Below are positions 1 through 50,215 of a DNA stretch of 50,215 bases, piece by piece. The notes beneath the pieces are model-generated. The model did not search any database, was not told the DNA's origin, and worked only from the letters and a program-made list of their open reading frames with translations. Numbering within the stretch: position 1 is the stretch's first letter; every line of letters begins with the position of its first letter. The DNA is from a virus. Position numbers and translations under genes: made by a program. The stretch lies in IMG/VR virus record IMGVR_UViG_3300022890_000030, positions 1 through 50,215 of that record. The stretch is one strand, 5' to 3'.

Positions 1-134
1 ATTAGGATATATTTTTTATCAAAAGGGATAAATAGCCCATCAATATTTTCATTCAAAATAAGTGGTGTAATTTTATATAAATCAATCATTCTATTTTCTT
101 CTTTGTACCAAGCTCTAAATTTTATAGTCCTCAT
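1..134 (-). CDS. YopX-like small protein, N-terminal part (runs off the left edge)
   Basis: The first residues, MRTIKFRAWYKEENRMI, match the opening of the YopX family (typically M-R-x-I-K-F-R-A-W-x-K), small phage proteins of unknown function. The ATG has the T at -1 that nearly all starts here share. The frame is open to base 1. If the sequence is circular, the split last codon becomes ATG (Met) across the junction and the frame continues into the 23-residue tail at the right edge, giving about 68 residues. The family match is seen in the N-terminus only. The usual YopX C-terminal region is not obvious. Confidence 0.6.
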   Translation of the reverse strand, partial: MRTIKFRAWYKEENRMIDLYKITPLILNENIDGLFIPFDKKYIL

Positions 135-173
135 ATATTTATTTATTAAAGTTTGTTAGATAGGTTGTTTATG

Positions 174-524
174 TTAAAGTTTTCCATCTTCATAATCTTT
201 GAGTATCAAAGGTTCTTTTATTTTTGTAATTGGTCTACCACCTGCGTCAACTTTCATTGTTTTATATCCTCCGTTGTGCCATTCACCTCCAGCTTGTGAG
301 CGTGCAGAGTTTTTAGTGGTTTCCATCACTTGTTCTCTTTTTTTTTCTACTTTTCCTTGTCCTTCATCATAATGTTTTTCGCAAAATAAAAATCCTCTGT
401 ATTCATAAGCACGACTTTGATTCAGAATGCTTTTACAAACTGAACACTCTACGTGGATTTCATTGCACCATTCATTATCACAAGTTAATCCATTTAGTTC
501 TTTTTCACAGATTGTACAATTCAT
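174..524 (-). CDS. LIM-like zinc-finger protein
   Basis: A 116-residue protein. The first 55 residues hold a double zinc site: CTIC at 3-6, Cys15, Cys20, His24, CSVC at 27-30, then Cys48 and His51 in a CEKH unit. The spacing resembles a LIM or similar treble-clef zinc finger. The rest is charged and probably disordered, rich in Lys and Glu. LIM-like fingers usually mediate protein or nucleic-acid contacts. No catalytic motif is visible, and the role in the phage is unknown. It lies downstream in the minus-strand accessory operon. Confidence 0.7.
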   Translation of the reverse strand: MNCTICEKELNGLTCDNEWCNEIHVECSVCKSILNQSRAYEYRGFLFCEKHYDEGQGKVEKKREQVMETTKNSARSQAGGEWHNGGYKTMKVDAGGRPITKIKEPLILKDYEDGKL

Positions 525-544
525 ACTATAGTTGTTTAAATGAT

Positions 545-754
545 TTAATTCTTAATATAAAAAGAAATAGCGTTAAATACCATATAGTCTTCATCTGGTA
601 AGCACATCCATCTCGCTGCCATAGACTCAGAATAAGCTTTCCAAAGAGTCTCACATTCTATCCAAGAAGCCTCGTAACCTTTAGACTCTAGGACTTTTTG
701 TATTCTCTCACAATCTTCGGGGTATTGTGATACGTTTATTTTTATTTTTTTCAT
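545..754 (-). CDS. hypothetical protein, 69 aa
   Basis: Not recognised. A compact mixed alpha/beta composition, opening with a basic strand (MKKIKINV) and a charged helix, then Trp- and Met-rich (ARWMCLP). The start follows the TATG rule (GTATG). It sits between a zinc-finger gene and a possible 39-codon ORF in the minus-strand series. Confidence 0.6.
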   Translation of the reverse strand: MKKIKINVSQYPEDCERIQKVLESKGYEASWIECETLWKAYSESMAARWMCLPDEDYMVFNAISFYIKN

Positions 755-760
755 ACATAT

Positions 761-880
761 TTATTGTGCGACACAACAGAATCGCTCAGTTTGATAAATT
801 GCTGTTAAGACAAAGGTCTTAGTACCCCAGTTCACTCTTAAAAACGTCTTACAGGGCATTTTAGAGGGCATAGAGAGCAT
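761..880 (-). CDS. possible 39-aa ORF (doubtful)
   Basis: An open frame begins at ATG and ends six bases before the next gene's start, so it would fill an otherwise empty 150-base gap. It is Cys-rich near its end (RFCCVAQ). Against it, the base before ATG is G, breaking the T(-1) pattern, and no family is recognised. The same frame is open back to the stop of the upstream replication gene, so it could be unselected 3' sequence. Confidence 0.25.
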   Translation of the reverse strand: MLSMPSKMPCKTFLRVNWGTKTFVLTAIYQTERFCCVAQ

Positions 881-907
881 CTCTAATTCAGATTCATCAT
901 CAACCTA

Positions 908-1762
908 TTATTCTACTTCGTTATTCCACTTATCTAAAATCAAATTCCAATTTTCTAAAATAGTGCTGATTTTCATTCTATCCCAACTTTTAAATTCACA
1001 GTATCTCTTGGCTACATCCATACGCCCTTTAATTTCCTTCTCTACTTTTTCCATGTCATCACCATGCAATTTTTGAGCCTCATCTATTAATGGTTTTAGG
1101 GTTTTAATATATCCAATGTAGAGTCCATGTGATTTTGGGATATTAAATAGATCTGTATAATAATTATATAAACTTTTGAGAACGACGGCTTTGTATGTTT
1201 TTCTACCTTCTTTTACGGGGGCTTCTATCTCATCCCCATTCTCATCTATTTCAATTGTTGGTTCTTCGTACATAGTTTTTTTTTTATCGACGGGCGGAAC
1301 TTGATCCGACAACGACGGTGATTCTTTTAATTCAACGGAATTCTCTAAATGCGATTTATCGCATAAAGAGTTTTCCTTTCCTTTCCTTTCCTTTGCATTG
1401 GGGTGGCTATAGCCCCCCCATCTTTTTTTAGCTCCATCTTTACCAGCTTTGCTAAGCTTAGCCCTAAAATCCTTGTGTTCTTTTAATCTTGGAGAAAACA
1501 CTCCGACTTCATTTTCTTCAAAAATTCCTATTTTAATGCAATAATCTACAAGTTTTTCTAGTTTTTCTTTAGGGTAGTTATAGCTAACCGATAGCCCCCC
1601 TATAGCCCCCCTATAAATATAACCATTTTCCTCCTCTGCCATGCTTTCAATACACATCCAAAATATACCATATCCTTCTGCACCAAAATCACCTCTAAGC
1701 ATTAGAATTTTTTGATCATTTCTAGCATTATAATCATGACTGAAATAAAATGTTTCCTTCAT
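908..1762 (-). CDS. DUF4373 (Lin1244/Lin1753-like) phage replication protein
   Basis: The N-terminal 90 residues (FYFSHDYNARNDQKI, then GYGIFWMCIESM) match the Lin1244/Lin1753-like domain found at the N-terminus of phage replication-initiation or replisome-organiser proteins. It is a winged-helix-like region, followed by the family's basic AGKDGAKKRWGG segment. The middle, about residues 115-180, is low-complexity and acidic, and the C-terminal 90 residues are helical and Trp-rich (FKSWDRMKISTILENWNLIL). Such proteins bind the origin and recruit the helicase or its loader; that role here is inference. It is followed within four bases by no stop overlap but shares an operon with the 81-residue gene just upstream. 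Both lie behind the strong promoter and structured leader near 2.1 kb, which suggests controlled early expression. Confidence 0.75.
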   Translation of the reverse strand: MKETFYFSHDYNARNDQKILMLRGDFGAEGYGIFWMCIESMAEEENGYIYRGAIGGLSVSYNYPKEKLEKLVDYCIKIGIFEENEVGVFSPRLKEHKDFRAKLSKAGKDGAKKRWGGYSHPNAKERKGKENSLCDKSHLENSVELKESPSLSDQVPPVDKKKTMYEEPTIEIDENGDEIEAPVKEGRKTYKAVVLKSLYNYYTDLFNIPKSHGLYIGYIKTLKPLIDEAQKLHGDDMEKVEKEIKGRMDVAKRYCEFKSWDRMKISTILENWNLILDKWNNEVE

Positions 1763-1765
1763 ATA

Positions 1766-2011
1766 TTAATTAAAGTCTGGCATGTCAAACATACCTTTTG
1801 GCTTAGGTTCTTTCTTTGGTTTAGCTGTAAAAGTTTTTGCTTTTGTCTTTGCTTCCATAAATTTTTGTATCTCTTTCAATAATGTTTCATTATGAAACCT
1901 TGAATATTCTTTTATCTTTTTTGACAAAAAACTTAATTGTTTTCCTTCTAATTCTACTCCTAACTCCTTCAAACCATTATAAATTGTCTTTCTAAATTCA
2001 CCTAGTGTCAT
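1766..2011 (-). CDS. hypothetical basic protein, first gene after the structured leader
   Basis: 81 residues with no recognised domain. A helical N-terminal 50 residues is followed by a Lys/Pro-rich tail (KPKKEPKPKG) ending MFDMPDFN. It is the first cistron behind the promoter and folded leader, and ends three bases before the DUF4373 replication gene starts, so the two are almost certainly co-expressed. A replication accessory role is inference from position only. Confidence 0.65.
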   Translation of the reverse strand: MTLGEFRKTIYNGLKELGVELEGKQLSFLSKKIKEYSRFHNETLLKEIQKFMEAKTKAKTFTAKPKKEPKPKGMFDMPDFN

Positions 2012-2029
2012 ATTTAAAATTTATAAATT

Positions 2030-2130
2030 AAAAAAACCGAAAGGCTCAGTAAGTGCAAACACCCAATCACAAGTGCGGTGGAATGATTACCACCTCTTAC
2101 CGAACCTATCGGTTCTTTAAATTTTGTGAT
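2030..2130 (-). ncRNA. structured leader with terminator-like 3' end (possible attenuator or sRNA)
   Basis: Between a consensus promoter and gene 1766-2011, the minus-strand RNA can form several helices. 2096-2114 pairs with 2035-2053 at 16 of 19 positions and is directly followed by seven U. 2090-2094 pairs with 2077-2081 (GGUGG/CCACC). 2124-2130 pairs with 2066-2072 (seven pairs), which crosses the first helix as a pseudoknot. The 5' arm can instead fold on itself as GAACC-GAUA-GGUUC (2102-2115). Mutually exclusive folds next to a U-run are what attenuators and riboswitches use. No known riboswitch class is recognised. Confidence 0.55.
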
Positions 2131-2170
2131 CGTTTTTCGCATACAATATTTTTTATATTAAGTGATTGAA

Positions 2171-2199
2171 ATTATACCACAAAAAAAAGTGTTTGTCAA
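2171..2199 (-). promoter_or_regulatory. sigma-70 promoter with extended -10
   Basis: On the minus strand: TTGACA (2199-2194), 17-base spacer, TATAAT (2176-2171), with TGG just before the -10 giving an extended -10. Transcription should start near 2164 and read the structured leader and the replication genes. Confidence 0.85.
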
Positions 2200-2261
2200 G
2201 TCTAAGGTGGATTAACTGTTTGCTTTGGGGAAAAATAAAAACACCCTTTTTGAGAGTGATT

Positions 2262-2270
2262 TTATCCACA
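2262..2270 (+). promoter_or_regulatory. DnaA-box 9-mer
   Basis: A perfect TTATCCACA lies just past the 3' end of the HNH-like gene, about 60 bases from the replication-gene promoter. Two other perfect copies are in the 10.4-10.85 kb hub. Confidence 0.4.
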
Positions 2271-2275
2271 GGCTT

Positions 2276-2611
2276 TTACTTTTTACTTTTGAAAAAATCC
2301 GGTGAGCATGACTTGCATAAGATCATTAGGTTATTTAATTTGTAGTCCTTGTCGTCGTTTTTCTTTACCACCACCAATTTATTGCGTGGTTTCTTTACCT
2401 TGCATTTTTTACAAGTAAAATTGTCTCTTTCAAGGGCTTGTTTGGTTATTCCCCTTCTTCCATAGTTCTTGATCTTGCTACTATGTTTTTTGTAGTATTC
2501 TTTTTGGTAGCATTTTTTGCACAGTTCTTTCGTAAAAATCTCTCCTCCGCAGGTTTTACATTTCATAGAATTATTGAGGTTATTACTGTTAATAAAATTA
2601 TGGCGATCCAT
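2276..2611 (-). CDS. HNH-like zinc protein lacking the catalytic His (degenerate nuclease)
   Basis: 111 residues with a CKTCGG...CKKC zinc pair near the N-terminus and a second half that follows the HNH layout: ALERDNFTCKKCK, a beta turn, then LNNLMILCKSC. Where intact HNH enzymes have His-His before the loop, this protein reads LVVVKKNDD, so the metal-binding and catalytic His is missing. It probably binds DNA or zinc without cutting, or is a decaying homing endonuclease. It lies next to an intact HNH gene of the NUMOD3 type. The start is ATG with T at -1. Confidence 0.6.
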   Translation of the reverse strand: MDRHNFINSNNLNNSMKCKTCGGEIFTKELCKKCYQKEYYKKHSSKIKNYGRRGITKQALERDNFTCKKCKVKKPRNKLVVVKKNDDKDYKLNNLMILCKSCSPDFFKSKK

Positions 2612-2648
2612 ATTATATTGCCTAGATATTTACGCATGGTATAAATAT

Positions 2649-3137
2649 TTAAGATTTAATTTTTTTGGCTTTACCTTTGTAATTGTCTGTAAGTTTATGG
2701 CATTTTTTACATAGTGTTTTTCCATTTTCCAATTTTGTTCTTAGTTTTGGATAGTTAGAATAATTTTTGATATGATGTGCTTCTAAATAACAACCTTTTA
2801 AACCACAGTCTTGACATGTATATTTGTCTCTTTTAAAAACAGTTAATCTCCAATTTTTGTATGCCATGTCTTGTTTATGGTAAGGTCTTTTGTTTTTTCT
2901 ACCTACCCTATCATAATATTTTTTTAGGCTTTTACTTACTTTTTCTCTTGTTTCTTTTGATACTTTTACACCTTTTTTAGCTTTACTAATTTTTTCTCTT
3001 GTTTCTTTTGATACTTTTTTACCTTTTTCTGATTGGCTTATTTTGAGTTTTGTTTCTTTTGTGTGTTTAATTCCAAGTCTACCATTAGACTTTCCTTTTT
3101 TTGCTAGGCTTATTTTTTGTCCGACTGTCAATGTCAT
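2649..3137 (-). CDS. NUMOD3-HNH homing-type endonuclease
   Basis: 162 residues. The N-terminal 75 carry three to four tandem copies of a short basic DNA-binding repeat (KISxxxKGxKVSKETREK), the NUMOD3 type typical of homing endonucleases. The C-terminal half is an HNH domain: RDKYTCQDCG, EAHHIKNYS, then NGKTLCKKCHKLT, so the His pair and both zinc CxxC units are intact. Expected activity is site-specific DNA nicking or cleavage that spreads the gene. Its start overlaps the stop of the interrupted gene upstream (ATGA). No intron surrounds it, so it looks free-standing. DNA copies of the repeat are visible at about 2930-3060. Confidence 0.85.
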   Translation of the reverse strand: MTLTVGQKISLAKKGKSNGRLGIKHTKETKLKISQSEKGKKVSKETREKISKAKKGVKVSKETREKVSKSLKKYYDRVGRKNKRPYHKQDMAYKNWRLTVFKRDKYTCQDCGLKGCYLEAHHIKNYSNYPKLRTKLENGKTLCKKCHKLTDNYKGKAKKIKS

Positions 3138-3430
3138 AATCCTATTGTTTCTAAATAATTTTTATTATTTCCTCCATTAATTAAACGAATACTAATAGCT
3201 TCTTTTGTTTTTTCGTTTAATTTTTTTATAACTTTTTTTTGATTAAAAATATCAAACATAGCCAAAATATACATAAAATTATCTCGTACATTTTCTAAGT
3301 CTTTTATTTTTTCTATTTTTTCGGTAGCATAGTTGTAGGTGTCGTCGTATGTTTTTCAGATCTCTATGGCTTTTTCTTTGATTTCATCAAATTGTTTTTT
3401 CTTTGGTGGTAGATAATATAGTTTAGTCAT
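3134..3430 (-). pseudogene. interrupted small gene, in-frame TGA at codon 25
   Basis: An ATG with T at -1 (3430) opens a 98-codon frame ending in a TGA that overlaps the next gene's ATG (ATGA), the junction style of a real operon gene. The frame is broken only by TGA at 3358-3356, where the context EI*KTYDDTY suggests an original Trp (TGG to TGA). Downstream residues (NYATEKIEKIKDLENV and so on) keep a helical, lysine-rich composition like the neighbours. Long genes in the window contain no TGA, so this is not a recoded stop. Family unknown. Confidence 0.6.
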
Positions 3431-3433
3431 ACC

Positions 3434-3631
3434 TTAAAAAGTTAAATATTTATAATCGGTACACTGTCCCGTATAATTTTTCCACTCGTCGTTATCCCAG
3501 TTTTCGTTACAGTGAAACACGACCCAAGCGACTTTTCTTTCATTATCAAACGCCTTTATTTTTCCCCTTTCTTCTGCAAAACCATTTGAATAAGTGACCC
3601 ATTTCCCTATGTCTTTTTTTGATAGTTTCAT
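3434..3631 (-). CDS. hypothetical small SH3-like protein
   Basis: 65 residues. The start IGKWVTYSNGFAEERGKIKAF resembles the first strands of small KOW/SH3-like barrels (GxWVxY...GKI), and the protein is rich in Trp and Asn (NENWDNDEW). No catalytic residues are apparent. It sits three bases upstream of the interrupted gene in the operon. Confidence 0.6.
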   Translation of the reverse strand: MKLSKKDIGKWVTYSNGFAEERGKIKAFDNERKVAWVVFHCNENWDNDEWKNYTGQCTDYKYLTF

Positions 3632-3636
3632 AGTAT

Positions 3637-3921
3637 TTATTTCCTTCCTTTTGTTAGTTGTTTAAAGTCTTTGTTGGCTTCTTTCACTAGAATAGTTTCC
3701 AATTGTTTAGCAATGTCTTTTACAGGATCTATCAGTTGATATGGAAGTTCAAACGCCATTGAGTCTGAATAAGCATAGCCAGATGTTAATGTGAATGTGC
3801 TTATTCTTTTTTCTCCTGCAAATAAACCAATCATAGCAGACACTTCGGGCATGTCCTCTTTTAATTCTACTTGGTATGATAATATTTTTGCGTTGTTTAT
3901 TCTTATGTCTATTTTTTTCAT
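3637..3921 (-). CDS. hypothetical protein, 94 aa
   Basis: Not recognised. An alternating hydrophobic pattern in the first 60 residues (DIRINNAKILSYQVEL, then STFTLTSGYAY) predicts beta strands, followed by an amphipathic C-terminal helix with a basic end. It lies five bases from the following gene, so translation is probably coupled. Confidence 0.6.
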   Translation of the reverse strand: MKKIDIRINNAKILSYQVELKEDMPEVSAMIGLFAGEKRISTFTLTSGYAYSDSMAFELPYQLIDPVKDIAKQLETILVKEANKDFKQLTKGRK

Positions 3922-3930
3922 AATATATTT

Positions 3931-4113
3931 TTATTGTTCTAATAATCTTTTTTTAATCTCGGTTCTTATTTCTGATGGTGGTGGTATTCTGTAATTAAAA
4001 TTACATTTATTGCACATAAAAAAAGATCCATACTTACTATTTCTTTTCTTCATTTTTCCTAGATAACATCTTTGGCATGGATCATCTTCAAGTATAGTTT
4101 TTTCTTCAAGCAT
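3931..4113 (-). CDS. C4 zinc-ribbon protein
   Basis: 60 residues with CQRCYLGKM at 13-21 and CNKCNF at 34-39 around KYGSFFM. This is the pattern of topoisomerase-I-type C4 zinc ribbons (CxxC, KxGxFxxC). It is likely a nucleic-acid-binding module on its own. The start has T at -1. Confidence 0.65.
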   Translation of the reverse strand: MLEEKTILEDDPCQRCYLGKMKKRNSKYGSFFMCNKCNFNYRIPPPSEIRTEIKKRLLEQ

Positions 4114-4131
4114 AAAGAAAATTAAATTGAA

Positions 4132-4647
4132 TTATTCGCTTTTTTCTATTTTTTTCATCAAATCTTTTTTAGTCCATTCTTTGAAAGTGTAGTTTTTGCC
4201 GTCGTTGACTGATACAGTTTCATTATCTAAATTAATTTCATAACAATATTCACAAAAAATATCATCTTTCTTAAAGTCTTCGTTTAATACCACGCTCTTT
4301 ACTGTGCCATCTTCAATCAAGCGAAGTATACCAGCACCATGATCTCTGCTTAGAGTTGGGTATTTTTCATTTAGTTTGTTTATTTTATTAGAACTCACAA
4401 ATTCCTCTTCGTATTCATCACCAAAAATTTCTTTTTTGTCCTTGAGATATTGTTTATCTAGCTTAAATTCTATCAAGGTATTCACTTTCTTTTTAAAACT
4501 GTTCAATTTTTCTGCGGTAAGCAAGTGTTCTTTGATAAAGTCTGCTATCTCTTGCCCTTGTCCTGTTGGGTATCCGTCCCATTGTCCGTATTGTGCGACT
4601 TTTGTTTTGTCGTTTAATTTAACGACTGTGAGGTTTCTCGTTCCCAT
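4132..4647 (-). CDS. conserved phage protein of the MGTRNLT...YGQWDGYP type
   Basis: 171 residues opening MGTRNLTVV and carrying KVAQYGQWDGYPTGQG. I recognise this signature as a recurrent uncharacterised family in phages and metagenomes, with no known function. A conserved acidic C-terminal half holds a small Cys pair (CEYC). Its leader contains TTATTCTTAACC, similar to the conserved start-proximal sequence of the two hairpin modules further right, and is preceded by a boundary repeat. Confidence 0.7.
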   Translation of the reverse strand: MGTRNLTVVKLNDKTKVAQYGQWDGYPTGQGQEIADFIKEHLLTAEKLNSFKKKVNTLIEFKLDKQYLKDKKEIFGDEYEEEFVSSNKINKLNEKYPTLSRDHGAGILRLIEDGTVKSVVLNEDFKKDDIFCEYCYEINLDNETVSVNDGKNYTFKEWTKKDLMKKIEKSE

Positions 4648-4669
4648 ATATTTTTAGGTTAAGAATAAA

Positions 4670-4695
4670 TTTTTTGGGGTAAGTCGGTTGCTTTT
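4670..4695 (-). repeat. gene-boundary repeat, copy 1 (divergent)
   Basis: The plus strand reads T-run, GGGGTAAGTCGGTTGC, TTTT. It lies directly after the stop of the gene at 4694-5065 and before the next gene's leader. It is the least conserved copy, lacking the C before GGGG. Confidence 0.5.
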
Positions 4696-5065
4696 ACAAC
4701 TCTGCGTCAAAATTACACTCTCCATTTTCTTTGACACATTTCTGTATCTTCTCTCCTAAGTGTAGACGTGCGTAAACTTCCAATAATTCTGGTATTCTAT
4801 TCTTTGGTATATCTGTTTCCTTTGCTATCATTATGTCGTTATAACCATTATTATCATTAAAAAAAGTGTCTAGTTCTTTTTTGTATTTACCTAGTTCTGT
4901 TTTACATTTCTTTATACCTGCTTTTATTTTTGGCAAGTCGCTTTCATCAAAATAATAATTCAATTCTGTTGCCTCTCCCTGTACTCCAAAATGATCTGCG
5001 TCGTCTGATGATTGAACGCCGAACCAAAACTTGCCCTCTATATCTCCTGAAAAAAATCTACCGAT
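4694..5065 (-). CDS. hypothetical protein with apparent AUC start codon
   Basis: The visible frame includes FFSGDIEGKFWFGVQSS, then ELNYYFDESDLPKIKAG, which looks coding throughout. No ATG, GTG or TTG lies at its beginning. The first plausible start is ATC at 5065-5063, preceded by T as at almost all other starts (TATC). The only standard candidate, TTG at 4963-4961, has A at -1 and would cut 34 well-formed residues. With ATC the protein is 123 residues. AUC or AUU initiation is known but rare in bacteria. A recent ATG-to-ATC mutation is an equal explanation. Function unknown. The last codons run into a boundary repeat. Confidence 0.6.
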   Translation of the reverse strand: MGRFFSGDIEGKFWFGVQSSDDADHFGVQGEATELNYYFDESDLPKIKAGIKKCKTELGKYKKELDTFFNDNNGYNDIMIAKETDIPKNRIPELLEVYARLHLGEKIQKCVKENGECNFDAEL

Positions 5066-5179
5066 ATGATTGTGTCATTAATGTTATTGTTTCCATTAAT
5101 GATATTATTGATTTAATTCTAAATATTTTTGTATATTTAGTTTTATTGTATGATGACTAAGATTAAATTTTTTACCTAA

Positions 5180-5380
5180 TTATTTCCTCTTGTTTTTTAA
5201 GGCAGTAGCCCAGCAAAAACAAGTTTCTATCCCGCATGAGGAAGTGTAGATAAAAAATTCCTCGCCCTTTTTATTTTTTGCTTTTCCCATGCACTCGTTT
5301 GTTTTACCTCTAAGAAAAGTGAATGGTTTAATGATAGTTAGTACACCTCTATTGTCTGTTGACACTTCATTTTTTTCCAT
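5180..5380 (-). CDS. hypothetical protein, 66 aa
   Basis: The start is set at the second Met (MEKNEVST), which has the TATG context; the upstream Met lies inside the previous gene. A Cys cluster near the end (CGIETCFCWA) may bind metal. No family recognised. Confidence 0.6.
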   Translation of the reverse strand: MEKNEVSTDNRGVLTIIKPFTFLRGKTNECMGKAKNKKGEEFFIYTSSCGIETCFCWATALKNKRK

Positions 5381-5397
5381 ATATTTATATTTAAAAA

Positions 5398-5664
5398 TTA
5401 ATAACAATAATACTCTATATAGTCCTCGCCGTCCATGTCTTTGAATATTCTCTGTAAAGATATTTTATCCTCCATAATCTGTACAGAAGGATAAGGGATT
5501 ACACTTAGTTTGTGTAATTCCTCTTGTACAGTTTCTTTTTCGTAAGTCAAAATAATCTGTTCGCTTTCATTACCTAAATTATAAATATTCTGTTCTCGTG
5601 ATACGTTGAAAGTTGGATCTTTTTCTGTTTTGATTTCAATTAGTTTATATGCTCTTGTACTCAT
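5398..5664 (-). CDS. hypothetical protein opening MSTRAYKLIEI
   Basis: 88 residues from the Met with TATG context; a longer frame upstream would overlap the neighbouring gene. It has an acidic C-terminus ending DGEDYIEYYCY. It looks like a conserved phage accessory protein, but I cannot name a function. Confidence 0.6.
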   Translation of the reverse strand: MSTRAYKLIEIKTEKDPTFNVSREQNIYNLGNESEQIILTYEKETVQEELHKLSVIPYPSVQIMEDKISLQRIFKDMDGEDYIEYYCY

Positions 5665-5674
5665 ATTTTTATAA

Positions 5675-5857
5675 TTATCTTGAATAATGGTCGTCGCAAT
5701 AGAAATGTCCGCTACAATCAATTGGCTCGTCTTCATCTCTATTTATAAAATCTCCGTTTGGCATTACGTTATAAATTACACGTATATCTTCCTCAAAGAT
5801 AGTAGCTGGTTTGTCGCACTCTTCGCAGGTGTGGTCGTGTTGGGGTTTTGTTGGCAT
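5675..5857 (-). CDS. Cys/His-rich zinc-binding protein
   Basis: 60 residues from MPTKPQ. CEECDKP near residue 10 and CDDHYS at the end, with His8 and HFYC, form a probable treble-clef zinc site. The middle is acidic (NRDEDEPID). No recognised family. Confidence 0.6.
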   Translation of the reverse strand: MPTKPQHDHTCEECDKPATIFEEDIRVIYNVMPNGDFINRDEDEPIDCSGHFYCDDHYSR

Positions 5858-5944
5858 AGGGTTATAGATTAAATAAACATAATACAATTATAATTAAAAA
5901 CATTATGATATTAAAAATAATTATTTTTTGCATATAGGTTAATA

Positions 5945-6169
5945 TTAAGAGTTAAAGCTAGATGTCGCTTGTTTTTTGTTTGTACCATAACAATGTTTTC
6001 TGCCGTCGGTAGCGACAAAGCCGTTTGTCATTTCCTCCCCATTCTGTAAATTAAAAGTGTACATTGGAAGATAGGGGAAACCACCTTCGCCAAATTCAAA
6101 TTCACTAACTGCTTTGTTATATTTACCCCTTGCTTGATGATTAAATTCTTGTACTGTTATTATTTGCAT
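5945..6169 (-). CDS. hypothetical protein, 74 aa
   Basis: The start is placed at MQIITVQEF because its ATG has T at -1. It is beta-rich, with a C-terminal TDGRKHCYGTNKK segment. It follows the small Cys protein (6180-6347) with no overlap at this start. Confidence 0.55.
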   Translation of the reverse strand: MQIITVQEFNHQARGKYNKAVSEFEFGEGGFPYLPMYTFNLQNGEEMTNGFVATDGRKHCYGTNKKQATSSFNS

Positions 6170-6179
6170 ATTTGTGTGA

Positions 6180-6347
6180 TTATTTAGTGTCGGAGTTGTA
6201 AATAAACTTTTCGGCAAGGTCTATATCGTCGCCACCAATAAGATGATTACAGGGGCAGTCAATATTTAGACAACGGAATTGTCTTTTTTCTTTTACCTCT
6301 TCTATAATTCTTTTGATTGCTCCTTGTTGTTCGGGTGTTATTTGCAT
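6180..6347 (-). CDS. small Cys-rich protein, 55 aa
   Basis: MQITPEQQGAIKRIIEEV gives one helix, then FRCLNIDCPCNHL with three Cys and a His, a possible zinc site. ATG has T at -1 and the frame ends with TAA just before the next gene, so it fits the operon. No family known. Confidence 0.5.
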   Translation of the reverse strand: MQITPEQQGAIKRIIEEVKEKRQFRCLNIDCPCNHLIGGDDIDLAEKFIYNSDTK

Positions 6348-6365
6348 AGTGTTTGGGGTTAGTTA

Positions 6366-6860
6366 TTAATTAATTTGTCCGTCAAGAGTAAAATCATAAT
6401 CGTTAGATTTGAGTATATCAATAATGTTTTCGTCTTCTTGGGCTGTTTTCATTACATCATATCCATACTCCTCAAGGTCTTTGCAAATTTCTTGGTATAG
6501 ATCTTCAAAATCTTCTTCAATTTTTGGCATATATATTTGTATGTCCTCTTCGTCGTATATGTCAACAACTTTGCTGTATGAGTGGTAGTAGTTTCCAGAT
6601 TGTTTTATAACTATTGAATACTCTTTCCAGTCAAAACTACCCTCAAACATTGCTCCGTCGCCTTGGCTATAAGATAGAGAAAAATAGCAGTTTGCTTTGC
6701 CCTCAATCTTGTGTTTTTTTAATAGTTCGTCAAGATGATATTGCATATCGTCTGGTAGAAAAATAAACTCTTCGTCGTCTCTCCATTTGTTTATGGCTAG
6801 TTCTTGGCTGTCTTTTGGTAGTTCTTCAAATTTGTATACTGTGTATGTTTTTGTTTTCAT
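6366..6860 (-). CDS. conserved phage protein of unknown function
   Basis: 164 residues. YKFEELPKDSQELAINKWR and YFSLSYSQGDGAMFEG are the two signatures of a widespread uncharacterised phage family. It is strongly acidic, with a helical C-terminus. No enzyme motif is clear. It is expressed behind a leader with a 10-bp hairpin and conserved start-proximal sequence. Confidence 0.65.
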   Translation of the reverse strand: MKTKTYTVYKFEELPKDSQELAINKWRDDEEFIFLPDDMQYHLDELLKKHKIEGKANCYFSLSYSQGDGAMFEGSFDWKEYSIVIKQSGNYYHSYSKVVDIYDEEDIQIYMPKIEEDFEDLYQEICKDLEEYGYDVMKTAQEDENIIDILKSNDYDFTLDGQIN

Positions 6861-6864
6861 ACTA

Positions 6865-6922
6865 TTTAGATTAAAGAATAAACGGAGGCAAGTGATATGG
6901 TATCGCTTGCCTTGCGTTTAGG
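6865..6922 (-). repeat. start-associated hairpin module A
   Basis: Upstream of the gene at 6366-6860. A 10-bp stem (6887-6896 with 6902-6911, five-base loop, one G-U) is bracketed by GATTAAAGAATAAACGG on the gene side and CTTGCGTTTA on the other. Module B has the same brackets but a different stem sequence. It resembles the extended start-associated sequences of some mycobacteriophages in design, not in sequence. Confidence 0.6.
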
Positions 6923-6927
6923 CTTTA

Positions 6928-7323
6928 CTATATATTTTCCTTTACAAAATTAATTACTCGCTCCCAATTATCTTTTTTTAGTGTCTGTGTGTTATTACTT
7001 CCACCAGTATAATCTTTTGAGTGCTGTGCTGTTCTATAAAGTACGTTCCCCATTCCGTCGTTGAGTGATATATAAACTGACTTTGTGCCGTCCACTGATG
7101 ATATAAAGCCCGATATATACCCTCTATCTATTGAACCTGACGGGTTTTTACTTGCATTGACAAGTATACCTTCAACTTCTTGTGCTGTTGCTTTGAGTAA
7201 AGATAGTCCAGTTGATAGCCATTTTTTCTTCTGACTTGCGTCTTGGTCTGTTTCATTTTCTCCACTATATGGTAGGTCGTTGTAGTTAACTGCGTTGACT
7301 TCCCAAAATTTATGGTTTCGCAT
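6928..7323 (-). CDS. hypothetical protein, 131 aa
   Basis: Soluble and beta-rich (GYISGFISSVDGTKSVYISL), with a C-terminal amphipathic helix (DNWERVINFVKENI). I do not recognise a family. It is preceded by module B, so it is probably expressed and regulated like the 164-residue gene next to it. Confidence 0.6.
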   Translation of the reverse strand: MRNHKFWEVNAVNYNDLPYSGENETDQDASQKKKWLSTGLSLLKATAQEVEGILVNASKNPSGSIDRGYISGFISSVDGTKSVYISLNDGMGNVLYRTAQHSKDYTGGSNNTQTLKKDNWERVINFVKENI

Positions 7324-7325
7324 AT

Positions 7326-7381
7326 ATTTAGATTAAAGAATAAACGGGGACGGGTAAACGTTTACCCGTCTTGTGTTTATG
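7326..7381 (-). repeat. start-associated hairpin module B
   Basis: A perfect 22-bp palindrome (7349-7370, GACGGGTAAAC and its complement) lies between the same flanks as module A: GATTAAAGAATAAACGG and CTTGTGTTTA. The arms share no sequence with module A, so the fold or symmetry rather than the sequence appears conserved. Confidence 0.65.
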
Positions 7382-7415
7382 CTCTATTCATAGTGCTATG
7401 GTTAAAATTTAAGGG

Positions 7416-7628
7416 TTAATTTTTTTCGGGGCTAGTCGGTTGCTTTTGGTTTATTTCCCTTAAGAGTTCTAGTTCACTCTCACTATATAGCATTTTAAGG
7501 TTGTTATATTCATCTTGGACGGCTCTGTATGTCTTTTCTGCTTGTATGCTATCTGTATCTTTTATAAAGTTTTTCATCTTGTCCCACTCTGGTTTTATGA
7601 TTTTCTTTTGTTCTTCTGTTATATTCAT
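7416..7628 (-). CDS. hypothetical helical protein, 70 aa
   Basis: Mostly helical and charged (MNITEEQKKIIKPEWDKM). Its last residues, KQPTSPEKN, are encoded by boundary-repeat copy 2. The neighbouring unrelated gene ends KQPISPEKK for the same reason. Function unknown. Confidence 0.55.
   Translation of the reverse strand: MNITEEQKKIIKPEWDKMKNFIKDTDSIQAEKTYRAVQDEYNNLKMLYSESELELLREINQKQPTSPEKN
7421..7447 (-). repeat. gene-boundary repeat, copy 2
   Basis: TTTTTTCGGGGCTAGTCGG followed by TTGCTTTT. Just to its left, at 7398-7415, is ATGGTTAAAATTTAAGGG, which also accompanies copy 3. Confidence 0.65.
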
Positions 7629-7631
7629 ATA

Positions 7632-7880
7632 TCAATTTTTAAATTCAGGTAGCTTAGTTAAATATTCCGCTGTAACCTGGGCCTGCTGTGTGATCTGCCT
7701 TTGCCATGCTTTGTTAGTTGGTGACCATCTGAAACCGTGCATTTTTGTGAGTGTTATGGTATAGATATCTCGCTCCTCTTCGTCGCTTGGAAAGTATTTA
7801 TTAGTTTTCAAATAGTCTGCTTGAAAGTTTGTATTTGTCTTGATTAAAAACTTTCTAGCTTGTTTTTTGTACTCGTCCAT
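7632..7880 (-). CDS. hypothetical protein with GFRWSPTNKAWQR motif
   Basis: 82 residues. The motif GFRWSPTNKAWQRQIT recurs in uncharacterised parts of large phage and plasmid polyproteins and antirestriction-type proteins, where its function is unknown. The rest is helical. It ends three bases upstream of the next gene. Confidence 0.6.
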   Translation of the reverse strand: MDEYKKQARKFLIKTNTNFQADYLKTNKYFPSDEEERDIYTITLTKMHGFRWSPTNKAWQRQITQQAQVTAEYLTKLPEFKN

Positions 7881-7891
7881 ATTGTTAATGG

Positions 7892-8119
7892 TTAAAATTT
7901 AAGGGTGTATTTTTTTTCGGGGGATATCGGTTGCTTTGTTGTCTGTATGAGTTCGTCCCTTATAGAAGATAAATAGTTTATAGTGATATATCCTCCACGT
8001 TCTTTTGATATTTCTTGATCTCCTAAGAGTATTTTTATATTTGGTCGTTGTAGTTCATCAATTATATTTTGTATTCTATTAATTTGATGTTCTATTATAT
8101 TTCTATTTGGTAGTTTCAT
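7892..8119 (-). CDS. hypothetical protein, 75 aa
   Basis: A long helix (EHQINRIQNIIDELQ) is followed by a short beta segment. The C-terminus KQPISPEKKY comes from boundary-repeat copy 3. No family recognised. Confidence 0.5.
   Translation of the reverse strand: MKLPNRNIIEHQINRIQNIIDELQRPNIKILLGDQEISKERGGYITINYLSSIRDELIQTTKQPISPEKKYTLKF
7908..7940 (-). repeat. gene-boundary repeat, copy 3 (reference copy)
   Basis: The plus strand reads T-run, then TCGGGGGATATCGGTTGCTT, TGTT. It is identical over about 33 bases to copy 5, 1.1 kb away. Copies sit at 3' ends of minus-strand genes and sometimes code for their last residues. They do not form a stem plus U-run in the direction of transcription, so a simple terminator role is unlikely. 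A protein-binding site or recombination linker is inference. Confidence 0.75.
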
Positions 8120-8156
8120 ATTTTAGTTTAAATTTCCTAGTGTATACTCTTTGCTT

Positions 8157-8375
8157 TTAATTTTCTTTTTTATAAACCATAATTGATTTGTCTGTTCCTT
8201 GTGTTATGGTTAATAGTAAATTATAATTTTCATTTTCAAGTTTTGTTTTTTGTTTTTCTGCTTTTGTTATTTTTAAATTATAATTCCAGTCAAAAGTTAT
8301 AATTTTAATATCCATAAATTTGTTAATTTGTATTTTTGTTTTGTTATCTAGTTGAATTATGTTTTTGGTTATCAT
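8157..8375 (-). CDS. hypothetical protein, 72 aa, first gene after promoter
   Basis: Lys/Asn/Ile-rich and predicted beta strands (KIQINKFMDIKIITFDW). It is the first cistron behind the promoter at 8410-8438. Function unknown. Confidence 0.5.
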   Translation of the reverse strand: MITKNIIQLDNKTKIQINKFMDIKIITFDWNYNLKITKAEKQKTKLENENYNLLLTITQGTDKSIMVYKKEN

Positions 8376-8409
8376 AGTCTTATATTAGTGAGTAAATTTG
8401 TACCTGTTT

Positions 8410-8438
8410 ATTATAACACAACTGTATAAAAAAGTCAA
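8410..8438 (-). promoter_or_regulatory. sigma-70 promoter
   Basis: On the minus strand: TTGACT (8438-8433), 17-base spacer, TATAAT (8415-8410), followed by AAACAG. The promoter at 48.4 kb has the same TATAATAAACAG block. It should drive the genes from 8375 leftwards. Confidence 0.8.
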
Positions 8439-8495
8439 TAGCGATTATGTATAAAACGTGTAAGATTAGTTATTTTTAAAATAAAAAGTAAATAG

Positions 8496-8642
8496 CTATA
8501 AAAAGGGTTTCATTTGCTTAGTCAAAAAACTAACTAGACTAATTTTTTTCGGGGCATACCGGTTGCTTTTTCTTAGTTTGCGTAAAAACATTATAACTTT
8601 TATGTCTGCTATAAGATAACGTATAGCTTTTAATATTTTCAT
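8496..8642 (-). CDS. possible small basic protein, 48 aa
   Basis: An open frame from an ATG with T at -1 gives MKILKAIRYLIADIKVIMFL, a hydrophobic-basic helix, then a basic tail. The tail crosses boundary-repeat copy 4 in a different frame from that used by other genes, so the end may be non-native. A membrane peptide is possible. Confidence 0.35.
   Translation of the reverse strand: MKILKAIRYLIADIKVIMFLRKLRKSNRYAPKKISLVSFLTKQMKPFL
8543..8570 (-). repeat. gene-boundary repeat, copy 4
   Basis: TTTTTTTCGGGGCATACCGG followed by TTGCTTTT, inside or just after the small ORF at 8496-8642. Confidence 0.6.
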
Positions 8643-8653
8643 ATGGTTGTATA

Positions 8654-8992
8654 TTAGTTAGTTAATTTTTTTAATCTTTTTATTTCTTTTGTCGGTATAA
8701 TGAAAGCAAGTAAACATTTTTTGTTATGGTATGAGCCTGTTTTATTTCCACAAAAAGGGCATTTTCCTTTCTTAGTCCATTTTCTTATTCCTGTTGCTCG
8801 GTATTTTTTAGCATATCTAATCATCTTATATTTTTGATAATTTTTCTTATAATATTCAGGATCTTCTTTTTTCTTTTTTTCTCGGTATATTTTTGCTTTT
8901 TTTAGTCTTTTTTCTTTTGTTTCTACAAGGTATTTTTTTGTATAAGATATACCTTTCAGGGTTTTAAGCCATTTAATTTGTCTGCTTGGCAT
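8654..8992 (-). CDS. basic zinc-knuckle protein
   Basis: 112 residues, very Lys-rich, with long basic helices (KRLKKAKIYREKKKKEDPEY) and one C-terminal zinc unit, KCPFCGNKTGSYHNKKC. This resembles the zinc half of HNH or recombination-associated proteins, but no HNH active site is seen. A nucleic-acid-binding role is likely from charge. Confidence 0.55.
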   Translation of the reverse strand: MPSRQIKWLKTLKGISYTKKYLVETKEKRLKKAKIYREKKKKEDPEYYKKNYQKYKMIRYAKKYRATGIRKWTKKGKCPFCGNKTGSYHNKKCLLAFIIPTKEIKRLKKLTN

Positions 8993-9018
8993 ATGGTTTA
9001 ATTAAAAAATTAAATAAG

Positions 9019-9051
9019 GTATTTTTTTTCGGGGGATATCGGTTGCTTTGT
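9019..9051 (-). repeat. gene-boundary repeat, copy 5
   Basis: Identical to copy 3 over about 33 bases. It follows no complete gene; the only frame across it is an 18-codon stub, ending KQPISPEKKY, like the ends of two real genes. This may mark a deleted gene. Confidence 0.7.
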
Positions 9052-9314
9052 TTTAAGTTTCTCCATATCATCTATATACAAAATCTCTATTGGTCATGTT
9101 TCTTGTTTTGGTGTTTATTTGTCTTATTTTGGCTAGTTATAGGGTAATTTGTAGGGCTTTTGGGTTGCTTTGTAGGGTTTTAGTTTTTAAAATGTAGGTG
9201 TTTTTGTAGTTTTTTTATTGTTTTTGTTTGTAGGTGTTTTTCTGTTGTTTGTAGGTTGTTTGGTTTACTTTTCTTTTATAGGGCTTTTGGTTGTTTGGTG
9301 GGTGAGGATATACA
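9052..9314. other. gene-free stretch with extreme G/T strand bias
   Basis: No convincing ORF on either strand. The plus strand is almost only T and G, with loose repeats of GTAGGTGTTTTT and TAGGGCTTTTGG, so the minus strand is C/A-rich. With the G-rich repeat beside it, it separates two transcription blocks. It could be single-strand-prone DNA or remains of a lost gene; nothing identifies it further. Confidence 0.4.
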
Positions 9315-9356
9315 AACACTCTACCCCACATACCCACTCCCCTCTACTTTTTAAAA
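9315..9356 (-). repeat. C-rich 42-bp repeat, copy 1
   Basis: The plus strand runs ACACTCTACCCC, CATACCCACTCCCC, TCTAC, T-run. It differs from copy 2 at two positions. On the minus strand it is G-run-rich (four G runs), so a G-quadruplex is possible. It lies directly downstream of the hairpin at 9368-9388. Confidence 0.7.
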
Positions 9357-9367
9357 ATAATCAAGCC

Positions 9368-9388
9368 ACTAGACAAAAAATGTCTAGT
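9368..9388 (-). terminator. hairpin, probable terminator of gene 9396-9776
   Basis: A perfect 8-bp stem ACTAGACA/TGTCTAGT with a five-base loop. On the minus strand T-rich sequence follows after about nine bases (GATTATTTTT). The distance makes it a weak terminator. Confidence 0.5.
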
Positions 9389-9395
9389 AGTCTGA

Positions 9396-9776
9396 TTAGT
9401 TAAAAAATTTATGGTTATATTTTTCTTGTATTTCGTCGGCTTTGTCGTGCCAGTTGTCGATTTTTACTTGTAAAGCATCGCACTCGTAGTCTGTTTTCCA
9501 TTCGTCTAGGATATAATCGGGGATATCTTCATCTTCATCATCTTGATATAGTTCTCTATTTTCTATGCTTTCCTTTGCGTTCTCTATGGTTTTTGGGTAA
9601 TCTATTTCAAAGCTTTTATAAGTACCAAAATCGTGAGGGTTGTTTTTTATTCTAACAGTCCCTTCAATAATGTTAAACTCTTTGCATAGAAAATTGAAAG
9701 ATTGCTCCATTAGAGAATTGAAAGACTCCTCCACTGGTTTGATTGGTGTATCGATAGTAGTATAAGTACCTTGCAT
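9396..9776 (-). CDS. hypothetical acidic protein, 126 aa
   Basis: A strongly acidic centre (YQDDEDEDIPDYILDEW) with helical ends. It is not recognised, and no Cys/His metal site is evident. It starts with TATG context and is closed by the hairpin just past its stop. Confidence 0.6.
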   Translation of the reverse strand: MQGTYTTIDTPIKPVEESFNSLMEQSFNFLCKEFNIIEGTVRIKNNPHDFGTYKSFEIDYPKTIENAKESIENRELYQDDEDEDIPDYILDEWKTDYECDALQVKIDNWHDKADEIQEKYNHKFFN

Positions 9777-9786
9777 ATGTTTTTTG

Positions 9787-9927
9787 TTAAATTATTATAT
9801 ATTTATACCCTTGTCGTAATTTTGGTAGTATCTTTTCGATTAGTTTTTTGGCTTGTTTTATGTTATTTGCATATTGCACTATGTCTTGTCTATCTCCATA
9901 TTGTATGGCTATGTATACTTTACTCAT
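9787..9927 (-). CDS. hypothetical small protein, 46 aa
   Basis: The start is placed at MSKVYIAIQYGD (T at -1); the upstream in-frame Met would read through the C-rich repeat. Beta strand, helix, strand pattern. Function unknown. Confidence 0.5.
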   Translation of the reverse strand: MSKVYIAIQYGDRQDIVQYANNIKQAKKLIEKILPKLRQGYKYIII

Positions 9928-9951
9928 AATTTTTTTTATATTATTTTGCGT

Positions 9952-9993
9952 AAACACTCTACCCCCCATACCCCCTCCCCTCTACTTTTTAAA
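9952..9993 (-). repeat. C-rich 42-bp repeat, copy 2
   Basis: The same 42 bases as copy 1 with two A-to-C changes, again directly after a hairpin terminator and before the next minus-strand gene. On the minus strand it has runs of 4, 5 and 6 G. Confidence 0.7.
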
Positions 9994-10021
9994 AAAACTA
10001 TCCTCCAAAAAGGAAGATAGT
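9991..10021 (-). terminator. intrinsic terminator
   Basis: Arms 9997-10006 and 10012-10021 form a 10-bp stem with one wobble and an AAAAA loop. On the minus strand the stem is followed by seven T. It ends the transcript of the zinc-ribbon gene at 10028-10228 or lowers expression of the genes beyond. Confidence 0.7.
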
Positions 10022-10027
10022 CATGTA

Positions 10028-10228
10028 TTAAAATATTATTTCTGCGAAGTCCTCGCAAGAATATTCCTTGTCGCAAGATGTACAAGTTATACTATCAATC
10101 CCTCCATTTGGTGCTGATTTAATATTTGATAGTGCCCCGTCGGCTTGTACCGCCATTTTATAGGTGTAACTCTCCATAGCATTAAATTCTCTATTCCCGC
10201 ACTCGCATTGTGTTATAAACTTCGTCAT
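10028..10228 (-). CDS. zinc-ribbon protein, first gene of the left minus-strand arm
   Basis: 66 residues: CECG at 8-11 and CTSC at 49-52, with YSCEDF following, a two-CxxC zinc ribbon of the kind seen in small nucleic-acid-binding or transcription-linked proteins. It is the first cistron behind the promoter at 10375-10403 and the folded leader, and is followed at once by a terminator, so it may be expressed strongly on its own. Confidence 0.6.
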   Translation of the reverse strand: MTKFITQCECGNREFNAMESYTYKMAVQADGALSNIKSAPNGGIDSITCTSCDKEYSCEDFAEIIF

Positions 10229-10241
10229 ACATTTTTTATTA

Positions 10242-10275
10242 GTCCCCGTTATTTTCGGGGCTTAGGGTTGCTTTG
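10242..10275 (-). repeat. gene-boundary repeat, copy 6, with own hairpin
   Basis: ATTTTCGGGGCTTAGGG followed by TTGCTTTG, next to CCCCG so that CCCCG/CGGGG forms a hairpin. It lies in the 5' leader of the zinc-ribbon gene. Confidence 0.55.
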
Positions 10276-10286
10276 TTAGAAAGTCC

Positions 10287-10373
10287 AGCGACGGCGTAAG
10301 CATGGTATACACTTTTGACGCTCTTGGTAGAGGTGGTATAACTTCGCCGTCGCTAGGCTCTCTTGTACCTCTA
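10287..10373 (-). promoter_or_regulatory. structured leader with 10-bp closing stem
   Basis: On the minus strand AGCGACGGCG (10354-10345) pairs perfectly with CGCCGTCGCT (10296-10287), closing a 48-base loop. A second perfect match, TAGAGGT (10373-10367) with ACCTCTA (10334-10328), crosses the first. If the transcript starts near 10368, the 5' half of that match is mostly untranscribed, so it may instead be a split DNA operator over the start site. Its GC content is well above its surroundings. Confidence 0.55.
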
Positions 10374-10374
10374 T

Positions 10375-10403
10375 ATTTTAGCACGCCTGTATTGAAATGT
10401 CAA
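10375..10403 (-). promoter_or_regulatory. sigma-70 promoter of the left minus-strand arm
   Basis: On the minus strand: TTGACA (10403-10398), 17-base spacer, TAAAAT (10380-10375). Start expected near 10368. It is divergent from the plus promoter at 10954-10982. Confidence 0.75.
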
Positions 10404-10953
10404 GCAAAACTGTGGATAAAAGTCAACAGCCAAAAGCTATCTTGTGCTTAGGACATATAAGGAAAGTAAACAAGTAACCAGTATGATTGGTCAAGTCTAT
10501 CTAGTACGTTGCTTATATCGCAATTCTAGGTGTCGCACAATATAGTTTATAGTATAGGTTATGGGTAGTGTACTATGTACTATAATCATAATCACTATTT
10601 TGTTTAGCTTGGGTAGGTGGTATGGTATGTGGTGGTATGGTGGTGGTGGCTTGGCTTGGCTCTGGTGGCGAAGGGTGGGGGGTTCGGAAACCAAATCCAA
10701 AATCAGACGGGGCTGGTAATCTGGGGGGGGTATGTAACCTCCCAACCCCAAACCCTTTCTCAAAAAAAAATGAATCCAAAAAAAATACTCATAAAAAATT
10801 TGGGTAGATGTGTTATGGAGCATAACATTTGTTACTGTGGATAACCCATCACTTTTATTCGCTAATGTTAGGGCTTTATTCTTTCTTTGCTTTGATTATT
10901 TCGCTAGGTTAAGGGGAATGTTTAAAGTCTATTCTTGTTTGTATATACTATCC
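10404..10953. other. non-coding hub, candidate replication origin
   Basis: No supportable gene; the ORFs here are low-complexity translations of G-rich DNA. Perfect DnaA 9-mers (TGTGGATAA) lie at 10411-10419 and 10836-10844. An AT-rich stretch with repeated TATAG/TACTAT words spans about 10535-10610. A strongly G-rich plus strand follows at 10610-10730, including eight consecutive G near 10722. Placement between the two divergent arms fits an origin and control region, but this is inference. Confidence 0.45.
10811..10827. promoter_or_regulatory. palindromic site, possible operator
   Basis: A perfect inverted repeat TGTTATG-GAG-CATAACA, nine bases from a DnaA box. The symmetry and position between divergent promoters suggest a dimeric repressor or initiator site. 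Confidence 0.4.
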
Positions 10954-10982
10954 TTGACAAAACTTGATTTCTGTGAGATAAT
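10954..10982 (+). promoter_or_regulatory. sigma-70 promoter of the structural (plus) arm
   Basis: TTGACA (10954-10959), 17-base spacer, GATAAT (10977-10982). Transcription should start near 10990, about 20 bases before terS, leaving a very short leader with no Shine-Dalgarno site. Confidence 0.75.
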
Positions 10983-11009
10983 TAGAGTAGGCGTAATTGT
11001 TTCTTTAAT

Positions 11010-11522
11010 ATGACAAATTTAACTAAACAACAGGAAAAGTTTGTAGAGCTTTACATGTCGAATGGATTCGATGGTTTTCATGCTTATAAAGAAGCTTACG
11101 AGAATTGTGATAGTGATCAAGCTGCTAGAGTGAATGCCTGTAAAGCATTGAAGAATGAAAAGATACTTGAGGCTATTGAAGTAGCTGAGGGTGACTATAA
11201 AAGGATTGCGCGGGAAGAAGGAGTTGATAGGAAGAAAGTAACGGAAAGACTGGCGGAAATTATTAATGGTGAAAAAATTATACTGAAGAAGGTTAAGGAG
11301 TTGGATGCTAAAGGTAAAGTTATTTTGGTTGAGAAAGAAGTGAGAGTGAAACATGATCCTAAAGATATTGTATCGGCTATAAATACCCTTGCGAAATTGA
11401 TAGGAGATTTCTCACCTGAACTTCATAAAGTTACTATGGATGATCAGACTGCACCTGATTTCTCAAAAATGACAGTTGAAGAAAAAGAAGAGTACAAGAA
11501 AAAGTTACTGGCTAATTTGTAG
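11010..11522 (+). CDS. terS: terminase small subunit
   Basis: 170 residues. The opening LTKQQEKFVELYMSNG, then HAYKEAYEN and RVNACKALKNEKILEAI, is the helix-turn-helix core of the Terminase_2-type small subunit, which recognises the packaging site and feeds DNA to the large subunit. The C-terminal third is charged (EEKEEYKKKLLANL) and probably contacts the large subunit. It is the first gene of the plus arm. Its partner terL lies 740 bases on, after a small gene and a folded RNA. The start has T at -1 and no Shine-Dalgarno. Confidence 0.85.
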   Translation: MTNLTKQQEKFVELYMSNGFDGFHAYKEAYENCDSDQAARVNACKALKNEKILEAIEVAEGDYKRIAREEGVDRKKVTERLAEIINGEKIILKKVKELDAKGKVILVEKEVRVKHDPKDIVSAINTLAKLIGDFSPELHKVTMDDQTAPDFSKMTVEEKEEYKKKLLANL

Positions 11523-11542
11523 TCAGTTTTTTTGTTCATTAC

Positions 11543-11555
11543 AATCTAGGGTCAA
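11543..11555. repeat. inverted repeat, left arm
   Basis: AATCTAGGGTCAA, perfectly complementary to TTGACCCTAGATT at 11955-11967, so the two bracket the 125-residue gene. A third related copy (AATTCAGGGTCAA) at 12183-12195 lies in this same orientation. Confidence 0.6.
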
Positions 11556-11568
11556 CAATCTAAAAAAT

Positions 11569-11946
11569 ATGACGAAGAAACTTAAATGGCGGTTGAGTAA
11601 GCTGCCGACACCTCAAGAGGTTATGGAGCTTGTAAATTTCAAGCTTATTACTCAAGACGAAGCAAAAGATATCCTTTTTGGAGAAGTTGACGAGAGAGAT
11701 GAAAAATCTTTCAAAGAAGAAATTGAATTCCTTCGGGGTTTAGTAGAGAAGTTATCTAATAATAGTGAGACTAAAATAATTGAGATTATCCAGGAGAGAA
11801 ATTACACTCAACCTTGGTATCAGCCATATCAGGTATGGTCTACTTCCTACAATTATGCAGGTGCAATACCACTAAATGGAACCATGACTGATGTAGATTT
11901 AGTTAGAGGGGATCAGTCGAGTTTTACTACCATACAAACATACTAA
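11569..11946 (+). CDS. conserved protein between terminase genes
   Basis: 125 residues from MTKKLKWRLSKLPTP (TATG context; the upstream Met overlaps terS). Helical N-terminal two thirds (FGEVDERDEKSFKEEIEFLR, then GLVEKLSNN) carries a coiled-coil-like stretch. The C-terminal 45 residues are Tyr/Trp/Pro-rich (QPWYQPYQVWSTSYNY). I associate the pattern 'KLPTPQEVMELV...DEAKDILF' with uncharacterised phage genes near terminase, with no known function. Its position, bracketed by a 13-bp inverted repeat, suggests a packaging or head role or a cassette that can move as a unit. Confidence 0.6.
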   Translation: MTKKLKWRLSKLPTPQEVMELVNFKLITQDEAKDILFGEVDERDEKSFKEEIEFLRGLVEKLSNNSETKIIEIIQERNYTQPWYQPYQVWSTSYNYAGAIPLNGTMTDVDLVRGDQSSFTTIQTY

Positions 11947-11954
11947 TTCATTCT

Positions 11955-12195
11955 TTGACCCTAGATTATAGTTATTCTTGTCTGGTTCATGGATATGCTT
12001 GTCCTATGAACAAAGCATGGTTCTGGATCATCAATGGTCCAGATAAGAGTACCTAACATTCCGACATATTAAAAGGCAACAAATAGCGGATATTCCCCTG
12101 TATGGCGAATTCCGGATACCCCAACCTGTCTTTGATACTTGGAAAAACATACTCAAATATGTTGGGGTGTTAGTACTTTTACAATTCAGGGTCAA
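11955..12195 (+). ncRNA. multi-helix structured RNA upstream of terL
   Basis: A 240-base non-coding stretch inside the head operon that folds into at least six helices. Closing TTGACCCT/AGGGTCAA (11955-11962, 12188-12195). GTTCATGGA/TCC-ATGAAC (11985-11993, 12002-12011). TCTGGA/TCCAGA (12022-12027, 12038-12043). GTAC-TAACA/TGTTAGTAC (12049-12058, 12168-12176). CGGA-ATTC/GAATTCCG (12087-12095, 12107-12114). ACCCCAAC/GTTGGGGT (12118-12125, 12161-12168); the last shares one base with its neighbour. The nesting gives a closed multi-branch fold. No ORF over 30 codons crosses it, and group I/II intron cores or tRNA features are not evident. It could be a packaging-related RNA, a cis-regulator of terL or an undescribed class. 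A 12-codon ORF (12211-12249, ATG with T at -1) follows. Confidence 0.6.
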
Positions 12196-12264
12196 GTTAA
12201 GTCAGTTAGTATGTTAGAAGAAACTTATAGAGTATTTTCATTCAGCTAAAAAATAAAAAATTTT

Positions 12265-12963
12265 ATGGAAGTAGGATATCTAGAAAAGTTAAAAAATAGT
12301 CCAGAACTGCAAGATGCTGAATGGGGTATCTGTCAGTCAGATCCTTACTACTTTCTCACTACTTGGGCAAAAACTTTGGATGTACATGACGACATAAATC
12401 CTATCAAAACTTTCCCAGAAAAAGATTATATAGAAAGATTTGTTGAAGTCTGGCTCGAAGAGAAACTCTTACTCATACCAAAATCTAGGCAGATGATGCT
12501 TACCTGGTTATGTGTAGGACTTTATCTTTGGGACACGATGTTCCACAAAGGAAAACTCACGTTCTTTCAAAGTAAAAAAGAAGAAGACGCTGATGATTTG
12601 ATCAAGCGTTGCAAATTTATTTGGGATAATCTCCCTAAGTTTCTTCAGAGATATCAAGAAGATGGTATTTTCAAGGAACTTACATGCAACCCACAGAACA
12701 AAGGCCAGCATATCTCTTGTAAGATGTGCTTCCCTGACATCTATTCCGAGATTCGTGGCGTTCCTCAAGGTGGGGATATCGTTCGAATGCACACCTTATC
12801 TGGGTTATTTTCAGATGAGATGGCCTTTCAGAACGAAGCCAAGTCTTCCTTTACAGCTGCACGTCCTACTATTTCAAATGGCGGGCGTATGACTTGCGTT
12901 AGTACAGCCGAGGACAATACTTACTTTCAAGAATTATGTTTTGATTTATTAGAAATCGTATGA
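12265..12963 (+). CDS. terL: terminase large subunit, ATPase half
   Basis: 232 residues. The Walker-A-like loop IPKSRQMMLTW is at 71-81, in the variant form common in large terminases. Walker B is LSGLFSDEMAF with Asp184-Glu185, and the coupling motif is VSTAED at 212-217. This is the packaging motor domain that drives DNA into the procapsid. It stops with TGA, and the nuclease half begins in the -1 frame at an overlapping ATG (ATGA). In most phages the two halves form one protein of about 500-600 residues; together these give 562, and the break falls at the domain linker. Either a true two-gene terminase, a -1 frameshift product, or a single-base error. The short C-terminal end LLEIV joins smoothly in sequence to the next gene's KYADIEHEE. 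Confidence 0.85.
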   Translation: MEVGYLEKLKNSPELQDAEWGICQSDPYYFLTTWAKTLDVHDDINPIKTFPEKDYIERFVEVWLEEKLLLIPKSRQMMLTWLCVGLYLWDTMFHKGKLTFFQSKKEEDADDLIKRCKFIWDNLPKFLQRYQEDGIFKELTCNPQNKGQHISCKMCFPDIYSEIRGVPQGGDIVRMHTLSGLFSDEMAFQNEAKSSFTAARPTISNGGRMTCVSTAEDNTYFQELCFDLLEIV

Positions 12964-13952
12964 AGTATGCTGACATTGAACACGAAGAAACGGTCCGCGG
13001 AATCAAGGAATGGAAAAATCCCGGGAATAAGTTTAAGGTATTCATGATTCACTACTCCTCTGATCCAGAAAAAGATCCAGAGCGCGATGGTAAGGATTGG
13101 TATGAAGCCGAGCGACGCGGGACTCCAAAAGCTGTCTGGGACAAAGAGCATGAGATTGATTTCACCACTAAGTCTGGTAAATTAGTTTTTGGTAAAGAGT
13201 ATTGTGATTTCGATACTAATATTCATTACATCGATTCATTTGAGATAGGAGGCTTGACTGAGAATCTAATTACTTTAGATTTCGGCCAAAGAAACCCGAA
13301 TCATGCTTTAGTTTGTAAGTGGACTGAAGATGGCACGCTGTATATTATAGATGAATATTATAAACCAGCTTTACCTAGTAAGGCTTCCCGTGAAATGTTT
13401 GCCAAGTTTGATTACATTTTCAACTCGACCAAGGATATAAACTTTATGTCCATGGAAGAGAAAAGAAATTTGGTATATAATACATTTCAGATAGCAGTGA
13501 TTGACCCTTCAACAGCCTCGAAGAATCGTTCAAAGGTAATTGAAGGCGAGGAGATTCCTTATTCAGTGAAAGAAGAGTTCTATGACAATGGTTGGGATTT
13601 TTTCCCGGGTATAAATGATATAGGTTCTGGGATTACTAAGATAAGAGAGTTCATGCAGATAGTTGATGGTCAAACCAAGTTGTATATTTTTGAAGATAAA
13701 TGTCCGAATCTTTGCCGACAGTTGAAGAATTATCGTTATAAGGAGAATACAGAAGTAATCGCGAGAAGTAAAAATCAATCCGAGACACCAATAAAAAAAG
13801 ACGAGCATGGGATTGATGCCTTGAGATATCTGATTCAGACACGACCGATTGAACCTGTTGTTCCTCCGATGGAAAAGACTAGAATCCAGAAGGATATTGA
13901 AGATTTATGTAAACCGAAAGCATCTATAATGGATGCCTTTGATCAAGATTGA
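12960..13952 (+). CDS. terminase large subunit, nuclease half
   Basis: 330 residues. The RNase H-like nuclease has LITLDFGQRNPNHAL (Asp107), IAVIDPSTAS (Asp182) and DEHGIDALRYL (Asp286), the acidic residues that hold two metals and cut concatemers into packaged genomes. The first 35 residues (GIKEWKNPGNKFKVFMIHY) are the linker region normally continuous with the ATPase domain. The ATG overlapping the upstream stop has T at -1, the hallmark of real starts here, which favours independent, coupled translation. It ends TGA directly before the next TATG start. Confidence 0.85.
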   Translation: MKYADIEHEETVRGIKEWKNPGNKFKVFMIHYSSDPEKDPERDGKDWYEAERRGTPKAVWDKEHEIDFTTKSGKLVFGKEYCDFDTNIHYIDSFEIGGLTENLITLDFGQRNPNHALVCKWTEDGTLYIIDEYYKPALPSKASREMFAKFDYIFNSTKDINFMSMEEKRNLVYNTFQIAVIDPSTASKNRSKVIEGEEIPYSVKEEFYDNGWDFFPGINDIGSGITKIREFMQIVDGQTKLYIFEDKCPNLCRQLKNYRYKENTEVIARSKNQSETPIKKDEHGIDALRYLIQTRPIEPVVPPMEKTRIQKDIEDLCKPKASIMDAFDQD

Positions 13953-13953
13953 T

Positions 13954-14130
13954 ATGGATAAGAAATTTACAAAAGCAGCGGAAGAGATATTGATCAAAGT
14001 ATCCGAGAAAGTAGAAACAGATGATTTCAGAAAACGTGTGGAAGAATTTTTAAAAGAAATAAAAAAACTGGAAGGAAAATACAACTTAGTATTTATTCCA
14101 GATATTAAAATCGTAAATAAAAAAGTATGA
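13954..14130 (+). CDS. small helical protein upstream of groES
   Basis: 58 residues, mostly one or two amphipathic charged helices (KVETDDFRKRVEEFLKEIKK) with a hydrophobic end (YNLVFIPDIKIV). The start follows terL by one base, and its stop overlaps the groES-like start (ATGA), so it is tightly coupled to the chaperonin genes. Not recognised; a chaperonin accessory role is only suggested by position. Confidence 0.55.
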   Translation: MDKKFTKAAEEILIKVSEKVETDDFRKRVEEFLKEIKKLEGKYNLVFIPDIKIVNKKV

Positions 14131-14384
14131 ACATCGAACCCCGCACAGGTGTGCTCCTGATTAAAAAGCACAAGAACACAAAAATAGACTCAGATATTAT
14201 TCTAGAGGAATCAGAGTCAGACAAAAATCTTATCACTGGTGAAATTTTAGCTGGTGAAGAGCATGTAGGTCAAACTGCGATCTTTGGAAAATATGCCATC
14301 TATGTCCTGAAGCTTCAGGGCAAAGAGCATTATTTCCTAGACAAAGAAGACATCGTAGGTTTCTGTGATTATAAAGAAGATTAA
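14127..14384 (+). CDS. groES: GroES-like co-chaperonin
   Basis: 85 residues (cellular GroES about 95). The opening IEPRTGVLLIKK matches the first strand of Cpn10 (I-R-P-L-x-D-R-V-L-V-K). IDSDIILEES occupies the mobile-loop position that carries the IVL-type contact with GroEL. GEILAGEEHVGQTAIFGKYA and EHYFLDKEDIVGFCDY follow the barrel strands of Cpn10. It should cap the GroEL ring encoded 17 bases downstream and help fold phage proteins, most plausibly capsid subunits. T4 gp31 is a known phage equivalent; having both partners is rarer. Confidence 0.75.
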   Translation: MNIEPRTGVLLIKKHKNTKIDSDIILEESESDKNLITGEILAGEEHVGQTAIFGKYAIYVLKLQGKEHYFLDKEDIVGFCDYKED

Positions 14385-14400
14385 TTAATAATGTAAAAAT

Positions 14401-15963
14401 ATGTATAAAGAAGTAATTTTCAACGAAGAGGTACGAGACAGAATAACAAAAGGATTGAATATTGTCGCCAAGGCTGTAGTTACAACACTAGGTCCTAAAG
14501 GACAGAACGTTATCTTTGAGGATAGTTCTTACCCAACTATTACAAAGGATGGTGTAACAGTGGTCCAACAAATATTTCTTGAAGATAAGTTTGAGAATAT
14601 GGGAGTAATGATTGCCAGAGAAGCTGCCGAGAATACCAACAGAGAAGCTGGTGATGGAACTACTACAACCGTTGCTTTACTCGCCAATATGGTGAATGAA
14701 GCTAATAAATTTATAGCGACAGGAATGAATCCTATACTTTTGAAAAGAGGCATGGATAAAGGATTAGAGAAAGTTCTTTCAAAACTAAACAAACAGGTTA
14801 AAAAAATAGATACTAAGGAAGAAAAGATTCAAATTGCTACTATTTCAGCTAATAATGATGATAAGATTGGTAAAATGATTCATGATGTAATTGATACTGT
14901 GGGCATTGATGGAATTATAACAGTGCAAAATTCAAATTCATTAGAGACTGAAGTTGAGTATGTCAAAGGAACTAAAACTGATAATGGTTATGAATCACAC
15001 ATCTTTATAAATGATAGGAAAAAATTGGCTGCGGTTTTTGAAAAACCAACTATAGTTATCTGTACTGATACTATAGTAAATCAAGATCAATTATTACCAT
15101 TGATTGAAAAATTGGTTAAGGCAGGAAGGACTAAAATTGTTCTATTCGTGAACTCTATTGAAGGTGCTGGTATGGCTTTTCTAGCTCAGAATCAAATGTT
15201 AGGAAAGTTTAGCTGTGTTCCTGTGAGATTATCATCCTTAAATGATTATAGACGTGATGTAGTATATGATTTGGCTGCTCTTACTACTGCTACAGTAGTT
15301 GGTGATGAAGATGCTGTAAAGCTTAAAGACGCTGGTTTAGAGCACTGTGGTACTTGTGAGAATATTGTAGTTAGCCGTGATAATACAGTCGTGGTAGGTG
15401 GAGTGGGAGACATCACAGAGAGAGTAGAAGAAATAAAATCATTAATGAAAGTTGAAAAGGATACTTTTAAAACAGAAATGTTGAAGGATAGATTGGGTAA
15501 GATAACTGGTTCAGTCGCTAACATAAGAGTTGGTGGGGCTAGTGAAACAGAACAGACAGAAATTAAATATCGTATTGAGGATGCATTGAATGCTACAAAA
15601 TCAGCCATAGCAGAAGGAATTGTAGAAGGCGGCGGAGTAGCTTTGCTTAAATGTATATTTGATATAGAAAAGACTGGAATCAAAGAAATTGACGCGGGCA
15701 TGGAAATTGTGTGCAGTTCTCTAAAGGTACCAGTAAGTTCTATAGCGAAGAATGCTGGAAAGAATGGTGAGACTATTGTTGATAAGATTCTTAGTTCTAA
15801 AAAAGGTTACAATGCTTTGACAGATGAATATTGTGACATGATAGAAACTGGCGTTATAGATCCTTTCAAAGTTGTTAAGAATGAGATTATTAATTCAGTA
15901 GCAACCGCAGGAATATTGATTACTTCTGCCACAGCGATTGCAATTAAACCAGAAAAAAAATAA
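14401..15963 (+). CDS. groEL: phage-encoded GroEL chaperonin
   Basis: 520 residues against about 545 for bacterial GroEL. The ATPase motifs are intact: TLGPKG (29-34), KDGVTV (49-54), GDGTTTT (84-90), the IEDALNATK segment with the Asp needed for hydrolysis, and EGGGVALL. The apical domain (GYESHIFINDRKKLAAVFE through SSLNDYRRDVVYDLAALT) aligns over its length but is divergent, suggesting altered substrate choice. The C-terminus ends AIKPEKK without the Gly-Gly-Met tail. It forms a unit with the small gene and groES-like gene, placed between terminase and portal, so it is made with the capsid proteins. GroEL-like proteins are known from a few large Pseudomonas phages. No Shine-Dalgarno, AAAAATATG start. 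Confidence 0.9.
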   Translation: MYKEVIFNEEVRDRITKGLNIVAKAVVTTLGPKGQNVIFEDSSYPTITKDGVTVVQQIFLEDKFENMGVMIAREAAENTNREAGDGTTTTVALLANMVNEANKFIATGMNPILLKRGMDKGLEKVLSKLNKQVKKIDTKEEKIQIATISANNDDKIGKMIHDVIDTVGIDGIITVQNSNSLETEVEYVKGTKTDNGYESHIFINDRKKLAAVFEKPTIVICTDTIVNQDQLLPLIEKLVKAGRTKIVLFVNSIEGAGMAFLAQNQMLGKFSCVPVRLSSLNDYRRDVVYDLAALTTATVVGDEDAVKLKDAGLEHCGTCENIVVSRDNTVVVGGVGDITERVEEIKSLMKVEKDTFKTEMLKDRLGKITGSVANIRVGGASETEQTEIKYRIEDALNATKSAIAEGIVEGGGVALLKCIFDIEKTGIKEIDAGMEIVCSSLKVPVSSIAKNAGKNGETIVDKILSSKKGYNALTDEYCDMIETGVIDPFKVVKNEIINSVATAGILITSATAIAIKPEKK

Positions 15964-15964
15964 T

Positions 15965-16228
15965 ATGGAATTAATTATTTTAGCAGTAGTATTTCTCCTA
16001 ACTCTAGTTTTCATATATCTTCTCTTGAGTAAAAAAGATAAGGACTTTTACTTCATGCAGACAGAACTAATTAGAGAGTTGACTCGTTCGTTAAAGTCGA
16101 AAGATATAACTGAATATGTCGAGAGTGAAACAAACGATGAACCTCTAATTCAAGTTGAAGAAAATGAGTTGATTGATTTGGATCAGGTTCCAGCAGATAA
16201 ACTTTTGAATAGTTTAAAAGGAGAATAG
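15965..16228 (+). CDS. membrane-anchored small protein
   Basis: 87 residues. A strongly hydrophobic segment at residues 2-22 (ELIILAVVFLLTLVFIYLLL) is followed by Lys-Lys-Asp, giving a single N-terminal membrane anchor, then an acidic cytoplasmic tail (ESETNDEPLIQVEENELIDL). Holin-like size, but it lies far from the lysis genes and has a long soluble tail. Function unknown. Confidence 0.65.
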   Translation: MELIILAVVFLLTLVFIYLLLSKKDKDFYFMQTELIRELTRSLKSKDITEYVESETNDEPLIQVEENELIDLDQVPADKLLNSLKGE

Positions 16229-16229
16229 T

Positions 16230-16487
16230 ATGAAAATCACTAACGTGAAAATAAAAAAAGTAGCACCAGATAATAAAGGTTTGATAGCATTCTGCTCTGT
16301 AGTACTTGATGACATGTTATACTTAGGAAATATTGCTATCTTTTCTAAGTTAAATCAAGAAGGAAAAATTCGTTTGGTTTTCCCAAACAAAAAGGTGAAT
16401 GAGAAAGTAATTTCACTTTACTATCCATTAACCAAAGAATTATATTATTTATTAGAAACCGTAGTTAATGAAAAAATGAAAGAATAA
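16230..16487 (+). CDS. SpoVG-like nucleic-acid-binding protein
   Basis: 85 residues. ITNVKIKKVAPDNKGLIAF followed by CSVVLDDMLYLGNIAIF, then RLVFPNKK and a final LLETVVNEKMKE helix parallel SpoVG (V-T-D-V-R-I-R-R-V, S-I-T-L-D, F-V-x-M-P-S-K-R, I-x-x-A-V-L-x-E-Y). Cellular SpoVG binds DNA and RNA and controls development and virulence genes. A phage copy in the head operon might act as a regulator or RNA-binding factor. It is one of the few genes here with a purine-rich AAAGGAG seven bases before its ATG, but that lies within the upstream coding end. Family call is by pattern only. Confidence 0.6.
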   Translation: MKITNVKIKKVAPDNKGLIAFCSVVLDDMLYLGNIAIFSKLNQEGKIRLVFPNKKVNEKVISLYYPLTKELYYLLETVVNEKMKE

Positions 16488-16488
16488 T

Positions 16489-18348
16489 ATGGATTTAGAA
16501 CAATTAAAGAAAATACAATTTAAAACAGACAAAGAAGGTAAAATAAAAACAAAGGATGACAAAAATGTCGTCAAATTTATTGATAGTCTTTGTGATAGTA
16601 CTGTTAAATATTATTTGAAACAACATCGTGATTGGTATATTAATGAGCGTTATGCTCGTGGTGATCACTGGATTGTCTATAATAAAACTTTGAATAAAGT
16701 ACAAACACTCCCAGTTTCTGATGGAGAAATTCGTCGTACAGTAAATAAGATTCGTTCACAAATTCGTGGTGTTAAGAATTTTATTAAACGTAGTCAACCT
16801 CGCTGGGAAGTGCATCCAGATGATGTTACTGATGAAGCTTATGATGAGGCAAAGAAAAAAAACAAGATTTTACAATATGTTTATCGTACTAGAGGTATTA
16901 AAGGTTTACTAACAGACCAGATCGTAAATTCTTTGAAATACTCTGTGGGTATTATAGAAGCTGGAGTTGTTAAAAAGAATGGGGAAGATTACTTAGATTT
17001 TTGGGTAGATGATACTTTCAATGTATTTTTTGATCCTTGTTCTCCCACAGTACAAGAGTGTAGATTTATTATAAAAACTTACAAAAAACCAATTTCTACT
17101 TTGAATGCAAAGTATAAAGTAAAAATAACAGCTGATAGTAAAAAAGAAGCCTCTGATTATAAAGAATTACTAGAGCAAGAAAAATATAACAATGAGGGGA
17201 CCAATAGTACAGATGAACTAGATTCTACATTGGTAAAGGAAATATGGATGAAATGGGTTGAGGGTGGGAAAGTAAAGATGAAAGTTATAACTGTCTCTGG
17301 CAATCAATTGCTTAGAGTTTATGAGCCATCTTATAGACGCTATCCATTTTTTGTTTATAACCCAGAAAAAGCTTCCAATTCTATTTATAGTGAAGCATGG
17401 ATAAAAGATCTTATTTCTATTAACAAATCTTTGGATAAAACAGTTTCACAAGTTGAGTCTTATATTCAAAGAATGTTAAAAGGTAAATGGCTTATTAAAC
17501 AGGGTGTAGAAGTATCTAGTATTACTGATAAAGGAGCCGAGAAAATATATTACAAAGGTAATATTGCTCCTTCACAGCAATCTTTACAGCCACTCCCGTC
17601 AACTCCATTTGCTTATACTGCAAATCTTGAAAGATGGATTGAAGAATTAGGTGGAATGCGTGAAGCTAGTCTAGGGCGTGTTCCCGGGTCATTGCAGTCT
17701 GGTAAGGGTGTGGAAGCATTGCAGGCTGCTGATGCAAGTACTGTAGCGGAAGCTGTTGAGAATTTAGAGTTAATGTTATCTGAAATGGGTGAATTTTGTT
17801 TGGAGATATTATCTGATTATCAGATTGCATCTGATGAAATTATTGAAGATGGTCAAAAGATTAAATTCATTGGTGATGTTGAAAATGCACCTGAGAATGC
17901 TCTTGTTATTAAACCTAGCACTGTAAGAGTTACTGTTGTTCCAGAGATTGCTTATTCTGAAGAGGGTAAGATGGATAGAATGATGAGATTAGCTGAAGCT
18001 AAATTGATTGATCCACAAACAGTATTGGAGCAATTAAACTTTTCAAATGTTGGTGATATTATTGAGAGAATGAATAAACAGAAACAGGAAGAATTTAAAC
18101 AAGAGATGGTTAAACAAAAGGAAAGCCATAGAACTGAAGGAGAAGGCCCGGCAGATACGGCTGATTTAGCTGATCAAGAAAATATGAGTATGGCCGCTGG
18201 CACACCTCCTCCGTTGACACCTCAAGCTTTATGGACTCCAGAACATACGCAACTCCATATGGCATTCATTCAGGAAAATCAAGATGCTTACCAACAAAAC
18301 CAAGAGATATTCGATGAGCATATACAAGCTGAAGAAAATTATCAATAA
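16489..18348 (+). CDS. portal protein
   Basis: 619 residues. It starts with helices and the region RDWYINERYARGDHWIVY, then RTVNKIRSQIRGVKNFIKRSQ and NSLKYSVGIIEAGVV, which is the N-terminal layout of podovirus/P22-type portals. A long C-terminal section has the crown-like helices (ADASTVAEAVENLELMLSEM) and a Gln/Glu-rich tail (QEEFKQEMVKQKESH) that could form a barrel. It forms the dodecameric ring through which DNA enters and leaves the head and is the assembly nucleus. Position directly after the chaperonin block and before scaffold and capsid is classic. Confidence 0.85.
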   Translation: MDLEQLKKIQFKTDKEGKIKTKDDKNVVKFIDSLCDSTVKYYLKQHRDWYINERYARGDHWIVYNKTLNKVQTLPVSDGEIRRTVNKIRSQIRGVKNFIKRSQPRWEVHPDDVTDEAYDEAKKKNKILQYVYRTRGIKGLLTDQIVNSLKYSVGIIEAGVVKKNGEDYLDFWVDDTFNVFFDPCSPTVQECRFIIKTYKKPISTLNAKYKVKITADSKKEASDYKELLEQEKYNNEGTNSTDELDSTLVKEIWMKWVEGGKVKMKVITVSGNQLLRVYEPSYRRYPFFVYNPEKASNSIYSEAWIKDLISINKSLDKTVSQVESYIQRMLKGKWLIKQGVEVSSITDKGAEKIYYKGNIAPSQQSLQPLPSTPFAYTANLERWIEELGGMREASLGRVPGSLQSGKGVEALQAADASTVAEAVENLELMLSEMGEFCLEILSDYQIASDEIIEDGQKIKFIGDVENAPENALVIKPSTVRVTVVPEIAYSEEGKMDRMMRLAEAKLIDPQTVLEQLNFSNVGDIIERMNKQKQEEFKQEMVKQKESHRTEGEGPADTADLADQENMSMAAGTPPPLTPQALWTPEHTQLHMAFIQENQDAYQQNQEIFDEHIQAEENYQ

Positions 18349-18369
18349 TAATTAACTAATTATAAAAAT

Positions 18370-18645
18370 ATGGCAATAAACAAAAGTGATTTTATCAAGA
18401 CAATCAAAACAAGATTGAAGACGGCCAAGTAAGATTATATTGAAACTCCAAAAATGAGGAGAGAATTGGCTGTTAAAAGGGCGCAAAAAAAATACAAGAA
18501 AAAATATGGTGAAAAAATGAAACCGTCGTATTTAAAAGGAATGGCGGAAAGTGGTAAATTAGATAGTAAATCAAAAGATTATATTAGCATGAAAAGATCA
18601 GAGAAGAAGAGATTGAGAAAAGGAAAATTTGATTACACAAAATAA
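18370..18645 (+). pseudogene. interrupted basic protein gene, in-frame TAA at codon 21
   Basis: A TATG start at 18370 opens MAINKSDFIKTIKTRLKTAK, then TAA at 18430-18432, then the same frame continues DYIETPKMRRELAVKRAQKK to 18645. The internal ATG at 18454 has A at -1, unlike real starts, so the natural start is upstream and the gene is broken by one stop (CAA to TAA is the simplest change). The intact product would be 91 residues, very Lys-rich. It could still yield the 63-residue C-terminal part. Unknown function, located between portal and scaffold. Confidence 0.55.
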
Positions 18646-18669
18646 AATTATTAAATTCTGATAGTATAT

Positions 18670-18687
18670 CGAGGAACGGCAACCTCG
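18670..18687 (+). promoter_or_regulatory. stem-loop ahead of the scaffold gene
   Basis: CGAGG-AACGGCAA-CCTCG in the 5' leader of the scaffold gene, without a T-run, so not an intrinsic terminator. It may be an RNA processing or stability element. Confidence 0.35.
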
Positions 18688-18730
18688 TTAAAAAATGGTC
18701 GTTAGTACTAGAAGATGTAAACGTATTTAT

Positions 18731-19540
18731 ATGGACGATGTTAGAAAGGAAGTAGAAGAAGCCGTTAACGGTGACGGTGCTGGTTCTTCCCCAGTAGAAA
18801 CACCTGAAATAGTATCTCCAGAAGGAGTAAAACCAGAGGTAGCACCTGAAGTAGTACCAGAAGTTAAACCTGATACTGCTCCAAATAAAACCCCTGACGA
18901 AAAAGTAGAAGATATAAAAAATAGTAAAGATGAGGGCACACTTCAAGTACAAGTAGCAAATCTTACCAAGGCTCTTCAAATTGAAAGAGAATCTGGTAAG
19001 GGTACTACTACAAAAATGTCTGAACTTGAAGAGCAATTATCTGCCGCCAATGAAACTATCGGTAAATTGAAAGATGTGTTTGTTCCACCTGAAGAATCTA
19101 AGGTTCCATTTGAACCAGAGGTTTTTACAAAAGAACAGGCTGAACAAATGTGGGCTGACAAAGAAAAAGCCAAGCAAGAAGAATCTACCAATCAATCGAA
19201 AGCAGAAATGATCAAACAAGAGATTTCTGAACTTTCTACTGAGTGGGACGGTGCTGAAGGCAAACCATCTTATGAAGATAATGAGGTTTTAGAATGGCAG
19301 CAAGAACAAGGTAAATTGTATCTGACACCTAAAGAAGCTTTTAATGAAATGAAACGTAATGAGATTATTGACTGGGAAGTTAAACAAAGACTTTCTGGTA
19401 AGAAAAACGTTCAAGATGTAGAAAAACCTTCAGTTGGAAGTGATGTTCACGAACCAGGAGAAAATAAAATTTCTACTGATCCAGTTGATATTAGAAAAGC
19501 TGTAGTGGAAGCTATTGACAGTGCAGATGCTGATATTTAA
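18731..19540 (+). CDS. scaffolding protein
   Basis: 269 residues from MDDVRKEVEEAV (TATG context; the longer frame has no such start). The N-terminal 70 are Pro/Val/Glu-rich and disordered (EVAPEVVPEVKPD), followed by a coiled-coil stretch (MSELEEQLSAANETIGKLK) and a second helical region (TKEQAEQMWADKEKAKQEE). Acidic, coiled-coil and placed between portal and major capsid gene, it fits the internal scaffold that organises the procapsid and is removed before DNA packaging. Confidence 0.75.
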   Translation: MDDVRKEVEEAVNGDGAGSSPVETPEIVSPEGVKPEVAPEVVPEVKPDTAPNKTPDEKVEDIKNSKDEGTLQVQVANLTKALQIERESGKGTTTKMSELEEQLSAANETIGKLKDVFVPPEESKVPFEPEVFTKEQAEQMWADKEKAKQEESTNQSKAEMIKQEISELSTEWDGAEGKPSYEDNEVLEWQQEQGKLYLTPKEAFNEMKRNEIIDWEVKQRLSGKKNVQDVEKPSVGSDVHEPGENKISTDPVDIRKAVVEAIDSADADI

Positions 19541-19559
19541 TTCAGTAAAATAAAAATAT

Positions 19560-20771
19560 ATGGGTGCAACAAACAGTACTCTGGCTAATGCTGCGATGCG
19601 TATCTATGATAAAGTTGTACACGAACAAGTCTTTGAAAAGAATGTTTTGTGGAACAATATCTTACGCAATGTAGCACAGAACCAGGGCGCAACTACCAAA
19701 TACTTAACTGTACATTACCTTCGTAATGTAGGTTCAGCCGCTGGTAGCGAATCTGTTGTCTTACCAACAGCAGGAAACCAAGGATACTTACAAGCAAACG
19801 TTACAATGAAATATAATTTCCAAACTATTTCTTTGACTGATGTAGCTTTGCAAGCATCAAAACGTTCAAAAGAGTACTTAGTAAATGCTCTTGAATCAGA
19901 ATACATGGGCGCAAAGGAAGATATGCAACGCCAACTTTCACGTCAAGGTTATGGTTACGGTACCGGTACTATTGCTCGTGTTGATGGTATAGGTAGTACT
20001 CCAACTTTTGATTTGGATACTCCAATGGTAGGTAAAAATCCAACCGATTATTTAGAAATCGGCAATGGTGTGATGTTCACAAGTTCAGAAACTACTGCCA
20101 CTTCAACATCTTTTTCTTTAGTATCTACTATCACTGATGGTGATACATTTACTGTTGATTCTGATGCTGGTGTAGCTGATAATGATTATGTCATATTAGC
20201 TCATACCAATGGTACTACTCCAACTGTATCTAATATTGGAGTTGAAGTAATGGGTCTTAAAGGTTTGATTGATGATCAAGCTAATTTAGATACATTCCAA
20301 GGTTTGGCTCGTTCTTCTTATACTTGGTGGAATAGTTATGTTAGTGATTCTACAAGTCAACGTTCTTTGACTGAAGCATTGATGTACACAACCATGTTAG
20401 AATCAATGAAGAAAGGTTCTCCAAAATATGCTCTTACTCATTTCGATGTGTTTAGCGCTTATGGTCAACTTTTGACACCGGATAGACGTTATACTGAAAC
20501 TATGGAACTTAAAGGTGGTTTCAAAGGCGTAGATTTCAGTGGCATTCCAGTAGTAGCAGATTATGATCATCCTTATGATGAAATGAACTTTATCGATCCA
20601 ACTACAATGTCTGTAGAAGATTTGGCTCCAATTTCATTCTTGAATGAAGATGGTTCTATCTTAGATAGAAGTTCTACTACTCCTGCATGGCAAGCAACTT
20701 TGAGATATTACTCAAATCTTGCATGTAGCGCACCGAACAAAAATGCTAGTTTACGCGATGTCGTAAAATAA
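19560..20771 (+). CDS. major capsid protein
   Basis: 403 residues. It begins GATNSTLANAAMRIYDKVV, with VFEKNVLWNNILRNVAQNQG and a long helix LVNALESEYMGAKEDM, then a beta-rich insertion (TDGDTFTVDSDAGVADND) and PKYALTHFDVFSAYGQLL, FKGVDFSGIPVVADYD. This is the layout of an HK97-fold shell protein with an inserted domain. Only the family-level call is safe. It follows the scaffold, uses strongly biased codons, and has an AT-only leader ending AAAAATATATG with no Shine-Dalgarno even for this highly expressed gene. A TTGACA at 19515 with a weak TAATTC 17 bases on might add transcription, which is speculative. Confidence 0.8.
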   Translation: MGATNSTLANAAMRIYDKVVHEQVFEKNVLWNNILRNVAQNQGATTKYLTVHYLRNVGSAAGSESVVLPTAGNQGYLQANVTMKYNFQTISLTDVALQASKRSKEYLVNALESEYMGAKEDMQRQLSRQGYGYGTGTIARVDGIGSTPTFDLDTPMVGKNPTDYLEIGNGVMFTSSETTATSTSFSLVSTITDGDTFTVDSDAGVADNDYVILAHTNGTTPTVSNIGVEVMGLKGLIDDQANLDTFQGLARSSYTWWNSYVSDSTSQRSLTEALMYTTMLESMKKGSPKYALTHFDVFSAYGQLLTPDRRYTETMELKGGFKGVDFSGIPVVADYDHPYDEMNFIDPTTMSVEDLAPISFLNEDGSILDRSSTTPAWQATLRYYSNLACSAPNKNASLRDVVK

Positions 20772-20778
20772 AAGTAGT

Positions 20779-20817
20779 ATTTTCACTCTGCTCCTTTACG
20801 GGGGCAGTGATGAAAAT
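20779..20817 (+). promoter_or_regulatory. stable stem-loop after the capsid gene
   Basis: ATTTTCA/TGAAAAT encloses CTGC-CC/GG-GCAG in a nested stem. No T-run follows, so it is more likely an mRNA end-protection or processing hairpin than a terminator. Confidence 0.5.
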
Positions 20818-20919
20818 GTGACTTCAAAAAATGTAGGCCTAAGTATCTCTTTTTACAAAAGGTCGATTAGAAAGAGGGTAAACTATAAATTTGGCACTTA
20901 AATAATTAAACAAAAAAAT

Positions 20920-21915
20920 ATGATAAAGAACAAAAATGTTGCAAATGATGCAGCTATAAGTCCATCTAAAATTTTAGGTGGTGGTTTAGTTGGAGCTGGT
21001 AGAGTTTTTTATGTTGCTCCAGCTACATCAAATATGTATACATATTGGAATGGTAAAGTTCCATCAAGCGATCTATATACAACTCTTGCTGCAGCTTATG
21101 CACAAACAGTTACAAATAGAAATGATGTAATTATACTAAGTCCAGATCAACATACAGTGACATCAATGTTAACTATCGCTAAAAATAGAATTCAGTTTAT
21201 TGGAGTTGGCGCTAGTGGTAGAAGTATCCAACAAAGTGCAAGAATAGTAATGGGAGTAACTGGTGTTGCTACTGATTTAGCTCCAGTTCTTGTTACTGGT
21301 ACACGAAATTCATTTGTTAATATTAAAGCAGAAAATGCTTCTACTACTAATGAATCTCTTTATGGTTGGATTGAAAATGGTGAAGGAACATATTACGAGA
21401 ACTTTATGTCTGTAAAGACAGCAGGTTTGGATGATGCTGGACATGCTCATTTCTGGATGGCTGGAGATGCTTGTTCAGGTAGAAATCTTACATTTGGTCA
21501 TTCAACCGTTACAAGTTCAGCCGCAGCATATGGCATCTTAATTGATGGTAAAACTGGTGGGGCTACTACTACTGTACATGAATTAATGTGGGAAAATGTA
21601 AGAGTAAATATGAAAGTAGCTACTGGAGTAGCCGCTACTTCATGTTTCATCAAAATTAAAGATGTTAATGCAATGTTATGTAATAATGTTATTGATGGAT
21701 TTAGAGGTTATCATCAAGTAGTTTCAGGAACAAATACAATCTTAACTGATGCAGTTCTTGCTCCAAGCACTATAGTTAAAGGTGTGTTGTGTCTAATAGA
21801 CCCAGCTTTCTTTGGAGCTACTGGTGTAATTGATAATGCTAGTGATGGTGTACAAATCGCTAATAGTGGTGGTACTGCCGCTGCAGCTGGTGGTTTAGCT
21901 ACAAATTTAACCTAG
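20920..21915 (+). CDS. putative beta-helix head protein (decoration or head fibre)
   Basis: 331 residues. The sequence is made of short beta-strand turns, Gly/Ala/Thr/Asn-rich (QFIGVGASGRSIQQSARIVM; NSFVNIKAENASTTNE), typical of right-handed parallel beta-helix folds of the pectate-lyase type. No sugar-active-site triad is evident. Placement directly after the capsid gene suggests a decoration or head-fibre protein. A tailspike is less likely at this position. Confidence 0.55.
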   Translation: MIKNKNVANDAAISPSKILGGGLVGAGRVFYVAPATSNMYTYWNGKVPSSDLYTTLAAAYAQTVTNRNDVIILSPDQHTVTSMLTIAKNRIQFIGVGASGRSIQQSARIVMGVTGVATDLAPVLVTGTRNSFVNIKAENASTTNESLYGWIENGEGTYYENFMSVKTAGLDDAGHAHFWMAGDACSGRNLTFGHSTVTSSAAAYGILIDGKTGGATTTVHELMWENVRVNMKVATGVAATSCFIKIKDVNAMLCNNVIDGFRGYHQVVSGTNTILTDAVLAPSTIVKGVLCLIDPAFFGATGVIDNASDGVQIANSGGTAAAAGGLATNLT

Positions 21916-21925
21916 ATTTAATTAA

Positions 21926-21951
21926 CCCCTCCCCTAATTATAGGGGAGGGG
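21926..21951 (+). promoter_or_regulatory. perfect 10-bp GC hairpin
   Basis: CCCCTCCCCT-AATTAT-AGGGGAGGGG, followed by AAATATAG. With no T-run on the plus side, it is probably a pause, stability or processing element separating the two head genes. Confidence 0.6.
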
Positions 21952-21964
21952 AAATATAGATTAT

Positions 21965-22348
21965 ATGATTACAGGATTAGATATAGATAAAGAATTATTA
22001 ACAGTTTGCAATACAACCTTATTTGATTTATCTGGTTCTGCAGCTGAAGAAATAGTTCTTTACAACAAAAATCACGAAATATTAATTCATAAAGTATGGG
22101 TGAAATATATTGAAGCAACCTCTGCTGATACTGGTGTAGCCATTAAAATTGGTAGTTCATCCAATGATGATGCTTATTTTACTGCAACATCTGAAGTTAG
22201 TAAGGATGCTTTAGACTCAAAAGAATACGATATTGGTAGTATGGTTTTGGCAAAAGTTCCAAAAGATACTCCAATTCTTATATCTCACGCTGGTTCCAAA
22301 GCTGGTACTGGTACAGCAGTTGTAGGATTCTCTTATACTTTAATATAA
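21965..22348 (+). CDS. hypothetical structural protein, 127 aa
   Basis: Beta-rich (TGVAIKIGSSSNDDAYFTAT; GTGTAVVGFSYTLI), with no Cys-based metal sites. Its size and position between the capsid and the connector-region genes fit a capsid cement protein or adaptor, but this is inference. Confidence 0.55.
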   Translation: MITGLDIDKELLTVCNTTLFDLSGSAAEEIVLYNKNHEILIHKVWVKYIEATSADTGVAIKIGSSSNDDAYFTATSEVSKDALDSKEYDIGSMVLAKVPKDTPILISHAGSKAGTGTAVVGFSYTLI

Positions 22349-22353
22349 AACTT

Positions 22354-22722
22354 ATGAAATTAAGAAATGATTCTGAAGCATTTGACATGACATTTGCTGG
22401 AAAAGATATTCATGTTCCAACTGGTGAATTTGAAGTGACCAGAACTGAAGTTGCTACACATATTAAAAAGACGGCAAGAAAATGGGGGATGGATGTTGTT
22501 ATGTTAAGCGACAAAGAAAAATTAGATGTAGAACCAATAGAAGAAGTGATTACAAAACTTAAAAAAGAAAAAGTAGAAGAAAAAGTAGAAGAAAAAGTAG
22601 AAGAAAAAGTAGAAGAAAAAGTAGAAGAAAAAGTAGAAGAAAAAGTAGAAGAGGAAGATAAAATAGTTGACGAAACAGTAGTCGAAGCCCCTAAAAAAAG
22701 AGGCCGACCTGCTAAAAAATAA
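22354..22722 (+). CDS. protein with KVEE tandem repeat and AT-hook-like tail
   Basis: 122 residues. A folded N-terminal half (FAGKDIHVPTGEFEVTRTEV) is followed by seven tandem KVEE units, a probable extended charged helix, and ends with APKKRGRPAKK, whose RGRP core is an AT-hook minor-groove-binding motif. A structural protein that touches DNA through its tail is plausible. The role is unknown. Confidence 0.6.
   Translation: MKLRNDSEAFDMTFAGKDIHVPTGEFEVTRTEVATHIKKTARKWGMDVVMLSDKEKLDVEPIEEVITKLKKEKVEEKVEEKVEEKVEEKVEEKVEEKVEEEDKIVDETVVEAPKKRGRPAKK
22570..22653 (+). repeat. 12-bp tandem repeat, seven units
   Basis: AAAGTAGAAGAA repeated seven times in frame, last unit ending GAG. It is likely length-variable through slippage. 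Confidence 0.85.
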
Positions 22723-22724
22723 GT

Positions 22725-23039
22725 ATGAAAAAATTATCCAAAAAATTGAAGATGTATGATAACTTTCTTGAGGTAAGGAAAGCAATGAGTGGTGAAGTTA
22801 TTATCACTCGTACAAGTCCATACTTTAAAAAAAAGATAAATGATGTCCTTACAATAAAGAATTCATTTATAGGTAGTGGAGATTGGGTAATTAAAAAATT
22901 GTCTGCCATGGATCATCAAAGACACGACACTATAGGCGAGATTATGGAAAATAATAAACGACTTAGAACAACCGTGGGTGATCGAGAAATTCATAGGGAA
23001 ATGGCAGATTTAATGTTAGTAGATAGAGTTTTAATTTAA
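22725..23039 (+). CDS. hypothetical protein, 104 aa
   Basis: Basic, mixed helix/strand, no signature recognised. Residues 20-50 (AMSGEVIITRTSPYFKKKIN) may be beta. It sits between the AT-hook protein and the next structural gene and overlaps neither. Confidence 0.55.
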   Translation: MKKLSKKLKMYDNFLEVRKAMSGEVIITRTSPYFKKKINDVLTIKNSFIGSGDWVIKKLSAMDHQRHDTIGEIMENNKRLRTTVGDREIHREMADLMLVDRVLI

Positions 23040-23041
23040 TT

Positions 23042-24181
23042 TTGGAGAGATTGGGGCAACCATTGCGTTATCTCTCTAATAATGTGATTAATATGTTATT
23101 AAAGGAACAGAACCAGGTAAGCAATCAACGTGGCATGCCTGTAGATGATAAAGGGGCTTCTTCAAGCATAGTTTCAGTAACTGAACCTGCAGCAATTCAA
23201 CTATATTACTGGAGTACAGGTACTAGAACTTCTGACGCTGGCCAAGCTGCTGGTGTTGTAGTTGAAGCAAAGTTGACTTACGATAATATAAAAAATGAAG
23301 CTGGATTTTTACAGGCGACTTATAATGATACTTCGCTTGCTTTCACATCCACAGCTTTAACAACAGAGGTAGAATTCCCTTGGAATATAGGAGAATTAAA
23401 TGATACAGTTGCTGGTACAACAAGGGCAGAACAAATTACAGCTGGATTTTCTAATGGAGAATATTGTGTTGATTATTCGACAGGTATGATTTATGGTGTA
23501 AAGAAAACTGTAACTACAACTTTGACTTCTGTTTCATACATGGTATTACAAAATCAAGCTGGTGGTACAACTATCATAGCTTCGGATGTAAATATAGATG
23601 AAGTTGGTGGAACAGATGTTCCAGCTATGAATGCCGCTTTTGGAACTGCGACTCCTCTTGTGCCGATTGCTGGTAAATATATGTCAACTCCTACAACTTA
23701 TGATGACGGAGATGCATTACCAATTCTTTTAGATGCTAATGGTAGAATTGTTTTGGCAGCTGATATTCAGATAGGTGCTGTAGAATTAAAAAATGCATCG
23801 ACCGATGAAAGAGCTTCGATAGAAGCAGCAGATACAGCACGGACAACAGCTACAAAAGTAATAGCAGTTCAAAATGTTAATGCGGATGGTAGTGTTAACG
23901 ACATTCCCACGACTCTTACAGGTGGCAATAAAACAGTTACAACTGGAGGAACAGCCGAAGCCTTGGGGACCACTTTAGCTACTAAGTCAATCTACATTAG
24001 AGCAAAAGCAGGAAATACAAATGATATTTATGTCGGAGATAGTGCTGTGGATAAAACAACAAGTCAACAAATTATACTTTCAGCAAATGATAGTGTAACT
24101 TTGAATATCGCTGATAGGGCAACAGTTTATATCGACGCCACAACAAATGGTGAAGGTGTCGACTATCTTGCAATGTCATAA
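23042..24181 (+). CDS. putative structural protein, 379 aa
   Basis: The frame may begin at TTG (23042, T at -1, two bases after the previous stop) or at ATG 23093 (AATATG). I give the longer form with low certainty on the start. Content is Thr/Ala/Gly-rich beta structure (GGNKTVTTGGTAEALGTTLA; GNTNDIYVGDSAVDKTTSQQ), and the end resembles a small beta-sandwich of the kind found in virion appendages. Position supports a virion role. Confidence 0.55.
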   Translation: MERLGQPLRYLSNNVINMLLKEQNQVSNQRGMPVDDKGASSSIVSVTEPAAIQLYYWSTGTRTSDAGQAAGVVVEAKLTYDNIKNEAGFLQATYNDTSLAFTSTALTTEVEFPWNIGELNDTVAGTTRAEQITAGFSNGEYCVDYSTGMIYGVKKTVTTTLTSVSYMVLQNQAGGTTIIASDVNIDEVGGTDVPAMNAAFGTATPLVPIAGKYMSTPTTYDDGDALPILLDANGRIVLAADIQIGAVELKNASTDERASIEAADTARTTATKVIAVQNVNADGSVNDIPTTLTGGNKTVTTGGTAEALGTTLATKSIYIRAKAGNTNDIYVGDSAVDKTTSQQIILSANDSVTLNIADRATVYIDATTNGEGVDYLAMS

Positions 24182-24221
24182 TTCATTTATACCGTAATCA
24201 TTCGGTTTATATTAAATTTAT

Positions 24222-25601
24222 ATGGATAATATAGTAACAAGACCATGGCCACCTTTTAAGAGGTCAGGGACTACAATTACACAAAGAATAGCTGGCGATG
24301 GTTTATCTTTTTTAGATACAACAGCAAGAGTTTCTAATCTTGCAACATTCCAATTAGGAGCTTCAGCTACACCAGTCACAGGTGCTTATTATACAGACTA
24401 CTCTACTGGTTATTTTTCTGGTACAGGAGTATCAGCGGTTAAACAAGTAAGCCTAGTATCCAAAGGGTTAGGAGTGGCTGGCGGTAGGGGTGCTTATGGA
24501 GCTTTGATTACAACGGATGCCACAGATAATGCTAATTCTTATACTTATGCTTTTGGTGCTCAATTAGACGATGCTCTTGGTGGTTCTGGTCAACATTTAG
24601 GATTATCATTAGTAGGTAACTTCTCTGCTGACATCACAAAGAGTGGTTTATACGATTTGGTAATTGCTAATTCTGCTCACGATGCTTCTGGTAATGGTAA
24701 AAATATTATTTATCAAACCGCAGCAGGAACGGATAGTGACGACAATGGAGGGTCTTATGAATACAAATATGCAGCTTCTGGTAGTACAGAAGGCGATGGT
24801 TTGCCAAGTAAAATAATCTATGGTAGAAGCGGTTTAGCCACAGGAGCAGATGATGCTTCTAGTACAGTTTTACCTTGGTATGAAACTTCAGCTTGGAATA
24901 CTGATACTACAGCAGCGGTTAATGGTGCTTTTGCATTTTTAGTAGAGGGTCAAGATGGGGATAATAGTTCAGGGGCTTTTGGTGAATTTAAAGTTAGATG
25001 GCTTTCAGATGACTTTTCTTTAGAAAAAGCATTTATCGCCTTTAGTGATAATGGTTTGACTTTTGATATAGTTGGAGAAGCCGAAGTTGGTACACAGGAA
25101 GTAGATGGTAATTTAATTTCTTTTGAAGCAAATGCTTGGAATACTGGTGATGAAGAAGGACAGGGTGTTTATTATTCAATGCAAGCTTTGGCAAATGCTG
25201 GTGCTAGTCCAAGTGCTGATTTAGCTTTCTTGAATAATGCTGGTGATGAAAAATTTAGACTTTATGATGATGGTAATTTGGGTATAGTTGGTCGTATTCT
25301 GGGAGTTCAAGGAACTGATGTAGCTTCTGCAAACGATATTACACTTTTGCAAGGTAATTACTTTGATATTACTGGAACAACAGAAACTCAAAGAATACTT
25401 GGTACTGGGTGGACTGCTGGTTCAGAGGTAACATTACAATTTGATGGAAGTGTACAGGTAACTCACAATACTGCTGCTGGTTCCAGCTATTTTGGCTTTC
25501 AATTAGCAGGTGCAGGTAATTTTTCTGCTACAGCTGGAGATACACTGACACTAGTCTTTGATGGTGCGTGGTGGAGAGAAACAGCTAGAACAGCAATCTA
25601 A
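24222..25601 (+). CDS. putative beta-rich appendage or fibre protein
   Basis: 459 residues: repetitive Gly/Ser/Asp/Ala beta segments throughout, with a C-terminal half containing NDITLLQGNYFDITGTTETQ and a final beta domain with TLVFDGAWWRETART. The latter pattern (LxFDG...W) recurs at the ends of phage surface proteins. Likely a head or tail surface fibre; receptor or carrier function is inference. No enzyme motif seen. Confidence 0.55.
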   Translation: MDNIVTRPWPPFKRSGTTITQRIAGDGLSFLDTTARVSNLATFQLGASATPVTGAYYTDYSTGYFSGTGVSAVKQVSLVSKGLGVAGGRGAYGALITTDATDNANSYTYAFGAQLDDALGGSGQHLGLSLVGNFSADITKSGLYDLVIANSAHDASGNGKNIIYQTAAGTDSDDNGGSYEYKYAASGSTEGDGLPSKIIYGRSGLATGADDASSTVLPWYETSAWNTDTTAAVNGAFAFLVEGQDGDNSSGAFGEFKVRWLSDDFSLEKAFIAFSDNGLTFDIVGEAEVGTQEVDGNLISFEANAWNTGDEEGQGVYYSMQALANAGASPSADLAFLNNAGDEKFRLYDDGNLGIVGRILGVQGTDVASANDITLLQGNYFDITGTTETQRILGTGWTAGSEVTLQFDGSVQVTHNTAAGSSYFGFQLAGAGNFSATAGDTLTLVFDGAWWRETARTAI

Positions 25602-25608
25602 TAAAAAA

Positions 25609-25705
25609 AGCAGGTGCGCATTTACATTTCGGACTTAGGAACACAACATCAGATAGTAATATAGATATAAATAATGGTGCTTGGTTAATATTTAAAATAG
25701 GATAA
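25609..25705 (+). pseudogene. possible C-terminal gene remnant
   Basis: A stop-free frame with no start reads AGAHLHFGLRNTTSDS, then INNGAWLIFKIG and TAA. It resembles coding sequence and contains HLHFGL, the M23 peptidase zinc motif, though the surroundings differ from that family. A run of seven A sits just before it, where a frameshift could have separated it from a start. It may be a relic of a lost fibre or lysin gene. Confidence 0.3.
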
Positions 25706-25709
25706 TCTT

Positions 25710-25994
25710 ATGAGTGAATTTGTAACAATTAAGAGGTTTGAAGACCATTGTAAAGCACGTGATTTAGCAAATAAGACATTGCAAGATGATGTAAAATCTT
25801 TGTGGAAAGAAATGGGTAGAAAAGTTACTTATGTTGTCTTTTGGAGTATTGTAATGTTGTTGGTAGGTATTGTTGGAGGAATGTGGTCTTTGCTTTATTT
25901 AGAGGTTAAACATACACAACAAAGTGTGCAAGAGATAAGTAATTCTGTTTCATATATGAGTGGTATCTTAGATGGAGCAGAAATAACTGAATAA
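25710..25994 (+). CDS. single-pass membrane protein of the lysis cassette
   Basis: 94 residues. A cytoplasmic helix (KRFEDHCKARDLANKTLQDD), then one membrane segment YVVFWSIVMLLVGIVGGMWS, then a helical tail (EVKHTQQSVQEISNSVSYM). The coiled helix-plus-one-TM layout resembles XhlA-type hemolysin/holin partners. It is followed by two tiny genes and an M23 peptidase, so a lysis role is likely. Confidence 0.6.
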   Translation: MSEFVTIKRFEDHCKARDLANKTLQDDVKSLWKEMGRKVTYVVFWSIVMLLVGIVGGMWSLLYLEVKHTQQSVQEISNSVSYMSGILDGAEITE

Positions 25995-25995
25995 T

Positions 25996-26091
25996 ATGAA
26001 GATTAAAAAAAGAAAACTTAAAATCAAGAAAGCAAAAATAATTAAGAAAAGGGAAAACAAACTTAAATCAAGAGGAAGTAGATACGCTTAG
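25996..26091 (+). CDS. 31-aa highly basic peptide
   Basis: MKIKKRKLKIKKAKIIKK..., more than half Lys/Arg, ATG with T at -1, stop overlapping nothing and two bases from the next start. Such size and charge could suit a lysis regulator or a leader peptide, but it may also be untranslated. Not recognised. Confidence 0.4.
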   Translation: MKIKKRKLKIKKAKIIKKRENKLKSRGSRYA

Positions 26092-26092
26092 T

Positions 26093-26182
26093 ATGAGATG
26101 GTACCAAAAATTTGCTACAGGATTAATGTTGATAATCTGGTTTGTATTTATCTACTCAATCGTAGTTAATTGGGGTAATTAA
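26093..26182 (+). CDS. 29-aa membrane peptide
   Basis: A single hydrophobic segment (GLMLIIWFVFIYSIVVNW) after a short N-terminus (MRWYQKFAT), ATG with T at -1. It could act as a small holin or pinholin-like peptide beside the peptidase, but function is unproven. Confidence 0.45.
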   Translation: MRWYQKFATGLMLIIWFVFIYSIVVNWGN

Positions 26183-26188
26183 AAACAT

Positions 26189-26857
26189 ATGTTCAAAATG
26201 AAGATACCTTTATTGAAGAAGTTTATCTTGAACGGGAAATCTTGTGAATGTACACAGTTATTCGGAGAACATCCAAATCAGTATTTTTACGGAAGCAAAG
26301 GGCATTTAGGAGTAGATTTTGCGACAGCAAGACCATATAAATACGAGATACGATATGGCAGCTGGACTAGAGTGCCGAGAACCATAGAAGAAGAATATGG
26401 AAGAATACCAATAGTTGCCTGTCATGAAGGTACTGTAAAGGCAATTTTATATGATGACAAGAAAGGACTAGGTTGGGGAGTAACAGTCACTTCCCCTATT
26501 ATAGACAACCTACAATATAAAACTATTTATTGGCACATAGAATCTCCTTGGTCGTCACTAAAGAAATTTAGGTGGGGAGATATATTGAAGATTCTACGAA
26601 GGACAGAAGTTAGACAAGGAGCTATTATTGCCATAGGTGGAAATAACGGTCAATCTACAGGTCCACATTTACACTTGGGATTACGAGTAAGAGAATTCTA
26701 TAATGGAAGTTGGGGAAAATGGATTGACTTGGATCCCATGTTATATTTAGACGACAGAAGCGTTGCTTACCACAGATGGTTTGGTGGAGACCACCATAAA
26801 TGGTTTTATAGGGGGAAAGAAATAACTCGTGAAGAATATAATAATCTTAATTTATAG
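26189..26857 (+). CDS. M23-family peptidase, probable endolysin
   Basis: 222 residues. GHLGVDF (His39, Asp43) and GPHLHLGL (His160, His162), with the TIYWHIES segment (His116), are the zinc and catalytic residues of lysostaphin-type M23 endopeptidases, which cut peptidoglycan cross-bridges. A short basic N-terminus and no signal peptide imply export through a holin. A C-terminal extension (YHRWFGGDHHKWFYRGKEI) is unusual and may bind the cell wall. It lies between membrane peptides and the holin-like gene, so the set forms the lysis cassette. T at -1. Confidence 0.8.
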   Translation: MFKMKIPLLKKFILNGKSCECTQLFGEHPNQYFYGSKGHLGVDFATARPYKYEIRYGSWTRVPRTIEEEYGRIPIVACHEGTVKAILYDDKKGLGWGVTVTSPIIDNLQYKTIYWHIESPWSSLKKFRWGDILKILRRTEVRQGAIIAIGGNNGQSTGPHLHLGLRVREFYNGSWGKWIDLDPMLYLDDRSVAYHRWFGGDHHKWFYRGKEITREEYNNLNL

Positions 26858-26861
26858 AAAT

Positions 26862-27044
26862 ATGAAATATTCATTCAAGAAGACACTATTAAAAATGGCA
26901 AAGTATTTAGTTTTATTTGGGGCACCATTTTTAGTAAATCAGTTTATTGTGGAATATCCACAGTATGCTCAATTATCAGTAGGTGTTGTATTGGTTGGTT
27001 TGGTCAATTTGCTGAAAGTAAAGTTCGGTGTTAAATATTCGTAA
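26862..27044 (+). CDS. holin-like protein
   Basis: 60 residues from MKYSFKKTLLKM (TATG; the longer frame reads through the peptidase end). Two hydrophobic segments, KYLVLFGAPFLVNQFIV and LSVGVVLVGLVNLLKVKF, around a polar turn (EYPQYAQ), with a basic C-terminus. The two-TM layout and the place just after the peptidase fit a class II holin that lets the lysin out. Confidence 0.6.
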   Translation: MKYSFKKTLLKMAKYLVLFGAPFLVNQFIVEYPQYAQLSVGVVLVGLVNLLKVKFGVKYS

Positions 27045-27080
27045 ACTCAACTGCACGACCTAGTGGCCATTATGGTGTGA

Positions 27081-27215
27081 TAGAGATGATCCTCTAGTGA
27101 AGCCTAAATATCCACAATACGGGTACGACAAATAGAGTGAAAGTTCCAGACTATAAGTCTGGAGATCTATCTGCTCTTTAGTTCTACAGTAATGTAGGTT
27201 TTGACTAAAGAGCAG
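27081..27215 (+). ncRNA. structured intergenic RNA after the lysis genes
   Basis: A 190-base gene-free gap (27045-27235) holds three strong hairpins. TAGAG/CTCTA (27081-27096). TCCAGACT-ATA-AGTCTGGA (27145-27163). A perfect 12-bp stem CTGCTCTTTAGT/ACTAAAGAGCAG (27171-27182, 27204-27215), enclosing a second 5-bp stem with a GUAA loop. No T-run follows the last stem, so it is not an intrinsic terminator. It separates the lysis block from tail genes and could be a processing site, a regulatory RNA or a remnant ribozyme. No known class is identified. Confidence 0.5.
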
Positions 27216-27235
27216 GAATGATTTAATAAAAAAAT

Positions 27236-28414
27236 ATGGCACAACAAAATATCACGAAAATTAGAGTAGCTAACCCTTCTCTAGAAAACAATAACCGTAC
27301 ATACCTTACTGCTGATATTGACGCAGCTGGTACAAGTGCAAGTGTTTTAGATGCAAAGGGAGAACAATTTCTTACATCAGGTACAGCAGACTATTATATT
27401 TTAGTCGGAGATTATGGTGAAGAGAAATCAGAATTAAGATTAGTAGATGCTAGTGATGCTGGTACTACTGACACTGCTTTCAAAACAGATGCATTTTTAT
27501 TCTCGCATAGTGCTTCTGATCCTATAACTTATATTCAATATAATCAGATTCAAATTTATGGTTTGTCTGCCTCTGATGGAACAAAGACATTGATTACTAC
27601 AATTGATGTTGATCCAAGTCAGCAACATACAGAGTATACTTATGACGGATCTACTTATGCTATTTTTGTAACAGCATATTATAATTCTGATCTTGATAAA
27701 TTTTCTTCTTATTCTGATGAAATTACATCTACTACTTATGGTAGAACTTCAGTCAGAAAAGTAATCGAATCAGCCGCTAGAAAGGCCATGACTAAGATTG
27801 ATGAATCTCAAACATCTAAATTGAGTTGGAGTGTTGCCATGGATATCTTGAATGATGGTTTAGGTGAAATAATGACAAGAAAAAGAAAATGGCAATTTTT
27901 ACACACAATCGATACTACTACTACAGATACTGTTGCTAGTACTGCTTATATTGCTATTCCAAGTGGGGTATCTGAATTAGAACATTTAATTGTAAACAAT
28001 CAAAGATTAACTTGGATGTCACGAAAATCTTACGATTATTATATTTATTCTGGTACAACTTTATCATCGGGAAACCCAACTAATTACACAATAAAGAATA
28101 ATAAATATTATCTTTATCCTACGCCAAGTGCAGCTTGGGATGTAATTTATGAATATTATGCTTATCCTACAACTGTGGATGCTTTAACAGATGTTATAAA
28201 TAGAGAATTTATTACAATACTTATTTATTACTGTGCATCTCAATTTGCTTTTATTCGTGGGAATGATAAGCGTGGAGATAAAATGTTTACTTTATTTACT
28301 AATCAACTTGAACAACAGGTCATTGAATATTCTGGACCAGCACAAGCTGGTGATGCAGAATCAATTGAATTTGATGATCCAAATGGCTATGATGATGATA
28401 CTTATTTAATTTAA
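27236..28414 (+). CDS. head-tail adaptor (gp4-like) with N-terminal beta domain
   Basis: 392 residues. The last 220 match the P22 gp4/T7-type adaptor pattern: RKVIESAARKAMTKIDE, LNDGLGEIMTRKRKWQFLH, ELEHLIVNNQRL, NKYYLYPTPSAAWDVIYEYY and a helical end. This ring sits under the portal and extends the channel. The first 170 residues are an extra beta-rich region (ADIDAAGTSASVLDAKGEQF) resembling a fibronectin-like or capsid-spike domain, an unusual N-terminal fusion. It follows the structured gap and precedes the nozzle gene. Confidence 0.7.
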   Translation: MAQQNITKIRVANPSLENNNRTYLTADIDAAGTSASVLDAKGEQFLTSGTADYYILVGDYGEEKSELRLVDASDAGTTDTAFKTDAFLFSHSASDPITYIQYNQIQIYGLSASDGTKTLITTIDVDPSQQHTEYTYDGSTYAIFVTAYYNSDLDKFSSYSDEITSTTYGRTSVRKVIESAARKAMTKIDESQTSKLSWSVAMDILNDGLGEIMTRKRKWQFLHTIDTTTTDTVASTAYIAIPSGVSELEHLIVNNQRLTWMSRKSYDYYIYSGTTLSSGNPTNYTIKNNKYYLYPTPSAAWDVIYEYYAYPTTVDALTDVINREFITILIYYCASQFAFIRGNDKRGDKMFTLFTNQLEQQVIEYSGPAQAGDAESIEFDDPNGYDDDTYLI

Positions 28415-28418
28415 AAAT

Positions 28419-29897
28419 ATGGCAAAAAAAGAATACCTAGATTTTTCTGGACTTCTAAATTTAGGAGCAGGTGAATTCTTGAAACCTAAAAATGAACTTA
28501 GTGCATGTAAAAATATTTACTGTGAAAAATTAGGGCCATTGAAAAAAGTTCCTGGATATGATAAGGCTTCTAGTTCTCAGGTTATAAATGCCAAGGATGT
28601 AAATAGTCTTCATTATTATCATAGACCTTCCACTAAGATTGATTATTTAATAGCAGGATCTGATTCCAGTACTGCTTATACTTTAAAATACATTTCCCCC
28701 AATGCTGGTACTCCGGTAACTTCATGGACTGCTTTAACTGGTATAAGTACTACTTATGCTGCAAAGGCGGGGGCACAACCATCAATGGTCAATTATTTGG
28801 ACAAGACTTTTGTTGTTGGTTATAAAAGTTCTGATAGTTCATTTTTAACAAATGCCACAGTATCAGGAGCAACTTTTTCAGCAGCTGATACTGATTTATC
28901 AAGTATGCCACAAGGTAAATTTATTGTTAGGTATAGAGATCTTTTATATGTCTTGCATGCCTATGAATCTGCCACATTGTATCCGAGCAGAGCGTACTTC
29001 TGTGGTGAGCCTACCGCAGGAGCCATCACGTGGACCGTAGCGACTGATTTTATCGAATTTGGATATGATGACGGTGATGAGATTACAGGCGCTGTAGCGG
29101 CCTCTGATCGCCTCATAGTGTTTAAGCATTTCTCCATGTGGAAGTACGATGAATCAACTAGAGAACAAATAGCTGATGTTGGTTGTGATTCATTTAGATC
29201 CATTGTAAATATTTATGGTACTATTTATTGGTTCAATCGTGATGGTATTTGGAGATGGACTGGTGGTCAACCACAAATGATTTCTAATAAAATTGAACCT
29301 TTTATAAATGCTATTACTCAGACTTCACTAAAAGATGTAGTAGCTATTCAACATGCTCATGAATATCGTGTTTTTATTGGTACTATGACCATTGAAGGTA
29401 TCACTTATACCAACGCTTGGCTTTGTTTTGATGTTAGAAGAGAAAAATGGTATGTTCGTTGTAGTTATGATATTGCTAAATCAGCCACTAATTTTGTAGT
29501 TAGTGGTAAAAAGAGAGCCTATTTTGGTGACGATGATGGTTATGTTCGTAAATTTGCTACAGCCGTTGATGAAATTTATGATGATGATGGAGAAGAAATA
29601 GATAGTTTCTTTATAACAAATACTTTGGATGATGGTGATGCTTCTACTGTGAAGCAAAATACGCACATGACTGTTCATAATAGAAATTGTCAAGGTATGA
29701 AAATGGCGATTGAAGTAGATAACAAAGGAGTATTCAGTGAAGATCGTAAACAAATCGTTAAAAAAAATGTACAAGATTTTGATATTAGTGCTTCCGGGAA
29801 TAAATTCAGATATAAGTTTTATGAAAAGTCTGATCAAAAATCTTGGGAGTTTGATGGTTTTGTGATAGAGACAGACTTAAAAGAAGAACTAACATAA
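28419..29897 (+). CDS. tail nozzle / packaged-DNA stabilisation protein (gp10-like)
   Basis: 492 residues. The start with NIYCEKLGPLKKVPGYDKAS, then a run of beta-blade repeats (VNYLDKTFVVGY; GYDDGDEITGAVAASDRLIV; FNRDGIWRWTGGQPQMI; KRAYFGDDDGYVRKF), matches the beta-propeller nozzle protein of P22 (gp10) and T7 (gp12) that closes the tail channel. The end is beta-rich. It lies directly after the adaptor gene, the usual order. Confidence 0.7.
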   Translation: MAKKEYLDFSGLLNLGAGEFLKPKNELSACKNIYCEKLGPLKKVPGYDKASSSQVINAKDVNSLHYYHRPSTKIDYLIAGSDSSTAYTLKYISPNAGTPVTSWTALTGISTTYAAKAGAQPSMVNYLDKTFVVGYKSSDSSFLTNATVSGATFSAADTDLSSMPQGKFIVRYRDLLYVLHAYESATLYPSRAYFCGEPTAGAITWTVATDFIEFGYDDGDEITGAVAASDRLIVFKHFSMWKYDESTREQIADVGCDSFRSIVNIYGTIYWFNRDGIWRWTGGQPQMISNKIEPFINAITQTSLKDVVAIQHAHEYRVFIGTMTIEGITYTNAWLCFDVRREKWYVRCSYDIAKSATNFVVSGKKRAYFGDDDGYVRKFATAVDEIYDDDGEEIDSFFITNTLDDGDASTVKQNTHMTVHNRNCQGMKMAIEVDNKGVFSEDRKQIVKKNVQDFDISASGNKFRYKFYEKSDQKSWEFDGFVIETDLKEELT

Positions 29898-29898
29898 T

Positions 29899-32800
29899 AT
29901 GGGAATAAGAACAGTTTATACAGACTTAGGTTTTGATAATTATCTTTCGATAAATTCATTAATACCTAATATAAGTGAAGGTATAAATAATGCTAATGCA
30001 GGTGCTATTTTTGGGTCTAGTTCTATTCCTTTTACTGCTACAAACATGGGGCTTTTGTTTGAAAATCAAGACATGCAAACTGATAATTTTGCTACGGGAT
30101 CTGCTGGTTGGCAAATAAAAGGAGATGGTTCTGTTGAATTTAATGATGGTACTTTTAGAGGAGCTGTAGTTGCTGGAGCTATTCACATTCCCGACGAGGA
30201 CACAACAGCTAATAGTTTTCATGTAAATTCTACTGGTAATATGTGGCTTGGGTGTACTGAAAGTAGTTTTAATAGTTCGTCTCAAAATGCTGCTGTTTAT
30301 TTTTCAAGTTCTGGTACTGGTTATACGAGAAAAAATCTTCAAGTTGGAGTTACCACCAGTAATCACGTGGATATTGATGGTGTTAACGCTAGAATTAGAA
30401 CAAGTAATTATTCTACTGGTAGAAGTGGTTTTAGTATAGATCCTAATTTTGCTGAATTTGGTAATGTTGTTGTTCGAGGTGAAATTCAATCAAGTGTATT
30501 TAGTTATTTACAAAAATCAGTAACTGCTGGTACACAAATTATATCTAAGACTGGTGGTAAACTTCATGGTAATGTTTACTCAATTGCCTCGCCTACGTTA
30601 TTTGATGTCTCTGTTGATGATTCTCCGAGTGGTCTTCCATCTATATTCTCTGTTGGCGATATTATTTTATTGTCTAATGAGGCTGGTGCTGAAAATTATG
30701 TTGAAGTTAAAACAGCAAGAGATAGAGGGTCTTACTATGAATATGAATGTGAATTAAAATCTGGTACTGCTGGATTATTATTTAGGGTTGGATATGCCGC
30801 GATTAATTTAGGACAATCAGGGGATGGTTGGTTAGAGATGACATCTGATCAAATAAATGCACCTTATTATAATATTCAAACACACAGTGGGCAGCCATGG
30901 ACAGATTCTATTGAGAGGTTAAGGTTTGGAAATCTTAATGGCTATTTAGATTATGTAGCTGATATTTATGGTTTTGCTGTTGGTAGTTCTGCAGGGACTG
31001 CTGCAAATATAACAATTGATCCTACAAATGGTATTAGAATTAGATCAGGTACTACTGATAAAATTACTTTAGACCAAGCAGGTAATGCTACTTTTGTTGG
31101 TTCTGTTGAAGCAGGTTCACTTCATATTCCTGATTCAGATACTACAGCTGATAGTTTCCATGCTGATTCTATTGGTAATACTTGGTGGGGTTGTACTCAA
31201 ACTAATTTTACAAATGATAATGATAATGCTAATGCTTTTATTTTAAAAACTGGGGTTGCTAAATTTCAAAATGTTACAGTATCTGGCCTACAGTCAGGTT
31301 CAGATTTAGATGGACAATATTTAACAGATGGAACAGTAATAGGTGCTAAAGTAACAGTAGGAGTAAAGAACTGGAATCAAACTTGTGTTTTTTCTGCAAC
31401 AGATGCCGACACTGTAAGTTGGGGTGTTGGTTACTTTTACCCCACTGGTGGTTCAGCACATAATATGGTGGCAGGAAATACAGGGGATATTAGTGCTACT
31501 ACATATATTTATTATGATGGAACAGCTATTTATAAAACAACAACAAGTTTTACAACAGCAGTAGGAGACACAAAGTCTATTGTAGCGGTAGCAAAACCTG
31601 GGACAACAGAAGCAACTTTCCAAGTATTTGGTGGTATTGGAGGTATTATGATATCAGCACAAGATTCTATTGAAAGTGCTTCTATCACTTCAACAGAGAT
31701 AGCAAATGCAACTATCACAGGAGCAAACATAGCAAGTGCTACCATTGAGGGTGGAAATATTAACTCAGCAACTATCACTGGTGCTAATATCGCTAATGCA
31801 ACTATAACTGGGACTCAGATTGATTCAGCAACTATCACTGGTGCTAATATCGCTTCTTTAACAATTACAGCGGCAAATATTGCTAATACCACAATAACTG
31901 GCGGAAAGATAGACAGTGCAACAATAACAGGTTCAAATATCGCTAGTGCTACTATTACAGCAGGGAACACACAAGGTTTTGCAAAGAGTTGGAATTTTAC
32001 AGGTACTTTTTCTGCAACAGACGATGATACAGTAGCTTGGACTTCAGGAACATTTACAATTTCAGGTAATGATTCTTATTCCATAGTAGCAGGAAATACA
32101 GGTAACATGTCAGCTAGGAATTGGATTTATTGGGATAGTTCTTCGTCTAGTACAACTTTTCAAACAACTACAACAAACACAACTCCTGTCAGCTCAAGTA
32201 ATAAATTACTTATTGCAACTGCTATTAACTCTACTAACGAAGCTAATTTTGAGGTATTTAGCGGTGCAGGTGGACTAAAAACAGCAGGTGGTAGTATAGA
32301 AAACGCCACTATTACAGCCACACAAATTACCGCTGCGACTATAACATCTACTGAGATTGCGAATGCTACTATTACAGGAACAAATATTGCCCTAGCTACT
32401 ATTTCAGCTACTAATATAACCGCAGCTACTATTACAAGTACAGAGATTGCTAGTGCAACTATAATAGCGTCTAATATAGCAAACGCTACGATTACAAGCA
32501 TACAGATAGCCAACGCAACCATTACAGGGGCTAAAATAGACTCAGCGACTATTACAAGTGGTAATATAGCGTCAGGCACTATTACAGGTGGTAATATTGA
32601 CTCAGGAACTATTGAATCAGGAAATATCGCTAATCAAACAATACAAGCTGGAAACATAGTAAATTTAACAATCACCGCTGCACAAATTGCGAATCTTACA
32701 ATTACTGGTGGTGCTAGTGGAAAGATTGCAGGAAATACAATTTCAGAAGATAATATTGTAGCTAATACTATCACAGCCTCTTCAATAGCTGCTAACACTT

Positions 32801-34668
32801 TGACTGCTAATGAAATCGCTGCTAATACGATTACTGCTAACGAAATTACAGCTAATACAATAACAGCAAACGAGATAGCGGCTAATACTATTACTGCTTC
32901 TGAGATTTCTTCTGGTACTATAACAACTACAGAGCTTAACTTTACTCCTGTTCAAGATACAAATGTTGTAGCTTCAATCAATGCTTCTGCTGAAGGAATT
33001 ACTATTGACGCTGATAACTTAACTATAAGTGCTGCAACTACATTTACTTCTGGTTATGACCCAATTTTAAAAACAAATACTTTTGCTCAAGATGGTATAC
33101 CAACATCTATTGCGGTTGGTGATTTATGGACAGACACTAATGATAAAAACAAACTTTACAGAGCTGGTGCTATTGGTGCTACTACTATAGCTGTAGGAGA
33201 ATGGGAGCTTGTAAGAGATACAGACATAGCACAAGCCCTCTCAGACGCTTCTGACGCTATCACAGACGCTGCTACAGCTCAAGGGACAGCAGATGGCAAA
33301 GTAACTACCTTTTATGACGCTTCAGAGCCAACAGCCGAAGGTGTAGGTGATTTATGGGTTGATACAGATAATGGAAATAAGTTATATCGTTGGTCTGGTT
33401 CTGCTTGGGTTGAAATACAAGATGATGGTATTGCTACAGCTATAAGTGACGCTGGGACAGCTCAAGCTACAGCTGACGGAAAGATAGTAACATTTTACCA
33501 AACTGGAATACCTACTTCTACCTCTGCTGGTGATTTGTGGGTAGACACAGATGATAATAATAAACTTTATAGGGCTACTGGAATAGGTGATACAACTATT
33601 GGAGTTGGTGATTGGGTAGCTGTACCAGATGAAAACAAACTTAACTTACTTGGTGGTTCTTACGATAGTGCTTCAAGTGGTGCTAGGGTTCGTATCTTCC
33701 CAGACGCTAATACAGGTATTCAAGTAATAGATAATGCTTCTAATGATGTATTTAAAACTGTTGTAGGTGGTACTGATGTAGGTGATGTTGTAATGGGTTC
33801 TGAAAGTGTAGGTCAATTTGCTAAGTGGGATAAATCTGAATCTAACCTTATAATTGCTGGTAATGTTCAAACATTATCTTTTCAAACAGCAGGAGAAAAC
33901 CTAACAGCAGGAAATAGCATACAAATTGGTGGTAATTATGCTCCTATTTCTAGCGGAGACACCTATGTTTCTAGCGGAGACCCAACAAGTAATTTTGGTT
34001 CTGCAACAACTATGACTTGTAATACTACTAATAGTAGTTTTGGTTTAATGATATTTGACTTAAGTTCTTTTACAAATATTGGGGATAATATTACAAGTGC
34101 TGTTCTAAGTTATTATCTAAATAACCAAGGTAATACAAATACAATGACATTCAGACAAATTACATCAACTTGGGCAGAAGGAACAGTAACTTATAATACT
34201 AAACCAACTTGGGACTCAACTGCTTTTTATACATCAGGGTCTTTAACTGGTGTAAGTTATCAAACAGCTGATATAACTACTCAAGTAAAAAACTGGATTG
34301 ATGGAACTTGGACTAATTATGGATTTGAAATACAGAATACAGCTTTTGCAGTTTCTATTGATACAAAAGAAGGAACAAATAAACCATATCTAACAATTAC
34401 CTTTGCTTCTGGTAAAGTATATAAAGCAACTGCAATTACTTCTAATTCTGCTGGTAAATGGTTAGGTTTTTGTACAACAACCACTTCTGCTGGAAGCCAA
34501 GTACCAATTCAATTATCTGCTAATTATTTAGGACTAACTGGTCTTACTCCTGAAGTCCCTTATTATCAAAGTGATACTCGTGGTGCAATTTCAACAAGTG
34601 CAGGAACTGTAAGCAAGAAGATTGGTTTGTCAATAACAGCAACGGAACTCTTAATCTTAAATTCTTAA
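29899..34668 (+). CDS. giant tail fibre with repeat shaft and DNRLRE-like C-terminal domain
   Basis: 1589 residues. The N-terminal part (to about 560) is beta-structured with two DSIxNTWWG/MWLGC-like modules. About 590-1030 is a shaft of dozens of 9-12 residue repeats with consensus ATITxxxIAxATITGxxI, which would give a regular beta-solenoid or trimeric helix. Three copies of a module (PTxxxxGDLWVDTxxxNKLYR) follow. Near the end, YVSSGDPTSNFGSATTM and TYNTKPTWDSTAFYTSGSL, then WIDGTWTNYGFEI match DNRLRE domains that bind surface sugars. It likely forms the receptor-binding fibre. DNA of the repeat region is prone to slippage. Confidence 0.75.
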   Translation: MGIRTVYTDLGFDNYLSINSLIPNISEGINNANAGAIFGSSSIPFTATNMGLLFENQDMQTDNFATGSAGWQIKGDGSVEFNDGTFRGAVVAGAIHIPDEDTTANSFHVNSTGNMWLGCTESSFNSSSQNAAVYFSSSGTGYTRKNLQVGVTTSNHVDIDGVNARIRTSNYSTGRSGFSIDPNFAEFGNVVVRGEIQSSVFSYLQKSVTAGTQIISKTGGKLHGNVYSIASPTLFDVSVDDSPSGLPSIFSVGDIILLSNEAGAENYVEVKTARDRGSYYEYECELKSGTAGLLFRVGYAAINLGQSGDGWLEMTSDQINAPYYNIQTHSGQPWTDSIERLRFGNLNGYLDYVADIYGFAVGSSAGTAANITIDPTNGIRIRSGTTDKITLDQAGNATFVGSVEAGSLHIPDSDTTADSFHADSIGNTWWGCTQTNFTNDNDNANAFILKTGVAKFQNVTVSGLQSGSDLDGQYLTDGTVIGAKVTVGVKNWNQTCVFSATDADTVSWGVGYFYPTGGSAHNMVAGNTGDISATTYIYYDGTAIYKTTTSFTTAVGDTKSIVAVAKPGTTEATFQVFGGIGGIMISAQDSIESASITSTEIANATITGANIASATIEGGNINSATITGANIANATITGTQIDSATITGANIASLTITAANIANTTITGGKIDSATITGSNIASATITAGNTQGFAKSWNFTGTFSATDDDTVAWTSGTFTISGNDSYSIVAGNTGNMSARNWIYWDSSSSSTTFQTTTTNTTPVSSSNKLLIATAINSTNEANFEVFSGAGGLKTAGGSIENATITATQITAATITSTEIANATITGTNIALATISATNITAATITSTEIASATIIASNIANATITSIQIANATITGAKIDSATITSGNIASGTITGGNIDSGTIESGNIANQTIQAGNIVNLTITAAQIANLTITGGASGKIAGNTISEDNIVANTITASSIAANTLTANEIAANTITANEITANTITANEIAANTITASEISSGTITTTELNFTPVQDTNVVASINASAEGITIDADNLTISAATTFTSGYDPILKTNTFAQDGIPTSIAVGDLWTDTNDKNKLYRAGAIGATTIAVGEWELVRDTDIAQALSDASDAITDAATAQGTADGKVTTFYDASEPTAEGVGDLWVDTDNGNKLYRWSGSAWVEIQDDGIATAISDAGTAQATADGKIVTFYQTGIPTSTSAGDLWVDTDDNNKLYRATGIGDTTIGVGDWVAVPDENKLNLLGGSYDSASSGARVRIFPDANTGIQVIDNASNDVFKTVVGGTDVGDVVMGSESVGQFAKWDKSESNLIIAGNVQTLSFQTAGENLTAGNSIQIGGNYAPISSGDTYVSSGDPTSNFGSATTMTCNTTNSSFGLMIFDLSSFTNIGDNITSAVLSYYLNNQGNTNTMTFRQITSTWAEGTVTYNTKPTWDSTAFYTSGSLTGVSYQTADITTQVKNWIDGTWTNYGFEIQNTAFAVSIDTKEGTNKPYLTITFASGKVYKATAITSNSAGKWLGFCTTTTSAGSQVPIQLSANYLGLTGLTPEVPYYQSDTRGAISTSAGTVSKKIGLSITATELLILNS

Positions 34669-34669
34669 T

Positions 34670-34801
34670 ATGAAAACTAAAAACAACTTTGATAAGATGG
34701 AAGATAAAATAGATAAGAAAAAGACTATTGAAAAAAGAATTGAAGCACTTGAAGAAATAATAAAAGAATTACTAATAATAATAAAAACACGAAACTTTTA
34801 A
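34670..34801 (+). CDS. small coiled-coil protein, 43 aa
   Basis: TATG start one base after the fibre stop. DKMEDKIDKKKTIEKRIEAL and EEIIKELLIIIK form one charged helix. It may be a fibre assembly factor; no family recognised. Confidence 0.5.
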   Translation: MKTKNNFDKMEDKIDKKKTIEKRIEALEEIIKELLIIIKTRNF

Positions 34802-34805
34802 AAAT

Positions 34806-36650
34806 ATGGCTCTAACACTAACCCCCGAACAAGAAAAATTACTAGCTTATCAATCTTTTGATATTAGTGGTGCTGAAAAGATATCACAATCCAAAGGTTT
34901 TAAGTCTAACTACTACGGTGGTGGTGGTCAATTTACTCAAATCCAAGAAGACCAGAAACAACTCAATCAGTCTCTACAAGATATTGCTGAATTAACTAAC
35001 CCAAAAAATACTTGGGGTTCTCAAAATCAATTAGATGAAGCGACTAGAATTGCGACACGAATGCAAGGAAGGATACAAGGCAATATATCCTCACTACCTG
35101 ATTATTTACAAGGTTCTTTATTACCAAATAAAGCTCCTGATACTTCACAATTTGATGCTTATAATTTTGGTGGTGGACAGTCTTTCGCTGACATCCGAGC
35201 AGGTGGAGACCCTAACGATATATTTATAATAGAAAAGAACGGAAAACAAAGAGAAGCATCTCGCTCACAATTAAGTGATAGTTTTGCTAAAGCAGGTTTT
35301 ACTATTGTAGGAGAAGCAGGAAGAAAAAAGACTTTCGCACCTACACAAGAAGAAACTCAAACACCTAACTTTATAGGTGGTCTTTCAGATGCTCAAAAAC
35401 AATCTATCACTAATCTAATGAGTTCTAGACCTTCAAGTCAATGGTCTGATACAGATATTAAGAACTGGAACTATGCTACTAATGGTCAAGCATTACCAAC
35501 AGGACAACCTACTACAACAGAGCAACCTACTACACAAACAGGATCAACTCAATATACTACAGAATTTGAAAGACTTTGGGCTAATTTAAACCCTACATTT
35601 GAAAAGAGTGAAGCTAATAAAGCTGCTACTTTTGAACAGTATCAAGAAATGGGATCTTCTGGCACCGTTGGATCAACCACTACCGATGAAACTCAAAATA
35701 ACAATATTAACTTCATTAGTGGTCTTACACAAGAACAAAAGAATAGTATTATAAATCTAACAACTAGACTTTCTAGTGATCAATGGTCACAGACAGATAT
35801 TGATAATTGGAATTATGCTACTAATAATCAAGCACTTCCTTCTGGTACTCCTCTTGTTCCTGCTGGTGCTGATGTAAATGATGGTGTAACACCTGATGAG
35901 ACAACACCACCTGATGAGACAACTGATCCTACTGATGAAACAACACCAGAAACTACTACAGGTTTAGATGATGCAGGGAAACAAGAGCTAAGAGATTATG
36001 TTAAAAACCAAAATTATCCAATAGAGTATCAGGCTATATTATTTGAAATGATAGACAGTGAAGATAATTATATTACTGGTAATACAATTTTAACAAAAGA
36101 TGATATTGGTAAAATAGTTACTGATGCCGCAGTAAGTGCTGAGCAAAATCTTTCACCTTATTATGAAAAGATAACAGGAAGAACAATGGATGATTTGAAA
36201 CAATCAATGGCTGATTTAAGAGGTTCTGCTGAAAGATACAAAGAACAAGAGACAATGAATTATAAAGATACCTTAGCAAAGACTAAACAAAATTTACGTT
36301 CTAGAGGTTTAACATTTTCTGGAACATCAAGAAAAACATTAGGTGCTGAGGGTGCTATAGAAGCAAAAGGTGTGGAAGGTGTATTACCAGCTGAAAGAAG
36401 ATTGGGGTATGAAGATTTAACTGCACAGTATCAACAGAAAGCTAGAGAACTTGGTACTCCAGCAGAAAGAACTTTAGGATCTGAAACAATACAAGGTGTG
36501 GATTTTGGTAAACTGTCTACTCCTTATGGACAAAGAGAATTATACACACCGACAGGAAATACTACTACGGGAGATTTGACGTTAGATAGATTGAAAGCAA
36601 TTAAAGATTATGAATCAGAATATTTAAGATCTTATAAACCCTTTATTTAA
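34806..36650 (+). CDS. putative ejection (internal virion) protein, 614 aa
   Basis: The N-terminal third is Gln/Ser-rich. A 43-residue module is duplicated: FIGGLSDAQKQSITNL ... NWNYATNGQALPTG and FISGLTQEQKNSIINL ... NWNYATNNQALPSG. An acidic Thr/Pro/Asp linker (DETTPPDETTDPTDET) and a helical C-terminus follow. Long, hydrophilic, helix-rich proteins after the fibre and before the CHAP protein fit podovirus ejection proteins that leave the head with DNA. No enzymatic motif. Confidence 0.55.
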   Translation: MALTLTPEQEKLLAYQSFDISGAEKISQSKGFKSNYYGGGGQFTQIQEDQKQLNQSLQDIAELTNPKNTWGSQNQLDEATRIATRMQGRIQGNISSLPDYLQGSLLPNKAPDTSQFDAYNFGGGQSFADIRAGGDPNDIFIIEKNGKQREASRSQLSDSFAKAGFTIVGEAGRKKTFAPTQEETQTPNFIGGLSDAQKQSITNLMSSRPSSQWSDTDIKNWNYATNGQALPTGQPTTTEQPTTQTGSTQYTTEFERLWANLNPTFEKSEANKAATFEQYQEMGSSGTVGSTTTDETQNNNINFISGLTQEQKNSIINLTTRLSSDQWSQTDIDNWNYATNNQALPSGTPLVPAGADVNDGVTPDETTPPDETTDPTDETTPETTTGLDDAGKQELRDYVKNQNYPIEYQAILFEMIDSEDNYITGNTILTKDDIGKIVTDAAVSAEQNLSPYYEKITGRTMDDLKQSMADLRGSAERYKEQETMNYKDTLAKTKQNLRSRGLTFSGTSRKTLGAEGAIEAKGVEGVLPAERRLGYEDLTAQYQQKARELGTPAERTLGSETIQGVDFGKLSTPYGQRELYTPTGNTTTGDLTLDRLKAIKDYESEYLRSYKPFI

Positions 36651-36655
36651 ATTAT

Positions 36656-38251
36656 ATGGTATTACGTTACACACCGCCTGCAGCCAATGAAGCCACCAAT
36701 CCTTGGGCAAGATATGCAACTCCAAAACAAGAACCTCTTCCTATGCAAAAAGGAGAATATGAGGCTCTTATTTCAAGGTACGTCGCTGGTGGTTATGATA
36801 AGGCTACGGCAGAAAAGAAGGTTCAAGAGATTACTTCTACTCGTCAGCCTTATGTTGATTCGAGTAAACCTGCGTATAGTACTCCAGCGAGATCTACTTA
36901 TACTTTACCCTCTACTCCAGCTAAAATTGAAGCTCCAGTTCCACCAGTTACTCCAACTTCACCAATAATAACTCGCGCAGAAGATGGAAGTCCTGCTGTT
37001 TTGACATCTCCATTAGATAAGTTAAAAAGTAGCACTGCGTTTTTAGATGCTGCAAAAGAAATTATTCAACGTAAACAAGGTTATAATAAAGATATTTCCA
37101 AATCAAGAGAATATTGGGAAGGCCAGGCTCGCAATACATTTGATTATGATGATCCAAGACTTCGTGAACTAAGTCCATCGCAGCAAGCTAATATGCGTCT
37201 TAATCAATATTCAACTGCTCAATCTTATTTGGGTGATCTTAGAACAGAAGAAGAATACCGCGGCGCTAGAGTCGATGATATGATAGATAGTTTGACTGAT
37301 TTTATAAAAGAATCAAAAGATGCTACCAAAGAAGATTTAGATAATGCTATTAAACAGCAAAAACTTATTAGTGATAAAAAGAAAAATGGAATACCTATTA
37401 CTGCTGAAGATTTAGGTTTCACTACAGAGGCTATCACAAGATTTGATGATGGGGCGACTGGTGGTCAATGTGGTACATTTACTCGCAGATTAGTCCCAAG
37501 TGTTCCACCTATGGGAGACACTATTGAAACCAAGAGAGCCATGATCGATAACTATGGAATTTCTGCAGAGGAATGGAGAACAAATCCTCAAGTTGGTGAT
37601 GTTTTAATATTTAAAACTAGGATGCCAGAAGGTCATGCGGCAGTTGTTAACGCTGTAAATTCCGATGGTACTGTCACTTTGACAGAAAGTAATTGGAAAG
37701 GAGACGAAAAAGTAACTAACAATAGAAAACTTGATTTGAATAATCCTAATATTTATGGTGCTTATAGAACATCTTTGCAAGCATCCGAAAGTAATTGGGA
37801 TAAGGCTTTATCAATATTAGCTAGTATTCCAGATGCAACAGAAAATGAAAAATATTTAGCTTTGGGTAAAGCAGATTTAAGTTTAAATGAAACTGAAAAG
37901 AAAGCTATAATTGAATCTACAATGTCTTCAAGTAAAAAAGTTACTGATACAGTAACTCAAATACAGAAAGAATTAGAAGGTGGTTATTCTACAAAAAATC
38001 AATATATTGTTTTTGAAGAAGCAATTGTACCTACTGAAGTTAATGGAAGAACAGTATATATAAAAGATAAATCAGGAGCATTAGAACCAAAACTTGATAC
38101 TAATAAAATTCCAGAAGAGATAAGAGAACAGGTTTTATTAGCTCTACAAGAAAATATTGATACTACAGATGAAGAAACAGTTGTAGAAATGAGCAAATTT
38201 GGTAAAATATATAAATCATTGCAAGAAAAATGGCAAAATTTACGTGAATAA
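36656..38251 (+). CDS. virion-associated CHAP peptidoglycan hydrolase
   Basis: 531 residues. The N-terminal 120 are Pro-rich; a helical stretch follows. A CHAP domain at about 265-385 has GGQCGTFTRRL (Cys272), GDVLIF, EGHAAVVNAVNSDG (His327) and TLTESNW, the Cys/His core of cysteine amidases or endopeptidases. The C-terminal 130 are helical. Such a protein in the ejection block would open a hole in the host cell wall during DNA entry. It is a second wall enzyme besides the M23 lysin. Start TATG. Confidence 0.75.
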   Translation: MVLRYTPPAANEATNPWARYATPKQEPLPMQKGEYEALISRYVAGGYDKATAEKKVQEITSTRQPYVDSSKPAYSTPARSTYTLPSTPAKIEAPVPPVTPTSPIITRAEDGSPAVLTSPLDKLKSSTAFLDAAKEIIQRKQGYNKDISKSREYWEGQARNTFDYDDPRLRELSPSQQANMRLNQYSTAQSYLGDLRTEEEYRGARVDDMIDSLTDFIKESKDATKEDLDNAIKQQKLISDKKKNGIPITAEDLGFTTEAITRFDDGATGGQCGTFTRRLVPSVPPMGDTIETKRAMIDNYGISAEEWRTNPQVGDVLIFKTRMPEGHAAVVNAVNSDGTVTLTESNWKGDEKVTNNRKLDLNNPNIYGAYRTSLQASESNWDKALSILASIPDATENEKYLALGKADLSLNETEKKAIIESTMSSSKKVTDTVTQIQKELEGGYSTKNQYIVFEEAIVPTEVNGRTVYIKDKSGALEPKLDTNKIPEEIREQVLLALQENIDTTDEETVVEMSKFGKIYKSLQEKWQNLRE

Positions 38252-38252
38252 T

Positions 38253-41200
38253 ATGGCATTATTAAAATTATTAAAATCAAAAGTACTTGGGGTAGAAGAA
38301 AAAATAGATCCAGCTCTTGCAAAAAGATTGGAAAGTGTTACTGGTCGCGATATTTCTGGTAAATTAAATATCAGTCCTGAGGCAGTTGTTCAGGCTAGAA
38401 CACAACCAATTGCTACTCCAACTCAGGTTGTTACTAGATCGTCAATTCCCCAAATGACAACCACGGAAAGGGTGGTTACTGAAATGAATAAAGAAGTCAA
38501 GCCTTTGCCGACATCTTCTTTTGTTAGATTTCTCCCAGAAGCAACTAAAGAAACATTGCAATCTTTTGGTCTAACTCCATTAGATGTACCAGATACAGAA
38601 CCTTTTGAACAACTTTCAGAAGGTGAACGTAGAATTGCTTTTCTAAAAGAAGTACCTGGATCTGCTTTAAAAATATTAAAAGAATTTGGCAAAAGTGGAT
38701 TTGGTATGGTTGCAACTCCTTTCGTAACTTTGAATGCTTTGATAAAAGGAGAAGAAGTTCCTACAGAAGTTAAAATACCTTTTACAGATTCAAATGCATC
38801 AACCTTATTAAAAACTTATGAAGATGCTAGGGCGGCTGGTTTGAGTCCTTTAATGTCATCAGTACTTACTACTTCTAGAGCAGCTGGTGATGTTTTAATT
38901 GTTGGTGGTCTTGCAGAAGGTGTTAAATTAAGTGCAAAACAAGTTGGTAAAATTCCAGTAGGAAAATCAAAGATTATTAAATTAACTTTTAAAGATATTA
39001 AAAATGCTACAATTGGTGATGAAGCATTGATTAGACAAGGTAAACAACCTTTATCTGCTGAAAAAACAGCAGCTATTAAAAAACTTACAGGGGATGGTTT
39101 TAAAATTGGTGAATTGCTTAAAAAAGGAGATATAAATGTTAAAACTGGAAAGCAAAAAACTCTTGGTGATTTAGTTTTAGAAGAAGCACGTAGATTGCAA
39201 AATGATCATCGAGGTATGGTTAAAGTCCCAGGTATTCCTGAAGAACCAGTAACAGGAGTAGTACCTACTGAAAAATTACCAGCGATACCGAAACCAATAC
39301 CAGAACAGGTTGGAGCAAGAGCAATACCTGGAATGATAAAATTAAAATCTGTTGGCGGTTCTAGTGAGGTAGTACAACCAGTAGCTAAAACAATAGAACC
39401 TCTAGTACAAGAAGTACCTATCATACAAGCAACGGCAGAAAAAGTTGGTAGAGAAATTATTGAACCTGTAAAAATGGAGCAGGCTACTTTGGTTGATTCA
39501 TTTGAAGATTTTATTAGTAAAGAATTTAAAACAAATGAATCTCCAGAAGTAAAAAATATAAAAACAGAATTAGAAAGAAAAATTACACAAATGGTTGATA
39601 GTACTAGAAAAGAAATGGGTTTAATGGCACAAAAAGAAGGAGCTGGTGTTACTTATAGAAATATAGTTGATGCTAATGGTAATTTTCAATGGCAAGCAAA
39701 AGATTTTAGTCTCGCAAAGGCAAAGAAAAGCATGCGTACACAAGCTGAAGATATGCGTAGATATGTCACTGAGATACTTTTAGAAGAAGATAATAATTTT
39801 AAACAATTATCTGGACTTTTGGATGGAATAAATAATGGTGATGAAGCTTCTATAAAAACAACTATAAATATTTTAGAAAATATTGAACCACAAAAAATTA
39901 TTATTGATAAAATAGCAACAGATGCAATGAGTAAAGTATCTAAACAAGTCAGAAATGAATTAGTACAATTAGCAGAAGATATTAAGAGAGGTTTTGATGT
40001 TACTGCAGAAGGAAAAACTGTTTCTCCTCAACGATTACTTGGAATAGAAAAACCAAAAGGAGTTATAAGTAATGAAAGAACATTGTTAAAAATTAAAGCT
40101 AAATCAATGTCAAAGATTTCAAGAGAAACGGCCAGAGAAGTTAGGGGTGAAGAAAGAAAGGTTAGAAGAGAAAAATTGGCAGCTCAAACAGCTCGATTTA
40201 AAGAAAAATTTGATGACATGAAAGTCAGACAGGAAAAGGCATTAGAAATTGTAGATCAATTACCTAAAGAAATACAAGGAAGAATGAAGGAAGCAATTGT
40301 AAAATCAACTACAGAAGCACGTTTGACTGATTTAGAGATTAGAGTGCAAAGAAAATTAGAAAAATTACAAGATCAGCAAGCTATCAGTGAAGGAAAAGTT
40401 TTGATTGAAATTGCTTCAAAATCAAAGATAGCTTCTGAATATGTAAGAAAGATCAATGATTTGGTTTCAACTTATGATTGGGTAAATATGACTAAGCGTA
40501 CTAAGCATAAATTAAATTCTCTTAGAGATTATTTAGATAGAGAATCTGATGCTCCTATATCAATAAAATATGTAGAAAAAATAAAGAGACTTGATAAAAT
40601 TCCTGTTGGGACTTTATCTTTGGCCGATAAACAAGAGTTAAATAAAACTTTGAAAGAATTAATTGAAAATGGTAAAAGATTAATGAGATTAAGAGGCGAA
40701 AAAGCAAAAAGAGAAATTGAAAAAAATATTAAAGAAGCTACTAATTCTGTAGTCAATCGGGATAAAAAGGGATTGGAAGATATGCAAAAAGTTGAACAAT
40801 TATTTCAATTTGGTTTTAGAGTTGGTGACAGATCTGACGGCGATAAATTGTATAGAGGTTGGCATGTGCAAACAGTACAGGAGGCTGGTAAAGCCATAAA
40901 TAAAGCTGAAATAGAAGAGAGTATAGAATTAGCTAATTTCATGCAAGAACATAAAAAGTTTAGTAATTTTACTGAGAATAAAATAGGACAAAAAGAAGTA
41001 GCTGTACATTTGTATAGTGAACAGGGTGGTGAAATACAGACTAAACAAATACTTGATGATTTAGGATTAAAAGAATTACCTGAATTAACAAAAGAACAAG
41101 AGGCTTTAAAAGGACTTCTTAGAGAATATGCTGGGAATGATTTAGAAGAAGTAAAATATTTATCAGAAACTACAATGGTAGATGCTAATGGAAAGCCCTT

Positions 41201-42773
41201 ATTTTTTGAATTAACTGATGATTATTTCCCATTCTTATATGAAGAAAAAGGATCTGATCTAGGAGTTTATTCTATTGCCACTAATTGGAGAGAGCAATCA
41301 AAAATGATTTACCAGCAAGCTAAGGGCAGAAAAGAAGGAATAAAAATGACTCCACGAACAGATGTTTATAAGATGTTACAAGAACATATTGCTCGTAGAA
41401 GATTATTTTTGAATTTACAACCAATATTAATTGAAAAGGGTACTGTCTTTAGGTCAAAAGAATATCAAGAAAAAGCTGGGATAGTTAACACAACTCAATG
41501 GGTTGGTTGGATAGATGAAATGAGTAATTACGGATTTTCTTCAAATGCTTTAAGAACACCAATGGATAATATATTGAGAAAAGGTAGAATGAATATTTCT
41601 AGTGGTTTATTGGATTTTAGTTTTGTTACTGCGGCTATACAGCCAGGAGCTATTTTTGATGCTGCCGGATATATGTCAGCATTTTTACCACCAGAAGCTG
41701 TGGTTAATTTGGCTGCTAATTTTGCACAATCATTTTTAAGACCCGGATTTGCTAAGTCAATTATAAAACAATCTCCTGCATTACAAACAAGACAGGGTGG
41801 TGAAGAAGTAATTGCTTTGATCGGAGATAAAGTACCTAAAGAATTATCTGAAAACAAATACACTAAAGCAGTTAGAAAGTTAGTTAATCCATTTGAAATG
41901 CTTAAATTTGGTGATATTAGAACAGCGGCGGCGGTACAAAAAACAGTTATGGATACTTTAAAAAAGTATGCTCCAAATATGTCTGAAGAACAAATGATAG
42001 CAGAAGCTGATTTTATAATGGATTTAGTATCAGGATCGTCTAATATAGCTTACAGACCAAGAATAATGAATAAGGGCGAAATGGGACGAGCTATGGTTAC
42101 ATTTCAAACATTTGTTTTAAATGAATGGGGAATCGCCACTGAAGATGTTATTAGAAAAGGATTAATTAAAGGTAAAAGACTTGATTATAACAAAGCTAAG
42201 GAATTGCCAAGTGGTAAATTTAGACCAGAAGATGTTGATTCTAATTCTTATTCAGCAAGAATGATGGCAATAATTGGTTTAGGTTTATTATTTAGTCAAG
42301 CATATCTAGAAGATAAAACAAGAACAGCTATTAATAATAAAGTAAGAGGAACTTATTATGAGCCTGATACTTTAGAAGAAACAATGTTGTGGTATTTCCC
42401 AGAAAGAATACCAGTGTTTGGTAATTTAATAAATGGAATTAGATATAGAAGTACATCATCTATTGCCATAATAAGTGTATTTACTAATATATTTAAATTT
42501 GGTGCAGGAGCTTTAACATCCGTAACACCAGAAGCTAAATTTAAGAATTTTATTAAAATGGTAGAGGCTGTTGCCATTTTGTATGGTGTAAGAGGAGCAA
42601 AGCAATTAGAAGATGCTACTGAAGGTATTTATTATAAAACTACTACTTCTGATATTGAAAGAGAAATGGATAAGCAAAAAGCTGAAATGGATAAGGTTAG
42701 AAAACAGATGGAAAAAGATCTTGAGAAAGGTAAAGCATCAACTTCTAGAGGAAAAATAAAATTAAAGTTTTAA
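38253..42773 (+). CDS. giant ejection protein, about 1506 aa
   Basis: The start is set at MALLKLLKSKVLG (TATG), not the earlier Met inside the previous gene. Long helical coiled-coil stretches occupy about 430-850 (RQEKALEIVDQLPKEI and similar). A Leu/Ile/Phe/Ala-rich C-terminal third contains DFSFVTAAIQPGAIFDAAGYM, IIGLGLLFSQAYLEDKT and IAIISVFTNIFKFGAGAL, which may insert in the host membrane. The end is Lys/Glu-rich. Proteins of this size and place in podoviruses are internal core proteins that form a trans-envelope tunnel. No peptidase motif seen. It is the last plus-strand gene. Confidence 0.65.
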   Translation: MALLKLLKSKVLGVEEKIDPALAKRLESVTGRDISGKLNISPEAVVQARTQPIATPTQVVTRSSIPQMTTTERVVTEMNKEVKPLPTSSFVRFLPEATKETLQSFGLTPLDVPDTEPFEQLSEGERRIAFLKEVPGSALKILKEFGKSGFGMVATPFVTLNALIKGEEVPTEVKIPFTDSNASTLLKTYEDARAAGLSPLMSSVLTTSRAAGDVLIVGGLAEGVKLSAKQVGKIPVGKSKIIKLTFKDIKNATIGDEALIRQGKQPLSAEKTAAIKKLTGDGFKIGELLKKGDINVKTGKQKTLGDLVLEEARRLQNDHRGMVKVPGIPEEPVTGVVPTEKLPAIPKPIPEQVGARAIPGMIKLKSVGGSSEVVQPVAKTIEPLVQEVPIIQATAEKVGREIIEPVKMEQATLVDSFEDFISKEFKTNESPEVKNIKTELERKITQMVDSTRKEMGLMAQKEGAGVTYRNIVDANGNFQWQAKDFSLAKAKKSMRTQAEDMRRYVTEILLEEDNNFKQLSGLLDGINNGDEASIKTTINILENIEPQKIIIDKIATDAMSKVSKQVRNELVQLAEDIKRGFDVTAEGKTVSPQRLLGIEKPKGVISNERTLLKIKAKSMSKISRETAREVRGEERKVRREKLAAQTARFKEKFDDMKVRQEKALEIVDQLPKEIQGRMKEAIVKSTTEARLTDLEIRVQRKLEKLQDQQAISEGKVLIEIASKSKIASEYVRKINDLVSTYDWVNMTKRTKHKLNSLRDYLDRESDAPISIKYVEKIKRLDKIPVGTLSLADKQELNKTLKELIENGKRLMRLRGEKAKREIEKNIKEATNSVVNRDKKGLEDMQKVEQLFQFGFRVGDRSDGDKLYRGWHVQTVQEAGKAINKAEIEESIELANFMQEHKKFSNFTENKIGQKEVAVHLYSEQGGEIQTKQILDDLGLKELPELTKEQEALKGLLREYAGNDLEEVKYLSETTMVDANGKPLFFELTDDYFPFLYEEKGSDLGVYSIATNWREQSKMIYQQAKGRKEGIKMTPRTDVYKMLQEHIARRRLFLNLQPILIEKGTVFRSKEYQEKAGIVNTTQWVGWIDEMSNYGFSSNALRTPMDNILRKGRMNISSGLLDFSFVTAAIQPGAIFDAAGYMSAFLPPEAVVNLAANFAQSFLRPGFAKSIIKQSPALQTRQGGEEVIALIGDKVPKELSENKYTKAVRKLVNPFEMLKFGDIRTAAAVQKTVMDTLKKYAPNMSEEQMIAEADFIMDLVSGSSNIAYRPRIMNKGEMGRAMVTFQTFVLNEWGIATEDVIRKGLIKGKRLDYNKAKELPSGKFRPEDVDSNSYSARMMAIIGLGLLFSQAYLEDKTRTAINNKVRGTYYEPDTLEETMLWYFPERIPVFGNLINGIRYRSTSSIAIISVFTNIFKFGAGALTSVTPEAKFKNFIKMVEAVAILYGVRGAKQLEDATEGIYYKTTTSDIEREMDKQKAEMDKVRKQMEKDLEKGKASTSRGKIKLKF

Positions 42774-42777
42774 AAAG

Positions 42778-42801
42778 AAACAGCCTTTAATTAGGCTGTT
42801 T
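42778..42801. terminator. bidirectional terminator at the arm convergence
   Basis: A perfect 8-bp stem AAACAGCC/GGCTGTTT with loop TTTAATTA. A T-run follows on each strand (TTTTA on plus, CTTTTTA on minus). It ends the plus arm and the minus recombination operon. The RusA-like gene's stop codon lies in its loop. Confidence 0.85.
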
Positions 42802-43209
42802 TACTTCTATCATTAATTCTAGATGTTCTTCTTTTCTTTTGTGTACTAGGAAATACTTTGGGGGTTTCAGGTTTACATGTTTGGGCGTATCGTCTTCTAT
42901 CACCTTGGCGTATCTAAGCCCATCAAAGATCGGTTTCAAACTGCCCGCGAAATTATCTTCGTCTTGTGGTGATATGCAATAAACGATTGGAGTGATCGTA
43001 ACTTTTTTAAGTGGAAATTCTATACCTTTGTATAGTCTTTTTATTTCCTGCCATCTAGCCCAGACTTCATCTTGCCAAGCCGTCTTCCATGCGTACTTTG
43101 TTCCCCAATGTTTGGTATTCAAAAAATTGGGGGAGTGTGGCAATCTTCGGCAAATTGGTTTTTTTTTCCCAATACACACCAACCCCAATTTTAAATGAAT
43201 AGTAGTCAT
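42787..43209 (-). CDS. rusA: RusA-like Holliday junction resolvase
   Basis: 140 residues. PQDEDNFAGSLKPIFDGLRY and AKVIEDDTPKHVNL match the RusA core (D-x-D-N, K-x-x-x-D-G-L, V-I-x-D-D), with Asp83/85, Asp96 and Asp106/107 able to bind metal. These dimeric enzymes cut four-way junctions made by recombination, so genomes can be packaged. It is the last gene of the operon that also encodes an SSB-like protein, a Rad52-like annealing protein and a nuclease. The N-terminal part is basic and Trp-rich. Confidence 0.75.
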   Translation of the reverse strand: MTTIHLKLGLVCIGKKKPICRRLPHSPNFLNTKHWGTKYAWKTAWQDEVWARWQEIKRLYKGIEFPLKKVTITPIVYCISPQDEDNFAGSLKPIFDGLRYAKVIEDDTPKHVNLKPPKYFLVHKRKEEHLELMIEVKQPN

Positions 43210-43210
43210 A

Positions 43211-43375
43211 CTACTTAGCAGTTTGTTTGATATAAATTAAAGCTAAAGTACCTTGGGCTATATAAAATAATCCTCCGATAAATGCGGCACTTTCAAATTC
43301 ATAAACACAACCTAATGTAGCTAAACCACCTATAACAATTGAGATAATTGACATTACTTTTAATGCTGTTTTCAT
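43211..43375 (-). CDS. small two-helix membrane protein, 54 aa
   Basis: Two hydrophobic segments, ALKVMSIISIVIGGLATLGC and AAFIGGLFYIAQGTLALIYI, separated by VYEFES. ATG has T at -1. Too short for the ORF length cut, but it fits the gap between neighbours exactly. Unknown role, perhaps host-membrane or superinfection functions. Confidence 0.55.
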   Translation of the reverse strand: MKTALKVMSIISIVIGGLATLGCVYEFESAAFIGGLFYIAQGTLALIYIKQTAK

Positions 43376-43376
43376 A

Positions 43377-43895
43377 TTATTTTAATGCATTAGTTAATTC
43401 CTCTAATGACTCGTCGTCTGCTGGAGTAAATCCATTTTTTTCTCCAAACTCTTCGAAGTATTTGTTACATACTTTTTTAGTCTTGTCTGTTATTTTAAGT
43501 TCATGAATTTCTGTGGCTATTTTAATAGAATCTTCTTGAACATTTTTAATAGAGTCTGTTAATTTTGTGTCTCCTTTTATCAATTTATCTACTCTTTTAT
43601 TTTTTTGTTCATCTGTTTCATCTTTGATTACTGGTAAAGCTTTTTTAACTTCTGCTTTTTTAGTTTCAACTTTTTTATTATGCTCTTCAGCCAATTCTCT
43701 AAGTTTTTTATCTGTCTCTTCTTCAATTGGATCTGCAATTTTAAGGAAATGACGACGTTGAGATGCTTCGTCTACGTTTAATCTTCGAGAAGACAATATT
43801 TCGTTTTCTTTTCCTTGAACAATTTGGATCTCTTTTTCGCCTGTATAAAGCAATGTATGCTTTAGTAGACGCATGGCACTATAACTTAGTTTCAT
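43377..43895 (-). CDS. hypothetical helical protein, 172 aa
   Basis: Lys/Glu-rich coiled helices (EEETDKKLRELAEEHNKKVE; NKRVDKLIKGDTKLTD) with a short N-terminal beta region. No family recognised. Located in the recombination operon, which suggests but does not show a DNA-related role. Confidence 0.55.
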   Translation of the reverse strand: MKLSYSAMRLLKHTLLYTGEKEIQIVQGKENEILSSRRLNVDEASQRRHFLKIADPIEEETDKKLRELAEEHNKKVETKKAEVKKALPVIKDETDEQKNKRVDKLIKGDTKLTDSIKNVQEDSIKIATEIHELKITDKTKKVCNKYFEEFGEKNGFTPADDESLEELTNALK

Positions 43896-43915
43896 ATTGT
43901 ATATGGCTACAGCGG

Positions 43916-44077
43916 TTAAGTCCGCTTTTTTACTATAAAGGTGTACTCGATTTTACATTTATCACAGAAAATATAACCCTTATATTTCTTAACCTTGAGT
44001 TCTGTACCACACTTAGGACAGTTTTTGTGGTTAAGAATGTCTATGGGTTTCTTAATTTCTATGGTTTCTTCTTTCAT
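43916..44077 (-). CDS. zinc-ribbon protein, 53 aa
   Basis: CPKCGTEL at 20-27 and FCDKCKIEY at 38-46 form a standard two-CxxC ribbon. The start follows the previous stop by one base, and C precedes ATG, one of few exceptions to the T(-1) rule. Probably nucleic-acid binding. Confidence 0.55.
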   Translation of the reverse strand: MKEETIEIKKPIDILNHKNCPKCGTELKVKKYKGYIFCDKCKIEYTFIVKKRT

Positions 44078-44078
44078 G

Positions 44079-44405
44079 TTACTCTGTATAATATTCTTTA
44101 TATTCCTCCAAAAATTGGAGGTCTTTTGATTTAGGTTTGTACTCGATTTTGTCTAAGTATCTCTTTGTTTTTTTAAGATATTTACTCTCGGCCTCAAATG
44201 AATGGATATCAGGTAGATTCTTGCGTCCTTCTGGTTGGTGACTACGCCAGTTATTCAAAGGCGCGGCGTTATAAATACTGTTAGAGTCCCTACCTATTAT
44301 GTGGTGTAGACTGTCCGCGTCATTTCTACCATCTTCCCAGTCATTCATCCAACCGCCTTGATCAAATAATTCTTTGACATAGCTTGGGAAATTATTACGT
44401 AACAT
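44079..44405 (-). CDS. HNH-like protein, possible nuclease
   Basis: 108 residues. DSLHHIIGRDSNSIYNAAPL and NNWRSHQPEGRKN show the His-His...Asn...His arrangement of compact HNH nucleases without zinc Cys. The protein lies in the recombination operon, where HNH or NinG-type nucleases are usual. Catalysis is inferred from pattern only. Confidence 0.55.
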   Translation of the reverse strand: MLRNNFPSYVKELFDQGGWMNDWEDGRNDADSLHHIIGRDSNSIYNAAPLNNWRSHQPEGRKNLPDIHSFEAESKYLKKTKRYLDKIEYKPKSKDLQFLEEYKEYYTE

Positions 44406-44595
44406 ATTTATTTTCTTTAGGCGCTCGTTTGATTGGCTTTAGTTTCCACCATTTCCCTAGTACATGTATATCAAGACATCCATCAGCACCAGCACAGGCT
44501 GGATTTTTCAATAAACACTCGACCATATGTTTAAAGGCTTCATTTCTGTTTTTTAAACCTGCTATTTTCCAATTTGGTATAAATTTTTTTATCAT
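44395..44595 (-). CDS. hypothetical small protein, 66 aa
   Basis: MIKKFIPNWKIAGLKNR..., with a Cys pair in KNPACAGADGCLDIH that may bind metal. Overlaps its neighbours by a few bases on both sides, typical of operon packing. No family recognised. Confidence 0.5.
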   Translation of the reverse strand: MIKKFIPNWKIAGLKNRNEAFKHMVECLLKNPACAGADGCLDIHVLGKWWKLKPIKRAPKENKYVT

Positions 44596-45095
44596 AGGCT
44601 TTTGCTTAATTCTACCTCACGTTTTAGCGCGGCACGACATTGCACAAGAGCAGTCAAAATGTCATCGATAGCATAAGACTTCAATCTCAATTTAGAATGC
44701 TCGGCCTCGTACATAGACTGCATACTGATTACTTCGCTGTGATTTGTTAAAAACATGTTTTCAATTTGCTCTTTATTCTTGACTTTACCTTCTGTCTCTA
44801 CAATAATCTCAGTATATTCTTTCCACTTTCTGGCTCTCTGTTCTTTGAGCCAATTCTCTAGGTATTTAGATTTAGAAAGTAGGTCTGCTATTACATCAGC
44901 TAAATAAAATTTGTAGCCAGATAATTTTACTTGGGCTTCTGATAATTCAGCCCCATCTAAGGTATTGAAGTTCTTCACAATATCATCAATGATGTTCTTG
45001 ATTTTGACGATACTTTCAGCAGAGTTTTTAATATCATCTCTAAGATTAAATTTATCTGCTGCTTTTTGAAATTGTTCTAAGGCTATATTATGCAT
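44592..45095 (-). CDS. hypothetical helical protein, 167 aa
   Basis: Start chosen at MHNIALEQF (TAATATG directly after the previous stop) rather than the earlier Met, which overlaps. Nearly all helix, with a coiled-coil-like centre (ESIVKIKNIIDDIVKNFNTL; LENWLKEQRARKWKEYTE). Often such genes accompany phage recombination functions; I cannot assign one. Confidence 0.55.
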   Translation of the reverse strand: MHNIALEQFQKAADKFNLRDDIKNSAESIVKIKNIIDDIVKNFNTLDGAELSEAQVKLSGYKFYLADVIADLLSKSKYLENWLKEQRARKWKEYTEIIVETEGKVKNKEQIENMFLTNHSEVISMQSMYEAEHSKLRLKSYAIDDILTALVQCRAALKREVELSKSL

Positions 45096-45096
45096 A

Positions 45097-45330
45097 TTAT
45101 TGAATATCATTAATATTTTTCATGAACCACATATTACCAAATATTTGTTTTAACCTTGGGTGTAAAAATTTACTTTTATTTTTTTCCCACAGTTCTTTTA
45201 CTAATTTCACCTTCTTTGGTGGTCTAAGTTCATCCTCTTTAATTTTCTTTTGAAAGGCAAGCATTCTTCTAGTCTTTCTATTTCCTTCTGTGTATTGGAT
45301 GCCATTGGCATCTTCTTTTAAATTATCCAT
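45097..45330 (-). CDS. hypothetical basic protein, 77 aa
   Basis: Lys/Arg-rich (GNRKTRRMLAFQKKIKEDE; PPKKVKLVKELWEKNKSKF). The stop TAA adjoins the next gene's TATG. Possibly DNA-binding by charge only. Confidence 0.5.
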   Translation of the reverse strand: MDNLKEDANGIQYTEGNRKTRRMLAFQKKIKEDELRPPKKVKLVKELWEKNKSKFLHPRLKQIFGNMWFMKNINDIQ

Positions 45331-45332
45331 AT

Positions 45333-45590
45333 TTATAGATTAATAATTACTTTTTTAGCCCCGGGTTTTTTTACAGTAACAGGCTCGTCAAAGGCAATTT
45401 CTAAATTTCTTACAATACGATCTTCAATGGCCTTGACTCTTTGTCCAGATATTTTATATTTATCAGCCAAATTATAAATAGACTTATCATGATTAAAGCG
45501 TTGGTTAATAATATCCCACTCACGTTCCGTTAATTCGGCGAGCATTTCAAAGAATATTTTTATTTTTGGGTTAAGATTTTTTTTTAACAT
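45333..45590 (-). CDS. sigma-70 region 4-like transcription factor
   Basis: 85 residues from MLKKNLNPKIK (TATG; the longer frame overlaps the nuclease gene too far). LTEREWDIINQRFNHD, then IYNLADKYKISGQRVKAIED and RIVRNLE, reproduces sigma region 4 (L-T-x-R-E-x-x-V-L...L-A-x-x-x-x-V-S-x-x-R-V-x-x-I-E), the helix-turn-helix that reads the -35 box. Region 2 is missing, so it would need another factor to open DNA, as anti-sigma or middle/late phage regulators do. It could switch the TTGACA promoters of this phage. Confidence 0.7.
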   Translation of the reverse strand: MLKKNLNPKIKIFFEMLAELTEREWDIINQRFNHDKSIYNLADKYKISGQRVKAIEDRIVRNLEIAFDEPVTVKKPGAKKVIINL

Positions 45591-46284
45591 ATTCGCAATT
45601 TTTTCTGAATGAACACCAGTAGCATTGTGATCCAAACTTAGGTTCGAACCTATCGTTTAAAACATTGTCGTAAAAGGAGTATATCTTCGCCTTAAAGGCC
45701 TCTAATTGCTCTTCTGTGGGCTTTACTTGTATTATCTGAGGCTTATACCCTTTTCTCTTTATTTTGGCCTTATTCACGATATAATAGCTTACAAGTGGTA
45801 TTTCACCAGTCCTTATAAAATGAATTAGGGCGTATAGCATTGTTTGGTTATTTTTAATGATGTCGGCTTCGATATAATCTTTTGAAGTAGTTTTGTAATC
45901 TAGCACTTCATCTTCCATTCTTCTGTCTAATATTCCTACTATTGGAGGTAGATCATCTAGAGTGACTGAAAATTTTTCTTCCAAAGCAATGTTATCTTTT
46001 TCATATTTATTATTAAAATAAAATTCCAACATTGGCCTTATTTCTCCCCAAAGATTTAATTCCTCGTTAGTTTTATCAACAAATATTTCTGATTTTATTT
46101 CTTCAAGTACACTTTCTTCGCTTTGCCCACTATGAAATAAATATAGTCCCTTATGCCACAAACTTCCTATTCTAAGTGCGTTGCTATCAGGTTGTATCAA
46201 ACCTAGTTTATATCTAAGCATGAAAGCATACGGACAAAGATCATAAGAATTCATCTTTGAGGCTGAAATAGTTTTTATTTCCAT
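45571..46284 (-). CDS. PD-(D/E)XK nuclease, Cas4/RecB-like with Fe-S cysteines
   Basis: 237 residues. SASKMNSYDLCPYAFMLRY with Cys17, IGSLWHKGLYLF with His44, GILDRRMEDEVLDYKTTSKD with Asp120, Asp129 and Lys131, then NQTMLYAL (Gln147), and CYWCSFRKNC (Cys221, Cys224, Cys230). These are the RecB-nuclease motifs plus four Cys that hold a 4Fe-4S cluster in Cas4 and AddB-type enzymes. It likely resects DNA ends to supply single strands for the Rad52-like annealing protein encoded just upstream. No CRISPR array is nearby. Its start codon lies at the base of a strong hairpin. The stop overlaps the sigma-like gene. Confidence 0.85.
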   Translation of the reverse strand: MEIKTISASKMNSYDLCPYAFMLRYKLGLIQPDSNALRIGSLWHKGLYLFHSGQSEESVLEEIKSEIFVDKTNEELNLWGEIRPMLEFYFNNKYEKDNIALEEKFSVTLDDLPPIVGILDRRMEDEVLDYKTTSKDYIEADIIKNNQTMLYALIHFIRTGEIPLVSYYIVNKAKIKRKGYKPQIIQVKPTEEQLEAFKAKIYSFYDNVLNDRFEPKFGSQCYWCSFRKNCEYVKKKS

Positions 46285-46338
46285 AGTAAATAATTATCAC
46301 TAGGGACTTTTTAAATCCCTAGAGGAATAATTTACTGT
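46285..46338 (-). promoter_or_regulatory. hairpin spanning rad52-like stop and nuclease start
   Basis: Outer arms AGTAAAT/ATTTACT and inner CTAGGGA/TCCCTAG form a nested stem ending two bases from the nuclease ATG and including the Rad52-like TAA region. A ribosome finishing the upstream gene would open it, so it may couple or reduce translation of the nuclease. Confidence 0.5.
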
Positions 46339-47042
46339 AATTCAAGCAGTTTTTTGTTATACACATCAACAATAATGTTTTTTAAATTACCTGCCTTGAG
46401 GTTCTTTATTATATTGTCGAATTTTTTTACTTCGTCTATTGTCTTTGCATTTTTGATTTTATCAGATAAATCTTGTGATTCTGTAGGCATATCAACATCT
46501 TCTTTAATTTCGGGTTCTTCTTCATCTTCTTTAATATCATCTTCAAAACCCTTAGAATAAAGTTCTTTTCCAATGCCTAAGTAACGGCAAGCATTTTTAA
46601 AGGCAGAGGTTTTGGCTCCCTTGAATACATCTTCAATTTTACGAGCATAAAATCCACCGTAACCAGTAACTGGTTTATCGCAACCATCAATAAAGATTGA
46701 TAATCTCATGGCCACCATCCAACCTTTTTTTAACATTTCTTGTACTAAGACCTCTTCTTCTGTGTACCATTTACCTATTCCAACTTCTTTATTTAGAAGA
46801 TCAATTGCATATTGCGCATGGTAACCAGTAAATGTTTTTTCCTTGATAGTAAAAGTTATAAGCATTTCTTTTGGTACTGGAACACTTAATTTTGAATATA
46901 AGGAATCTCCATATAAAGTTAGTTTTTTCTTTGGTGGTTCACCCATTTTAATTTCAACTACTGTATCTTTTGTAGCTTCTTTTATTGCTTTCGCCACTAG
47001 TTCGATTGGGTTTTTTTTCACAGGTTTTTTTTCATCATTCAT
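46332..47042 (-). CDS. Rad52-like single-strand annealing protein
   Basis: 236 residues. FTGYHAQYAIDLLNKEVGIG and KWYTEEEVL, then VTGYGGFYARKIEDVFKGAK and TSAFKNACRYLGIGKELYSK, parallel Rad52/22 proteins (Y-I-x-G-x-x-V-I-x-x-x-N-x-I-F-G...W; G-x-K-T-x-A-L-K-R-A-x-R-x-x-G). Such recombinases anneal complementary single strands in phage recombination and replication restart. The acidic middle (KEDEEEPEIKEDVDM) and helical tail could contact SSB. Gene order SSB-like, annealing protein, exonuclease is the usual phage recombination set. Confidence 0.75.
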   Translation of the reverse strand: MNDEKKPVKKNPIELVAKAIKEATKDTVVEIKMGEPPKKKLTLYGDSLYSKLSVPVPKEMLITFTIKEKTFTGYHAQYAIDLLNKEVGIGKWYTEEEVLVQEMLKKGWMVAMRLSIFIDGCDKPVTGYGGFYARKIEDVFKGAKTSAFKNACRYLGIGKELYSKGFEDDIKEDEEEPEIKEDVDMPTESQDLSDKIKNAKTIDEVKKFDNIIKNLKAGNLKNIIVDVYNKKLLELQ

Positions 47043-47053
47043 ATTGTTTTAAT

Positions 47054-47932
47054 TTAAAATGGAATATCTTCTACGTCGATAGCGCCTTCTTCTTCTACTT
47101 TTTCTTCGGGTTGTGATCCATCATCAGGTGGAGCGTCTTGAACATAGGTTGCTATTTTTTCAAGTGGCATCCCATTTCTGTTGTCATCTATTTTTTCTAT
47201 TACCTTGAAATATTTAGATAACTCTTTCAAAACCTCAAGCTGTTCAGTTAAATTAACCACTTCTCCACGCTCATAATTAATGAACCAATAAGCAGTATCA
47301 CCATTTTCTGCCCATTCTAAGTTGAAATTTGTTTTAATACCAACGAAGGTTTCACTATCGCCGAAGGAATTTTTATACTCGAAGAAATTATTACGGCTAT
47401 TTCCTTTAAGTTTTAGTCTGTAAACAGTTCCATCTACATTCACATAGATAATTAACATAAGATCAAAGTTCTTTTGGGGTTTGCCCATTGAGTTCATTTG
47501 ACCAGTAGCAAATTCATGACATAAGTGTTTGTAGTTTCCTTTAGCGATTTCATCGCCATTACCATTTTTAATTTCTATAATTTCATCAAAGCGATCAAAT
47601 TCACGGCTATAAAATCTATCAATATCAGTAGCATCTAATTTATATTTAGAGGCGATTGAGTATCGTACCTTTAGAATTACCGCGTTTAAATTTTCTTTCC
47701 AAAAATCTGTCTTATAATCGTTGCCCTCTTTGTTAGTCATCAAAAAACCTTTCTTTGGTGGTTTTTTTGAATTGTCTTCCATTTTTTCCCAAGTATTGCT
47801 AACTTTAATTACTGGAATATAGGGCATACGATTTCCTCCCATTTCACCAGATAACATTTTAGCTTCGTTAATGGCATCTTGGTTGATTAATTCATTATTA
47901 ACTTTTGTGTCTAGTTGCTTTTCATCATTCAT
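47054..47932 (-). CDS. SSB-like protein with DIPF C-terminal tip
   Basis: 292 residues. The last ones, EEEGAIDVEDIPF, copy the acidic DxDIPF tip by which single-strand-binding proteins recruit replication and repair partners. The body has beta-rich segments (NFDLMLIIYVNVDGTVYRL) and aromatic residues suitable for ssDNA stacking, but is not a recognisable bacterial SSB OB-fold and is longer (SSB about 170). The tip and the neighbouring annealing protein make a phage ssDNA-binding role likely. ATG overlaps the previous gene (ATGA). Confidence 0.65.
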   Translation of the reverse strand: MNDEKQLDTKVNNELINQDAINEAKMLSGEMGGNRMPYIPVIKVSNTWEKMEDNSKKPPKKGFLMTNKEGNDYKTDFWKENLNAVILKVRYSIASKYKLDATDIDRFYSREFDRFDEIIEIKNGNGDEIAKGNYKHLCHEFATGQMNSMGKPQKNFDLMLIIYVNVDGTVYRLKLKGNSRNNFFEYKNSFGDSETFVGIKTNFNLEWAENGDTAYWFINYERGEVVNLTEQLEVLKELSKYFKVIEKIDDNRNGMPLEKIATYVQDAPPDDGSQPEEKVEEEGAIDVEDIPF

Positions 47933-48402
47933 ACTTTATCTTTAATTGTTAAATATTGTGTTTCATTTTTTACTACACCAGGTAGTAATTTACCAGTCAA
48001 TTTTTCGTATTCATTAAACATATTCTCTACTGTTTTTTTATCTTTGATAACATATTCTTGGGCAATAGATTCTTTTACTTTATCTATATCCACAAAGTCT
48101 TTTATCTCGGACATTACTTTTTCGTCAGATAATGATTCGAAAAAATCATTGGTATTCTCGACCTTTTTAGTTGTTCTTATTGATTTAATAATAACTTTGT
48201 CTTCACAAGTAATACTGTCTTGGCTATTTTCTACCATGTCAGCCATGACTTCTGCTTTTAGGATGTTCTCTTCATCAGCTAGATCACTGATTTGGGCTTT
48301 CAAGAATTTGGTATCTTCTTCAAAGGCAGCTTTTTTAACAGCCATTTGATCCTCTAGACCTTTTAATGAACCCTTCACTTGTAGTAGTTTTTCGTGTGTC
48401 AT
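47929..48402 (-). CDS. hypothetical coiled-coil protein, first gene of the recombination operon
   Basis: 157 residues. The start is fixed at MTHEKLLQVKG because the promoter at 48434-48462 would start RNA near 48427; the longer frame begins upstream of that. A long helix (KGLEDQMAVKKAAFEEDTKF) is followed by a beta segment (SITCEDKVIIKSIRTTKK) and a helical end. Similar layouts occur in phage Gp157-type and Gam-like DNA-end-protecting proteins, but I cannot assign it. Confidence 0.6.
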   Translation of the reverse strand: MTHEKLLQVKGSLKGLEDQMAVKKAAFEEDTKFLKAQISDLADEENILKAEVMADMVENSQDSITCEDKVIIKSIRTTKKVENTNDFFESLSDEKVMSEIKDFVDIDKVKESIAQEYVIKDKKTVENMFNEYEKLTGKLLPGVVKNETQYLTIKDKV

Positions 48403-48433
48403 AGGTTTTATATACAATTTATTAAGTCTGTTT

Positions 48434-48462
48434 ATTATAGCACATTGTTTTCGTTTTGTCAA
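48434..48462 (-). promoter_or_regulatory. sigma-70 promoter of the recombination operon
   Basis: On the minus strand: TTGACA (48462-48457), 17-base spacer, TATAAT (48439-48434), followed by AAACAG as at 8.4 kb. It reads 13 genes down to the terminator at 42.78 kb. Confidence 0.85.
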
Positions 48463-48589
48463 TAGTGGATAACTAGAAAAAAGAACGACGGGAGATGTTA
48501 ATTCACCACCAGAAAATAGCACGAAGAGAAATAATTAAATTATAAATAATCAATTGTAGAAGTTGTCAGGAGGGGGTGCTATTTAATCT

Positions 48590-48607
48590 CGACGGGTTAG
48601 CCCGCCG
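48590..48607 (-). promoter_or_regulatory. 7-bp GC stem-loop after gene 48620-48856
   Basis: CGGCGGG-CUAA-CCCGUCG on the minus strand with one G-U. No T-run, so at most a weak terminator or RNA-stability element between this gene and the recombination-operon promoter. Confidence 0.4.
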
Positions 48608-48619
48608 CGCTATTGTTAG

Positions 48620-48856
48620 TTATTTAAATTTTATTTCTAATTTACGAACTACTTTTCCAGCCGTTTTAAATTTATAAAAGTCTGTTTCATCTTCCAAAAA
48701 AATACCTTCTGCTACTCTGTTAGCTATCTGGCTTTTGGTCAGCATATAACCAGTAATTGCTTTTCCTGATTCAATTTTACCTTCAGTTGCCCTTTGTATT
48801 CTATCTTCGTCGTCAAATCCAAGTGGGACGAAATAAAATGTTTTAGTTTTGCTCAT
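48620..48856 (-). CDS. hypothetical protein, 78 aa
   Basis: MSKTKTFYFVPLGFDDEDRI..., an acidic N-terminal half and a basic end (KVVRKLEIKFK). TATG start, single cistron ending before the GC hairpin. Not recognised. Confidence 0.55.
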   Translation of the reverse strand: MSKTKTFYFVPLGFDDEDRIQRATEGKIESGKAITGYMLTKSQIANRVAEGIFLEDETDFYKFKTAGKVVRKLEIKFK

Positions 48857-48877
48857 ATATTTATATATGTTAATTAA

Positions 48878-49012
48878 TTATGCTTCAATTTCCATCAGTC
48901 TAAAAAACTCTAAGTCAATCTGATCCGCAGTCCATTCTTCGACAGAAAAACCTAGTAATTCTTCGACCATTTCTTTTTTCTTTTGGTTTATGATTGTTTT
49001 TATATGTTTCAT
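48878..49012 (-). CDS. small helical protein, 44 aa
   Basis: MKHIKTIINQKKKEMVEELL and then SVEEWTADQIDLEFFRLM form two helices. ATG with T at -1, placed four bases after the U-run of the structured element, so it is the direct target of any attenuation there. Below the usual ORF size cut. Confidence 0.55.
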   Translation of the reverse strand: MKHIKTIINQKKKEMVEELLGFSVEEWTADQIDLEFFRLMEIEA

Positions 49013-49015
49013 ACT

Positions 49016-49098
49016 AAAAAAACCGCCTGATTACGTCGATTCGATACCTCCAGCCTGAGCCGGTGATAACGTTAGACAGTCAAACGGTAAATTGACTG
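49016..49098 (-). ncRNA. structured leader or sRNA behind a strong promoter
   Basis: From the promoter at 49101 the minus strand shows an inverted repeat CAGTCAA/TTGACTG (49098-49092, 49083-49077) and a hairpin CCGGC-UCAG-GCUGG. A longer pairing of 49064-49058 with 49028-49022 has one mismatch and is followed by seven U. The U-run ends four bases before an ATG. The first inverted repeat overlaps the expected start site (about 49094), so it may be a DNA operator. Weak terminator evidence but a clear GC island in AT-rich DNA. Confidence 0.5.
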
Positions 49099-49100
49099 CC

Positions 49101-49129
49101 ATTGTACCATATTAGTTAAAGGTTGTCAA
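49101..49129 (-). promoter_or_regulatory. sigma-70 promoter with extended -10
   Basis: On the minus strand: TTGACA (49129-49124), 17-base spacer, TACAAT (49106-49101), with TGG before the -10. The -35 lies inside the end of gene 49116-49304. Confidence 0.85.
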
Positions 49130-49304
49130 GTTTCATCTGTGGATTGAATGGGGCCGGTTTAGTTTCTATTCTGGCTACCACCTCGTATTTTTCATCATCA
49201 AATGCTAAATATTCAGTTGTGGATTTATAATAATCAAAAACTTCGTTGCTTTCTGTTCTTCGGATAGTTAATTTCCATGGCATATCCCATTTTTCAAAAA
49301 TCAT
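49116..49304 (-). CDS. hypothetical protein, 62 aa
   Basis: Start set at MIFEKWDMPWKL, whose ATG overlaps the previous gene's TGA (ATGA) and has T at -1; the longer frame lies within that gene. Beta-rich (WKLTIRRTESNEVFDYYKST). Unknown function. Confidence 0.55.
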   Translation of the reverse strand: MIFEKWDMPWKLTIRRTESNEVFDYYKSTTEYLAFDDEKYEVVARIETKPAPFNPQMKLDNL

Positions 49305-49453
49305 AGAGAGGCTCCTAATAAAAAACCTACGATTAAAATTCCGCCGACAATCCATAACAAAGTAGATGTTTTAATAGGATCTATTGGTTCGTAACACCAT
49401 TTGCATACATTTATACAGACAAGTGGTTTTTTGCAATGAGGACATTCTTTCAT
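49301..49453 (-). CDS. zinc-ribbon plus membrane-anchor protein, 50 aa
   Basis: CPHCKKP at 4-10 and CKWCYEP at 17-23 form a double CxxC ribbon, followed by one membrane segment (LLWIVGGILIVGFLLGASL) to the end. TATG start, and a stop overlapping the next gene. This fusion of ribbon and TM in 50 residues is unusual. Below usual ORF cut-offs. Confidence 0.6.
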   Translation of the reverse strand: MKECPHCKKPLVCINVCKWCYEPIDPIKTSTLLWIVGGILIVGFLLGASL

Positions 49454-49457
49454 ATAT

Positions 49458-49880
49458 TTATTCTAGTAATAGTTTTGGATTATTCGCCATCTTCTGAAAT
49501 AGGGTTGTACCATCCTTAGTCTCAACATAAGGCAAAAAAATCTGTGGTAACGACACCATCCTTGTTTCGAATAAAGCCATCTGGCTATCGACCCAGTCTC
49601 TCAAATTAGCCCAAGCAACACGGTAACAGTAATCATCTTCATCCCAACGTCTCACATTATCCTTTTTCAAAACTTCTTGAAACGCACGCCAATCAACTGG
49701 CAAATTAAAAGATAGTCTATTATCATTTATATCTAATAAAAATTTCAATGCCTCAATTCTACCAGTTCCTTTTTCGTATTCAACCATAAAACCGGTAGCG
49801 CCATGATCAACTAGATTTTGTTGTATTTTTGCCAAGCTCTGAGATACTGGCATTTTTGTTGTGTAATTTTTTATTGGCAT
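49458..49880 (-). CDS. conserved phage protein of the MPIKNYTTKMP type
   Basis: 140 residues. KNYTTKMPVSQSLAKIQQNL, then GATGFMVEYEKGTGRIEALKF and RVAWANLRDWVDSQMALFE follow a very widespread uncharacterised phage family, with the conserved W-R/L-x-x-D-W-V-x-x-Q-x-A and LPY signatures (QIFLPYVETKDG). Function unknown. It probably belongs to the early or replication region. Confidence 0.7.
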   Translation of the reverse strand: MPIKNYTTKMPVSQSLAKIQQNLVDHGATGFMVEYEKGTGRIEALKFLLDINDNRLSFNLPVDWRAFQEVLKKDNVRRWDEDDYCYRVAWANLRDWVDSQMALFETRMVSLPQIFLPYVETKDGTTLFQKMANNPKLLLE

Positions 49881-49949
49881 AATTTATTTTAATTTTTCTA
49901 TTTTTGTAGTAGTTTCTTCATATATAAAGCTAATGAATAAAGAATGAAT

Positions 49950-49970
49950 CCTGTTTATGAAGCGAACAGG
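49950..49970 (-). promoter_or_regulatory. stem-loop downstream of the 52-aa zinc protein
   Basis: CCTGTT/AACAGG with a nine-base loop, followed on the minus strand by T-rich sequence (ATTCATTCTTT). It may act as a weak terminator between 49985-50143 and 49458-49880. Confidence 0.4.
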
Positions 49971-49984
49971 AACGCTTGGTGAGG

Positions 49985-50143
49985 CTAGACAAAAGGTGTC
50001 TCTACTACATCGGCGTAGCTACACGATGTGCAGAGTTCTACGAACTGGAGTCCTCCTTCCCATTCTCTCCAGCAGAAGATTTTGAACTTCCACTCACAGC
50101 AGACAGAACACCAGCCCATAGTGATGTAGGTGAAGTGCCACAT
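49985..50143 (-). CDS. Trp/Cys-rich zinc-ribbon protein, 52 aa
   Basis: MWHFTYITMGWCSVCCEWKF then ELCTSCSYADVV; CSVC at 12-15 and CTSC in the second half form a zinc ribbon, with many Trp residues. The ATG overlaps the preceding gene's TGA (TGATG), a coupled start with G at -1, an exception to the T rule. Base composition is clearly GC-richer than around it. No family recognised. Confidence 0.55.
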   Translation of the reverse strand: MWHFTYITMGWCSVCCEWKFKIFCWREWEGGLQFVELCTSCSYADVVETPFV

Positions 50144-50215
50144 CACTCCCTCCTCTTGTAGTTAGGTAGGACTTCGTCGGTAGTTCCGACATCAATCCAC
50201 TTCCCTTGATGGCAC
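50143..50215 (-). CDS. C-terminal part of the gene that runs off the right edge (YopX-like if circular)
   Basis: The open frame reads CHQGKWIDVGTTDEVLPNYK, then RRE and TGA. Joined to the left edge, it continues the frame of the YopX-like gene exactly, the junction codon being ATG (Met). Alone it has no recognisable motif. Confidence 0.5.
   Translation of the reverse strand, partial: CHQGKWIDVGTTDEVLPNYKRRE

Follow-up and report, generated by a model that had tools for sequence, protein, structure and literature searches.

Copies of a two-box repeat in the leftward gene block

The window analyzed here covers positions 1 to 50,215 of the record IMGVR_UViG_3300022890_000030, an uncultivated bacterial virus. 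It carries a block of small leftward genes, presumably early ones, with a predicted sigma-70 promoter at its head (10375-10403, minus strand; TTGACA-17-TAAAAT). Six copies of a short repeat lie between 4.67 and 10.28 kb, all of them on the minus strand. In the mRNA sense the repeat reads AAAGCAACCG-N5-CCCCGAAAAAA, and the core alignment spells the six copies AAAGCAACC...CCCCGAAAA. Both boxes are invariant, the spacer is variable in sequence and its length is constant in five of the six copies. Two copies depart from the consensus of the original prediction: the copy starting at 4670 has TGGGG instead of CGGGG and the copy starting at 10252 has AGGGTTGC instead of CGGTTGC. Using a two-box weight matrix derived from the six copies, these score 31-34 bits compared to a maximum of 20.5 bits over 20 minus-strand versions from an order-2 Markov model, and no further convincing copy is present in the rest of the record. 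A degenerate seventh place (9148-9171, minus strand) reaches 21.8 bits, but is doubtful because 22.8 bits are reached in a relative by a place that looks unrelated. Iterons or an origin are unlikely given the spacing of the copies, which ranges from 480 to 2752 bp.

Named by their upper coordinate and followed along transcription, the copies are arranged as follows. Copy 10274 (10252-10274), whose spacer is shorter by one base, has a C-run that precedes the ATG of gene 10028-10228 by 28 nt; an additional ATG 24 nt from the C-run opens 13 codons. From the C-run of copy 9049 (9022-9049) to the ATG of gene 8654-8992, which follows it, the distance is 39 nt. Copy 8569 (8543-8569) lies within a 48-aa ORF (8496-8642), 37 nt before an ATG that opens just 5 codons, and a predicted promoter (8438-8410) follows roughly 100 bp further downstream. 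Copy 7937 (7910-7937) stands ahead of gene 7632-7880, likewise with 39 nt from C-run to ATG, and copy 7446 (7420-7446) precedes by 36 nt an ATG opening just 4 codons, after which a hairpin leader and then gene 6928-7323 follow. Finally, copy 4694 (4670-4694) is positioned right behind the stop codon of the preceding ORF, and 28 nt separate its C-run from the ATG of gene 4132-4647 downstream. The four tagged minus-strand genes are mutually unrelated. For the 66-aa product of gene 10028-10228, neither PHROG (E up to 0.1) nor Pfam (E up to 1) gave a match; the 112-aa product of gene 8654-8992 likewise lacks PHROG matches at E up to 0.1 and has only weak Pfam matches below the cut-off, and as a query it found no relatives. 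The 82-aa product of gene 7632-7880, which found two partial relatives as a query, resembles the C-terminus of the phage primase family PHROG 19458 (E 6e-7), and the 171-aa product of gene 4132-4647 belongs to a widespread phage protein family of unknown function.

Relation to gene starts, reading frames and signals of expression

The original prediction placed the six copies at the 3' ends of genes or leaders. Number and strand are confirmed, but 3' ends describe only part of the copies and the relation to the next start is steadier. Four of the six copies are located at most 62 nt upstream of an ATG-initiated ORF of at least 50 aa, compared to 0.91 expected (p=0.006), a limit that was chosen once the distances were known. 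The same test on four hand-picked copies (4/4, p=0.0007) was not relied on.

It had also been proposed that the repeat makes unrelated proteins end in KQPxSPEK. This holds for two substantial ORFs, 7416-7628 and 7892-8119, whose ends KQPTSPEKN and KQPISPEKKYTLKF are encoded by copies 7446 and 7937, and an 18-codon reading at 9049 has a similar end. In contrast, the ORF around copy 8569 uses a different frame (KSNRYAPKK), copy 4694 comes after a stop codon and copy 10274 sits in a leader without a convincing ORF. As the frame differs among the copies and the tail is common to only two substantial ORFs, we dropped the peptide-tail idea: the repeat is a nucleotide element and its protein-tail aspect is incidental. 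Mini-ORFs with PLSPEKL in locus L114 are alike at the protein level, but belong to a different sequence in a different phage.

In agreement with the original prediction, the element is not shaped as a terminator. An intrinsic terminator would be a G+C-rich hairpin with a T-run behind it along transcription, and none of the ten terminator-like sites in 1-11100 overlaps a copy. Sigma-70 promoter hexamers in a fixed place relative to the element are absent as well: the best -10-like hexamer at constant distance has a mean of 3.83/6 versus 2.87 (sd 0.55) and is the top of 150 offsets. This also bears on the idea of a promoter for a phage-modified polymerase, with box 1 as upstream contact. The copies are directional and upstream of genes, and the phage encodes a Sigma70_r4 protein (45333-45635, E 3.9e-10) through which such a modification could act, but the missing fixed-distance hexamer and the two copies without a substantial gene directly behind them make such a promoter improbable. 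Sigma-54 promoters have a consensus with -24/-12 spacing, and on the plus strand of each copy GG-N10-GC together with TTGCTT can be placed by eye in six of six cases, which would make the copies reverse-facing promoters. However, the four-G run makes this spacing easy to match, TGGC does not retain its C, the conserved T-run lies outside such a site and five or six promoters would run antisense into the block, so that we regard this explanation as very improbable.

Alternatively, the box pair, C-rich and G-poor in the mRNA, might be bound by a translational regulator or a small RNA that sets translation or decay of the gene behind it. The copies always occur in the transcribed sense, 28-39 nt from the start codon, and the boxes are largely unpaired in predicted folds; in copy 10274 the C-run can pair with GGGG just downstream. 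Furthermore, inspection by eye of 57 hand-chosen starts of this phage showed that most of its leaders lack an obvious Shine-Dalgarno sequence, and therefore other means of start control are plausible. On the other hand, no shared fold is predicted among the leaders of the copies, an Rfam scan of 4500-10500 returned two weak matches, both under the gathering score and neither at the copies, and the start distance of the tags in related phages (see below) varies widely. Recognition as an RNA leader element is unlikely in our view. Pairing of the element with the 3' end of 16S rRNA was dropped: a stable helix would need opening.

Similarity among copies and probable sequence exchange

The original prediction had reported two copies identical over 33 bases, and 7907-7940 and 9019-9052 are indeed identical across 34 bases. 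An origin in only one recent duplication, which had been named as counting against the original prediction, is not what we observed: the 40-nt upstream flanks are unlike in 15 of 15 pairs. For the leaders downstream, likeness is clear in the single pair 7937/7446, and weak likeness was detected for 7937/4694 (p=0.002), 9049/4694 (p=0.035) and 9049/7937 (p=0.042), values that are uncorrected for 15 pairs. Core plus leader are shared over 61 bp at 87% between 7937 and 7446, and 8569 and 9049 have 63 bp in common at 79%. Despite its identity to the core of 9049, copy 7937 has a leader far closer to that of 7446, whose core has a different spacer, and the copies seem to have exchanged sequence.

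These similarities would also be expected if leader cassettes were copied by homologous recombination and the core were a functionless, best-preserved part of them. Other duplicated leaders are close by (6863-6885/7325-7347 and 9314-9357/9952-9995) and the gene content of the phage includes an exonuclease and a RusA-like resolvase. However, the flanks of 4694 and 10274 are little or not similar to the others and both boxes are nevertheless kept while the spacer varies, and related phages retain their own tag at the starts of mostly unrelated genes. We therefore consider such a by-product rather unlikely. Two near-identical contigs stop at window positions 10,723 and 10,732 and several relatives stop near terS, which is why the region may be variable or poorly assembled.

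A motif scan of related genomes, recommended with the original prediction, was unsuccessful in that neither the IMG/VR pattern scan nor the family records searched contained a multi-copy match; the element was found in one genome only. Among IMG/VR viruses the pattern scan returned 18 stretches with one match each, and records very near the window may be omitted from it. Searched without mismatch, the window element occurs in none of three family records, two of which lack the region, and in none of 14 in a second search of the same kind; of seven records inspected for their extent, G013, G012 and G004 alone extend more than about 1.5 kb past the small terminase gene. Loose, scattered matches were present in 4 of 13 further family records (7 places listed, some overlapping). 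In 2.67 Mb of loci, 132 locus-strands, mostly from loci fetched by the pattern itself, exceeded 20 bits with a maximum of two per strand, and single good-looking copies in a divergent region beside a terminase gene (L011, L012) were taken as chance. Named phages showed no DNA similarity, neither in a high-identity search with 1-25000 nor in a lower-identity search with 4600-10450, and the two nearest named podoviruses contain no leader 10-mer in more than two genes. A host element was rejected: the pattern scan of genome contigs returned at least 117 scattered stretches, and the 80 listed have one match each with no taxon prominent. Among loci L237-L375 the top matrix score of 22.8 bits was reached in L329 on the strand opposite its early genes; L329 also holds a second repeat with AAGCAACC there.

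A different tag in relatives and a possible regulatory role

In the same region, ahead of the terminase genes, relatives at 60-68% capsid identity have a start-associated repeat of another sequence, TCCACWTAAGNCRC, which is confined to one strand. In the two best cases the early strand has nine (G013) and seven (G018) sites and the opposite strand has none; six of nine (p=0.0003) and five of seven (p=0.0004) are associated with a start. Measured from its first base, TCCACWTAAGNCRC lies anywhere between 15 and 59 nt from the start, which disfavors a plain ribosome-binding role. Of the 24 sites listed, six are without a start found, two in L318 (1100, 1059) are weak and one (L336_284) duplicates L335_7877; two sites in L315, inside coding sequence, are probably chance. 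The genes behind this tag are mostly unrelated, and two of them have homologues in another phage that are likewise tagged. The best TATAAT match, 5-6 nt upstream of the tag (mean 3.89/6 versus 3.05, sd 0.34; top of 150 offsets), is read as AT-rich TTAA ahead of the tag. As the early small-gene block is missing from G001, G002 and G009, the absence of the tag there is uninformative. Both sequence and start distance differ between the window element and TCCACWTAAGNCRC, and their equivalence is a guess.

The conserved boxes, the near-constant spacing, the single orientation, the association with starts and the different element in relatives are consistent with a recognized site. Tentatively, we prefer a start-associated regulatory site of lineage-specific sequence, comparable to the SAS of cluster K mycobacteriophages and with a putative trans-acting reader. 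In the leftward block, the two-box site AAAGCAACCG, five free bases and CCCCGAAAAA would mark the leaders of a subset of genes, always along transcription, and a trans-acting factor, probably phage-encoded, would read it and control the expression of each tagged gene. Recognition as DNA, either as operator or as transcription roadblock, appears somewhat more likely than as RNA. Related phages may use another sequence as a comparable tag, and the site, presumably together with its reader, would then change between lineages. It speaks against a regulatory site that two of the six copies precede merely 4-5-codon ORFs and that no reader protein emerged; the Sigma70_r4 protein had no match in the family loci, whose coverage of the replication region is small. 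Of the binding site or recombination joint proposed originally, the binding site is the better half, though a predicted one, and a joint might be reflected in the mosaic of copies 7937, 9049 and 7446. It is conceivable, but doubtful, that this uncultivated phage family labels a set of early genes with a start tag whose reader, a phage factor, changes along with it, that the window lineage swapped the family tag TCCACWTAAGNCRC for the unrelated two-box tag, and that tags travel with leader cassettes, so that a small gene landing behind one joins the regulon. A comparable arrangement in unrelated uncultivated phages, with close relatives differing in sequence, gives comparison a foothold: the reader, a protein or an RNA, would be expected to shift in specificity alongside the tag. 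This suggests a route by which newly gained small phage genes could come under regulation.

A regulatory site of this kind has partial counterparts in known phages. According to PMC9283540, the stoperators of cluster A mycobacteriophages are asymmetric, transcription-oriented sites at gene boundaries with many copies per genome, and the six copies share this asymmetry, orientation and position. Stoperators are read by a monomer with two DNA-binding domains, the phage immunity repressor, which blocks elongation; their sequence is another one, and L5 has more than 20 13-mers genome-wide (PMC9283540) versus six copies in one block here. Among the window proteins scanned, a subset of the total, no repressor was recognized. 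PeSL of T4-like phages are also repeated regulatory sequences between small genes and tied to gene shuffling, but consist of an early promoter and a stem-loop, neither of which the element has (PMC4503421 for PeSL). The SAS of cluster K mycobacteriophages, whose role is still open according to PMC3203893, PMC11373665 and PMC12699233, is likewise short, asymmetric, repeated many times within the non-structural genome part in nearly a single orientation, and located at the starts of genes of different families with the upstream stop codon sometimes within it (PMC3203893). Orientation and region of the window element agree with this, and its start association lies at 28-39 nt, with substantial genes behind four of six copies. 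SAS contains AGGAG and is typically 3-7 bp from the start (PMC3203893), whereas the window element has no Shine-Dalgarno core, and none of its six copies matches the 13-bp SAS consensus GGGATAGGAGCCC. ESAS has imperfect 17-bp inverted repeats with putative SigA-like -35/-10 hexamers (PMC3203893 and PMC11373665), but the six cores contain no inverted repeat and no hexamer at fixed spacing. Similar to the element, ESAS is located farther upstream of some starts, and its consensus differs among subclusters, a likeness to lineage-specific tags (same papers). In position, the tag of the relatives, whose first base is 15-59 nt away from the start, is nearer to SAS than the window element.

A two-box repeat in the leftward small-gene block

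The window is an entire virus record; it has a G+C content of 34% over 50,215 bases and encodes terminase genes, a P22-like portal, a major head protein and GroEL. Structural genes run rightward from 11.0 kb on, a block of leftward small genes occupies the left end up to about 10.3 kb, and more leftward genes, including an exonuclease and a RusA-like resolvase, are located at 43-50 kb; from this gene content we infer that the small-gene block is early. The six repeat copies of the original prediction are present, with none on the plus strand and none outside 4.6-10.3 kb. Named by their mRNA-sense start on the minus strand (10274, 9049, 8569, 7937, 7446 and 4694), they are confined to the block's first 6 kb, downstream of a predicted sigma-70 promoter (10403-10375, minus strand) that lies ahead of all of them. 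In mRNA sense, AAAGCAACC is separated by six bases (five in copy 10274) from CCCC, which is followed by G or A and an A-run. Box 1 (AAAGCAACC) and CCCC are invariant in all six copies, and the spacer between them occurs in five different sequences. The copies score 31-34 bits with a weight matrix, compared with at most 20.5 bits in 20 Markov versions. A degenerate place at 9148-9171 (minus strand, copy 9171) reaches 21.8 bits and is doubtful as a seventh copy because a place in a relative, the top score among the relatives and on the opposite strand, reaches 22.8 bits.

The 40 nt upstream of the copies are alike in none of 15 pairs. Downstream, the leaders of 7937 and 7446 are clearly alike, with none of up to 3000 random pairs scoring as well, and weaker likeness was found for 7937/4694 (p=0.002), 9049/4694 (p=0.035) and 9049/7937 (p=0.042; all uncorrected). 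The cores of 7937 and 9049 are equal over 34 bp, and the 7446 core has another spacer. Judged from these alignments, cores and leaders have partly separate histories, and exchange between copies would be the simplest account.

Several other features were noticed in the block (minus strand). A long stable stem is predicted at 10278-10363, between the promoter and the first copy, and the 150-nt leader behind this promoter has a predicted fold of about -50 kcal/mol. In the regions 6855-6935 and 7318-7400, genes 6860 and 7323 have a 23-nt leader repeat in common, and just ahead of each gene lies a strong hairpin, the stem sequences being unlike. Furthermore, a 44-bp repeat (95%; 9314-9357 and 9952-9995) directly follows two predicted minus-strand terminators.

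Gene starts, protein tails and other signals

Measured from the C-run, an ATG follows copies 10274 and 4694 at 28 nt (genes 10228 and 4647), copies 9049 and 7937 at 39 nt (genes 8992 and 7880), copy 8569 at 37 nt (a 5-codon ORF) and copy 7446 at 36 nt (a 4-codon ORF), all on the minus strand. An ATG ORF of 50 aa or more begins within 62 nt downstream of four of the six copies, where 0.91 would be expected (p=0.006, the limit having been set once the distances had been seen); counting the doubtful copy 9171, the association is 4/7 (p=0.012). The four genes have no similarity to one another. By eye, a clear Shine-Dalgarno sequence is absent and the leader AT-rich at most of 57 phage starts, which were chosen by hand and are in some cases off by a few bases; therefore, the element is not a general start signal of the phage.

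The repeat, proposed to make unrelated proteins end in KQPxSPEK, is not a protein tail. The two ORFs concerned (70 and 75 aa) have only their eight end residues in common. The remaining copies fall in a different frame, follow a stop, sit within a reading of 18 codons or occupy a leader that has no convincing ORF, and in the KQPxSPEK frame the spacer differences read from the copy alignment are non-synonymous. At gene boundaries of L114 (17842-18957), a phage whose replication protein is related, three short ORFs contain PLSPEKL (two) or PLSLKKL (one).

No predicted terminator overlaps a copy, in agreement with the earlier view that the element is not terminator-shaped. A common fold was not found among the element leaders, nor was TATAAT or TTGACA at a constant distance from the element, and an Rfam search of 4500-10500 gave nothing at or above the gathering score.

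A different start-associated repeat in relatives

Relatives were collected with a capsid alignment query (best 80 of 192 loci, of which 13, L237-L249, were new and have a capsid identity of 60-68% over the best segment) and a large terminase query (50 loci). The first capsid-protein matches were two near-identical contigs that end at window positions 10,723 and 10,732 and do not contain the small-gene block. No cluster of the window's element was found in any relative searched; it is absent from all 14 family records, many of them fragments without this block, and 4 of 13 further records have scattered loose matches. Contigs of the window's species (ending at window 10720-10735) and of relatives (G001, G002, G009, G007, G015) stop near the small terminase gene, beside the early block, as if this region were variable or badly assembled in many samples.

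A different tag, TCCACWTAAGNCRC, is present in the region before the small terminase gene in the family records G013 (locus L323) and G018 (L335). With at most one mismatch it occurs on the early strand at nine sites in G013 and seven in G018, and at none on the other strand. Exact copies number four in G013, eight in G018, two in G004 and one in G020 (4/11 records). The sites (minus strand; L323:118-8470, L335:113-7877, L318:130-350) lie at the starts of small genes, most of which are unrelated, and looser same-sense copies occur in L351 (G020; two) and L329 (G019; three). At 18 of 24 listed sites in six loci, an ORF that is 35 codons or longer, or is cut by the sequence end, starts within 75 nt of the tag's first base, the distances being 15 (four times), 17, 20, 20, 21, 21, 28, 28, 29, 30, 30, 43, 53, 53 and 59 nt; at four L335 copies the start codon follows immediately. 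The association is 6/9 in L323 (p=0.0003) and 5/7 in L335 (p=0.0004). Tagged homologues across phages are L323_3969/L335_3281 (30%) and L335_7877/L351_3431 (48%), and two tagged L335 genes are paralogues; all other tagged genes of the relatives have no similarity to one another. Outside the family, the tag (at most one mismatch) has a single site among all loci examined, in L011. G012 has three copies of another repeat, AGAGCTTACGGCTCAAAAAATA. Behind one tag copy in L335 (about 5990-6102, minus strand) come a hairpin and a stretch resembling, by eye, an initiator tRNA in its 5' half; no tRNA is reported there by ARAGORN.

Possible role and comparable repeats

With the tag in several relatives and the element in the window, several family members thus have a start-associated directional repeat, and the window's lineage has an unrelated sequence in an apparently comparable role. 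We take the element to be a putative regulatory site for a putative trans-acting factor, which may act at the DNA or RNA level. Its two boxes, invariant on either side of a free spacer, are reminiscent of the two-domain contact that the repressor makes with the stoperators of cluster A phages (PMC9283540), and its position recalls the start-associated sequences (SAS) of cluster K mycobacteriophages (PMC3203893). Extended SAS, which have inverted repeats, have been interpreted as putative promoters of a SigA-like type, SAS being left open (PMC11373665), and both were surveyed across 188 cluster K phages (PMC12699233). Within the collection and terms used, literature searches brought up papers on SAS, stoperators and promoter-stem-loop cassettes (PeSL) and none on the window's phage family.

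A small protein with a Sigma70_r4 domain (45333-45635, minus strand; Pfam E 3.9e-10, above the cut-off) is a possible phage transcription factor; it has no match within loci L237-L375. At ten of its gene starts (1357-14757), another AT-rich phage contig (L067, plus strand) has repeats resembling TTTTTAAGTTCTCCC; a second box, either TTCTAT or TCTAT, accompanies them at near-constant distance. Several gene starts in L091, L092, L094, L105 and L106 have -10-like hexamers with a repeated sequence resembling TGTCAGAGGG or TGTCTGACCC a short way upstream, as though the promoter contained an operator.
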